Shown in pieces: positions 1 to 43,910 of a stretch of 43,910 bases of DNA. Origin of the DNA: Candidatus Obscuribacterales bacterium (lineage in GTDB: Bacteria > Cyanobacteriota > Vampirovibrionia > Obscuribacterales > Obscuribacteraceae); contig JAGVKG010000015.1 in the NCBI GenBank assembly GCA_020050685.1, positions 1 to 43,910 of the forward strand, in the 5' to 3' direction. The position numbers and the translations under genes are program-made. A model generated the notes under the pieces. The model searched no databases. It had not been told where the DNA came from and saw nothing but the letters and a program-made list of their open reading frames with translations. Every line of letters begins with the position of its first letter. Positions within the stretch are counted from its first letter, which is position 1.

Positions 1-4
1 AGTT

Positions 5-232
5 ATGTTCAAAGCATTATTGCTACTCGACTGCGATTGGTGCCGGACTTTATTCCCACATTCAAGAACCGTTGCTCTTGATACCACTGCTTGGAGAGTG
101 CATGGACAGCATCTTGAAGCACTGGCTGAACATGCCGGATGGCTCGTCTTCAATTCCATGGAACAGCAGATTTGTCCTGACTGCGTTGACCAATACTGCA
201 AAGAGCTTGAGCAACAATCCACACTTGCCTAG
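5..232 (+). CDS. Small CxxC/CxxC zinc-ribbon-like hypothetical protein, possibly 5'-partial
   Basis: The 75-residue reading frame has a CDWC pair near residue 10 and a CPDC pair near residue 57, spaced like the two knuckles of a small zinc ribbon. Aromatic and charged residues between them read like a folded domain. Only four bases precede the ATG and no upstream stop is visible in frame, so the gene may begin outside the window. I do not recognise the family. Zinc binding is inferred from the cysteine spacing only. It lies upstream of another small Cys-pair ORF and close to the RloA/RloB-type defence pair, in what looks like an accessory region. Confidence 0.45.
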   Translation: MFKALLLLDCDWCRTLFPHSRTVALDTTAWRVHGQHLEALAEHAGWLVFNSMEQQICPDCVDQYCKELEQQSTLA

Positions 233-493
233 CACTTCTATCACAATCACCATCTTGCCTGGCCCTAACAAGCCAGGCTTTCCTTTGTTGCAAAACTTAC
301 GCGACCATTCTTATGCCACCATCTCTGAGAAATCTTCTGCCACTTTGCGTGAAAAATGACAGCATGGTTGTTTCTGGAGCTTGCAATTTTTCTAGATGAC
401 CTTGGAGAGCTATTATTTCTTGGGCTTTGCAATGGGAATCGCCGTCTGCCGCTACGGACAACCTCGACATCGTTCAGACACCAGGAGGTGCTG

Positions 494-625
494 ATGAAAT
501 GGATTGAGCAGTGTGAAGAATGCTTAGATGATCCAAACTATCGCCCCACTTACCGCCGATTAGAAATGGAAAATTCAATGCTGCCACCACAAGCACTTGA
601 ATCTCGCTATCAAATGGCGCGATAG
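494..625 (+). CDS. 43-residue Cys-pair small protein with good RBS
   Basis: The ATG at 494 follows AGGAGG with a 5-base spacer, one of the better ribosome-binding sites in the window. The frame is also open upstream, but the upstream extension is low-complexity hydrophobic and has no RBS, so this internal start is preferred. The product is MKWIEQCEECLDDPNYRPTY followed by a short charged tail. It contains a CxxC pair, like the ORF at 5-232. I do not know the family. It could be a genuine small protein or a remnant of a longer gene. Confidence 0.35.
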   Translation: MKWIEQCEECLDDPNYRPTYRRLEMENSMLPPQALESRYQMAR

Positions 626-668
626 ATGAAGTTGCTATCAACTAGCGTATTGAACTATCCATGCAAAG

Positions 669-1226
669 TTACAGAGATTGGATGTCTTGCAAAAATTGAG
701 CTAACTCCATCTCAACGGTAATTGCTCTTAGTACACCATCGTAGTCAATTCTCTCTCTCAGGCGCTCCGCGGTCATTGGTCTATCATATTCAGGCCATAC
801 CTTTTCGATTTGTAGCAATGCATCGTTTGTTGTGGTCGGCCTCTTCCGAGTACATCCCGGCAAGTGGCGCAACAGAACAGCTTCGTGACACGGCTCTTGC
901 CAGATCAACCTAATTTGATTTCTTCGCGCGAGAGCAGCTGCCCTCGCGTCTCTTATTTTGCTTTGTCCTCGACGATCAGCATCCAGAAGTAAGGCAAGAA
1001 GTTTATATGGATCTCTTTTCATTTTGATCTGATGAATATGCTCTACACATCTTTCAACAAGATCTAGCGGTTCACCACCACGAAAAGCCTCACAATGGAT
1101 GTGAATGGTCTTTCCTTGGTCTTGTAATAGATTTCTGATTAACTCCCCATAGCCACGCTCGCTTTTTCCTTCACATCCTAAGAAGACCCTGGGGCGTTGC
1201 AGTATGTATGCTCGGCGGCGTTTCAT
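669..1226 (-). CDS. RloB-like Toprim-type nuclease, putative phage defence effector
   Basis: 185 residues. Three features match RloB-type Toprim-like proteins. These are an N-terminal FLGCEGKSE segment (Glu near 19 or 23), an LLLDADRR acidic DxD at residues 82/84, and an EPCHEAVLLRHL segment near 111-122 corresponding to the family's PCFE-L-LL-H motif. The ATG overlaps the stop of the upstream RloA-type ATPase by 4 bp (ATGA), so the two are translationally coupled. AAA15 ATPase plus RloB/Toprim pairs occur in abortive-infection systems such as AbiL, and PARIS is architecturally comparable. In those the ATPase acts as sensor or inhibitor and the Toprim partner as the toxic nuclease. That role is inferred here from domain pairing, not shown. 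Confidence 0.75.
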   Translation of the reverse strand: MKRRRAYILQRPRVFLGCEGKSERGYGELIRNLLQDQGKTIHIHCEAFRGGEPLDLVERCVEHIHQIKMKRDPYKLLALLLDADRRGQSKIRDARAAALARRNQIRLIWQEPCHEAVLLRHLPGCTRKRPTTTNDALLQIEKVWPEYDRPMTAERLRERIDYDGVLRAITVEMELAQFLQDIQSL

Positions 1227-2437
1227 TCTATGTGTGGTACTCCTCCGTAAATACCGCTCAAATACTTCCGATAAAAATTGTCGTTTCGTCGTACAGACTT
1301 AATATCATTAAGTCCGTAAACTGAGGTTCGACCTCTTCTGTCTTTTTCACAGAAAAGAATTTCTTCTTTGGTTAGACCCTCAAGAAGTGATGGATTCTGC
1401 GCACTGAACCATAATTGAGCATTGTGTTTATTCCGCTCAGGATCGTAAAACCAGTGAATGATCTCTTGTAGCACCATTGGGTGTATCGATTGATCAAGCT
1501 CGTCGATAATGGCAATGCTGCCGCATTCGAGGGCTTGCATAATCAATGGAAAAATCATTACGAATTGACGTGTTCCATGACTTTCATACATCCAAGGCAC
1601 AACAGAACTGAGTCCATTATGTTGAACATTAATAATAGGTCCGCGCTGAGTCTGGGCAACGGCAATTTCCTTTATACCAAAGTCAACTCGCTCAATTTCT
1701 CTATTTAGCGCCGGTAGAAGATGCGGGTTTGTTGTGTAATAACCTGCAAATTGATCGTGAGTCCACTCTATTTTCTCTATGAAAACATTGAAAGCTACCT
1801 GTGTTGCCATTCGCCACAATCTCGTCGCTATGGGATGCTTAAGTTGGCATAACGTAGATATGACACTTGCGTTATTGCGAAGGACTTTTTCCAATGGTGA
1901 CTGAAATTCGCTCAATCCAAAAATTTCATTCCCGGTAACTTTTCCCGACTGGTCGCGCTGAAATAAATTGGTTGGCTTTTTAGAACTCTTCTGCCAATAC
2001 TTTAAACTCTCTTGCAAGACCTCCACGGGTTGCCCTTTCTGTCCCCCAAACACGACCTCATAGGCGTAACGACAACATGGTTCATCACCCTCTCCAATAC
2101 GATCTGGGTTCTGCGGACCGGCAAATTCAACCGCAATCCGTGTTGGTTCGCTCTCCGACTTTTCATCAAGGAAACGAGAAAAAGGCAAAGGCGTACCAGG
2201 ACGCCATTCAAAACTGGATGAAACAAACCACGTTAGGAAGGACAATGCCTTCAATAGGTTCGACTTACCTGACGCATTAGCGCCAAATACGGAAATAACT
2301 TTTGGCACTCGTATATCAGCACTCGGCCCAACTGACGCGACACGATCGAATTCAGTCACGTCTTGACGCGCCACCAAGTCGATAACTTGCTGGTCACGAA
2401 TTGAGTAGAAATTCTCGACTTCTAAGCGATATAGCAT
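1223..2437 (-). CDS. RloA/AAA15-type ABC-like ATPase of a two-gene defence system
   Basis: 404 residues, OLD/RloA/AbiLi-like ATPase. Walker A is GANASGKSN (52-60). An ABC-signature-like YESHGT lies near 284-289, Walker B is IAIIDELD (308-315), and a terminal LWFSAQNPSLL replaces the usual H-loop region. There is no C-terminal Toprim domain: that activity is supplied by the overlapping downstream RloB-like gene. Start ATG 2437. Upstream at 2479-2502 is an 8-bp inverted repeat that could be an operator. The pair sits 350 bp from tRNA-Leu at the edge of an accessory segment, fitting a defence cargo. The exact system (AbiL-like, PARIS-like or other) cannot be settled from sequence reading alone. 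Confidence 0.82.
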   Translation of the reverse strand: MLYRLEVENFYSIRDQQVIDLVARQDVTEFDRVASVGPSADIRVPKVISVFGANASGKSNLLKALSFLTWFVSSSFEWRPGTPLPFSRFLDEKSESEPTRIAVEFAGPQNPDRIGEGDEPCCRYAYEVVFGGQKGQPVEVLQESLKYWQKSSKKPTNLFQRDQSGKVTGNEIFGLSEFQSPLEKVLRNNASVISTLCQLKHPIATRLWRMATQVAFNVFIEKIEWTHDQFAGYYTTNPHLLPALNREIERVDFGIKEIAVAQTQRGPIINVQHNGLSSVVPWMYESHGTRQFVMIFPLIMQALECGSIAIIDELDQSIHPMVLQEIIHWFYDPERNKHNAQLWFSAQNPSLLEGLTKEEILFCEKDRRGRTSVYGLNDIKSVRRNDNFYRKYLSGIYGGVPHIE

Positions 2438-2751
2438 AATTTAGAGTTCATCAGCGATAGGCACTTTAATAATACCCATTTTTGACAACTTTTCGTCAAA
2501 AACACCGATTAAATTTCCAGATACTCAAGACCGTAATCAGGGTGAAAACTGTCAACTATTCGGATTTTTGGGGTTATGGTGTATGAGGCTGGCCACCTAG
2601 ATTTCAGGCCCCGCCTGGGGATCGCACAGGAGGCTGCCTGGGCAATATTGGCGAGCGACTAAACCGACACCCCAGCCTGCCAAGCACAAAATACGGTTTC
2701 AGATTCACACCCCAGAGCTTGTCGAGTGTTAGAACATAGCCGAAAGCGCTT
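2438..2751. other. Intergenic stretch between defence operon and tRNA-Leu terminator
   Basis: About 310 bases without a convincing gene. It holds the promoter and dyad region of the ATPase gene at its left end. Further right is a GC-richer patch (about 2590-2660) with repeated GCCTGGG/GGAGGC motifs that can form weak hairpins. I see no integrase, attachment repeat or RNA gene here. Confidence 0.4.
2479..2502. promoter_or_regulatory. 8-bp inverted repeat upstream of the RloA/RloB operon
   Basis: TTTTTGAC, an 8-base spacer, then GTCAAAAA: a perfect 8-bp dyad lying 42-65 bases upstream of the ATPase start. Read on the minus strand it includes TTGACG and TTGTCA hexamers that could serve as -35 elements. 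It could be a repressor operator over the promoter of the defence operon. No factor is identified. Confidence 0.4.
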
Positions 2752-2782
2752 AAAAAAGAAAACCGCCCTTCGGCGGAGGTTT
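2752..2782 (-). terminator. Intrinsic terminator after tRNA-Leu
   Basis: On the minus strand a CCGCC-GAAG-GGCGG hairpin is followed by TTTTCTTTTTT. It starts 3 bases beyond the encoded CCA of tRNA-Leu, in the expected position to end that transcript. Confidence 0.8.
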
Positions 2783-2785
2783 AGA

Positions 2786-2869
2786 TGGTGGGCGAGAGAG
2801 GACTTGAACCTCCACGTATTGCTACACTAGATCCTAAGTCTAGCGCGTCTGCCATTCCGCCACTCGCCC
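2786..2869 (-). tRNA. tRNA-Leu(TAG)
   Basis: 84 bases including an encoded CCA. The acceptor stem GGGCGAG/CTCGCCC is perfect. The anticodon arm CTAGA-CTTAGGA-TCTAG gives anticodon TAG (reads CUA-type Leu codons). There is an extended variable arm and a T-arm GGAGG-TTCAAGT-CCTCT. The long variable region is typical of class II tRNA-Leu. It is the only one of the three tRNAs here that encodes its CCA end. It flanks the accessory/defence region, and tRNA genes are common integration sites, but I found no duplicated 3' end in the window. Confidence 0.95.
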
Positions 2870-2929
2870 GAGTGGGTGTTTGCCAAACGTCAATCGGCCA
2901 ACTTATCAAGGATACCATACCTCTACTTC

Positions 2930-3029
2930 TGTCATCCTGAGGAGCGCTTAGCGCGACGAAGGACCTCTCATGTTTAAACGAAGTATTTCCTCAAAGCATG
3001 AGAGGTCCTTCGCTTTGCTCAGGATGACA
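2930..3029. repeat. Large inverted repeat of the TGTCATCCTGAG family
   Basis: The left arm starts TGTCATCCTGAGGAGC and ends GACGAAGGACCTCTCATG. The right arm is its near-perfect inverse, with about 33-40 bp arms and a short AT-rich centre. Similar TGTCATCCTGAG...GAAGGACCT hairpins are dispersed in many bacterial genomes. It lies just past the stop of the minus-strand alkylsulfatase-like gene, so it could stabilise or end that transcript. There is no U-run, and no transposase is nearby. Confidence 0.75.
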
Positions 3030-3051
3030 ATATGGGATTGTTGACAAGGGG

Positions 3052-4833
3052 CTAGCGGACGAAGATGTTGGGGGCGGTTTGGAGTCTTAAGGAGAAGTAG
3101 CTTAGGAATTTTTTGGCGTCTTCTTGAGTGCCTTTTGTGATCTCAAGATTGGGCAATACCTCGTCCGGTTTATACGCGGCGCTTACCATCTTGCCGATGT
3201 CGACGGCGTTGCCCTCGATCACAATATCCGGATTGTCAGCGGCGCCGGCGCGGTAGTCTAGAATTCCGTGGCGAATTTCGGTTGTGTATTTTTCGTTGCG
3301 GTCTTTGAGGACCATTACTACTGTCAAATGTTTGTCGCCGAGTTCTTCTGACTTTAGACGCGTGGCAAGAATTCCTAATTGATTGATCATTGGTACGACT
3401 GAAAGAAAAGACGGTGCACTGAGCGCTACGCGTTCTGCGGCGACGACTTGATTCAAATCAATCTTCTTTTCCAGAACATTTGCTGCAGTAATGTACAGAC
3501 CACGCCAGTTAGCGTTGATGTTTTCGTATCCCAACTTTCTGAATGCAGCGGCTTTGATTGTGCGTGCATCCATGTCTTCGTTGTCCATGCGAATGAGATA
3601 TGTGGCAAGCTCGGCAGCAAACTGATTGTCGCCGGATTCGTATGCTTGTTTAGCCTCAGACAAAACACGATCGTGTCCACCGATGAGTGCCACCATGCGT
3701 TTGGCATATTCCACTCTTGGTGTCGGATCAAGTGCTACCGGATCTCCATCGAACCAACCGATGTAGCCCGAATACACTTGCGGTGCAGAATGTTTTACGG
3801 AACCATAAAATTCCCGCAGCCACGGACTGTAATTGGCTAGAACTTCCGGCAATCTCACTTTCTGAATCAATTCGTCTTTGGCATAACCATCATCTGCAAA
3901 ACGCAATGACTGATCGTGCACAAGCTGAATTCCATCACGATACATCTCAAGCACTTTTGCAACTTCGAATTTACCTTCTACAGGCGGTCCATGCTGAGGC
4001 ACCATGTAGTCCGCATCCAGCGTTCTCATGAAATCAATGCTCTTAACCCAAGTTTCCGGATCGCGGAAGTTGGCACCACGCAAGGTGTAAAGGTTTGGGA
4101 AAGTATGATCTTGAATTACTTCCGCCGATAACAAAATCTTGTCTTTCGGTATAAAAATGCAAATCTCCGAATTGGCTTCGCTCGGCACATAACGTAATTG
4201 CATGGGAATGCCACACAAAGTCATGTCCAATTTGTCATGGAACATTTTTGTCGGCAGAAGAAAACCAGTTTTCTGATAACTAAAAATCGGCCCAATGCCA
4301 GAATTCATATTCTGCACTTCATCCGGTTTCAACATCGCCAGAAAAGAATTGTATTGGCTGCCCGCACGAATACTCATTACTTCGCCAATCACACCATTTT
4401 CTTGGGCAAACTCTGCCGGCAAAGAATCGTGCGAAATAATCGTCACTTTCCCGGAAGCAACATCTGCCGGGCTAGCAAACGCCCGCGTGCCACCAACGTG
4501 GTCTGCATGATGGTGCGTATAAACAATGTACTTGATTGGCTTAGTAGTTATCTTGCGAAACTCAGCCAAAACTTCCGTCGCTTGATCCATGCCGCAACCA
4601 GTGTCAACAATGACAATGCCATCCGACCCTTCCACCATGATGATATTGGCGAGTCCATATCCCACAGCCGAATAAACATTGTCGCCAATCTTATAAACCT
4701 TCTTGGCAAAAAGCGCAGTGTGCGCCGCGAGCTCCGGATTAATCGAAACCGGCACATCCATGTCTGCCGCACAAACAGAATTCGCGCAAAAAAGTGCCAA
4801 AACGATCGAAACAATATTTTTCATCACTACCAC
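3052..4833 (-). CDS. Exported alkylsulfatase-type metallo-beta-lactamase-fold hydrolase
   Basis: 593 residues from a GTG. The ATG at 4824 (residue 4) directly precedes the signal peptide MKNIVSIVLALFCANSVCA and is the likelier start. An MBL fold follows, with the metal motif THHHADH at about 106-112. The middle matches the alkylsulfatase dimerisation domain (RKLGYENINANWRGLYITAA), and the last ~120 residues are SCP2-like (IEGNAVDIGKM, then ITKGTQEDAKKFLSYF). This order is that of SdsA1/BDS1-type linear alkylsulfatases, which hydrolyse alkyl sulfate esters. Substrate is not certain. A periplasmic location is inferred from the signal peptide. It is monocistronic, followed by the large inverted repeat at 2930-3029. 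Confidence 0.88.
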   Translation of the reverse strand: MVVMKNIVSIVLALFCANSVCAADMDVPVSINPELAAHTALFAKKVYKIGDNVYSAVGYGLANIIMVEGSDGIVIVDTGCGMDQATEVLAEFRKITTKPIKYIVYTHHHADHVGGTRAFASPADVASGKVTIISHDSLPAEFAQENGVIGEVMSIRAGSQYNSFLAMLKPDEVQNMNSGIGPIFSYQKTGFLLPTKMFHDKLDMTLCGIPMQLRYVPSEANSEICIFIPKDKILLSAEVIQDHTFPNLYTLRGANFRDPETWVKSIDFMRTLDADYMVPQHGPPVEGKFEVAKVLEMYRDGIQLVHDQSLRFADDGYAKDELIQKVRLPEVLANYSPWLREFYGSVKHSAPQVYSGYIGWFDGDPVALDPTPRVEYAKRMVALIGGHDRVLSEAKQAYESGDNQFAAELATYLIRMDNEDMDARTIKAAAFRKLGYENINANWRGLYITAANVLEKKIDLNQVVAAERVALSAPSFLSVVPMINQLGILATRLKSEELGDKHLTVVMVLKDRNEKYTTEIRHGILDYRAGAADNPDIVIEGNAVDIGKMVSAAYKPDEVLPNLEITKGTQEDAKKFLSYFSLRLQTAPNIFVR

Positions 4834-4943
4834 CCAGAAAGACCACTTGCATCAAATTGTACAAACTTGACTTCAACAAAAGCGGCAGCTCAAAAATCTA
4901 CACACGCCAATCACCACAATGCAAAGCCGATCAATCAGCGTAA

Positions 4944-5020
4944 CGCAGCGACGCGAGGAGCGTTGCGGAGTGAAGCGCGTAAACGCGCGGAGATGTTGCC
5001 CAAAGGGCAACTTCGGAGCG
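4944..5020 (+). repeat. Two-hairpin repeat element, copy A
   Basis: Member of a family with five copies in the window. Order of parts: hairpin 1 with the tip GC-GAGGA-GC, a linker GGAGTGAAGCGCGTAAACG, CGGAG, hairpin 2, then CGGAGC. In this copy hairpin 1 is roughly CGCAGCGACGC/GCGTTGCG and hairpin 2 is GTTGCCC-AAA-GGGCAAC. Copies A, B and C are spaced 104 and 108 bp apart in direct orientation. A plus-strand ORF runs through the region but ignores this structure and is not a gene. Confidence 0.7.
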
Positions 5021-5050
5021 CCAAAAGGAAACGAAAACTCAGCGCAACAC

Positions 5051-5122
5051 AGCGCGGCGAGGAGCCGTGCGAAGTGAAGCGGGCAAACGTGCGGCGGAGG
5101 TGAGGCACGAACCGCCGGAGCG
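5051..5122 (+). repeat. Two-hairpin repeat element, copy B
   Basis: Hairpin 1 is GCGCGGC-GAGGA-GCCGTGC (one G-T pair). The linker GAAGTGAAGCGGGCAAACG follows, and hairpin 2 is GGCGG...CCGCC with a long loop. It ends CGGAGCGCC exactly as copy A does. Stem sequences differ from copy A while pairing is kept. Confidence 0.7.
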
Positions 5123-5158
5123 CCTAACAAAAATCGTTAGATGAAGCACAGCAAACGA

Positions 5159-5231
5159 AGCGCGGCGAGGAGCCGTGCGAAGTGACGCGTCTAAACGTTC
5201 GGAGGAGTCGCCGCCTGCGGCGACGACGGAG
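5159..5231 (+). repeat. Two-hairpin repeat element, copy C
   Basis: Shares its first ~28 bases with copy B, then has the linker GACGCGTCTAAACGTTCGGAG. Hairpin 2 is GTCGCCGC-CT-GCGGCGAC, a perfect 8-bp stem with no sequence similarity to the matching stems of copies A and B. It ends ACGGAG. Confidence 0.7.
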
Positions 5232-5236
5232 AACTG

Positions 5237-5271
5237 TAAAAAGAGGTATGGACACCATTTCTGGTGTCCAT
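5237..5271 (-). terminator. Intrinsic terminator of the 5312-5743 gene
   Basis: On the minus strand a perfect 9-bp stem ATGGACACC/GGTGTCCAT with a 6-base loop is followed by ACCTCTTTTT. It lies 41 bases past the stop of the minus-strand hypothetical gene and supports that gene being transcribed. Confidence 0.75.
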
Positions 5272-5311
5272 CCCCATCGGCGGCGGCTGCGGAAAAACTA
5301 TGTGCTGGAAG

Positions 5312-5743
5312 TTAGTGTGGATACACGCTTTGGTTATAGGCTTTACCACCATTTGCTGATAAATCCCAGGCTCCTCCTAGCGATACTGCTGTTTTGCGCG
5401 CTGGAACAAAGCCCTCTTGTTTCCGCGCATTGCCAAACCAATGTTGTCTGGCATTTGAAGTTGTTACTGCTTGCAAATGTTGCGGCTCTTGTGGTGCCCG
5501 GCCGGTTCTCGACATGCGCAACTTTGCATATGTTTCGTTGAGACACTCATTTGCTTCGGTCTGACTCATTCTTTGCTTTAGTTGATAGAGAAGTTCCGCA
5601 TCTCTTGTCGGAATTGTTGCCGGTTGGGCAACCATCTCCGGAGAGACAACTTCAATCAACCACTGTATAAAACTGTGCAACATTTTGAATAACCCCTTTT
5701 CAATTTTTGTTGCTCTAGCGCCCGCTTGTTGAGCATCAACCAT
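5312..5743 (-). CDS. Hypothetical protein, 143 aa
   Basis: Start ATG 5743 has AGGGA five bases upstream, and an intrinsic terminator follows the stop, so the frame is likely a real gene. The N-terminal half (to about residue 75) is amphipathic and helical, with FIQWLIEVV and LYQLKQRMSQTEANECLNETY segments. The C-terminal half is basic and low in structure (RKQEGFVPARKTAVSLGGAW). I see no signal peptide or known motif. The function is unknown. A lineage-specific small protein is the best description. Confidence 0.5.
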   Translation of the reverse strand: MVDAQQAGARATKIEKGLFKMLHSFIQWLIEVVSPEMVAQPATIPTRDAELLYQLKQRMSQTEANECLNETYAKLRMSRTGRAPQEPQHLQAVTTSNARQHWFGNARKQEGFVPARKTAVSLGGAWDLSANGGKAYNQSVYPH

Positions 5744-5918
5744 TCATGTCCCTATTTTGGCTTGTGGTCTTCCAACAGATCAATTGGAAATGCTCAATTC
5801 CTTTTACGTTACGTTGCGCGCTGCCCGGTTACCTTTATATAGGTCCTGTCCGTTCACTTTTCTCCGCGCCCCGCATTACTAATATACGAACGGGACGTTG
5901 AAGTCTGTGTGAAGCCAG

Positions 5919-5951
5919 ACAGGCGCCGGATTAAATGGGGCGGGCGCCTGT
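5919..5951. repeat. Hairpin ACAGGCGCC/GGCGCCTGT
   Basis: A perfect 9-bp stem with a 15-base loop, followed on the plus strand by TTAAGCGTTTTT. It lies between the 5743 gene start and the tRNA-Lys terminator, separated from the latter by a dozen bases. It could be a weak plus-strand terminator or an operator. No gene reads into it from the left on the plus strand. Confidence 0.35.
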
Positions 5952-5962
5952 TTAAGCGTTTT

Positions 5963-5993
5963 TAAGGAAAAGGACAGGCGGTCTGCCTGTCCT
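5963..5993 (-). terminator. Intrinsic terminator after tRNA-Lys
   Basis: On the minus strand AGGACAGGC-AGACC-GCCTGTCCT is followed by TTCCTTAAAAA. The 8-9-bp GC-rich stem and partial T-run begin 8 bases past the tRNA discriminator base. Confidence 0.7.
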
Positions 5994-6000
5994 GGAAATT

Positions 6001-6072
6001 TGGGCCATGAAGGATTCGAACCTTCAACCAATTGCTTAAGAGGCAACTGCTCTACCATTGAGCTAATGACCC
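6001..6072 (-). tRNA. tRNA-Lys(CTT)
   Basis: 72 bases, CCA not encoded. Acceptor GGGTCAT/ATGGCCC has one T-G pair. The D-arm is GCTC-AATGGTA-GAGC and the anticodon arm is GTTGC-CTCTTAA-GCAAT, giving CTT. The T-arm is GAAGG-TTCGAAT-CCTTC. It lies 134 bases downstream of tRNA-Arg on the same strand, with one copy of the two-hairpin repeat between them, so the two may share a transcript. Confidence 0.95.
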
Positions 6073-6080
6073 TTTTATAT

Positions 6081-6174
6081 GCGCTCCGGCGCCGACTATG
6101 TCGGCTCCTCCGCTCTTTTTGACACTCGCTGCTGACCGCTCCTCGCGGTCATTTGCTCGCTGGTCGGGCACTCG
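6081..6174 (-). repeat. Two-hairpin repeat element, copy D, between two tRNAs
   Basis: Read on the minus strand: ACGAGTGCC, then AGCGAGCAAA, hairpin 1 TGACCGC-GAG-GAGCGGTCA, linker GCAGCGAGTGTCAAAAAGAG, CGGAGGA, hairpin 2 GCCGAC-ATA-GTCGGC, then CCGGAGC. It is nearly collinear with copy E at 15641-15726 over about 90 bases, yet both stems differ in sequence and stay paired. It is in the tRNA-Arg to tRNA-Lys spacer in the transcribed direction. Confidence 0.75.
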
Positions 6175-6206
6175 TTTCTTGTCGCGTCCTCCATCCTTTT
6201 ATAAAT

Positions 6207-6279
6207 CGCGCCCGGTTGGATTCGAACCAACGACAACCCGCTTAGAAGGCGGGGGCTCTATCCACTGAGCTACGGGCGC
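6207..6279 (-). tRNA. tRNA-Arg(TCT)
   Basis: 73 bases, CCA not encoded. Acceptor GCGCCCG/CGGGCGC is perfect with discriminator G. The anticodon arm CCCGC-CTTCTAA-GCGGG gives TCT (AGA codons). The T-arm GTTGG-TTCGAAT-CCAAC is perfect. It is upstream of tRNA-Lys on the same strand. Confidence 0.95.
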
Positions 6280-6454
6280 ACATTATAGCGCATCAGACAT
6301 TACGGTTGATAACGTCCAATGGCAACACCTAATTATAAGCGGCAATTGTTGTAAGGGGAAAGCTTAGCAAGCCAAGTTTGCCAATCAAAAAATCAAATGT
6401 AGTTAATTGGGAGGCCGGCAACGGTCCATTTCGACGATCCATTTATATGTATAT

Positions 6455-7336
6455 CTAACGGGAAGTCTGACCGACCGCCACTTTGTTTGGCACGTAAATC
6501 CAGCCTTCGAGCAAGACGTCTTCGTTGTCCACATCAAATGGATCATTGAACAGCGCAGGCGCCATCACCCATAGGCAGGCAGAGTAACAAGAAATTACAG
6601 CATCCAGGGCTTGTTCGGTATCACAAGCAGTGTGCACCAACTTCTTATCCATCAAGAGCCGGGGAAATTTGGCATATTCGCTACCTTTACGCTCTCGCAA
6701 TTCCAAAATGCCCGTGAGAATTTCGCGCCTCAGCTCAAGCGATTTTTGCTTATTAGAATCCTTGCCGCGATAACCACTGGTCGGCAGGCCCAGAGATTCA
6801 AGCATTGAGCGCGGCGATGTTTCCAGTACAGAGCAAGTTCCTTTTTGTGGACTTTGCAGAGGCAAAATGGAAAAGCGTTTGGGATCTAACGACGCAAGCA
6901 TGCGCATTCCCTGAAAAGCGGTCTGCAGGAGAACACTGTTACCTTTGGCAAGCAGGCTTTGCCCCAACTTGCCTTGCGCTTGATCGGCAAAACGTTTTGG
7001 CTCTGCGCCAAAGTCTTCTACCAATTTTTGAAAAGCAGCAAAATCTATAAACACCAAAGTCTCAATCACTTCTTGCCACGACTGAAACTGAGGCACTTCG
7101 CGCTTCTCAGCAACAAAGCGAAGAAAATCGCCCGGCAAAGAAAATGGAAAGTCTATGCCAAGCGCACTAAGCGATTGCGTTTGCGCAAGCTCTTGCGGCA
7201 ACTTGTGCGAATCCACTTTGTGCAAATCAACAATCTCGGCACCGAGCGAACCAATACTTGCCTTAGCAAGAAAGACTTGATGGGGTGCGGTGTTTGCCGC
7301 AGGAAAGTCGCATCCGACAACAAATTGATCCGGCAT
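6455..7336 (-). CDS. DUF429 family protein (predicted RNase H-fold nuclease)
   Basis: 293 residues. The pattern fits DUF429: an N-terminal VGCDFP strand with Asp near 10, a second GIDFPFSLP strand-turn near 60-68, an ETSPRSML segment (family E-x-Pro), and a C-terminal DTEQALDAVISCYSACL helix carrying the last acidic residue. The family is predicted to have an RNase H-like fold. Its cellular substrate is unknown. The ATG lies 2 bases after the stop of the exported Cys protein, so the two form an operon although one is exported and the other cytoplasmic. Confidence 0.75.
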   Translation of the reverse strand: MPDQFVVGCDFPAANTAPHQVFLAKASIGSLGAEIVDLHKVDSHKLPQELAQTQSLSALGIDFPFSLPGDFLRFVAEKREVPQFQSWQEVIETLVFIDFAAFQKLVEDFGAEPKRFADQAQGKLGQSLLAKGNSVLLQTAFQGMRMLASLDPKRFSILPLQSPQKGTCSVLETSPRSMLESLGLPTSGYRGKDSNKQKSLELRREILTGILELRERKGSEYAKFPRLLMDKKLVHTACDTEQALDAVISCYSACLWVMAPALFNDPFDVDNEDVLLEGWIYVPNKVAVGQTSR

Positions 7337-7338
7337 TC

Positions 7339-7713
7339 TTACTTTGTTTCCTCTATTGTTTCAAGCACGATTGCAGTAGAACCTTTACGTACATATACTT
7401 CACCAGTTGCCTTTACTTTCAATCCGCCAAACTTCGCCAGACGATAATTCTGACCGAGTGCCGGCATTTTCTTGTCCACCGGCAAATAGACAGTGCCATC
7501 CTCGGCCACAATCACAAGCGGCGAGCCGGCAGCAGCACATTCCATTGCGCACTCATGGCTAATCGGTTTGGAAATATTCTTGGTGTAGTAACAAGCTGAG
7601 TCGTAGACATGGCCAATAATTGTCGCCTTCTTACCTTGCGCCAATGTCGCAGGGTTCAACGTGAGCAAAAGTGCCGATGCCAGCAAGAAATATTTGCCGA
7701 ATTGCTTTGTCAT
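7339..7713 (-). CDS. Exported Cys/His-containing small protein, hypothetical
   Basis: 124 residues with a clear signal peptide (hydrophobic YFLLASALLLTL, cleavage near LAQG). The mature part begins as a beta-strand-rich fold, GHVYDSACYY, then HECAMECAAAGSPLVIVAEDG, so one Cys, one His and two further Cys sit close together, as in small metal- or redox-binding periplasmic proteins. I recognise the general pattern of single-domain exported proteins with this Cys/His cluster but know no function. SD AGGA lies 9 bases before the ATG. It is the first gene of a two-gene unit with the DUF429 gene. Confidence 0.7.
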   Translation of the reverse strand: MTKQFGKYFLLASALLLTLNPATLAQGKKATIIGHVYDSACYYTKNISKPISHECAMECAAAGSPLVIVAEDGTVYLPVDKKMPALGQNYRLAKFGGLKVKATGEVYVRKGSTAIVLETIEETK

Positions 7714-7891
7714 GTTTCAAATTCCTGTTTGCATAGTAATTACCCAGCAAGCTATATCTTCCCGAATCTCAAGGAAATTCGTATTTTGCACCTTGCACTA
7801 TGAGCAAATGTAAAGTAGAACTTAACTTGGGCTGCTGACAACCGGTTACAATATCAGCAACTTTGCTAAAACAATATTGCGGGTTCATATC

Positions 7892-8065
7892 ATGACGTTT
7901 TTAATCGCACTGGAAGAAGGAATGATCGGCATTCTGCCGTGGCTGAACAATATTGGCGGATTGGCAGCAATCCTCACCGTCCTAATTGTCGCCTCGTTTG
8001 GCACAGTGTTATACCTTGTGCTCAAGTCCGCCTACTTCTCAGAAGAGTCGCAGCAGCTCTACTAA
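7892..8065 (+). CDS. Small single-pass membrane protein, 57 aa
   Basis: The frame is open from a TTG at 7877, but the ATG at 7892 is the likelier start. The product has a short acidic N-terminal part (MTFLIALEEGMIGILPWLNN), one long hydrophobic segment LAAILTVLIVASFGTVLYLVL (about residues 21-41), and a polar tail KSAYFSEESQQLY. Its size and layout resemble small subunits of membrane complexes, but I cannot name a partner. The RBS is weak. It is separated from neighbours by about 175 bases upstream and 500 downstream, so it is likely transcribed alone. Confidence 0.55.
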   Translation: MTFLIALEEGMIGILPWLNNIGGLAAILTVLIVASFGTVLYLVLKSAYFSEESQQLY

Positions 8066-8171
8066 GAGCCGCCTGTACGTTCAATTATTGTCATAGTAAA
8101 AACAGGCTGGATGACGAGCTTGCAATCCCGCAGCGATTTTGCGAAAGTCAAAATGACTTGCGAGATTCCAT

Positions 8172-8210
8172 ATCAGGGTCAATGTCTGGGATCAATGACT
8201 GGGGTCAATC
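8172..8210. repeat. Three 13-bp-spaced TCAAT repeats
   Basis: GGGTCAATG, GGGATCAATG and GGGTCAATC occur with TCAAT at 8179, 8192 and 8205, exactly 13 bp apart. A more degenerate fourth unit follows. The period is not a multiple of three, so this is not a protein repeat. It may be a remnant tandem duplication or binding-site array. Confidence 0.4.
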
Positions 8211-8485
8211 GATCGGACTAATTAATCGGGCCAACCCAACCAGCGCTAACGGCAACACCGTAAAGCAGAACGGCCATGACTATCCCCTCGAGGACCCAGA
8301 ATCCAAATTCACCGTCTGATGAAAACATTGTTTCTCACCCGTAAAACAAAGTGGTGGCAAATGCGCCAGAGATTGTGCTTAAGCACGCCTGGCATGAACG
8401 CCACGCACTATCCTATATCTCAGCTGCGACAATGCAAGCGGGAAAGCACGAAAGTAGTGGTGATCTTCCCATCTTTAGCCCAAAT

Positions 8486-8512
8486 CTGCTACTGTTTTAG
8501 CAGTGCTAGCAG
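8486..8512. promoter_or_regulatory. Bulged hairpin upstream of class V aminotransferase
   Basis: CTGCTA-CTG-TTTTAG-CAG-TGC-TAGCAG forms an outer 6-bp and inner 3-bp stem, 52 bases upstream of the aminotransferase start. It could be a leader hairpin or operator. No further support. Confidence 0.3.
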
Positions 8513-8563
8513 GGCTGGTTTGTCCACCCTGACTACAATAATTCTCAGCGGACGTGAAGCAAT

Positions 8564-9721
8564 ATGATGATTTCTTCCATAGATAACAAAATTCAAGAAC
8601 AGTGGTTGCCGGCCAGCGATGGTTCAATTTACTTGAACAACGGCAGTTGCGGGCGCAAGCCAAAGGTTGTCCTTGATGCAATTTCTCAAGGCACGCAGAA
8701 ACTAAATCTCAACCCGACCTTATTTACTTTCCTTGATACCACTATGCGCAACGAGGCTTGCCAGGCTGCTGCCACCGCCTTTGGTATTGCACCGGAATCA
8801 ATCATGCTTACATCAAGCACAACATCCGGCCTGCAACAAATTGCCCAAAGCTTTCTCCTAAAACCTGGCGATGAATTAGTAACAACTGATCATGAGCACG
8901 GCAGCTGGAAAACAATTTGCAAATATTTAGAAGAGACGCGCGGCATTGTAGTCCGTCGCTATCAAGTCGATCCGCTGGACGGCAGTAAGGCACTTTGCCA
9001 AGGCATGTTAGAACTTGTCACAGCCAAAACTCGCCTGGTGGAAGTAAGTGAAATAGATTGCTTTTCCGGTTGGAGACCAGATCTCACGCAGCTTGTCGAC
9101 TCGTTGAACAAAGCCCAAATTCCACTTCTAGTTGATGGTGCACATTCACCAGGACAAGGACCATGCACACCTTCGCGTTATCCCTTGTGGGTCGGTTCGG
9201 GTCACAAATGGCTTGGCGGTCCAAATGGAACTGGCTTTACCTATGTGGCACCACATTTGATACCACTTCTCAAACCGGTTTGGCTCGGCGATCACTATTA
9301 TGATTTCACCGAATCCAATCTCTTGCGTTTTGAATGTCTCGGCACCACCGATCAAGTTCGTTGGCTTGGCTTAACCGAAGCACTGAAACTTTGGCTGGAA
9401 CTCAAGCCGGAAGCAATTGCCCAACGACAAAAAGAGTTAGTTGGCTATCTACGCACGAGTTTAAATTCTCTGCCCAATGTGGAAATTCGCACGCCGAACA
9501 TTGCCCAAGAATCAACCGGCATGGTGACATTCACCTGGCAACCGGATGAGGTGCTCGTGCCCGACCTGCAACAAACGCTCTGGAGCGAGTTCCGCATTTG
9601 GGTGCAGCCAGACTTCTTCTATGGGCAACAAGGGCATGGCATGCGAATTTCCTGCCATCCTGCCACCACAGAACACGAAATAGACAGATTAATTCAAAGC
9701 TTAATAACGCTTTTAGCGTAG
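8564..9721 (+). CDS. Class V PLP-dependent aminotransferase/epimerase-like enzyme
   Basis: 385 residues with the fold-type I class V pattern: IYLNNGSCG near residue 22-30, the PLP-contacting LLVDGAHSPGQ (Asp 191), and the Schiff-base lysine in GSGHKWLGGPNGTGF (Lys 215). The layout is closest to isopenicillin-N-epimerase-like and cysteine desulfurase-like members. The class V Cys loop of SufS is not seen, so it is not a standard cysteine desulfurase. Substrate is unknown. The dedicated sufS lies elsewhere in the window. The YheT-type hydrolase starts 37 bases downstream on the same strand and may be cotranscribed. Confidence 0.85.
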   Translation: MMISSIDNKIQEQWLPASDGSIYLNNGSCGRKPKVVLDAISQGTQKLNLNPTLFTFLDTTMRNEACQAAATAFGIAPESIMLTSSTTSGLQQIAQSFLLKPGDELVTTDHEHGSWKTICKYLEETRGIVVRRYQVDPLDGSKALCQGMLELVTAKTRLVEVSEIDCFSGWRPDLTQLVDSLNKAQIPLLVDGAHSPGQGPCTPSRYPLWVGSGHKWLGGPNGTGFTYVAPHLIPLLKPVWLGDHYYDFTESNLLRFECLGTTDQVRWLGLTEALKLWLELKPEAIAQRQKELVGYLRTSLNSLPNVEIRTPNIAQESTGMVTFTWQPDEVLVPDLQQTLWSEFRIWVQPDFFYGQQGHGMRISCHPATTEHEIDRLIQSLITLLA

Positions 9722-9758
9722 CCAATCTTGGAAACTTTTCCTATACTGGCCAGATATC

Positions 9759-10778
9759 ATGCCTAAAAACATGCATCATCCTGAATTTGTTCCTCATCCT
9801 TTGTTATCCAATGGACATTTGATGACGATTGTACCTGCGCTGTGGCCACGCAAGTTTTCAGCGGCGGTTCGTTCTGGCGTACGGAAAATCGTCGAAGTGG
9901 AACCGGGCGTAAAAATTCTCACCTGGCACCACATGCAACCATCGCCTATGGGCAAGCCTACAATCATTCTGGTTCATGGGCTTGAAGGCTCTGCCGATTC
10001 TTCTGGTGTGTGCGGCACTACGCAAAAGGCTTATATGCATGGCATGAATGTCGTGCGAATGAATTTGCGCAATTGTGGTGGCACTCACAATCTCACGCCC
10101 ACTCTTTACGACTCAGGCATGAGCGAGGACGTAATTTCTCTCGTACGTCAGTTGCGCGAGAAGGACAAACACAATCCAATCTTCGTTGCCGGCTGGTCGA
10201 TGGGTGGAAATATTGTTTTGAAGGCGGCAGCCGAGCTAAAGAAAGATGGCCCTTCTCTCTTATCTGGTGTTTGTGCAATTTCGCCGCCATTAGACTTGTC
10301 CACTTCCATGCTTGCTTTGGAGCGGGGTTTCAACCAACTCTACGAGCGGCATTTTTTACAAAACATGAAGTCCGATTTGCGGGAAAAAGCTAAATTATTC
10401 CCGGAGCTTTACGACCCGAGATATTTGAGGCGCATCAAGAAAATGCGGCAGTTTGATGATCATTACACGGCACCGATAGGTGGTTATGGCACTGCCGAGA
10501 ATTATTATCACGCCGCCAGCACTCTGCCAATTCTTGGACAGATTTGCGTGCCCACGCTGATTATTCATGCGCAAGACGATCCGCTAATTCCGTTTGCGCC
10601 ATTTCAGTCACCTAATTTGAAGACTCCCTATATCCGGCTTTTGGCACCTAAACATGGCGGGCACGTTGGCTTTGTCCACAAGGATAATGAGGCAGCACCG
10701 CACTTTGATCGCTTTTGGGCAGAAAACCGCGTGGTGAACTTTAGCCAGCAAGTTATGAAAAATATCAGCGCCGGGTAA
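9759..10778 (+). CDS. YheT-type alpha/beta hydrolase (UPF0017)
   Basis: 339 residues. The family opening EFVPHPLLSNGHLMTIVPALWP is present. An oxyanion region ILVHGLEGSADSSG (70-83), nucleophile elbow GWSMGG (Ser 147), acid segment HAQDDPLIPF and the terminal His in GGHVGFVH complete a catalytic triad. Members are hydrolases/esterases of lipid-like substrates with poorly defined physiology. It follows the class V enzyme in the same direction. Confidence 0.85.
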   Translation: MPKNMHHPEFVPHPLLSNGHLMTIVPALWPRKFSAAVRSGVRKIVEVEPGVKILTWHHMQPSPMGKPTIILVHGLEGSADSSGVCGTTQKAYMHGMNVVRMNLRNCGGTHNLTPTLYDSGMSEDVISLVRQLREKDKHNPIFVAGWSMGGNIVLKAAAELKKDGPSLLSGVCAISPPLDLSTSMLALERGFNQLYERHFLQNMKSDLREKAKLFPELYDPRYLRRIKKMRQFDDHYTAPIGGYGTAENYYHAASTLPILGQICVPTLIIHAQDDPLIPFAPFQSPNLKTPYIRLLAPKHGGHVGFVHKDNEAAPHFDRFWAENRVVNFSQQVMKNISAG

Positions 10779-11085
10779 CTTAAATATTACGGTGATTCGC
10801 CGCTCGAAGTTGCCGCAAAATCATCATTTAGATATCTCCTGGATATACTATATATTTCTTTAGTCGTTATCCGACACCCGGCAACACATATGCAATTGGC
10901 GGCATTGAGCTATGAGTGGAAAGAATCGCGCCTAGACTGTAATCTAATAGATTGTAATTGTTTGGTTGGCGCGTAATTTTTATCAAACGTTGCGCAACAC
11001 GGTGGATGAAATCAAGAGATCCGTGGAATATGCAACGTACGGGATAACAAGAGGGACGCCCGCTAGAAAAGATAAGGAGACGTAA
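10779..11085. other. 307-base intergenic region
   Basis: No gene is supported. Around 10938-10960 there is a direct repeat TGTAAT overlapping the palindrome AATCTAATAGATT, a possible regulatory site for the downstream exported protein. The region ends with AGGAG, part of that gene's RBS. No terminator was seen for the YheT gene. Confidence 0.35.
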
Positions 11086-11490
11086 GTGAAAAATTCTAAG
11101 TTGGCTTTACTACTTTCGCTGTGCATGACAGCAGGCATGTTTGCACCAGCCCTTGCAGCCGATAGCGAGCCGCTCGATATGGTAGTTGATGCTTCCCTGA
11201 TGCCAACCCGCGCAGCAGGAGCAGTTTGTGGAGTTCTAATTGGCATGCCTGTTGCTGCAGTGCGCCAAACATACAAGAACTATGTCAGCATGACCACATC
11301 AATGGCTGATAAGATCGGCGGACACGAGTGTGGACCTTCTTGCGCAGTAGCCTCAATCGGCACCATTCCTGCCTCAATTGTTGTCGGGACTGCTCTCGGC
11401 ATTTATCATGGCGGCAAGAACGGCATTAACGGTTTCAACCAACCGTTCAATCCGCAATCGTTCAGCGTGACCAAAGACTACGAAGAATAA
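11086..11490 (+). CDS. Exported hypothetical protein with glycine-rich hydrophobic segments
   Basis: 134 residues from a GTG preceded by AGGAG with a 7-base spacer. The signal peptide KLALLLSLCMTAGMFAPALA ends near residue 25. The mature protein has two small-residue-rich hydrophobic stretches, AAGAVCGVLIGMPVAAV and GTIPASIVVGTALGIYHGG, resembling glycine-zipper-type membrane-interacting helices, separated by a CGPSC pair (residues 83-87) that could form a disulfide. The tail is polar. Function is unknown. It is followed by a terminator shared with the convergent protease gene. Confidence 0.7.
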   Translation: MKNSKLALLLSLCMTAGMFAPALAADSEPLDMVVDASLMPTRAAGAVCGVLIGMPVAAVRQTYKNYVSMTTSMADKIGGHECGPSCAVASIGTIPASIVVGTALGIYHGGKNGINGFNQPFNPQSFSVTKDYEE

Positions 11491-11511
11491 GTCCAGGTCA
11501 TAAATTAGTGA

Positions 11512-11540
11512 GAAGGGCGGCTTTCGGGTCGCCCTTTTTA
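11512..11540. terminator. Bidirectional terminator between convergent genes
   Basis: AAGGGCG...CGCCCTT followed by TTTTTA on the plus strand. It lies 21 bases after the stop of the exported protein and abuts the stop of the minus-strand protease gene. The A-rich left side is short, so it is stronger in the plus direction. Confidence 0.75.
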
Positions 11541-13946
11541 TTTCGTCAACTGATCCATTTTCTGCCTAGCAAGCTGCGACGATGGATAGAAGTGCAAGAT
11601 TTCTTTCAGCGCAGCTTGCAGAGACTGCGCGTCGCCATAAAGCTCGCGCAGCTTGACTCGATACCAAAGCGCCTGCCAATTTGTTGGATCAAGATTCAAG
11701 GCTTTGTTGACATACTGCTGCATTTCAGCAAACTGCCTCTTGCGATAAAGATGTACGGCAGCATCTACATTTACTTGCGGGTCATCAGGAGCAAAGCGCA
11801 GGGCATCTGAAATTGTTCTGTCCGCTTCGGCAAATTGCCCCTTGTCGCTGTAAAGCAAACTGAAGTCAGCCAGAATATGTCCTTTGATCGGCTTATCGTT
11901 TAACTGCTCGGAAAGTTTCAGCGCGCGAGCAAAATGATCATAAGCTACCGGTGCTTGATCCGGCCTGGACAAATCCTTAGCCATCACACGATGTGTATTT
12001 CCCAATCGCCCCAATAGAATTGCTTGCGCCTTTTGATCTTTTTGAGCAACCGCCACGTTAAGTGCGCGGCGATAGGTTTGCGCTGCCAAACGATAATCTC
12101 TTTGCACAACCAGGCTGGTATCGCCTTGTGCTGTCAATTTGCTGATCTCTTGTTTGGCCTTAAACAAAGGATTCATATAAAGGCTAAGATGGCCGGTTTT
12201 GTAGTTCAAAGAAACTATAAAGTTTTGCCAAAATGGATTGCCTAAAATGCCAATCGTGGATTTATCCGCAAAAGTAATTCGCGCCGGCTCCTTAGCATTG
12301 GCACCTTTGAAAGCGAAATTGACGTTGTTGACGCTTTGCGTACCAAATGACACTGAATCAACTGGTACAGTCATTAGTACAAGAGGATTGCCATCCAAAC
12401 CAAAACCGTCTTGTCTTTGCGCAGACTTTCCTTGCAAATACTTTTCTGCAATTGTACGCGGCAGACTGTTAATCGCCGCACCGGTGTCGATCAAGAAGTC
12501 AACTTCTTCTTTGCCATTGATCATGCCTTTGATTGTCGGGGCAATGTCCACATGCGTGACCGGCACAATAGTTGCTTGCGGATTAATAGCAAGCTTACCA
12601 GGATCGGACAATGTGGCAGTTTGCTTGGCATAATCAATTGTCAAAGCAAACTGACTGAGAAAATCGTTGCCGATAATCCCGGCAATCAATCGTCCGAGCT
12701 GGCGAGACTCTGCTGTTAGATCGCAAATAATTGCCGGCGCATCCTGAACCGCTAAATTTCCAACTTCCAACTTCGCCAAGTTGGTGGTTTGCGCTGAAAG
12801 ACTGCCACTGGCAGAAGCAATGTTCAGTGCCCCTTGCTTTTCCAAAAGCATTGAGGCGGCCACGCGCCTGTCGATTACCGTTTGGCTTGCCCCAGTATCA
12901 AGAAGAAAGTCCACTGGTTGGCGATCGTTTACTCGCACCTTGATCAAGATCTCGTGATCGAGATAAACAAATGGCAAAATGATTGGTTGCGTAAGTTGTA
13001 TCGAAGTAATTTCCTTCGGGCGCTCGAAAAGCGCGTCGTCAACAGGATCGGCGAGATTGATTTTTTCCAGCACCAATTCACGCACATAGTTTTTGTTGGC
13101 ATATTCTTTTTGGTTGAATGCCACCATGGTGCCAGCCACAGCATGCCAATCACTAAACTCAAGCATGACTTCAGTTTCAACGCCTGTCTGTTTTGGATCT
13201 TTGCTCACGGCCTTTGCCTTGTAAGAGAGCGCAGTTACCAAATGCGTTTCAGGATTGATAAAAAACGTCACTGGCGAATCGTCATTTCGCTGCATTTCGA
13301 TAGCAATAGCCGGCATCATCTTATATTGCGTGCGGCCAAGCAAACGAAATGTGTAGCCCGGCTCCTGCCAATGGCTCAGGCTTGCCGGATCGTGATCAGC
13401 TTCTTGTTCTAAAAGCTTGAGCGCATCATCACTTAATTTTGTTACGCGCCTACCGAATGCTCGCCAGCCAGAAGCACCATCAAAAGCAGTCACGCAAGAA
13501 AAGTGCAAGGGCAAATAACCAGATTCGTTAGGCGATTGTGCTGTCGATTGCGGGTCAGGAAAGCGGCGATTTGCATCTTGGGCATTGCCCAAATCTAGCC
13601 TGAGTTTAGATCCCTTCCTAATTTGTCTAAAGACATATGAACCAGCAGCTCCACCAAGCGCTTTTTCTCGTCCAAATAATATTGAACTTTGCAAAAGACG
13701 AGCTAAAGCTTCTTTGCCACCATAAGCTTTGAGAATCTCGTTCATTATTGAATTGATCTCAAGGCTCGAGTTCACATCCAGCTTAGGGGGAGCGGCACCT
13801 GCGCTGTCTTTTGTTTGTGGATTAGTTGATTGACCGGAGACATCATTGCCCAAAGCAAAAGCCGGCAACAACTGCGATGTAGCCAAAGCAAGTGCGCAAG
13901 CAGCGATTACGAGTTTGGAATAATTGCTTTGACTCGGTTTGCTCAC
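11538..13946 (-). CDS. Exported double retropepsin-like aspartic protease with C-terminal TPR repeats
   Basis: 802 residues, GTG start six bases after kdsA. A signal peptide (ALALATSQLLPAFA) is followed by a lipoprotein-carrier-like domain starting ILKAYGGKEALARL. Two successive retropepsin-like domains follow, with active-site motifs LLDTGASQT (near 349) and LIDTGAAIN (near 485). Each ends in an IxGNxF strand (GIIGNDF, GILGNPF). The last ~190 residues are TPR-like (DYRLAAQTYRRAL, AYDHFARALKLSEQL, ALNLDPTNWQALWY). One chain carrying both halves could form an intramolecular pseudo-dimer. A periplasmic role in envelope proteolysis is inferred. Target unknown. Confidence 0.85.
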   Translation of the reverse strand: MSKPSQSNYSKLVIAACALALATSQLLPAFALGNDVSGQSTNPQTKDSAGAAPPKLDVNSSLEINSIMNEILKAYGGKEALARLLQSSILFGREKALGGAAGSYVFRQIRKGSKLRLDLGNAQDANRRFPDPQSTAQSPNESGYLPLHFSCVTAFDGASGWRAFGRRVTKLSDDALKLLEQEADHDPASLSHWQEPGYTFRLLGRTQYKMMPAIAIEMQRNDDSPVTFFINPETHLVTALSYKAKAVSKDPKQTGVETEVMLEFSDWHAVAGTMVAFNQKEYANKNYVRELVLEKINLADPVDDALFERPKEITSIQLTQPIILPFVYLDHEILIKVRVNDRQPVDFLLDTGASQTVIDRRVAASMLLEKQGALNIASASGSLSAQTTNLAKLEVGNLAVQDAPAIICDLTAESRQLGRLIAGIIGNDFLSQFALTIDYAKQTATLSDPGKLAINPQATIVPVTHVDIAPTIKGMINGKEEVDFLIDTGAAINSLPRTIAEKYLQGKSAQRQDGFGLDGNPLVLMTVPVDSVSFGTQSVNNVNFAFKGANAKEPARITFADKSTIGILGNPFWQNFIVSLNYKTGHLSLYMNPLFKAKQEISKLTAQGDTSLVVQRDYRLAAQTYRRALNVAVAQKDQKAQAILLGRLGNTHRVMAKDLSRPDQAPVAYDHFARALKLSEQLNDKPIKGHILADFSLLYSDKGQFAEADRTISDALRFAPDDPQVNVDAAVHLYRKRQFAEMQQYVNKALNLDPTNWQALWYRVKLRELYGDAQSLQAALKEILHFYPSSQLARQKMDQLTK

Positions 13947-13952
13947 AGGGTT

Positions 13953-14816
13953 TTAGACAGCACTCGCCGGTGCGAATTCTACACACTTGCCTTGCTGAGG
14001 CAATGCAACTTCCGGCATGGCAGACATCACTTCGTAAAGTTTGACGCACTGGGCAATAAATTCTTCCGCTTGAGTCAAAGGTATTTGAGTCGCGCCATCG
14101 GATAAAGCCTTGTCCGGATTTGGATGTACTTCCATGAACAAACCCGAAGCGCCAGCAGCAATGGCTGCTTTGGTAAGAGTCGGAATGAATTGACGCTGTC
14201 CGCTGGAAACACCACCGGCACCGGAAGGAAGTTGCACGGAATGCGTAGCATCAAAAATCACTGGCACGCCTTGCTCTTGAATTATGGGAATCGAACGGAA
14301 ATCAACAACCAAATTGTTGTAACCAAATGTGGTGCCACGTTCGGTCACCGATACATTCTGATTTCCTGCTTCAGTTACTTTATTGACAGTGTGCAACATA
14401 TCTTGTGGTGCAACGAATTGTCCCTTCTTGATGTTAATTGCTTTGCCCGTGCGCGCGGCGGCAACAACCAAATCAGTTTGACGGCAAAGGAAGGCGGGAA
14501 TTTGTATCACATCAAGTACCGCTCCAGCTTGAGCGCATTGATGTGTCTCATGCACATCAGACAAAATTGGCAAACCCAACTTTTGCTTCACATCATTGAG
14601 CATTGCCAGTCCTGTTTCCAGACCTGGTCCACGAAAACTATTGATTGACGTACGATTGGCTTTGTCAAAAGAAGCTTTGAACACCAAGTTGAAGTTCAGC
14701 TTCTGTGCCAGGCTCTTCAAGGCAGACGCAGTATTGAACGCAACTTCCCACGACTCAAGCATGCAAGGTCCAGCAATAATCACCAGCTTGTTGCTTTTGC
14801 CAATTTCTAATTTCAT
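13953..14816 (-). CDS. kdsA: 2-dehydro-3-deoxyphosphooctonate aldolase (Kdo-8-P synthase), metal-dependent type
   Basis: 287 residues, normal length. It condenses phosphoenolpyruvate and arabinose-5-phosphate to Kdo-8-phosphate for lipopolysaccharide core. Conserved IAGPCMLES and SFDKANRTS motifs are present. The Cys at residue 18, the His in FDATHSVQLP, and the Glu and Asp in MEVHPNPDKALSDG match the metal ligands of Aquifex-type metal-dependent enzymes; the metal-independent E. coli type has Asn in the Cys position. It is first in an operon with the double retropepsin, and divergent from the DUF167 gene across 54 bases. It shows the organism has Kdo-containing LPS. Confidence 0.93.
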   Translation of the reverse strand: MKLEIGKSNKLVIIAGPCMLESWEVAFNTASALKSLAQKLNFNLVFKASFDKANRTSINSFRGPGLETGLAMLNDVKQKLGLPILSDVHETHQCAQAGAVLDVIQIPAFLCRQTDLVVAAARTGKAINIKKGQFVAPQDMLHTVNKVTEAGNQNVSVTERGTTFGYNNLVVDFRSIPIIQEQGVPVIFDATHSVQLPSGAGGVSSGQRQFIPTLTKAAIAAGASGLFMEVHPNPDKALSDGATQIPLTQAEEFIAQCVKLYEVMSAMPEVALPQQGKCVEFAPASAV

Positions 14817-14870
14817 GTCTACAAAATTCCTTGTTAGCCTAAAGAAGGTTCATATTCTACTATTAGAGAA

Positions 14871-15194
14871 ATGAAGCTGCCCTACATTCTATCTAACGAC
14901 CCGGCTAACGACGGTATCACCTTGGACATTCGCCTCAGTCCTGGTTCGGCTTCTTCTGCAATTGTCGGTCTGCAGAATGGGCAACTTAAAGTAAAAGTAA
15001 CCGCTCGAGCGATAGAAGGCAAGGCCAATCAAGCGCTCTGCGAATTTCTCGCTGATTATTTTCGCGTGTCTAAAAGTTCTGTAATTATTGTCCGCGGCGA
15101 AACTTCGCGCAGCAAAACTGTTTTTGTTCAAGGCAAGGGGAAAGACTTGGAAGCACGCCTGGTGCCTCTCATCAACGAGGGCCCAGGCTCTTGA
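14871..15194 (+). CDS. DUF167/YggU family protein
   Basis: 107 residues with the family core: DIRLSPGSASSAIVG, then QLKVKVTARAIEGKANQALCEFLADYF, and VIIVRGETSRSKTVFVQG. The conserved GKAN segment and R-G-x-T-S-R-x-K motif are present. The function of the family is not established. Its 3' end overlaps the convergent winged-helix-like gene by 23 bases. Confidence 0.85.
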   Translation: MKLPYILSNDPANDGITLDIRLSPGSASSAIVGLQNGQLKVKVTARAIEGKANQALCEFLADYFRVSKSSVIIVRGETSRSKTVFVQGKGKDLEARLVPLINEGPGS

Positions 15195-15513
15195 CCAGAC
15201 GATAAACCGTGTGCCCGGCTCGTTGCGACACGGGCATGACTAATCCCAGTTTGATTGCCTCAGCCAAGACTGGTCTGAGCGTGCGGATTTTCTTCATTTG
15301 CCTTGGCCCGCCTGCCATTTCAGGCAATGTCATACCAAGCGGATTCTTTTCCAAGAGCTTGACTACTTTGTTTTCTAGTGGCTTATCTGTCTTGGCAGGC
15401 TTAGATGCTGATGCACTCTCGGCTTCCGGCTCCATTTCTTGTCCATCCAACTGATCTTCTGAGTTCATCGCCAATTGCTTGCCTCGAATTTCGCTTAAGT
15501 CCTGAAGAATCAT
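15172..15513 (-). CDS. Small basic protein with winged-helix-like C-terminus
   Basis: The frame runs up to a TTG at 15552. ATGs at 15525, 15513 and 15468 are all possible and none has a strong RBS, so the start is uncertain. The middle is acidic/low complexity (EPEAESASASKPAKTDKP). The C-terminal ~70 residues (NKVVKLLEKNPLGMTLPEMA, then IRTLRPVLAEAIKLG, then HTVYRLVKSL) read as a helix-helix-helix-wing DNA-binding domain. It may be a small regulator. No target is known. It converges on the DUF167 gene with a 23-base overlap. Confidence 0.5.
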   Translation of the reverse strand: MILQDLSEIRGKQLAMNSEDQLDGQEMEPEAESASASKPAKTDKPLENKVVKLLEKNPLGMTLPEMAGGPRQMKKIRTLRPVLAEAIKLGLVMPVSQRAGHTVYRLVKSLGPR

Positions 15514-15640
15514 TACGCCATACATCAAGTTGTATAGCAAAAGCAAGTGCAAATTGATATAGTTTTTAAAGTTCCAAAAAGAAAAAGATCAAGCAAGTGC
15601 CCGCGACAAAGCGTGGCACCGGCCGAAGGAACGACTAGGA

Positions 15641-15726
15641 CGAGTGCCAGGGAAGCAAGCAAAGGATTGCGATGAGCAATCCGCAGCGAGCGTCAAAAGA
15701 GCGGAGGAGCCGAAAGGCGACGGAGC
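15641..15726 (+). repeat. Two-hairpin repeat element, copy E, upstream of the GH57 gene
   Basis: CGAGTGCC, AGCAAGCAAA, hairpin 1 GGATTGC-GAT-GAGCAATCC, linker GCAGCGAGCGTCAAAAGAG, CGGAGGA, hairpin 2 GCC-GAAA-GGC, ACGGAGC. It is collinear with copy D in the tRNA spacer. It ends 8 bases before the AAGGAG ribosome-binding site of the GH57 gene, so in the mRNA it would be a structured leader. Confidence 0.75.
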
Positions 15727-15744
15727 TCTTACATAAGGAGTCGA

Positions 15745-17418
15745 TTGAACAACGTGGACATTGGGTCATTTGTGCTAATGCTGCACAGTCATCTGCCTTA
15801 CTATCGTAAGGCTGGGATGTGGCCCTTTGGCGAAGAATCGTTTTATGAATGTATGGCTGAGTGCTACATTCCGATTCTCAACATGCTGACAGAACTTGCC
15901 GAAGAAGGAATCTCTGCCAAACTGACGCTTGGTATCACTCCGATTCTGGCTGAGCAAATGGCTGATCCACATTTGAATCAGGGTTTCGACAAATACATTC
16001 TCGATCGCATTGCGGCTGCCGAAAATGACGAGAAGCGTTTTAGCCAACGTGGCACAACGCCGAATCCAACATATTTCCAGTTGGCACGCTTTTACTTGTC
16101 TTGGTTCAGACAAATTCACAACGACTATCACAATCGTTATAACGGCAATCTGATTGCTGCGTTTAAAAGATTCCAGGATCAAGGTGCAATCGAAATTACA
16201 ACTTCGGCTGCGACACACTGTTTCTCACCATTGTTAGACACAGATTCTTCCTTGCGCGGGCAATTCAAAACCGGCACAGACACTTACAAAAAATATTTTG
16301 GTCAGAACCCTAAAGGCATCTGGCTTCCGGAATGCGCATACAGACCAAAAACCAATTCGCGTCCAGGAATTGAGAAATGGTTGTACGAAAACGACATCAA
16401 ATACTTCTTCACTGAGTCCTTTGTCATCGAAGGCGGCAAATCCGTTCAATTGAGACGCGACTTCGGCCCTTATGGATCAATCGAGTACATACCAGTGGCA
16501 TCACGTCCGGCAACTGGACTTGATGCGTATCAAGCGTACTATTTGAAGGACTACCCTGTTTCGGTATTAGCACGTCACGAGCAAGCCGGCTATCAAGTTT
16601 GGTCTGCCGAGTATGGCTATCCTGGTGATGGCAATTACAGAGAGTTTCACAAAAAAGATGATGTGTCCGGCCTGCACTACTGGCGTTTAACATCCAAGTC
16701 TACTGATCTTGGTGCTAAAGAACCTTACAATCCGGAAGTTGCTTTCAATCGCATTGCCGAACATTCCGATCACTATGTCGGACTAATTCAACAGGTCTTG
16801 ACCGATAGATTGAAAGCCACAGGTGAGCCGGGTTTGGTCATGGTGTCATTTGACACGGAACTATTTGGGCACTGGTGGTTTGAAGGTATTTCTTGGATCA
16901 AAGAAGTGATTCGCAAGCTAAAGACTTATACGGCCGTAAAGATGTGCACAGCTTCTGAATATTTGGAAGCAAATCCACCCAAGCAAGCAGTCGAATTGCC
17001 AGAATCGTCTTGGGGAGCCGGTGGACATTTCGAAGTTTGGCGCAATCATGGCACCGAATGGATGTGGCCAATTATTCACGATTGTGAAAAGCAAATGGAA
17101 AAGATTGCTCAAGAAAACAAGTCTAGCAATCCGCTTGCGCAAAGAGCTCTTGCTCAGGTCACCAGAGAACTGGTGCTTTTGGAATCAAGTGACTGGCCGT
17201 TTCTTGTCACAACCGGTCAAGCCAAACAATATGCAACAGATCGCTTTAACGAACACGTAGAGCGCTTCAAAAAACTGGCCGAGATGATCGAGCAAGACAA
17301 TATTGATGAAGCTTATTTGCACTCAGTCGAAGATATCGACAATTGCTTTGCCGAGATTTCTGCTACCGACTTCTTGCCAGTAGCACCACAGCCAGAGCCG
17401 GCCACCAAAGCGTCTTAA
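15745..17418 (+). CDS. GH57 1,4-alpha-glucan branching enzyme
   Basis: 557 residues from a TTG start, supported by AAGGAG four bases upstream. It is a GH57 barrel with the N-terminal VLMLHSHLPYYRKAG motif, catalytic nucleophile in GIWLPECAYRP (Glu 196) and acid/base in MVSFDTELFGHWWFEG (Asp 370). A C-terminal helical domain bears SSWGAGGHFEVWRN and the WMWPIIHDCE region. Length and motifs match the bacterial/Thermus GH57 branching enzymes, which introduce alpha-1,6 branches into glycogen. Pyruvate kinase follows 47 bases downstream. Confidence 0.9.
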   Translation: MNNVDIGSFVLMLHSHLPYYRKAGMWPFGEESFYECMAECYIPILNMLTELAEEGISAKLTLGITPILAEQMADPHLNQGFDKYILDRIAAAENDEKRFSQRGTTPNPTYFQLARFYLSWFRQIHNDYHNRYNGNLIAAFKRFQDQGAIEITTSAATHCFSPLLDTDSSLRGQFKTGTDTYKKYFGQNPKGIWLPECAYRPKTNSRPGIEKWLYENDIKYFFTESFVIEGGKSVQLRRDFGPYGSIEYIPVASRPATGLDAYQAYYLKDYPVSVLARHEQAGYQVWSAEYGYPGDGNYREFHKKDDVSGLHYWRLTSKSTDLGAKEPYNPEVAFNRIAEHSDHYVGLIQQVLTDRLKATGEPGLVMVSFDTELFGHWWFEGISWIKEVIRKLKTYTAVKMCTASEYLEANPPKQAVELPESSWGAGGHFEVWRNHGTEWMWPIIHDCEKQMEKIAQENKSSNPLAQRALAQVTRELVLLESSDWPFLVTTGQAKQYATDRFNEHVERFKKLAEMIEQDNIDEAYLHSVEDIDNCFAEISATDFLPVAPQPEPATKAS

Positions 17419-17436
17419 TCCTACCCTTCCTTACCC

Positions 17437-17442
17437 TATAAT
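17437..17442 (+). promoter_or_regulatory. Possible -10 box of pyk
   Basis: TATAAT occurs 24 bases upstream of the pyk ATG in the short GH57-pyk gap. No clear -35 hexamer is visible at 17 bases, and the element could equally be chance in AT-rich sequence. Confidence 0.35.
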
Positions 17443-17465
17443 CGATATCAGAATTACCCATTAGT

Positions 17466-18911
17466 ATGCGTCGCACAAAAATCATTGCCACCGTCGGACC
17501 AGCCTGCCAGGACAAGTCTAAGCTAGAAGAACTAGTAGCAGCCGGCGTAAATGTCTTTCGTATAAATTGCTCGCATGCCGAACATGCCGACGTCAAAAAA
17601 ACCATTGCCGACATTCGCGAAATTGGCATCAGCGCAGACAGAGCCGTGGGCATCTTGCTTGATTTATCCGGTCCAAAAATTCGCACTGGCGAATTAGCCA
17701 ATTCGCAGCCAGTTGAATTGGTCAAAGGACAAAAGTTCATTCTCACCAATCGCAAAGTCGAAGGAACGAGTGAATGCGTTAGTACCAACTACGCCAAACT
17801 GCCCGAAGAAGTAAAACCAGGCGACATCATTTTGTTGGATGATGGTCTGATTGAACTGAAAGTCAAAGCCACCTCAGAGACCGATGCCGAGTGTGAAGTG
17901 GTGAACGGCGGATTACTCAAGAGAAAAAAGGGTATCAATTTACCGGGTGTACGTCTTTCCATACCAGCCATGACAGACAAAGACAAAGCCGATCTGGCAT
18001 TTGGTTTAGAGCAAGAAGTTGATTTTGTGGCGCTCTCCTTTGTGCGCGATCCGGATGACATTTACAGTTTAAAAGCTTTGATCAAAAACCACTGGCCACC
18101 ACCGATGGTGATTGCCAAACTGGAAAAGCCGGAAGCCTTGCAACATTTAGACGAAATTCTAGATGCTGCCGATGGCGTGATGATCGCTCGCGGCGATCTT
18201 GGCGTAGAGCTTCCACCAGAGGATGTGCCACCACTGCAAAAACTGATCACGCGACGCGCCAATGCCAAAGGCAAACCCGTGATCACAGCCACACAGATGT
18301 TGGAATCGATGATTGAACATCCAAGACCAACACGTGCAGAATCATCTGACGTAGCTAATGCAATTTTTGATGGCACCGATGCAGTTATGCTTTCTGGTGA
18401 AACCGCAGCCGGACTTTATCCGGTTGAAGCAGTACAGATCATGGACCGCATTGCTATTGCAGCAGAAAGCTCCATTGATCTTTCGCATCTGCACCAACAC
18501 GATTTGCCAACTTCAGCCCACGCCATTGCTCACGCGGCTTGCGCCATGGCAGTCGACATGAAAGCACGGGCAATTGCAGCGTTCACCAAAACCGGTGCCA
18601 CGGCTCGCCTGATCTCGCAATTCCGCCCACCAGGCCCAATCATTTGTTTGACCCAGCACATTCATGTGTACCGCTCACTTTCACTTTGCTGGGGCACCAT
18701 TCCCTTGATGTTGACTGAAGTATCAGATTCAGAATCAACACTGGCCTTGGTTGAAGATACGCTTGCCCGCAAAGGTTTGGTCTGGCCTGGTGACAATATT
18801 GTCATTACCGGTGGACTACCAATTGCGGCTCGCGGCCCGGCTAACTTCGTCAAGCTTTCGATCATCCCGGAAAGAACCTCACCTCGAGATTGGCAACTGA
18901 AAGGAATTTGA
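17466..18911 (+). CDS. pyk: Pyruvate kinase
   Basis: 481 residues, the usual bacterial length. It converts phosphoenolpyruvate and ADP to pyruvate and ATP. Motifs: RRTKIIATVGPA at the start, FRINCSHA, LLDLSGPKIRTG, the active-site KLEKPEAL, DGVMIARGDLGVELP for metal and substrate, and PVITATQMLESM. The C-terminal domain ends ISQFRPPGPIICLT and TGGLPIAARGPANFVKL. It is cytoplasmic. It follows the glycogen branching enzyme and precedes a TPR lipoprotein whose ATG is 2 bases past its stop. Confidence 0.95.
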   Translation: MRRTKIIATVGPACQDKSKLEELVAAGVNVFRINCSHAEHADVKKTIADIREIGISADRAVGILLDLSGPKIRTGELANSQPVELVKGQKFILTNRKVEGTSECVSTNYAKLPEEVKPGDIILLDDGLIELKVKATSETDAECEVVNGGLLKRKKGINLPGVRLSIPAMTDKDKADLAFGLEQEVDFVALSFVRDPDDIYSLKALIKNHWPPPMVIAKLEKPEALQHLDEILDAADGVMIARGDLGVELPPEDVPPLQKLITRRANAKGKPVITATQMLESMIEHPRPTRAESSDVANAIFDGTDAVMLSGETAAGLYPVEAVQIMDRIAIAAESSIDLSHLHQHDLPTSAHAIAHAACAMAVDMKARAIAAFTKTGATARLISQFRPPGPIICLTQHIHVYRSLSLCWGTIPLMLTEVSDSESTLALVEDTLARKGLVWPGDNIVITGGLPIAARGPANFVKLSIIPERTSPRDWQLKGI

Positions 18912-18913
18912 AG

Positions 18914-19900
18914 ATGAACACGGTACTGAGTAAGCAACTTGTCTTAGCAGTAATTTGTTTAACACTGATGACGGGCTGCGCCAGTACGTCGAATCCTTGG
19001 ATTGCTTACCTTCAAGGCGTGAATGCTATGAAGCAAGGCAACTACAAAGAAGCTATCAAATCCTTTGATCAAACAATCGACCTGGACAAAAATTTTGTTT
19101 CTGCTTTTACAGACCGCGCTGACTGCGAAATTGAATTAAGTGAATATAGAAAAGCGGTGGAAAGCATAAATCGCGCTCTGCAAATTGATGAGAATTGCGG
19201 GCATGCATTTTTCTTGCGTGGCTCTGCTTATGAACATTTAGGTGATTATCGCAAGGCAGAAGAAGATTTAAACCAAGCGATACGCTTGAATAATAAATAT
19301 GCAAAAGGCTATTCAGTACGTGGTCTGACTTTCCTCAAACGCTATCAATATGCAAAAGCAATTGACGACTTCAATTCTGCACTTGCCTTAGATGCAAGCG
19401 ATAAACAAACCCTTTGTAATTTAGCTCAAGCCTATGTGGCTACCGGTGATTATGACAAAGCAATTGCCACTGCCAATAAAGTTATTGATGCTGATGAGAA
19501 ATTCTTCCTTGGCTATATTGCTGCTGCCCAAGCTTACGATGCTCAAAAGAAATACGACCAAGCAATTTATTACAGCACAAGAGCAGTAACGCTTGCACCA
19601 ACCAGTCCCATTCCTTTCAATCAGCGCGGCTTAGCCAACCTGCATGCCGGCAAGAACAAGGAAGCTCTGGAAGATTTCTTCAAAGCAATTTCTGCCGATC
19701 CAAAATTTGGCGAAGCCTATTTCAATCGCGCCCAAGCTTATGATCACTTAGGCAAGAAAGCCCTGGCTGCCGAAGATCGAGAAGAATCACGCAAGCTTGG
19801 TTACAAGCCGGCTCCAACCAACAAAGCTACAGACGACGATAAAGCCGCCAAAGGCAAGACAACCAAAGTGGCACAAAAGTCCAACAAAAAACACAAGTAA
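18914..19900 (+). CDS. TPR lipoprotein
   Basis: 328 residues from the ATG at 18914, which has AAGGA 8 bases upstream; upstream in-frame codons belong to the end of pyk. The signal peptide has a lipobox LMTGC (Cys 22), so the protein is a lipid-anchored envelope protein. About eight tetratricopeptide repeats follow, for example AMKQGNYKEAIKSFDQTIDL, GHAFFLRGSAYEHLGDYRKA and GEAYFNRAQAYDHLGKKALA. The tail is lysine-rich. TPR proteins act as protein-protein scaffolds. The partner is unknown. It probably shares a transcript with pyk and converges on sufR with only 12 bases between. Confidence 0.85.
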   Translation: MNTVLSKQLVLAVICLTLMTGCASTSNPWIAYLQGVNAMKQGNYKEAIKSFDQTIDLDKNFVSAFTDRADCEIELSEYRKAVESINRALQIDENCGHAFFLRGSAYEHLGDYRKAEEDLNQAIRLNNKYAKGYSVRGLTFLKRYQYAKAIDDFNSALALDASDKQTLCNLAQAYVATGDYDKAIATANKVIDADEKFFLGYIAAAQAYDAQKKYDQAIYYSTRAVTLAPTSPIPFNQRGLANLHAGKNKEALEDFFKAISADPKFGEAYFNRAQAYDHLGKKALAAEDREESRKLGYKPAPTNKATDDDKAAKGKTTKVAQKSNKKHK

Positions 19901-19912
19901 AAATACTGGCAA

Positions 19913-20578
19913 TTAGGCAGAAGTTGATCTTGATTCCAAATCGGCTTGCACTAAATAGCCGCAAACAGGATCGTTGTTCAACATATATTGTTGGCGGGAA
20001 ACTTTGACACCGAGAGCCTTCTCGATGAGCTTTGGCTCAAGTGCGCAGATTTGTCTATATTGCGATGCCATATCGTGGACAGCACAGTGTCTTTGGAAAA
20101 TAAAAAAGTCACCATTTGGTAAAGCTTCGCTTTCGGTCATGTAGCCGTTCGAAGAGAAGAATTTAGCTACTTCTTCCACCTTCTCCTTTAGACTCATGCC
20201 ACTGACCTTTTCTATCAGCTGGCGTGCTAGGTAATCGTTGCGCAGTTGCAATAGCGCCATCACCCCTTGCTGTCCATCTTTTTCATAAACAGCATCAAGA
20301 ATGTCCTGAGCCAGATTCTGGAAGCCTGACGGGAAAAGCGATTCGGCTTTCTTGGTCAGGCGAAAGAAATAAGTAGGGCGGCCGCGTGTCTGGCGCTGAA
20401 TGCGAGAATCGACCAAACCATCTTTCTGCAAACCGACAAGATGCCTACGCACAGCCATAGAAGTGATACCCAAAACATCGCAAAGCTGCCCAACCGTCAT
20501 TTCACCTTGGCGCTTTAGGTGCAAAAGCAATACATCGTGGGTCTTTTCTGTCGTTTCATCAATTGGTCGAGTGACCAT
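19913..20578 (-). CDS. sufR: SufR-type Fe-S-sensing transcriptional repressor of the suf operon
   Basis: 221 residues. The N-terminal winged helix (MTVGQLCDVLGITSMAVRRH, then LQKDGLVDSRIQRQTRGRP) is of the DeoR/ArsR-like SufR class. The C-terminal part has three cysteines spaced C-X12-C-X27-C in RHCAVHDMASQYRQIC and PVCGYLV, as expected for the cluster-binding region of cyanobacterial SufR. It is divergent from sufC across 258 bases, the position SufR takes in Cyanobacteria, where it represses the suf genes and itself when Fe-S clusters are sufficient. A dyad at 20631-20646 lies between them. Confidence 0.88.
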   Translation of the reverse strand: MVTRPIDETTEKTHDVLLLHLKRQGEMTVGQLCDVLGITSMAVRRHLVGLQKDGLVDSRIQRQTRGRPTYFFRLTKKAESLFPSGFQNLAQDILDAVYEKDGQQGVMALLQLRNDYLARQLIEKVSGMSLKEKVEEVAKFFSSNGYMTESEALPNGDFFIFQRHCAVHDMASQYRQICALEPKLIEKALGVKVSRQQYMLNNDPVCGYLVQADLESRSTSA

Positions 20579-20630
20579 ATCAATTGTCTCGCTTGCGGGG
20601 ATCCAAGTTAATTTTCCCCTAATTTAGCCA

Positions 20631-20646
20631 AAAGGGACACCCCTTT
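20631..20646. promoter_or_regulatory. Candidate SufR operator AAAGGG-N4-CCCTTT
   Basis: A perfect 6-bp inverted repeat separated by ACAC, 53 bases upstream of sufR and within the divergent sufR-sufC promoter region. Outer bases GCC/GGC also pair in part. A weaker GGGGA-N13-TCCCC pair lies between it and sufR. The cyanobacterial SufR site CAAC-N6-GTTG was not found, so if SufR binds here it uses another sequence. Confidence 0.4.
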
Positions 20647-20704
20647 AAGGCTTTGGCGAATGGAAGGAATCATTAACTGCTGGCTCTAGATATATATTTG
20701 ATAC

Positions 20705-20710
20705 TATAAT
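20705..20710 (+). promoter_or_regulatory. Candidate -10 box of the suf operon
   Basis: TATAAT preceded by TTTGATAC, in an AT-rich tract 127 bases upstream of sufC. The -35 position (about 20682-20687) is poor, consistent with a regulated promoter or with chance. Confidence 0.4.
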
Positions 20711-20836
20711 GTCTATAAAAGCCTTGGGCACTATTCTTTCTAAATTTTAAAGTTAATAACCCTTGGTACTTAAGCCCTAAACAGGCTACGATCTTACCTC
20801 TTTACAGGATACTACACGGAAGGCTCTGAAAGGCAA

Positions 20837-21613
20837 ATGACCAGTCGCGAACCAATTTTAGTCATCAAAGATTTGCATGTTGCTGTCGAGGACAAGCAAA
20901 TCCTCAAGGGCGTCAATTTGACCATCAACAAGGGTGAAGTGCACGCGCTCATGGGACGTAACGGTTCCGGCAAGTCGACACTCGGCTACACCCTCATGGG
21001 TCATCCGCGCTATCACATCACTCAAGGCAAAGTCCTCTTCAAAGGCAAGGATTTGTCCGAGATGACTGCCGATGAGCGCGCCCGCGCTGGCATGTATCTG
21101 GCATTCCAATATCCGGTCGCCATCCCAGGCGTTTCCGTCTCGAACTTCTTGCGCGCCTCAGTTAAGGCTGTGCGCGGACAAGATGTGCCAGTCAAAGAGT
21201 TCCGCAAAGAGCTGAAAGAGCACTTGACCAAACTTGGTGTCAAAGAAGATTTCCTCTCGCGCTATGTCAACGACGGTTTTTCTGGCGGCGAAAAGAAGCG
21301 TCTGGAAATTCTGCAAATGGCGCTGATGAAGCCACAAATGGCACTCTTAGATGAGACCGATTCCGGTCTGGACATTGACGCCTTGAAGACAGTCTCGGCT
21401 GGTATCACAGCCTTGGCTGGACCAGAGATGGGCATTTTGTTAATCACTCACTATCAGCGCATCCTCAACTATGTCACGCCACAATTCGTGCACGTAATGC
21501 AGGATGGTCAAATTGTTCTTTCCGGATCCGGCGAACTTGCTCACAAGCTGGAAGCCGAGGGTTATGACTTTGTCACCAAAGAACCGGCTGTTGCCACACA
21601 AAGTCGCACCTAA
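20837..21613 (+). CDS. sufC: SufC, Fe-S assembly ABC ATPase
   Basis: 258 residues. ATPase of the SufBCD scaffold complex. Walker A is GRNGSGKST (40-48), the ABC signature is FSGGEKKR, and Walker B is [16 protein letters not shown], with the switch His in [10 protein letters not shown]. The RBS AAAGG is 3 bases before the ATG. It is first in the plus-strand suf operon, followed 20 bases later by sufB. Confidence 0.96.
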
Positions 21614-21633
21614 GTTTGCGCCGAGGAGGCCCT

Positions 21634-23064
21634 ATGTCAGCAGAACTAACCCGCAATGCAATGCTTCATGAAGTTGGAGCCGATTACGATCAAAAGTACG
21701 GCTTCAGCGACAAGGAAGATTACACATTCAAGTCCGGTCGTGGGCTGACGTCTGAGATTGTCACCAAAATCTCGCAAATGAAAAACGAGCCGGAGTGGAT
21801 GCTCAAGTTTCGCTTGCGCGCTTTGGACATTTTTCACAAGAAGCCGATGCCAACTTGGGGTAACACAAAGTTACTGAACGACATCGACTTCCAAAACATC
21901 TTTTATTACATCAAGCCTTCAGAGAAACAAGGCAAGAACTGGGATGAAGTTCCGGAAGGCATCAAAAACACTTTTGATCGCCTCGGTATTCCAGAAGCTG
22001 AGCGTAAGTTTTTGGCTGGCGTGACAGCCCAATACGAATCGGAAGTGGTTTATCACTCGATTCGTGAGGACTTGGAAAAACAAGGCGTTATCTTCTTAGA
22101 CATGGACTCCGGTCTGCGCGAACATGAAGACATTGTGCGCGAGCATTTTGCCACCGTGATTCCAGCCGCTGACAATAAGTTTTCAGCCTTGAATTCTGCA
22201 GTTTGGTCTGGTGGCAGTTTCATCTGGGTACCGCCAGGCGTGAGGGTGGAGATTCCGCTGCAAGCCTACTTCCGGATTAACGCAGAAAACATGGGACAGT
22301 TCGAGCGCACACTAATCATCGCCGAACCTGGTTCTTTCGTTCACTATATAGAAGGATGCACAGCTCCTACTTATTCAACTGACTCTTTGCACTCGGCAGT
22401 GGTTGAGCTGATTGCGAAGAAGGGTGCGCACATTCGTTATACGACTATTCAGAATTGGTCCAAGAACGTTTACAACTTGGTGACCAAACGTGCTGTTGCC
22501 CATGAAGACTCCAAAGTCGAGTGGATTGACGGTAATCTTGGCTCGAAACTGACCATGAAGTATCCGGCCATCTACTTAGTTGGACCACGTGCTCATGGTG
22601 AAGTTTTGTCAGTTGCCTTAGCCGGTGAAGATCAGCACCAAGATGCTGGCGCCAAAATGGTGCACGCCGCTCCGGACACTACTTCGATCATCGTCTCCAA
22701 GTCTATTTCCAAAGCTGGCGGACGTACCTCTTATCGTGGCTTGATCAAGGCATATCCTGGTGCCACCAACATCAAATCATCAGTGCGTTGCGACGCACTT
22801 TTGATGGACGAGATATCGCGCTCCGATACTTATCCGACTATGGAAATTGACGAGAAGCAAGTAACAATCGAGCACGAAGCCACCGTATCTAAGGTTGGCG
22901 AAGAACAACTCTTTTACTTGATGAGTCGTGGTCTGACACAGGCGGAAGCAACGACCATGATTGTGAACGGCTTCTTTGAACCATTCACAAAGGAACTGCC
23001 CTTGGAATACGCAGTTGAGTTGAATCGTTTGATTCAAATGGAAATGGAAGGCTCTGTCGGATAA
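21634..23064 (+). CDS. sufB: SufB, Fe-S assembly scaffold
   Basis: 476 residues from the ATG at 21634, preceded by GAGGAGG with a 4-base spacer; the frame is open 18 bases further up but that stretch encodes the RBS. SufB is the main scaffold of the SufBCD complex on which clusters are built. The C-terminal beta-helix core ([20 protein letters not shown], then [20 protein letters not shown]) is typical. A conserved Cys sits in [10 protein letters not shown], and [19 protein letters not shown] closes the domain. Its length matches cyanobacterial SufB. Confidence 0.96.
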
Positions 23065-23096
23065 CTAACCTGCGGATATTGAAGCGGAAATCAGAA

Positions 23097-24494
23097 ATGA
23101 ACTCAGACGTACACACTATTGCAAGAGAAACAATCGAAGATTTGGCGTTAAAGCAAAAGACACCAAGCTGGACTAAGGACTTGCGCCTTGCGTCCTGGGA
23201 AGCTTACTTGCAGACACCATTCCCGACAACACGTGACGAGAACTGGCGCCGCACCGTGATTGAATCGCTCGATCTCTCTACGCTTAAGGCTTTGGAGTTT
23301 GCCCCAAGCACAAGTGGAGCAGACAAATCTTTTCCAGCTTGTTTCCAGTCGGTCATCAAACATTTTTCTCAAGCCAACAGCACTTTGTCCGGCATTTGCT
23401 ACCAAGGCAATGGGCGCCCTGGTTATATCGAATTGTCTGATGAAGCTAAATCCAAAGGTGTAATATTCTGCGACATTGAAACTGCGCTTGCCAATCATGC
23501 TGATTTGCTTCAGCCCTATCTGGCCAAGCGCAACGCTAGCAAGGAGAACGGTAAATTTGCCTTGCTGACTGGTGCCTTGTTCAATTGCGGACTGTTCTTG
23601 TACGTACCAAAAAATGTTGAGCTCAAATCCCCATTTGTCTCTGGCATTGGCATTAGCACTTGTGCCAACACTTCCGGTGACTTTGGCGGTGCCATATTTC
23701 CTCGCTTGATTGTCGTAGCCGAACCAGAAAGCAATGTCAGCCTGGTTCACTTAACTGGATCTGCTGATACCGCTGGCGACAACGATTGTCGTTCCTTGCC
23801 AGCTTCGTTATCCGCATCCATGGTTGATGTATTTGTCTCAGACGGTGCCAATGTCTCGTTTGTAGAACTGAGCCAGTTTGCCCAAAATGTTTACGCTATC
23901 GGCACAGTGCACAATGAAGTGGCGCGCGATGGGAAGTTCACCGCCGTCAACGTTGCTCTCGGTGGCAAACAAGTTAAGTCCGACATTTATACGCACTTGC
24001 AGGCACAGGGTGCGGCAAGCGAAATTTTGGGCATTGTTCTAGGCTCTCATGATGAGCATTACAGTTTCAACACAATCCAAGAACATAATGCTCCAGACAC
24101 CAAGTCGGACATAAATTTCCGTGTTGCTCTCAAGGACAATGCCAGCTCAGTTTATCAAGGCGTGATCAAAGTCGATAAGTGCGCCCAAAAAACAGACGCT
24201 TATCAATCCAACAAGAATTTGCTTCTGGGAGCCGGAGCCAAAGCCGATTCCATTCCGCGATTGGAAATTCTTGCTGATGATGTGAAATGCTCTCACGGTG
24301 CTACAGTTGGTCCAGTCGATCCGGAGCAATTGTTCTATCTAGCCAGTCGCGGATTGCCGGAAAAAATTGCCGAAGAATTGATCGTCCTTGGTTTCTTCAA
24401 AAAGGTTTTGGACAAGCTGACTGTCGATGGCGCAGCAGACTGGTTGGTTGAAGCTGTTTCCCAGAAAATCGATGACAGCGGCTATTGCGCTTAG
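23097..24494 (+). CDS. sufD: SufD, Fe-S assembly scaffold subunit
   Basis: 465 residues from the ATG at 23097; the frame opens at a TTG at 23079 without an RBS. It is a SufB paralogue: the C-terminal region has AVNVALGGKQVKSDIYTHLQ, EHNAPDTKSDINFRVALKDN and GATVGPVDPEQLFYLASRGL. The N-terminal part (REPFL-like region SWEAYLQTPFPTTRDENWRR) is the SufD signature. It is 32 bases downstream of sufB and 64 upstream of the Rieske gene. Confidence 0.93.
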   Translation: MNSDVHTIARETIEDLALKQKTPSWTKDLRLASWEAYLQTPFPTTRDENWRRTVIESLDLSTLKALEFAPSTSGADKSFPACFQSVIKHFSQANSTLSGICYQGNGRPGYIELSDEAKSKGVIFCDIETALANHADLLQPYLAKRNASKENGKFALLTGALFNCGLFLYVPKNVELKSPFVSGIGISTCANTSGDFGGAIFPRLIVVAEPESNVSLVHLTGSADTAGDNDCRSLPASLSASMVDVFVSDGANVSFVELSQFAQNVYAIGTVHNEVARDGKFTAVNVALGGKQVKSDIYTHLQAQGAASEILGIVLGSHDEHYSFNTIQEHNAPDTKSDINFRVALKDNASSVYQGVIKVDKCAQKTDAYQSNKNLLLGAGAKADSIPRLEILADDVKCSHGATVGPVDPEQLFYLASRGLPEKIAEELIVLGFFKKVLDKLTVDGAADWLVEAVSQKIDDSGYCA

Positions 24495-24558
24495 CACGAT
24501 CGAAAAGCAGTTTTCACTTTCAATTTCTCATGCATTCATCACAACAGGTTCACTTCAA

Positions 24559-24876
24559 ATGGTCAGTCAATTAGTTAAAGTTGCATGCCTCAAAGATGTC
24601 CCAGAAGGACACGCCAAAGTCGTGCAAGCTAACGGTCACGAACTGGCGCTTTGTAATGTGGGTGGCGAGATTTACTGCATTGATGATCTTTGCACGCATG
24701 ACAATGGTCCGCTTGGTGAAGGCGAATTGGTCAATGGCCAAATTGAATGCCCTCGCCATGGTGCACGCTTTGATGTAAAGACGGGCAAGGCGCTTTGTCT
24801 ACCGGCGGTGCTGCCAGTTAGCACCTATAAAGTTGAAGTAAAGGGCGACGACATTTATGTCGGGCTGCCCGAGTAA
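24559..24876 (+). CDS. Rieske-type [2Fe-2S] ferredoxin in the suf operon
   Basis: 105 residues from the ATG at 24559; the upstream extension of the frame overlaps sufD and is not protein-like. The ligand motif is CTHDNG (Cys 45, His 47) with CPRHG (Cys 64, His 67), the NirD/bphF-like Rieske arrangement. It is soluble, without a TM segment. Its position between sufD and sufS suggests it supplies electrons to cluster assembly or is an early cluster acceptor; both are inference. The stop is 16 bases before sufS. Confidence 0.9.
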   Translation: MVSQLVKVACLKDVPEGHAKVVQANGHELALCNVGGEIYCIDDLCTHDNGPLGEGELVNGQIECPRHGARFDVKTGKALCLPAVLPVSTYKVEVKGDDIYVGLPE

Positions 24877-24892
24877 TAAGTCGAGAATAGCC

Positions 24893-26134
24893 ATGTTTGA
24901 CACAAAGAAAGTAAGAGAAGATTTCCCCATCCTTTCCCGCAAGGTGAATGGGCAAACATTGGTCTATCTGGATAATGCCGCCACATCCCAAAAGCCAATC
25001 CAAGTTATCGATGCAATCAGCCAGTACTACAAAGAGTACAACGCCAATATTCATCGCGGCTTGCATACGTTAAGCGAAGAAGCAACCATTGCTTATGAAG
25101 ATGTGCGTGAAAAAATCGCCAAGTTTATTGGCGCCCGAGAGACAAATTCGGTTATCTTCACGCGCAACACAACTGAAGCGATTAACCTCGTAGCCCACAG
25201 CTGGGGCCGCCACAATATTTTGCCTGGCGATCAAATCGTCCTATCGGCTATGGAGCACCACTCCAATTTAGTGCCCTGGCAAATGCTGGCTAAAGATCGT
25301 CAAGCTAATTTAGCTTTTATTGAATTGACCGCCGATGGACAGTTGGACATGGAAAGCGCCAAGAAAGTAATTGGCTCGCCACGCACAAAACTTGTTTGCA
25401 TCAATCATATGTCCAATGCGCTAGGCACGATTAACCCAGTTGCTGAAATTGCCAAACTGGCACGTTCGCAAGGTGCAACAGTCTTGATTGACGCAGCACA
25501 ATCGGTTCCACACCTGCCAACTTCCGTGCAAGAAATTGATTGTGATTTCTTAGCTTTCTCCTTCCACAAAATGCTCGGACCAACCGGCGTCGGTGTTCTC
25601 TGGGGCAAACCGGAACTTCTTGAAGCCATGCCACCATTTCTCGGTGGCGGCGACATGATCTCTGCTGTTTGGCGCGATCGTGCTACTTACAACGAATTGC
25701 CTTGGAAGTTCGAAGCCGGCACACCAAACATTGCTGATGTTATAGCCTCCGGTGTAGCAATTGATTATTTACAAAATCTCGGCATGGAAAATGTTCGTGC
25801 CCACGAAATTGAACTAACTGAATACGCCCTGAAAAAATTTACTACTCTCAACGACGTGGTGATTTATGGTCCACCAAACGCGAAGGATCGTGGCGGCGTT
25901 ATCTCATTCAATTTTGCCCAAGTGCATCCACACGATTTGGGACAAATTCTCAACGAATCCGGCATCGCCATTCGCGCCGGGCACCACTGCTGTCAGCCAC
26001 TGATGCGTGACTTGAATGTTTCAGGCACAGCCCGCGCCTCATTCTACATTTACAATACAAAAGAAGAAGTCGATCTTTTAATGGCAGCATTAGAAGAAGC
26101 AAACAAGGTAATGGGACATGTCGCTTTCCGATGA
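24893..26134 (+). CDS. sufS: SufS cysteine desulfurase
   Basis: 413 residues from the ATG at 24893; upstream codons belong to the Rieske gene region. Class V PLP enzyme: the Schiff-base lysine is in AFSFHKMLGP (Lys 226), the PLP Asp in LIDAAQSVPH, and the catalytic Cys in IAIRAGHHCCQP (Cys 366, followed by a second Cys where Ala is usual). It mobilises sulfur from cysteine as persulfide, passed here most likely to SufU. Its 3' end overlaps sufU by 17 bases. Confidence 0.95.
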   Translation: MFDTKKVREDFPILSRKVNGQTLVYLDNAATSQKPIQVIDAISQYYKEYNANIHRGLHTLSEEATIAYEDVREKIAKFIGARETNSVIFTRNTTEAINLVAHSWGRHNILPGDQIVLSAMEHHSNLVPWQMLAKDRQANLAFIELTADGQLDMESAKKVIGSPRTKLVCINHMSNALGTINPVAEIAKLARSQGATVLIDAAQSVPHLPTSVQEIDCDFLAFSFHKMLGPTGVGVLWGKPELLEAMPPFLGGGDMISAVWRDRATYNELPWKFEAGTPNIADVIASGVAIDYLQNLGMENVRAHEIELTEYALKKFTTLNDVVIYGPPNAKDRGGVISFNFAQVHPHDLGQILNESGIAIRAGHHCCQPLMRDLNVSGTARASFYIYNTKEEVDLLMAALEEANKVMGHVAFR

Positions 26135-26627
26135 TTTATACAGAGAAACAATTCTCGATCACTACCACCACCCACGCAACCAAGGCGTAATCGAACATCC
26201 AACCGTCAAGGTTGAAGGTGTGAATCCGCTTTGTGGCGATGAGGTAACGCTTTATATAAACGTCAACAACAAAACCATTGACGATGTAAAAATTCACGGT
26301 AAGGGTTGTTCAATCAACACTGCATCCGGATCAATCATGAGCGATTTGATCAAGGGTAAATCTGTAGAAGAAGCATCAAAGACAATTGAGTTATTCAAAT
26401 CGATGATGCTCACTAAAGGCGTGGAAGTAGAGATTCCGGAAGAGCTTGAAGATCTTGAATGTTTGCAAGGCGTAAAAAAATATCCTGTCAGAATTAAGTG
26501 TGCACTTCTGCCCTGGAATACATTGGCAGAAGGACTGAAGACTGCCGAAACCAAGGCTGGACAATTTGTGCATTTTGAAACTAATGGCGATCATGAGCTC
26601 GGTCGTGTTGTCGTGAACGGAGGCTAA
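26118..26627 (+). CDS. sufU: SufU, zinc-dependent sulfurtransferase
   Basis: 169 residues; the ATG lies inside the end of sufS. Zinc ligands and catalytic Cys match SufU: VNPLCGD (Cys 39, Asp 41), GKGCSIN (Cys 64) and VRIKCALLPW (Cys 128). It accepts the persulfide from SufS. The insertion typical of SufU relative to IscU (around residues 95-115) is present. It is about 20 residues longer at the C-terminus than the usual ~147. The protein pairs with SufS as in Firmicutes, whereas gamma-proteobacteria use SufE. Confidence 0.93.
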   Translation: MSLSDDLYRETILDHYHHPRNQGVIEHPTVKVEGVNPLCGDEVTLYINVNNKTIDDVKIHGKGCSINTASGSIMSDLIKGKSVEEASKTIELFKSMMLTKGVEVEIPEELEDLECLQGVKKYPVRIKCALLPWNTLAEGLKTAETKAGQFVHFETNGDHELGRVVVNGG

Positions 26628-26628
26628 A

Positions 26629-26937
26629 ATGTCATCTCTGCAACAAGATGTTATTCGTGAACATTTAAAGACCGTAGTGGACCCAGAACTTGGTCTGAAC
26701 ATTGTTGATCTCGGTCTGATTTATGAGATTGAAGTCAATGGTGGCGATGTCACTGTCGCAATGACACTCACATCACCGGCCTGCCCACTCGGCGCTGTGA
26801 TTCAAGGACAAGTTCACCAAGCCCTGACTAAAATTCCCTGGGTGAAAGAACCAAACGTAAAATTAGTTTGGAGCCCACGCTGGGACCCACGCACCATGGC
26901 TTCGGAAGACGCCAGAATGGAACTGGGGATATTGTAA
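26629..26937 (+). CDS. sufT: SufT-like MIP18/DUF59 Fe-S carrier
   Basis: 102 residues. The MIP18 core is VVDPELGLNIVDLGLIYEI, then AMTLTSPACPLG with the conserved Cys, ending VKLVWSPRWDPRTMASEDAR. It has GGAGG 5 bases before the ATG and starts 1 base after sufU. SufT-type proteins assist maturation of Fe-S targets. It is the last gene of the seven-gene suf operon; no clear terminator was found behind it. Confidence 0.9.
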   Translation: MSSLQQDVIREHLKTVVDPELGLNIVDLGLIYEIEVNGGDVTVAMTLTSPACPLGAVIQGQVHQALTKIPWVKEPNVKLVWSPRWDPRTMASEDARMELGIL

Positions 26938-26995
26938 TTAACGGATTCAAAATGAATCTGGCAATGCTGCGCTTCGCTGTTGCTCGTTTAGTCGT

Positions 26996-27057
26996 GATAA
27001 CGTATACGCCGTCAAATATAACCTATACGCCGTAATTGATAACCTATAGGTTATCAA
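26996..27057. promoter_or_regulatory. Three 21-bp-phased repeats ending in a perfect palindrome
   Basis: GATAACGTATACGCCGT, TATAACCTATACGCCGT and GATAACCTATAGG occur with TAAC at 26998, 27019 and 27040, exactly 21 bp apart (two helical turns). The last unit is half of a perfect 22-bp palindrome with core TGATAACCTATAGGTTATCA at 27037-27056. It lies 104-165 bases upstream of the repeat-protein gene start at 27161. Same-face spacing plus a full dyad points to cooperative binding of a dimeric regulator. The factor is unknown. Confidence 0.6.
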
Positions 27058-27160
27058 CCAAATCGGACATCCGCCGCCGCCCCTCTTCTAAACCTTCAAT
27101 TTGTCGTCTACAAGTTCTTGCAGTTTTGCTATTCTGGGAATGGGGACGTGAAGGTGTTAT

Positions 27161-28096
27161 ATGGGTAAATACTGGTTGGGACAATCTGGAAGGTTTCGGG
27201 CTAAATGGCTGAGCCTGCTTGCATTTTGTCTACTAGCAGGGGCGAGCAGTTTGCCGGCTCCTGCCGAGACCCCGGCAACACCATTGCCCAAACAAATTGG
27301 ACTTCTGGAGAATCGTTTCTTTTATCACCTTTATGTTCAGGACCCGATTGAAAAACGTCTTGAGCGGCTTGAGCTTTTGGTCTTTGGTGGCACGCAGGCC
27401 GGTTCAAATGAGGAAAGGCTAGCCAGATTGAAAAAGTCGGTGGCTGACCGCGACACGGCTTCGGCTCAATCGGCCGCGCAAGGAAGCAAGGCGCCCGCCG
27501 TCGATGACGGACCGAGTAAGCCTCCGAGCACCGGACAAGACAAAGCCAAACAGAGTTCGGGGCAATACCCAATTCTCAACACACTTGAATGGCGCCTGTT
27601 GAAAAAGACTTATCCAGATGATTCGATGGATGGGCGACTCGAAAGAATGGAAACCAAGGTTTTTGGTCAAGCCAGCCCGGCAATGGCTTACATAGATCGC
27701 GTCGAGCGCTTGAAGAAAACTGTGGGAGTTGGTGTTGCTGAGGAAGCGCCTACTGGGAAAATGGGTCCTAGACCGAAGGCACGCCCACGCCTTGACGGTG
27801 CGAGCCCACAGGTACCGGATGGATTTGGCATGATGCCAACCATCCCGCCGAATCCTTTTAATAACCAGCGGGGAATGAGCCCTTCTTTTGGTGATTTCAA
27901 TTCCATGTTTCGCGAATTGAATAAGCAGATGCAAGAGATGATGCGCATGCCACCAGGGCACTACGAATACGATCCAAACTCAGGCGAGTGGACGGAAAGC
28001 GATACTGGGCGTAAGTTATCACCAGACACCGCCCCGCCACCGGCACCGCCCAAAAAACCAAAGCCGCTGCCTTATTATGACCCCAATTCAATTTAG
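27161..28096 (+). CDS. Exported protein with two LExR...RLERLE repeats, Pro-rich
   Basis: 311 residues. The signal peptide ends near LPAPAE. Two copies of a helical repeat follow: LENRFFYHLYVQDPIEKRLE-RLELLVFG...RLARLKKSV (about 48-95) and LEWRLLKKTYPDDSMDGRLE-RMETKVFG...RVERLKKTV (about 142-190). Pattern L-E-x-R, R-L-E-x-(L/M)-E-x-x-V-F-G, R-L-x-x-L-K-K. A proline/glycine-rich region and a short Met-rich helix (FRELNKQMQEMMRMPPGHYE) precede a Pro-rich tail. I recognise the repeat type but no function. GAAGGTG near the ATG may be its RBS. The phased repeats at 26996-27057 lie upstream. Confidence 0.75.
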   Translation: MGKYWLGQSGRFRAKWLSLLAFCLLAGASSLPAPAETPATPLPKQIGLLENRFFYHLYVQDPIEKRLERLELLVFGGTQAGSNEERLARLKKSVADRDTASAQSAAQGSKAPAVDDGPSKPPSTGQDKAKQSSGQYPILNTLEWRLLKKTYPDDSMDGRLERMETKVFGQASPAMAYIDRVERLKKTVGVGVAEEAPTGKMGPRPKARPRLDGASPQVPDGFGMMPTIPPNPFNNQRGMSPSFGDFNSMFRELNKQMQEMMRMPPGHYEYDPNSGEWTESDTGRKLSPDTAPPPAPPKKPKPLPYYDPNSI

Positions 28097-28202
28097 TCGC
28101 TTGACAACATGATTTCTTAAGCGACTTGCCTAGTCACTTGAGCAAAATTCTTTAAAATTGTCATGTGTATTCACAAGAAGCGAGTAAGTAGGGGCAAACG
28201 CA

Positions 28203-29387
28203 GTGGGCACTGCACTACAAAATCGACCAACCGGCGACGCGACGAAGGGCTCAACACCTAAGTCAAACAAGTGGCGCTTTATTTTTGGCGTAGCGCTCTG
28301 GGCAATTTGTCTTTTTGCTTTGCTCAATTTCGCCCTCTGGAAAGTTGTCGGCGAAGAAAAGGCCGCGTCAAAAGATTTGTGGAATGGCACAGGATCAATT
28401 GATCTGGCCATCGACGGACTAGCTGCCTTGAAGACACGTCCGAATGTTGTTTTGCTTGGCTCGTCTCTTATGATGTACCCGTTCTGGGCTATGGACAAAG
28501 AGCGCGATAGTAAAATTGGCGACATATTCCATCATCACTTCTCTCATGCCATGGAAGACAAGCTTGTCCAAGGTGGCATGAAAGATCCAACTGTTTACAG
28601 CTTGGCAATTTTTGGTCAGATGTCTTCCGATGCGTATATTTATGTGTACGAGTTTCTCAAAGGCGATAAGAAACCGGAATGGCTGGTGCTCGGTATTGCC
28701 CCACGCGATTTCAGTGATTACGACTTGCCATCACCAACTGCAACTTATACTTTCCAACGTTTGGTTGGTCTGGCTAACTTCGATCGCTATGCCGCACTTT
28801 ATTTACCAACCTGGCAAGGCCGTACTGATTTCTTGATGAACCACGTCTGCTTTTTCTATAATCGCAGATGGCGCTTACAAAAAGAATTCGACAAAGTAAT
28901 CAACAAGGCTTATGCCTTTGCCGGTTTTACGCAAGCCCAAACACAAGCCAAGCCAACTGAGAATAACGCCGGCTTCATGCTCTCCGGATCGGAAGACGAG
29001 CGTTTTGCCAATAGTCTCAACGAGTACAAAAGACGTTACCGTTATATTGGCGATCGCGATCTGACAGTACAAATGGGTTTTTTGGATCGCCTACTTGCCG
29101 TCTGCCATGAACGCGGGATCAAAGTCATCTTAATCAACATGCCGCTCACCGATATGAACCGCCAATTGTTGCCCCAAGGATTCTATGACCAATTCAGTCA
29201 ACGGATTGGAAACTTAGCCAAGTCGCACGAAGCGAATTTCTTGAACCTCGGCGCTTCGCCAGAATTTAATCGCGGCGATTTCTGGGACACAACCCACCTA
29301 AATCACTCCGGCGGCCGCAAGCTTTTGAAGCATATTCTGCCCATAACAAGCGCACAGGCGGTTGACTTCAAGGAAGGCAAGCCTTAG
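28203..29387 (+). CDS. Membrane-anchored SGNH-hydrolase-like protein
   Basis: 394 residues from a GTG preceded by AGGGG with a 9-base spacer. One N-terminal TM helix (FIFGVALWAICLFALLNFALW, about 27-47) places the rest outside. The catalytic pattern is SGNH/AlgX-like: VVLLGSSLMM (Ser 87/88) and WDTTHLNHSGGRKL (Asp 362, His 365). Proteins with this layout often act in O-acylation of envelope glycans, but no acyl donor partner (MBOAT) is near. Function is inferred. Ends 20 bases before the convergent cyclophilin gene. Confidence 0.7.
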   Translation: MGTALQNRPTGDATKGSTPKSNKWRFIFGVALWAICLFALLNFALWKVVGEEKAASKDLWNGTGSIDLAIDGLAALKTRPNVVLLGSSLMMYPFWAMDKERDSKIGDIFHHHFSHAMEDKLVQGGMKDPTVYSLAIFGQMSSDAYIYVYEFLKGDKKPEWLVLGIAPRDFSDYDLPSPTATYTFQRLVGLANFDRYAALYLPTWQGRTDFLMNHVCFFYNRRWRLQKEFDKVINKAYAFAGFTQAQTQAKPTENNAGFMLSGSEDERFANSLNEYKRRYRYIGDRDLTVQMGFLDRLLAVCHERGIKVILINMPLTDMNRQLLPQGFYDQFSQRIGNLAKSHEANFLNLGASPEFNRGDFWDTTHLNHSGGRKLLKHILPITSAQAVDFKEGKP

Positions 29388-29407
29388 TCGATTGTCTTAG
29401 CGCAGCT

Positions 29408-30241
29408 TTAGTTAGTTTGTTCTTCTATTTTGATCGAAACAATTTTGTCGCCGATGGCGATTTTTCTTACTACGTCCATGCCTTCTACGACACCACCGAA
29501 GATCGAATACTTCATATCTAGAGCGGGTTGCGGCGAAAGTGTAATATAGAACTGGCTACTATTTGAATTTGGATCGGCAGCTGTATGGGCCATTGCCACC
29601 ACGCCGGGTGCATTGTGTCTCAGCCTGGCATTGATTTCCAGTTTTATGTTGCGCGGCTGATTGGTCTCCGGATCTACATAGGATCCTGTACCATCTCCAT
29701 TTGGACATCCGCCTTGCACACAGAAGCCTGGCTCAACACGATGAAATGTAAGACCGTTATAAAATCCTTTGTTCACCAAATCAATGTAGTTTGCCGCTGT
29801 GTTTGGTGCCATGCTTTGGAAAAGACGAATGACAATTTTGCCCTTGCTTGTTTCAAGCACCGCTAATGGATCCTTTTTATTTGCCGGTGGTGTCACCGGT
29901 CCCATCTGAGAATTTTGTGTTCCTGGAACACCTGCACCGGCATAAGATGGCGGCGTAGACAATCCTGGCACCATCGCTCCTGCCTTGGAACCCGGAGTAG
30001 ATGTACTTTTTGCCGAACTATCAGTTTGCACTGCCGGCGCCGGTTTATTTGAACCGGGGGTCAACACAACATCCGGCGGAATTTGATCGGGACTAAGCTT
30101 TTCGGCCAAAGATGAATGGCCAAACAGAACGAAATTACTGACGAGCGCCACGATTAGCATGGCTAATGCCAGCACTAGCAATCTTAGAAAATGACTGGCT
30201 TGTCTCCGGTTTGTACCACCGTTTAGCTCGCGGTTATTCAT
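29408..30241 (-). CDS. Membrane-anchored cyclophilin-type peptidyl-prolyl isomerase
   Basis: 277 residues. One N-terminal TM helix (FLRLLVLALAMLIVALVSNFVLF) then a Pro/Ser-rich linker of about 90 residues. The cyclophilin domain begins AVLETSKGKIVIRLF near 128 and includes GLTFHRVEPGFCVQGG, VAMAHTAADPNSNSSQFYIT and LDMKYSIFGGVVEGMDVV. It probably acts on the outer face of the cytoplasmic membrane. Its ATG overlaps the 3' end of the upstream YfhO gene by 8 bases, so it is the last gene of the nagB-YfhO operon and might fold its products. Confidence 0.9.
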   Translation of the reverse strand: MNNRELNGGTNRRQASHFLRLLVLALAMLIVALVSNFVLFGHSSLAEKLSPDQIPPDVVLTPGSNKPAPAVQTDSSAKSTSTPGSKAGAMVPGLSTPPSYAGAGVPGTQNSQMGPVTPPANKKDPLAVLETSKGKIVIRLFQSMAPNTAANYIDLVNKGFYNGLTFHRVEPGFCVQGGCPNGDGTGSYVDPETNQPRNIKLEINARLRHNAPGVVAMAHTAADPNSNSSQFYITLSPQPALDMKYSIFGGVVEGMDVVRKIAIGDKIVSIKIEEQTN

Positions 30242-32783
30242 TGCCTTTGCCCTTTCTCTTATCCTTGATGATAGACATTATAAATAGTAGGGCAAGAATA
30301 CACAAAGCAAAAATTGCCAGTCGAATTCCCCAGGTCAAAGACTCGGGCTGGTACTTAAACTCAATGGCGTGGCTGCCCGCTGACAATAACAGGGCTCGTT
30401 GAATTGCATTAGCGCGATATATTTTGCTTGGCTTCTGGTCAACAGTTGCTTGCCAGCCTGGATAATATTGATCGGCGACAACCAACCAACCCGGAAAGTT
30501 TGTATCGACCTTGAGCGACAATAGTTCTGGCTTGTCTGATTCCAGAACAATATTACACATGCCGGCTGCCCTAGACACGTCGGCACTGCCAGGTATTTGA
30601 CCATTAAATCCTTCAATCAACACCAATGGCTGTGGATCAGGGCCATACATTGTTAGACTTTGCATTTGCTTAAGCGCATCAGCATGAGAAGCACAACTTT
30701 GCCAGGAAGGAATAAAATACACGCGTTGCCGACTGGCAAGCACACGATAGACGCGAGCATTCATTGCTGCATCATCAACGACTAACTCGAAGAATTTCGG
30801 ATCTAGATTGGCCACGTGTTCAGGCTTGCCACCTGCGGCCCTGAAAATAAATTTCTGTGTTACTACATACTTGCTACCAGTCACTTCGCACAAACGGGCA
30901 AAGGGAATGTCTGAACATTCTCGGTATTTAAATTCTGTAGGACCCGGCTGAGGGTTTTGCGTTGATTTGAGATAAGCAGACAAATAAAGATCAAAATAGT
31001 CTCCCACCATCGCTCCTTCGTAGCCAAAGGCAGATGGCATGTTGAAATCCATGTTTGTATTTGGTCTGAGCATTTGCCTGGAATACTGATACCAGTTGGC
31101 TGTTGCTGGATGCGGTTTGCCACCAACCCACCAAGGAGGGCACGTGAACAGCTCTAAATACAATCCGCTGATACGCGGACTGAGGACAATGTCATGCTTG
31201 AACAAATTGACTAATTGATCGTTTAAGTAACTTGGACGAGCAAAATAATGGCTATCAGCCTGGTGCCGATCAAAAACAAAAGACGTACCGAACATGGTTG
31301 CAGCTAATAGACCAATCAACATCAACCCTGCATTTTTGGGGCTAAGAACTTTAGAACGACAAAGTTGGGCAACCAAGCACGATAGTAAACCAATGGTAGA
31401 TGCGATCATTACTCCAATTCCAATTGCAGCTTCTGCCTGCATGGACAAATCGTTTGTCGATGCCTGAAACCACCACATTTCTGAAAATGGGAATGCCACA
31501 ATTTTATTCAACGACAGAGTAAATAATATTGTGCCAACGATCAAGGTGCCCAACCAAACCAGGCATGCAACGACGTGGCTAACTTTTGATACTCTATCTT
31601 CAATCAGAGCACTCATACCTCGTGATGCCAAAATGGCCACGATCAAGATCACGAAATACAAAAGCTTGACCGGAAATCGCACATAAGCAAGCGCCGGAAA
31701 TCCGGTAGCAAGCAGTGGCATGATTGGCGTCTGATCGCCAAGCGCAATCACGATTGTCGCTATAAGAAAAATCAAAAAGAACCAGCGATATTTCCACTGC
31801 CTATCCAAAATTCCCCAAAGCGCAAACGTTATTGCCACTGGCCCAACATATGCAGAAGACAAATACGGTATCAAGCGAGGCTGAGTTGTTGCAAGCGGCA
31901 AAAACTTCGCTGCGTGCAAATGCAAATCGCCCAAGGGATGTGCAGCAAATAGACAAAGCATGTCGTACCAATTGGCGCTATAAAGAAATGCCTCATGTAA
32001 GCCTAAGCCTTGCGAACGGCGTGAAACACTTAGCCATTCTAAAGTTGGCAGTATCTGCGGCGCAGAAAGTAATATTCCAATTAGAAGTGCGGCAAGCTGC
32101 CACAATGCTCGTCTCCACGCAACTTGATCATTGCCACTACGGCAAGAATGCCAGAAAGAAAATACAATGCCTGCAAGAATGATTGCAATTGCCGGAGCAA
32201 CAATTTCCGGACGACCTGAACAAATCAACATGAATGTAGCCAGTGCCGTTGCGAAAGTTATACTTACATTTTTGCCAGTCAAATCGGAGTCAAGTCGCAA
32301 AAAGCACCAAAGTGCAACCGGGCACCAGGCAGCTGCTGCCACCAATGTGTAGTTGCCTTCCAATGAGAACATATATCCAGAAAGCGAAACTACAACAGCT
32401 CCTGCCGCTCCCGCCAAAGCTCCCCAGCCGAAACTGGCAATCAATGCATAAGTACCGATGGCTGCAACTAATTGATGAAACACCATTTGCCAGGCAAGCG
32501 CTTGACTGAACGGCAAGAGTGCAAAGAGATAATTAGGAAGGTAAAAGAGTCCGGGTGATGGAATCGCAACTTGTGACATACCACAATACGAAAGTGGATT
32601 CCACAAGGGGAATCTTCCTTGCCTTATAGCATCGCCAATATAGCGACAGAGTGGTTCAAAGAACAATGTCACATCGCCCTGATAGAAAGCTTTCTGCCCG
32701 GAGAGCCAAGGCCAATAGAAAGCAATCAATCCCGCTACTAACGCTAGAAACAATATCGTGGGCGGCTTCCAATTTCTATTCAT
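30234..32783 (-). CDS. YfhO-family membrane protein, copy 1 (849 aa)
   Basis: Polytopic, about a dozen TM helices then a large C-terminal exoplasmic domain. The YfhO family signature is YQGDVTLFFEPLCRYIG (Asp 37, Glu 43) followed by FPLWNPLSYCGMSQ in the first external loop. The C-terminus has DQYYPGWQATVDQKPSKIYR-AN and HAIEFKYQPESL, typical of the family. YfhO is a GT-C-like protein; in Bacillus subtilis YfhO acts in lipoteichoic-acid glycosylation. A glycosyltransferase role here is inference. It overlaps copy 2 by 4 bases. Confidence 0.85.
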   Translation of the reverse strand: MNRNWKPPTILFLALVAGLIAFYWPWLSGQKAFYQGDVTLFFEPLCRYIGDAIRQGRFPLWNPLSYCGMSQVAIPSPGLFYLPNYLFALLPFSQALAWQMVFHQLVAAIGTYALIASFGWGALAGAAGAVVVSLSGYMFSLEGNYTLVAAAAWCPVALWCFLRLDSDLTGKNVSITFATALATFMLICSGRPEIVAPAIAIILAGIVFSFWHSCRSGNDQVAWRRALWQLAALLIGILLSAPQILPTLEWLSVSRRSQGLGLHEAFLYSANWYDMLCLFAAHPLGDLHLHAAKFLPLATTQPRLIPYLSSAYVGPVAITFALWGILDRQWKYRWFFLIFLIATIVIALGDQTPIMPLLATGFPALAYVRFPVKLLYFVILIVAILASRGMSALIEDRVSKVSHVVACLVWLGTLIVGTILFTLSLNKIVAFPFSEMWWFQASTNDLSMQAEAAIGIGVMIASTIGLLSCLVAQLCRSKVLSPKNAGLMLIGLLAATMFGTSFVFDRHQADSHYFARPSYLNDQLVNLFKHDIVLSPRISGLYLELFTCPPWWVGGKPHPATANWYQYSRQMLRPNTNMDFNMPSAFGYEGAMVGDYFDLYLSAYLKSTQNPQPGPTEFKYRECSDIPFARLCEVTGSKYVVTQKFIFRAAGGKPEHVANLDPKFFELVVDDAAMNARVYRVLASRQRVYFIPSWQSCASHADALKQMQSLTMYGPDPQPLVLIEGFNGQIPGSADVSRAAGMCNIVLESDKPELLSLKVDTNFPGWLVVADQYYPGWQATVDQKPSKIYRANAIQRALLLSAGSHAIEFKYQPESLTWGIRLAIFALCILALLFIMSIIKDKRKGKGNE

Positions 32784-35485
32784 GGTCTTGCCCCTTCTGA
32801 CGAGCCTGTCTGTCTTCTCGAAGATTCTTTAGACAGTTTGGCAGATATCAAAGCAATTAAAAGCAAAATGGTGATCAGAACAAGTCCTAGCATGGCGAGG
32901 ATCAAACCGATGCGCACGCTTTCCGGTTCATAATCGAATTCGACAAAGTGCCCGCCTGGTGGCAAGTGCACCGCACGCTGCACAGCATTTGCGCGATAGA
33001 TAGGCACAATGTGTGAGTCAACCCGTGCTTGCCAACCAGGATAGTATTGATCAGCAAGCACGAAAAAAGACGGTACGCTTGTTCGTACATAAAACCAAAC
33101 GTGCTCGGGCAGGTCTTTCACCAGTCGCACTTCGTTGTCACCACCAGCAGGCAAGGCAATTGCCTTATGGCGATAGTTCATTCTGGAGTCTTGACTAGGC
33201 TCAATCAACGTAATCATATTGGGATTGTAGCCAGACAAGTACGAGTCCACAATATGATTGATCACATTAGCATGCGAGTCCTTCCACAACCACGAGTTGG
33301 AAATGTAGGCTCGCTCACGTGAGTCCTTTACTTTGTAGATACGAACATTCATGACTCGGTTTTCCAGAACCAGCTCAAAATAATTCTTGTCCAAAATTGG
33401 CACAGACTTAGGTAGATCGCCGACACGCTCATATCGAAATGTTTGTGTCAGAGCAAATTTGCTTGCCGTCATTTGACAAAAACGCGCTAGTGGAATATCC
33501 GTTCCACTTACCATTGCAGCCTGCGCTGGTTCTTGTGCCCGACTATCGGATGACTGAATAACACTGCTAAAGTTTTGGCTGGATTTGCGAAAGGCTTTTA
33601 TGAAAAGGTCGTGATAGTCACCTGTCTCAGCCGACTCGTATCCCCAAGCAGATGGAATATGTGCATCCATATTAGTGCAAGGCATCGCCAACTGACGCGA
33701 ATACTGATGCCAGGCAGCCGTCACCGCATTCCTATCATGCTTGTAATACCAAGGCGGGCAGATCACCGGATCAAAATAGAGCATGATGCAGCGCGGATAC
33801 TTAGTCCAAACATTTGCATGCGACTTATGAACATGACTGGCTCGCGTTCTACCAGTAATGGCTTGCTCAGCAATTGCTGCATTTGCTGCTTTAAATTGAT
33901 CTTGAACAAAAATTGGCCGATTGAAAAACTCAGGCTCTGTTCCGTGACGCATATATAAAAATGCCGGCATCATGGTAGTCAAAATAATTCCTGCAAAAAC
34001 AGACCAGCGAAAATGTTCTGCCCTAATCTTTTTATGCCAAAAAAGATATGCAACAGTACACGTGGCAATACCCATAGCTGCAGTCCGCACAAACCCTTGA
34101 CCAATTAAAAGACAAGCATCTTTAACAAGCGGCTCTCCGCTCATCAGACTGTTCGCCAGAGCAACAGCAATACTTGTGTCACGCACTTGCAAAAGCACAA
34201 TGCCACCAACCAGGCAGCTCATCCAAACAAGCCAGGCACTCAGCTGCGTGAATCGACCGGGTTGCCCTCGCAAAACAAAGCTCATTCCCCGAGCGGCAAT
34301 AATAGCCAAACAAATTATTGGGAAGATCAAAAACTTGACTGGATATCTGCCAATTGCCATTTGAGGAAAGAGTTTCAAAAGTCCGGGCAGAAGCGCGGAA
34401 TTAGTACCCATGGCAAAAGACAAAGAGAGCAACATCAATGCAAGGAAAAGCCATCTGGCTTTCCACGTCTTATCGCACAAGCCCCAAATAGCAAGCGATG
34501 CCACAACTGCTCCCACATAGGCAGACGAAACAAGTGGTGCAGAGCTTCTGCTTGTTGCCACCAGATTGATGAACTTATTGCCAATGCGAGTTAAGTCACC
34601 TAGCGGCTGGCTGACAAACAGACAAATCAAGTCATACCAATTAGCGCTCCAATCAAGCGCTTCATTACTAACCAGGCCTTGGGCGCGCGGCGACAAAGAG
34701 AGCCATTCGCATGCCGGCAAAATTTCCGGCATAGCCAGAAGCACACCAATTACAATCCCCAAAAGCCTCCAGGCAATCACAGATGGACTTTGATACCACT
34801 TGCCGTGGCTTTTGCCCGCATCAGGGAAAATGAATGTGCAAATCAAGACAATTAAAAACGAGGGAACACAAATCTCCGGTCGCCCGGAAGCCAGCAACAT
34901 GAATACAGAAACTGCCAAGCCGATCACAGAAAGCAGGCAGCACGCCAGTTTGTGCAATCCGCTGTATCGCATAAACCACAAAGCAAGCGGCAACCAAGAT
35001 ACGGCTGCCACCAAAGTATAGTTGCTTTGCAGCGAAAACATGTAGCCGGAAAGAGCAAAGACCAATCCACAAACAAAAGCAGCGGCAGCGCCCCAAGCAA
35101 AACTTGCCACCAAGAGAAATCCACCGATGCCGGCAATCAGCTGGTGTGACACCATAATTACGGCCAAGGCCTTATTGAATGGCAGAGCCGCAAACAATAA
35201 ATTAAAGGGATAAAAAATTCCTGGTGAAGAAATTGCCGCTTGCGACATTCCACAATATGTATATGGATTCCAAAGTGGCAATTTACCGCGAGCAAAAGCC
35301 TCGCCAATAAAACGGCATAGTGGTTCAAAGTAAACCGTCACATCGCCATAATAAAAAGATTGCAAGCCAACCAAAAAAGGCCAATAGAAAACAACCAATA
35401 CACCAGTCAATAAAATCGCAAACGCCAAACATGACCTGGCGCCATTCGGCAATGAATCAAATGCAGTTTGTAGACCAAACTTCAT
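32780..35485 (-). CDS. YfhO-family membrane protein, copy 2 (901 aa)
   Basis: Clear paralogue of the neighbours, the longest of the three. The first external loop reads YYGDVTVYFEPLCRF (Asp 48, Glu 54), then LPLWNPYTYCGMSQ. Shared C-terminal motif DQYYPGWQARVDSHIVPIYR and HFVEFDYEPESV. The C-terminal TM helix is followed by a Ser/Arg-rich tail. It has an intact Asp-Glu pair. It starts 4 bases after copy 3 and its last codon overlaps the start of copy 1 (ATGA), which implies translational coupling. Confidence 0.85.
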   Translation of the reverse strand: MKFGLQTAFDSLPNGARSCLAFAILLTGVLVVFYWPFLVGLQSFYYGDVTVYFEPLCRFIGEAFARGKLPLWNPYTYCGMSQAAISSPGIFYPFNLLFAALPFNKALAVIMVSHQLIAGIGGFLLVASFAWGAAAAFVCGLVFALSGYMFSLQSNYTLVAAVSWLPLALWFMRYSGLHKLACCLLSVIGLAVSVFMLLASGRPEICVPSFLIVLICTFIFPDAGKSHGKWYQSPSVIAWRLLGIVIGVLLAMPEILPACEWLSLSPRAQGLVSNEALDWSANWYDLICLFVSQPLGDLTRIGNKFINLVATSRSSAPLVSSAYVGAVVASLAIWGLCDKTWKARWLFLALMLLSLSFAMGTNSALLPGLLKLFPQMAIGRYPVKFLIFPIICLAIIAARGMSFVLRGQPGRFTQLSAWLVWMSCLVGGIVLLQVRDTSIAVALANSLMSGEPLVKDACLLIGQGFVRTAAMGIATCTVAYLFWHKKIRAEHFRWSVFAGIILTTMMPAFLYMRHGTEPEFFNRPIFVQDQFKAANAAIAEQAITGRTRASHVHKSHANVWTKYPRCIMLYFDPVICPPWYYKHDRNAVTAAWHQYSRQLAMPCTNMDAHIPSAWGYESAETGDYHDLFIKAFRKSSQNFSSVIQSSDSRAQEPAQAAMVSGTDIPLARFCQMTASKFALTQTFRYERVGDLPKSVPILDKNYFELVLENRVMNVRIYKVKDSRERAYISNSWLWKDSHANVINHIVDSYLSGYNPNMITLIEPSQDSRMNYRHKAIALPAGGDNEVRLVKDLPEHVWFYVRTSVPSFFVLADQYYPGWQARVDSHIVPIYRANAVQRAVHLPPGGHFVEFDYEPESVRIGLILAMLGLVLITILLLIALISAKLSKESSRRQTGSSEGARP

Positions 35486-35489
35486 ATAG

Positions 35490-38099
35490 TTACCTGTTCA
35501 TGCCAATCATCAAGCGAAAGTAAATATAGAGAAGAAAAACAAAAAGCAGAGCACCGGCACAGAAAGCCAAGTTCAATCCAGTCTTCAAACTTTCTGGCTC
35601 ATAATCAAATTCAATTAAGTGACTACCTTGCGGAATAAAGACAGCCCTCTCAACTGCATTTGCACAATAAATTTGCGCTGGAACCGAGTCCACCTTTGCT
35701 TGCCAACCCGGATAAAACTGATCGGCTAAGACCACAAATCCTGGGCGATTGACTTTGGCGGAAATGGCCACGTGTTCTGGGCGATCGTCAAGAATTTCCA
35801 CATATTGCTCGCCTTTGTGTTGCTGCGCATCATTAGCTTGCATGATCAGTTTGCCATCGGGCGACGGCTCAACCAAAAGCATCTTTGCCGGATCAAACCC
35901 AGAAGTATCTGCTTCGATAATTTGCTTCAATACATCTGCGTGTCCAGTATTCAGCTGCCACGACGTGGCAAAGTGCGCACGTGGTAATGCGTTTTTCACT
36001 TCGTAAATTCTCACATTCATAAATGGATCTTCGGCGCGAACATCAAAATACTTAGGATCTAATAGAGGCACCGCCGCCGGTAGCAGTCCACCATTTTGAT
36101 ACTTTACTATCTGCGTAGTTGCGTATTTCGTCCCACTCATTTGGCAAACTCGAGCTAAAGGCACATCAGAGCACGCGGTCTCGGTGCCAGTTCCAACCAA
36201 ATGAGACTTGGGAACAACTTGCCAAAACAGTTCATGCCAATCACTTGTCTCTGCTGCTTCAAAACAAAATATTGACGATACCTGGGCATCAATGTGGGTA
36301 TTTGGGAAAAGCATCTGACGCCCATACTGATAAAAGGCAGCTGTCCTGTCACTAGCACTAGCAACTTTCTGCACATTGTACGGGTCATTATAATCCGGCG
36401 GCATCAGGAATGGATCAGTGTATAGAACTGCAATTCTCGGTTTATCGATCCCGATAATTGAATTTCCCGTCTTGCGTTCTGGCATATTCAATTCATCTGA
36501 CAGCTCTTTCATTCTGTCAGCGAGATAAGATCGTCCTTCAAAGAAATCTCTGTATGTCCCATGCCGAGCAAAGGCAAATGCCGAGGTAAGCAAAGTCGCC
36601 GTCAAAATCAAAAGTAAAAGTCCAACGTAAATCTTTTTCCTCAATTTGCCTTGCCAAAAAAAGTGAGAAAGCCCACAAATAATTAGACCGAGAGCACAAG
36701 CCCGCAAGCCGGCTTGACCGATCAGGGCTGTAGACTGAACAAATGTGGCTGGTGTGACTGCCCTACTAACAATCAACCACATTGCCACCATCTTCGAAGT
36801 GGCTTGCGGGAAAAGTGAAAGTGCAGAACCACCAATAATTCCAAATCCCCAAAAGGCTAAGGCAACAATCTTGCCAGAACGGGGCACTCGATTTGCGACA
36901 GACAAATGTGCACCGCGAGCCGCCATAATTATCAAGCAAAGAATGGGAAAGAAAATCAATTTTACTGGATATCTGAACAAGGCAAATATCGATTTGCTGT
37001 TCACAAATAACGAATCAACAGGAGTTTGATTTCCTAATGAAACGATCACGCTGGCAATCAAACATCCCAAGACAAAATATCTATGCTTCCAGCTGCGATC
37101 AAAAATCGCCCAAATTGCGAGCGTGAAAGCAACAGGGCCAACATAAGCAGAAGAAAGAAATGGAACTGCACCGGCTCGTGATTGCACTACCGGCAAAAAT
37201 TTTGAGCCAAACAGACTGACATCACCAAGCGGCTGCAAAAGCACAGTGCAAAGATAATCGTACCAATTGGCGCTCCACAAAAAGATTTCTTTGGCATCCA
37301 AGCCTTGGGCTCGGCGCGACAAACCAGCCCATTCCCAAGCCGGCAATATTTCCGGCATTGCCAATAAAAGCCCCAAGAAAAGTGCCAGTCCCTGCCAGAA
37401 CAAAATGCCACGCCAATTATTGTCACCATTTACGCGCATCTTCCAAGCCGAATAAGCGATATATGCAATAACAAAAATAATTCCAGGCAGTGAGATTTCC
37501 GGCCGACCCGCTGCTAGGAAAAAGAAAGTAATGATGGCACAGAGCACGACAAAGGCAGTGTTCTTGGTGGCGACACCAGTCTGAATTTTTCTCACCGACC
37601 AGAAAAGCAATGGCAGCCAGGCAGCACTCGCCATCAAAGTGTAATTATTCTCCAAGCCAAACATGTAACCGCAAAGCGCCAGGCTCAGGCCACAAACCGA
37701 TGCGGCAACTAATCCCCAACCCGCTGCGAAGATAACAAGGAAACCACCAATGCCGGCAATTAATTGATGTGCCACCATAATAATCGCCAGCGCCTGACTA
37801 AAGCCCAAGACGCCAAACAACCAATTAAAAGGATAGAAAATCCCAGGAGAAGGAATGGCAATTTGCGGCATGCCCAAATATGAATATGGATTCCATAGCG
37901 GCAAACGCAACTGATGAAACGCAGCGCCAATAAAACGACAAAGCGGTTCAAAGTAAAACGTCACGTTGAACAAATAAAATGATTGCTGACCAGACAAAAA
38001 CGGAAAGTAGAAAAGGCAAAGAACAAAAGATAGCGCCAAGAAAAACAGACAAAAAACTATTATTGGTTGACGCGATTCAGGTATATCAGAGAACTTCAA
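35490..38099 (-). CDS. YfhO-family membrane protein, copy 3, with Asn in place of the loop Asp (869 aa)
   Basis: First YfhO gene in transcription order, 2 bases after nagB. The first external loop reads YLFNVTFYFEPLCRF (Asn 45, Glu 51), so the GD of the other copies is FN. I checked the codons: TTC-AAC. The rest is conserved (RLPLWNPYSYLGMPQ, DQFYPGWQAKVDSVPAQIYC, HLIEFDYEPESL). If that Asp is catalytic, as in GT-C enzymes, this copy may be inactive or act on another substrate. About a dozen TM helices plus an outer domain. Confidence 0.85.
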   Translation of the reverse strand: MKFSDIPESRQPIIVFCLFFLALSFVLCLFYFPFLSGQQSFYLFNVTFYFEPLCRFIGAAFHQLRLPLWNPYSYLGMPQIAIPSPGIFYPFNWLFGVLGFSQALAIIMVAHQLIAGIGGFLVIFAAGWGLVAASVCGLSLALCGYMFGLENNYTLMASAAWLPLLFWSVRKIQTGVATKNTAFVVLCAIITFFFLAAGRPEISLPGIIFVIAYIAYSAWKMRVNGDNNWRGILFWQGLALFLGLLLAMPEILPAWEWAGLSRRAQGLDAKEIFLWSANWYDYLCTVLLQPLGDVSLFGSKFLPVVQSRAGAVPFLSSAYVGPVAFTLAIWAIFDRSWKHRYFVLGCLIASVIVSLGNQTPVDSLFVNSKSIFALFRYPVKLIFFPILCLIIMAARGAHLSVANRVPRSGKIVALAFWGFGIIGGSALSLFPQATSKMVAMWLIVSRAVTPATFVQSTALIGQAGLRACALGLIICGLSHFFWQGKLRKKIYVGLLLLILTATLLTSAFAFARHGTYRDFFEGRSYLADRMKELSDELNMPERKTGNSIIGIDKPRIAVLYTDPFLMPPDYNDPYNVQKVASASDRTAAFYQYGRQMLFPNTHIDAQVSSIFCFEAAETSDWHELFWQVVPKSHLVGTGTETACSDVPLARVCQMSGTKYATTQIVKYQNGGLLPAAVPLLDPKYFDVRAEDPFMNVRIYEVKNALPRAHFATSWQLNTGHADVLKQIIEADTSGFDPAKMLLVEPSPDGKLIMQANDAQQHKGEQYVEILDDRPEHVAISAKVNRPGFVVLADQFYPGWQAKVDSVPAQIYCANAVERAVFIPQGSHLIEFDYEPESLKTGLNLAFCAGALLFVFLLYIYFRLMIGMNR

Positions 38100-38101
38100 A
38101 C

Positions 38102-38842
38102 TTATGTATTGTTTCTAGAGTAATCAAAGTCAGTTATCACGTTTACATTGAAATGATTTTGCAAAAACGAAGCCGGCACATCGATACCAACCGGCCCATG
38201 AAAAGCACTATGCATTATCTTTTGTTTGTCCATGCCACTAGCCAGCAGAATGATCTGCCGGCTTGCCAAAATGGTAGAAATTCCCATAGTTATGGCTCGG
38301 CGCGGTGTCTGGTCAAGAGAACCAAAGAAGCTTGAATTTGCCTTGCGTGTCGACTCAGTCAACAAGAGACAATGCGTCCAACTGGCTTGCACCGTGCCCG
38401 GTTCATTAAAAGCGACATGCCCATTATGACCGATGCCAACCAGCGTTAAGTCCAATCCACCCGAATCGGCAATCAACGCATCATAATCATCACAAAAGCG
38501 TGGATTGAATTTGGATTGCATGGGCAAATTCGTATGCTTGTAGAGATTCTCTTCCAAATAATGAGCAAACGATTTTGACTCCTGCGCATCCAAATAGTCA
38601 TCTAAAGCAAAACATTTGGCTTGCGACCAATCGAGCCTTCCCGCCACAGACCATTCGGCAAGCAATTTGTAACAACCAAGCGGCGTGCGTCCAGTCGGAA
38701 GCCCGATACAGGCATTGGGCTTTTCCGTTAGAAGCCTGGCAATAGCCTCGGCAGCCTTGAAACTGACGTCAAGGTCACTCACTGTCATTCCTTCTACTTT
38801 TGTTGGCGCTATTTTTGCTTGCCAAGTAACGTCCAAATTCAT
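38102..38842 (-). CDS. nagB: Glucosamine-6-phosphate deaminase, short type
   Basis: 246 residues. Converts glucosamine-6-phosphate to fructose-6-phosphate and ammonia. Motifs: CIGLPTGRTPLGCYKLL, catalytic FALDDYLDA, and GIGHNGHVAFNEPGT with the His and Glu of the active site. Asn precedes GH where E. coli has Asp. Length fits the shorter, non-allosteric type rather than the 266-residue E. coli enzyme. It is first in the operon with three YfhO genes and the cyclophilin, which links amino-sugar metabolism with envelope glycan modification. That link is inference from tight spacing. Confidence 0.85.
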   Translation of the reverse strand: MNLDVTWQAKIAPTKVEGMTVSDLDVSFKAAEAIARLLTEKPNACIGLPTGRTPLGCYKLLAEWSVAGRLDWSQAKCFALDDYLDAQESKSFAHYLEENLYKHTNLPMQSKFNPRFCDDYDALIADSGGLDLTLVGIGHNGHVAFNEPGTVQASWTHCLLLTESTRKANSSFFGSLDQTPRRAITMGISTILASRQIILLASGMDKQKIMHSAFHGPVGIDVPASFLQNHFNVNVITDFDYSRNNT

Positions 38843-38964
38843 TTTAGTAAAATCCGAACTAACTATCTTTGGACATTATAAGAGCTTGATTATCTTCCAT
38901 TGCTAAAATGGAGATCTCAGGAGATTGAAATAGCTCCGCAAACAAGACAGGTTCTGGACTGGGC

Positions 38965-39831
38965 ATGAAGCAATCATCTTTTAGATTCGTAATATTAGTT
39001 ACCTTAGTTACCATTTGCTCGTGCTTTGCTCAGTCGGCAGGGGCGCAAAACCGCAATCTGCCCAAAGCAAGCTTTCCTACTTTTTTCAGCCCAAGCAACG
39101 GTGGAGCACCCACCTCCATGGGCATGCACCTGACTCCAGGAATGGACCGCCCCAAAAATGCGGCTGCCCAAGTCTATCCACCGGGTGAGCCCAGCCAAAA
39201 CGGCGGCTTGGTTCGCTGGGAAGCAAAGAAGATGCCTTTGCACATTTGGATAAGCCCAGGGCTGAAACTGCCGGAAAAACCTTTTGAGGAAGCTCAAGCA
39301 ACTCGTGTGGGAGAAGTTTTTGACATGCTCTGCTCGCCCCAAGCAGATCCTTTCGCCGGCATGAAGACGGCTATCGACTGGACACCTCAAACAAACGATG
39401 TTGTAGCATCGGGAATTGAAATGTGGCGCAGATTCCAAGACGAAGGTCTGATTAGCTTCGATTTTGTCGATGATCCACGGAATGCCAGAATTTTGATCTT
39501 TTTCACTGACAGCTTTCACGATGCCAATTCTCCTGGTGGCACTTCTGTTGCTGGCAATACCTCGGCAGAAATTTTCTCTTATGCCCAGGCACAGCAAATC
39601 AACATTGCTCAGAAACCGGTGGTCATCGAACTTTCTACAACCATCAATAGCTCAGAAGGCAGAATGCGTGCCGCAGCCGCCCACGAATTTGGTCATGCAC
39701 TCGGCATAAAGGCTCACAGCCCTTACCGTGAGGACTTGATGTACGTGGACCGCATTGTCGAGCAACTTTCCCCATCGGATGTCGCCACCTTTCGCTGGCT
39801 TTATCATCAGACACCGCAGTGGGTTTATTGA
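38965..39831 (+). CDS. Exported metzincin/matrixin-like zinc protease
   Basis: 288 residues with a signal peptide (FVILVTLVTICSCFAQSAGA). The zinc motif HEFGHALGIKAHS begins at residue 240 and is followed by the Met-turn-like DLMY. The third ligand is one residue later than in the canonical HExxHxxGxxH, giving HExxHxxGxxxHS. This variant is known from cyanobacterial matrixin-like proteins with GHS-x(4-6)-DVMY. Upstream segments (LHIWISP, VASGIEMWRRFQDEGLISFDFV) are those of the catalytic domain. It is divergent from nagB across 122 bases. Substrate unknown. Confidence 0.85.
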   Translation: MKQSSFRFVILVTLVTICSCFAQSAGAQNRNLPKASFPTFFSPSNGGAPTSMGMHLTPGMDRPKNAAAQVYPPGEPSQNGGLVRWEAKKMPLHIWISPGLKLPEKPFEEAQATRVGEVFDMLCSPQADPFAGMKTAIDWTPQTNDVVASGIEMWRRFQDEGLISFDFVDDPRNARILIFFTDSFHDANSPGGTSVAGNTSAEIFSYAQAQQINIAQKPVVIELSTTINSSEGRMRAAAAHEFGHALGIKAHSPYREDLMYVDRIVEQLSPSDVATFRWLYHQTPQWVY

Positions 39832-39874
39832 GAATCAATAAGTAGATTTAGGAAGTACATTTAAGTCTTTAGCC

Positions 39875-39994
39875 ATGTTCTATCTATTGAGCGCTGAAAC
39901 GCTCAATCTCGCATATTGGCTCGGCATCTGTGTTCCGCTTGCACTTCTAATCAAATATCGAGCGCTTTCAGTGGGACACGCACCACAAGATTAA
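39875..39994 (+). CDS. Possible 39-residue hydrophobic small protein
   Basis: ATG frame in the gap after the metalloprotease. It has one hydrophobic segment LNLAYWLGICVPLALLIKY and short polar ends (MFYLLSAET, RALSVGHAPQD). No good RBS: AGGAAG is 20 bases upstream. A perfect 8-bp hairpin ATTGAGCG-CTGAAA-CGCTCAAT overlaps its 5' codons and could instead be the functional feature. It could be a small membrane protein or chance. Confidence 0.3.
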   Translation: MFYLLSAETLNLAYWLGICVPLALLIKYRALSVGHAPQD

Positions 39995-40087
39995 ATTAAA
40001 AGCACTCGACATCTATTTAATAAATAATTACGATTTACATCACATTCCAAAAGGCATCACTGCCAAACATCATTGAGGTACGCTCAA

Positions 40088-40318
40088 ATGAACTGTATGA
40101 CTTGCGAACATGGCGCCCTAAAGCGTGGCATTGGCACATTCGAAGTAGACCACGCGGGCACCAAGCTTGTAGTAAAGCAAGTCCCAGCTCTCGTATGCGA
40201 TAACTGTGGCGATGAGTATTTCGAAGGCACAATTGCCGCAGAGCTCCTGCTACAAGCAGAACAAGCCGCAATGGCCGGCATTGAAAGCGATATTCGCGAA
40301 TACGTTTTCGCCGCATAG
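40088..40318 (+). CDS. YgiT/MqsA-type zinc-finger protein without visible toxin partner
   Basis: 76 residues from the ATG at 40088, with GAGG upstream; the TTG start 15 bases earlier is less likely. Two CxxC knuckles, MNCMTCEHG and VCDNCGDEYFE, frame a small beta domain (GTFEVDHAGTKLVVKQVPAL) as in the N-terminal domain of MqsA/YgiT antitoxins. A helix AAELLLQAEQAAMAG follows, but there is no C-terminal HTH. Such proteins usually lie next to an MqsR/DUF4258-type toxin. None is found within the flanking sequence, so it may be orphaned. A terminator follows. Confidence 0.8.
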   Translation: MNCMTCEHGALKRGIGTFEVDHAGTKLVVKQVPALVCDNCGDEYFEGTIAAELLLQAEQAAMAGIESDIREYVFAA

Positions 40319-40326
40319 AAGTTTTG

Positions 40327-40355
40327 ATCGGATCCTGCTGGTTTCCGATTTTTTT
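40327..40355 (+). terminator. Intrinsic terminator after the zinc-finger gene
   Basis: ATCGGA-N11-TCCGAT followed by a T-rich run (TTTTTTG then TTTTT). It begins 8 bases past the stop of the YgiT-type gene. The stem is only 6 bp but the U-run is strong. Confidence 0.7.
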
Positions 40356-40802
40356 GTTTTTAGAGCTGACGCTTTGAAGCCGACGAGCTTAAGGCGACAA
40401 TAGACGTCATGAGTTTCGCCTACTCGGCTTCATGCCCCGGATTGTCCTAGCAAACGGGAAAGATTTAACTTTCTCTTGGCAGCCCGCTTGGGCTCTGCAT
40501 GAAGCCCGCAAAGACTTTCGCCCATTCCGTTTACTGTCATTTGAATGCCCGAATCTTGTTCTTGGCAAGGCGTGTTTTTCGTCTGACTGTGACGGATTTG
40601 TCGATTATTTAATAGATTTAATGGGAATAATGACTCTGGCTGCACCCAATCTTTTTTTGAGTTTCAATCTCTGATTTCGTCACCTCTCCCACAAGAGCGG
40701 TTAGGCAAACTTTCTTGTGCATCCAAACCATAAGGCCGCATCATTTCACAAAATTCCCACACTTTAAGTGTTTTCTAGAGCAAAACTACGGAGGCAAATC
40801 AT
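40356..40802. other. About 450-base stretch before the TadG-like gene
   Basis: Two opposed ORFs of 71-80 codons overlap each other here. Neither has an RBS or recognisable composition, so neither is called. A palindrome ACACTTTAAGTGT lies at 40759-40771. The TadG RBS GGAGG precedes the ATG at 40803. Confidence 0.4.
40759..40771. promoter_or_regulatory. Palindrome upstream of the TadG-like gene
   Basis: ACACTT-T-AAGTGT, perfect 6-bp arms, 31 bases upstream of the TadG-like ATG. Plausible operator; no other support. Confidence 0.3.
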
Positions 40803-43800
40803 ATGAATGGCAAACACTTGTGCGCTGGGCGATCTAATCAATATGGAAATACCCTTGTGCTGACTGTCTGTACCTTCGTAATTGTTCTTTTGCTCCTTGG
40901 TCTATTGATTACGAATTTTAGCCAATTGCTTGGCGTGCACAAAGAGGCAACATCAGCTGTTGATTCGGCTGCCTTGGCTGTAGCCAAAGACATGAGTAAA
41001 GCTGTGGTTAATACGCCTCTGGGGCGAATTGGCATGGTGGATGATATTTCAGCCAAACAATCGCTTGCCTCAACTAACAATTCCACCTCTCAATCGGCCT
41101 TCAAAAACGATCCGCGTCCTGTTTATAGCATCAATACATGGAGAGCCATCTTGCGCCTAGATTCATTGATTGCCACCAATCCAAAAGTAAATAACAAAAC
41201 AATGCTGTGGTTGATCAAACAAGATTTGGCATTTGCAGACAATGCCGCCTCACTGCTTAGACAACAAATTCTCAGCAAGGTTGTTTATGACAAGTTTGGC
41301 AACAAAGTTGATTTCCAAAAAGATGCCTACGATGCTTATACAAGTTTCAATGTTGAAAGACTTTCAGTACAGACTCAAACTATAAGCCCAGACGATCTGA
41401 CTTTGGAATTTGGTGCGTTCACAGGAACCAATAACAGCAATTGTCCAACACCACTGCCCAAAGGTCAGGGCATAGATCCGCCAACCGAAACTCAACCTAA
41501 CTATTTGTCTTATACAAATTACACCATTCCCGGTCTAGGCACTAATGTGCGATTTTTGCCTGGCGCAACACAAGTTGGATTAGTAGCAGCCGCTGCTTAT
41601 GGCACACTCGGCGCATCAGACATTCCTGTTGTGGCCAAAGTTAGCGTATCGCAGAAGGTCGGTCAAATGGCACCATCACCGAAACAGCGCACGGCTTCAG
41701 ACAATAAGAGCGCACCACTACAAGTAGTTGGATATGCTCAAGCGGCAGTCGGCAATATTGGTGCACAATCGGCTGCCACCGGCACATTGGTTGTTACCTT
41801 TCCAGCCGGTTTCCCAACCGGCAATTTTCACGACCCCTCTTCCGGCTCATTTCCTGACCTGAGCTTCAAAACAATTGCTGGGATCATGAACGCCTCGCAA
41901 CTTGATCCGACAAGCTCAAGTCCTGCAAGTTCTTATTCGCGCTGGCATAAGCCATCCAAGGGAAACTGGGCGACAACTGTCAACGGACCCGTTCCTTGGA
42001 CAAACTCAAACACTAGTGGTTCCTATGCTCCTCAAAATTTCCTTGGACCATCATCAACGACAGGACAAAACGGCTTAGCCGACACCGATCCAAGTGTAAC
42101 AATGGCACTTTTGGTTACTGATTGGTTGAAAACCGCCGGACTCCGTCCAAGTGTTACTGCTGTGGTAAATGCTTTGACATTCGATTACCAAAACAAATAT
42201 GGCAGCAACGTTAATCAATCACCTACCGTCATTTCAAGCAACCATTCACACGATTTGTTCCTGCCACCAGCCTACGCGCAAGACGAGGCGGTCGCCGGAC
42301 AAACCACACCAATTTTGAACGTTGCTAACGACGGAGTGAATGATCCGCGCAACCTTGAGCGGTGGAACAAGAATCCATCTGCCTATAACCGACAACAATC
42401 ACGTATGTGGGGGTATGTACCGGCAGACAGTACTCTGGCTCCCGACGCCAAAATTGCTTGGTTGAATGCTCAAGGAGAAGTTACTACGATTGATGGCAAT
42501 CCAGTTTCAGATCTTAATGATCTTCTCAATAAGATTGCCGAAATGGACAGCTATGGAATGCAAACTTTCACAAACGCAATTGAGACGGTTAAAAAACTAA
42601 CTGGTGGCAAAGCCTCGCAAGACACAATCCAAAAATGCTACGACGAACATCCTCGTCTGGTCAATGCTTTGCAAAATGCATCTTATTGCACAGAAGTCGC
42701 AATACAATTAAAGACGAATCTGAGAGCACTTACTTCCATGGGCACCAAGAAAATAAGCGATCGCCACTTTGTTGTCGCTGGTTCCGATTTCTTCCCGCCT
42801 TCGCGTGCTGCAACTCAAGAAGAGCTTCTGTCAGAGAGTCCGGCACAAACAGGACAAGATAGACTCGTGAAGAATCGGGATTGGTGCGCTCCTCCGGTAA
42901 TTGAAAATGGCGTTCCAACTCCCTCAGTTGTCTTTTACAAGCGGACAAGCGAGCCCGTAATTGGCAACAACCATCCAGAGAAAAACTTCCTGCCGCCGGC
43001 TCTTGCGGCTACCGCGCAACAGTCCAATTTTTATCAATTCATATTCAGAGTCGTTGGCGGTAGTACACACTTAGGTACAGGCACTGTGCAAATCTCGCCT
43101 CAGTCTGTTTCTCCATATGGTGTGGTACCTTGCTTAAAAGGCCAAGCTCACTACCAAGATGTAACTGCCTTGGTTATGGAAGCAGCAAATGATCCTAAAG
43201 CCTTAACCGATTGGCAGGTGCAAGCACGCGATCAAACAGTTAATGCCTACGCGCAAAATAATAATGCGCAAGCGGCACCACAGCCAAACAATAATGTTCA
43301 GTACTTTACCGACTTTAGCTCGGGCACTTATAACACGCAATGGTGCCAAGATTCCGAAGGTCAACCATGTCCAATCGTTGCGGCGGAATGGTCTCTTTCT
43401 TGTCCGATTGTCGAGCCACCACCGCCTCCACCACCGCCATGTTGTCCGCCGGCACCACCACCGCCACCGCCACCAAACTGCGATTCACAACTCCTCGGCA
43501 TTCTCATGAATAACGTTACTTATCGCACTTTCATTAATAATGGCGCCAAGCTGGTGCGCACCGGACAGGTTGCCGATATGAGCACTGCCAATTGGGTATT
43601 TCCAACCACCAAGTACACTTATCAATTAATCAATAACGGAATAGTCTGGGGAAACTTTACAGTTTACCGGGCCGACAATCCATTAATAGATACTGGCACA
43701 GCCGGGCGCATTGGCACAGAAGTATCCAAAGTCGAATGGTTGACGCAACCAGCCACAGTACCTGGTGCATTGGGTCGCTACTACCCTTCCTGCGATCCGT

Positions 43801-43823
43801 TTCCCTACGAGGCACACATCTAG
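40803..43823 (+). CDS. TadG-like Flp-pilus-assembly/secreted protein, 1006 aa
   Basis: ATG preceded by GGAGG with an 8-base spacer. The N-terminus fits the TadE/TadG helical module: short basic lead, one TM helix (TLVLTVCTFVIVLLLLGLLI, about 17-36), then VHKEATSAVDSAALAVAKDM, the A-x-D-x-A-A-L-A segment of Tad proteins. The rest (about 950 residues) is exoplasmic, Asn/Ser/Thr/Pro-rich, with a (Pro)n-CC-(Pro)n-NC linker at about 872-893. The short C-terminal domain after it reads beta-rich. Much larger than typical TadG. No other tad genes are in the window, so a role in pilus biogenesis is inferred. Confidence 0.7.
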   Translation: MNGKHLCAGRSNQYGNTLVLTVCTFVIVLLLLGLLITNFSQLLGVHKEATSAVDSAALAVAKDMSKAVVNTPLGRIGMVDDISAKQSLASTNNSTSQSAFKNDPRPVYSINTWRAILRLDSLIATNPKVNNKTMLWLIKQDLAFADNAASLLRQQILSKVVYDKFGNKVDFQKDAYDAYTSFNVERLSVQTQTISPDDLTLEFGAFTGTNNSNCPTPLPKGQGIDPPTETQPNYLSYTNYTIPGLGTNVRFLPGATQVGLVAAAAYGTLGASDIPVVAKVSVSQKVGQMAPSPKQRTASDNKSAPLQVVGYAQAAVGNIGAQSAATGTLVVTFPAGFPTGNFHDPSSGSFPDLSFKTIAGIMNASQLDPTSSSPASSYSRWHKPSKGNWATTVNGPVPWTNSNTSGSYAPQNFLGPSSTTGQNGLADTDPSVTMALLVTDWLKTAGLRPSVTAVVNALTFDYQNKYGSNVNQSPTVISSNHSHDLFLPPAYAQDEAVAGQTTPILNVANDGVNDPRNLERWNKNPSAYNRQQSRMWGYVPADSTLAPDAKIAWLNAQGEVTTIDGNPVSDLNDLLNKIAEMDSYGMQTFTNAIETVKKLTGGKASQDTIQKCYDEHPRLVNALQNASYCTEVAIQLKTNLRALTSMGTKKISDRHFVVAGSDFFPPSRAATQEELLSESPAQTGQDRLVKNRDWCAPPVIENGVPTPSVVFYKRTSEPVIGNNHPEKNFLPPALAATAQQSNFYQFIFRVVGGSTHLGTGTVQISPQSVSPYGVVPCLKGQAHYQDVTALVMEAANDPKALTDWQVQARDQTVNAYAQNNNAQAAPQPNNNVQYFTDFSSGTYNTQWCQDSEGQPCPIVAAEWSLSCPIVEPPPPPPPPCCPPAPPPPPPPNCDSQLLGILMNNVTYRTFINNGAKLVRTGQVADMSTANWVFPTTKYTYQLINNGIVWGNFTVYRADNPLIDTGTAGRIGTEVSKVEWLTQPATVPGALGRYYPSCDPFPYEAHI

Positions 43824-43910
43824 GGCGCAGTGCGTTTCCAGCAGATTTAATCCAACTCATCCCCTAAACGGGGGACAAAAATCATCCCATCAACCGATGA
43901 TCACTAATAA
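43824..43910. other. 3' end of the window after the TadG-like gene
   Basis: 87 bases with a short CCCC-TAAAC-GGGG hairpin near 43861-43875, followed by AAAAATC, a poor terminator candidate. No gene. Confidence 0.3.

Follow-up and report, generated by a model that had tools for sequence, protein, structure and literature searches.

A YfhO-like gene trio of mixed ancestry, probably encoding GT-C glycosyltransferases, at the nagB-cyclophilin junction of a Candidatus Obscuribacterales genome

Three large and divergent membrane-protein genes, here called Y1, Y2 and Y3, lie in tandem between nagB and a cyclophilin gene in the genome described here. The reading favored, at a probability of roughly 0.68, is that a trio of YfhO-type GT-C glycosyltransferase genes was placed in an old nagB-cyclophilin pair, with nagB as a passenger, Y3 relocated from another locus, and Y1 lacking an otherwise conserved aspartate. 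The arrangement is real and the kind of enzyme is a known one, with no support for a nagB-coupled pathway. Y1-Y3 are probably divergent members of the YfhO family of GT-C glycosyltransferases, the family being ordinary and the arrangement unusual. No literature on YfhO in the Obscuribacter lineage was found.

The locus and its host

The window, meaning the whole stretch of 43,910 nucleotides that was analyzed, corresponds to contig C67. The genome to which it belongs measures 4.2 Mb at 98.7% completeness and is the only one of its genus in the comparison set. The host, a non-photosynthetic relative of the cyanobacteria, belongs to the Candidatus Obscuribacter family; Candidatus Obscuribacter phosphatis has a named relative of its YfhO-like proteins, which sets the host in the Obscuribacter lineage. 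Within the Cyanobacteria this family falls on the Melainabacteria side, and its envelope is of the Gram-negative type. Envelope genes of this type, including those for lipid A synthesis, have been described in Melainabacteria (PMC4040986). The kdsA gene of the window scored 403 bits against an NCBIfam equivalog cut-off of 242; the LptF and LptA families were above cut-off and LptC was weak. This upholds the Gram-negative envelope that the preliminary description had deduced from kdsA.

Table 1. Features of the window discussed in the text
Feature	Coordinates	Strand	Remarks
nagB, 246 aa	38102-38842	-	first gene of the ancestral nagB-cyclophilin pair
Y1, YfhO-like, probable GT-C glycosyltransferase, 869 aa, TTG start	35490-38099	-	43% identity to Y2 and Y3
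Y2, YfhO-like, probable GT-C glycosyltransferase, 901 aa	32780-35485	-	first-loop Asp48 present
Y3, YfhO-like, probable GT-C glycosyltransferase, 849 aa	30234-32783	-	first-loop Asp37; Pfam YfhO 27.1 bits
Y3 C-terminal predicted beta-sandwich, about residues 685-813	30345-30731	-	outside the membrane, last transmembrane helix follows; from models and hydropathy
Cyclophilin-type peptidyl-prolyl isomerase, 277 aa, N-terminal hydrophobic segment	29408-30241	-	Pfam PF00160, 1.3e-46
Matrixin-type (M10) metalloprotease	38965-39831	+	divergent from nagB; Pfam PF00413, 1.6e-06
DltD/DUF1574-like protein	28203-29387	+	convergent with the cyclophilin gene; Pfam match
kdsA	13953-14816		in the window; NCBIfam equivalog cut-off passed

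The five open reading frames from nagB to the cyclophilin gene, all on the minus strand, meet at junctions of +2 (nagB/Y1), +4 (Y1/Y2), -4 (Y2/Y3) and -8 bases (Y3/cyclophilin), confirming the tight packing reported earlier (genes that overlap slightly or stand no more than 4 bases apart); the gap between nagB and Y1 is 2 bases because the Y1 start is taken as TTG. The range in the preliminary description, which starts at 30234, leaves the cyclophilin gene almost wholly outside. The trio is probably co-transcribed from the nagB promoter; scans for promoters and terminators performed at about chance level and were not used as evidence. Foreign DNA as the origin of the trio was rejected, since its G+C content (45-47%) is close to that of the window (47%).

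An older gene pair in the relatives

The nagB product matches Pfam PF01182 (Glucosamine_iso; 9.7e-19) above cut-off and an NCBIfam glucosamine-6-phosphate deaminase subfamily at 3.4e-57, under the curated cut-offs, so that its substrate is putative. It has the catalytic motifs LD(D/E)Y and GxGxNGHxAFNEP in common with the relatives. Inspection of 20 nagB loci of relatives revealed a usual order of M10 protease (divergent), nagB, cyclophilin and, often, a convergent DltD-like gene. The protease (cluster c2) stands beside nagB in nearly all of the relatives, and the DltD/DUF1574-like gene (cluster c7) is a recurring right neighbor. The cyclophilin gene lies directly behind nagB in 17 of the 20, at gaps of -41 to 265 bases (approximate values, from a simple open reading frame caller). 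The three exceptions belong to one genus (g7) and carry other genes at or near the junction, an MFS transporter in two of them, and therefore the nagB-cyclophilin junction has taken up genes before.

Among 50 family genomes, nagB occurs in 47 and the N-terminal part of YfhO in 40, and the two lie near each other only in the genome described here; none of the 46 other nagB-bearing relatives has a YfhO gene near nagB. Outside this genome nagB and YfhO share a contig only in G013, about 527 kb apart, a count limited by fragmented assemblies, and the 20 inspected loci are the direct evidence. Relatives with nagB beside the cyclophilin gene include some that keep YfhO genes elsewhere. By this comparison of gene order, the trio appears to be an insertion into the older nagB-cyclophilin pair in this lineage. 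Because the trio sits inside the older pair in this genome only, nagB is most likely a bystander, with no part in a new sugar pathway. Another contig carries a nagA gene that scores above its curated cut-off, which leaves the standard role open to nagB.

Family and fold of the trio

The three proteins share 41-43% identity over their full length, far above chance. In a protein scan the Pfam YfhO model (PF09586; cut-off 28.5 bits) gave 27.1 bits for Y3, 20.3 for Y2 and no match for Y1, the matches being confined to the last part of the protein; in a genome scan Y3 was above cut-off, together with the copies on contigs C16 and C44. The PgfM2 model (NF047590) weakly matched Y2 at 3e-5 and Y3 at 5e-5; its cut-off is 1500 bits, and these scores are near 20. 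Assignment of the single proteins to YfhO is weak, but is firmed by the wider family, in which the Pfam model matches 23 of 24 homologues (E up to 0.01), and by the fold.

Y3 was modeled with AlphaFold2 from an alignment of four rows, at a mean pLDDT of 51. In structure alignment of this low-confidence model, rows 1-25 were all GT-C enzymes or complexes containing one, the best match being AftD (Z 14.2 over 361 residues), with AglB at 10.8, Pmt1 at 10.7 and ArnT at 9.5; Foldseek gave its best E value, 1.5e-3, to ArnT. By the structure-alignment tool's own caution, helical models that are unrelated can score as high as about Z 13, and it is the uniformity of the GT-C list, not the Z value alone, that speaks for the fold, in a supportive rather than firm manner. 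Sequence searches among solved structures, with three-row and 24-row alignments, found no relative. When the C-terminal 318 residues of Y3 were folded alone, AftD again ranked first (Z 9.5), followed mostly by beta-sandwich domains of glycosidases, and the outer C-terminal part of the protein thus looks like a beta-sandwich domain of carbohydrate type. The preliminary description had looked to structure prediction for a C-terminal carbohydrate domain, and this is borne out as far as a beta-sandwich in the models of Y3.

By hydropathy count, rather than by a trained topology predictor, the proteins have 11-12 hydrophobic segments, the last following a gap of about 320-430 residues. This layout of membrane segments, long outside part and last helix matches that of Bacillus subtilis YfhO, whose 13th and last helix follows a loop of 389 residues (PMC5836110). 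No PMT_2 match was found in the trio; other PMT_2 proteins occur separately in this genome. A transporter identity was rejected, the structural matches being GT-C enzymes. A clustering of the paralogues with unrelated transporter families, which the preliminary description had named as counting against its proposal, did not emerge: they resemble GT-C enzymes instead.

Comparison with known systems

Among the closest known proteins are YfhO of B. subtilis and Staphylococcus aureus and Lmo1079 of Listeria (PF09586). The trio shares with them large size, 11-13 membrane helices, a long domain on the outside ahead of the last helix and, weakly in Y2 and Y3, a C-terminal YfhO match; an envelope polymer as target, reached from outside the membrane, would follow for the trio by analogy only. 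The trio differs from these systems in its diderm host, in having no adjacent CsbB-type gene, in the failure to find GtrA, and in a match limited to the last part of the protein. PgfM1 and PgfM2 of Streptococcus mutans, two related membrane proteins encoded in one operon and acting in stepwise glycosylation (PMC5856776), provide a precedent for enzymes that work in sequence, although the pgf operon, unlike the trio, also holds a GT-A enzyme (pgfS) and an epimerase.

AftD (6W98, 6WBY), a mycobacterial arabinofuranosyltransferase and the best structural match both of the whole Y3 model and of its C-terminal domain, has carbohydrate-binding domains on the outside joined to a membrane part of GT-C type (PMC8035078). 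It differs from Y3 in sequence (11-16% identity), in size (1250-1312 resolved residues against 849) and in the mycobacterial envelope in which it acts. ArnT (5F15) and bacterial PMT_2 enzymes act in a Gram-negative envelope too, and have the GT-C fold and the polyprenyl-phosphate sugar donor that are predicted for the trio; the trio is without the PMT_2 match.

The first-loop aspartate and Y1

GT-C enzymes commonly use an acidic residue in the first outside loop. An aspartate occupies this loop in 38 of 39 family homologues, including Y2 and Y3, which have also kept almost every strongly conserved position. Y1 is the sole homologue without it, having Asn45 (codon AAC), and retains a glutamate six residues further on. 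For Listeria GtlB, alanine substitutions of the first-loop aspartates are described in a section on residues needed for function (PMC5836110). In proteins of the Y1-Y3 kind the first-loop aspartate is presumably the catalytic residue. Since it is replaced by asparagine, Y1 may, judging from sequence, be inactive; it may serve as a non-catalytic partner or be an enzyme with another specificity. An assembly error at one base is a possible alternative source of the asparagine codon.

Origin of the three copies

The AU test rejects Y1, Y2 and Y3 as one clade (p 0.009). In a careful tree, Y3 groups with the copies that relatives carry at a locus of pilin, LCP and GT9 genes, and with a few others (support 100/99); the placing of Y1 and Y2 has weak support (80/88), and a quick tree of 40 rows set these two with copies linked to nuoN. 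Each copy is about as distant from its neighbors in the trio as from copies in other genera.

YfhO-type genes recur at two sites in the family. One follows nuoN, in 12 genomes (this one included, on C16) and in Ca. Obscuribacter phosphatis, with an lpt cluster near it on the other strand wherever the contig extends that far. Ca. Obscuribacter phosphatis, with its copy next to nuoN, was the one true relative in a scan of named genomes; the second match, in a Myxococcota genome, was set aside as not meaningful (43% over 44 residues). At the other site, the neighboring genes encode an LCP enzyme, pilin-like proteins and a GT9 enzyme. In the genome described here this locus (C46) has the LCP, pilin and flanking genes in order, and the YfhO gene is absent where relatives have one. 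Relocation of a Y3-type copy from there to the nagB junction is probably what occurred, being the simplest reading; alternatively, there could have been an independent loss at the pilin/LCP locus and a separate gain. In G021 the copies at the second locus fall together in the tree with the copy that follows nuoN in the same genome, and such moves or duplications have therefore occurred more than once.

Proposed function

On the outer side of the inner membrane, each active copy would take a sugar from a polyprenyl-phosphate carrier, probably undecaprenyl phosphate, and pass it to a surface protein or a glycan of the envelope; this catalysis, with its donor and acceptor, is proposed by analogy with YfhO (PMC5836110, PMC8035078, PMC11898649) and with PgfM1/PgfM2 (PMC5856776). 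The membrane part of each active copy, with its first-loop aspartate, would form the active site, and the outer C-terminal beta-sandwich would grip the acceptor. The trio would now be read from the nagB promoter, and nagB would accompany it through its position, without supplying a sugar. Y3 at least would derive from the pilin/LCP/GT9 envelope locus, which is without its own copy in this genome, and the neighbors of the Y3 clade there point to a pilin, or else a glycan linked to peptidoglycan, as a candidate acceptor.

The flippase family GtrA (PF04138) had no match in this genome at E 0.001, was found in 7 of 50 family genomes, and was detected in control genomes. Nor does the operon hold a GT-A polyprenyl-phosphate glycosyltransferase beside the trio; a GT2 gene (L066:12413-13450) adjoins the distant C44 YfhO copy. 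The known three-part scheme is thus incomplete here, and because GtrA was not found another flippase would be required. As a tentative and rather doubtful elaboration, the trio might form a GT-C assembly line of three enzymes operating without GtrA, in which Y2 and Y3 attach one sugar after another to a pilin, to LPS or to an LCP-linked glycan, and Y1, lacking the aspartate, is a scaffold or an acceptor-binding pseudo-enzyme.

Alternative readings

The preliminary description had linked the trio with nagB and, possibly, amino sugars; on a reading of that kind, amino-sugar metabolism would feed or tune the decorated glycan in one pathway. NagB is a catabolic enzyme and makes no activated sugar, which counts against such a pathway. 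The near-overlap of nagB with the trio does suggest co-expression, and an amino sugar is a plausible donor in that the characterized YfhO (PMC5836110) and PgfM2 (PMC5856776) are tied to addition of GlcNAc. However, the adjacency is seen in one of 50 genomes, nagB was already paired with the cyclophilin gene in relatives, including those with YfhO elsewhere, and nagA lies elsewhere in the genome; a joint pathway is unlikely. A lack of conservation of the nagB proximity in relatives had been named there as counting against the proposal, and the proximity is not conserved (0 of 46 nagB-bearing relatives).

The tandem triplication also described there, if taken as one YfhO gene multiplied in place for dosage, would account for the head-to-tail order and the near-equal identities, but the AU test, the firm grouping of Y3 with copies of other genomes, and the distances to neighbors, as large as those to other genera, make it improbable. 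The identification of three YfhO-type proteins, here read as GT-C enzymes, is supported by the wider-family Pfam matches and the GT-C structural rows. A role as channels or flippases whose membrane part resembles GT-C, in place of glycosyltransferase activity, accords with the failure to find GtrA here and with the loss of the aspartate in Y1, and flipping was raised as a possible added role of YfhO by its investigators (PMC5836110); yet the top structural rows are glycosyltransferases, and Y2 and Y3 keep the aspartate with nearly all strongly conserved positions, and this reading is very unlikely.

Conclusions

The placement of a probable GT-C trio in an older gene pair merits a note for its lineage-specific insertion, its mixed ancestry and the asparagine in Y1. 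It carries a caution as well: the pathway to which the close packing of these genes in a single genome seemed to point is unseen in relatives. For the biology of the group, YfhO copies multiply and move between loci in the Obscuribacter lineage, and GT-C enzymes of the YfhO kind, which have been studied in bacteria with teichoic acids, would extend to this diderm lineage.

Gene neighbourhoods in the window and in relatives

In PADLOC, the gene pair near the window start matches both members of the phage-defence pair AbiL, with 6.7e-75 for AbiLi and 6.4e-06 for AbiLii. Beside kdsA lies a protein combining TPR repeats with two retropepsin-like aspartyl protease stretches. The SUF operon encodes a sufC-like ABC protein, two SufBD proteins, a Rieske-type protein, and sufS-like, NifU-like and FeS assembly proteins; to its right stand the c6-c7 genes (neighbour clusters of nagB loci, c7 being DltD/DUF1574-like), which in relatives are followed by dnaK instead. 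At the pilin/LCP envelope locus in L106, one protein joins an MFS-like membrane part to a spermidine-synthase-like domain and TPR repeats.

Features of the window and of related loci (L-numbers)
Feature	Position	Strand	Remark
AAA ATPase and RloB-like genes	window 669-2437	-	overlapping pair; AbiL match in PADLOC
Retropepsin-like/TPR protein	window 11538-13946	-	802 aa
HTH regulator	window 19913-20578		divergent from SUF operon
SUF iron-sulfur assembly operon	window 20837-26937	+	
nuoN, then YfhO-type GT-C gene	L065:7619-11944		
MFS-like/spermidine-synthase-like/TPR fusion	L106:12631-16398		1255 aa

The YfhO-type GT-C gene directly after nuoN is kept in 12 family genomes and in Ca. Obscuribacter phosphatis. 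At the nagB-cyclophilin junction, loci of genus g7 (L095, L099 and L100) carry other inserted genes, including an MFS transporter and a second M10-like gene, and because this genus also has insertions there, the junction may be a preferred place for them.
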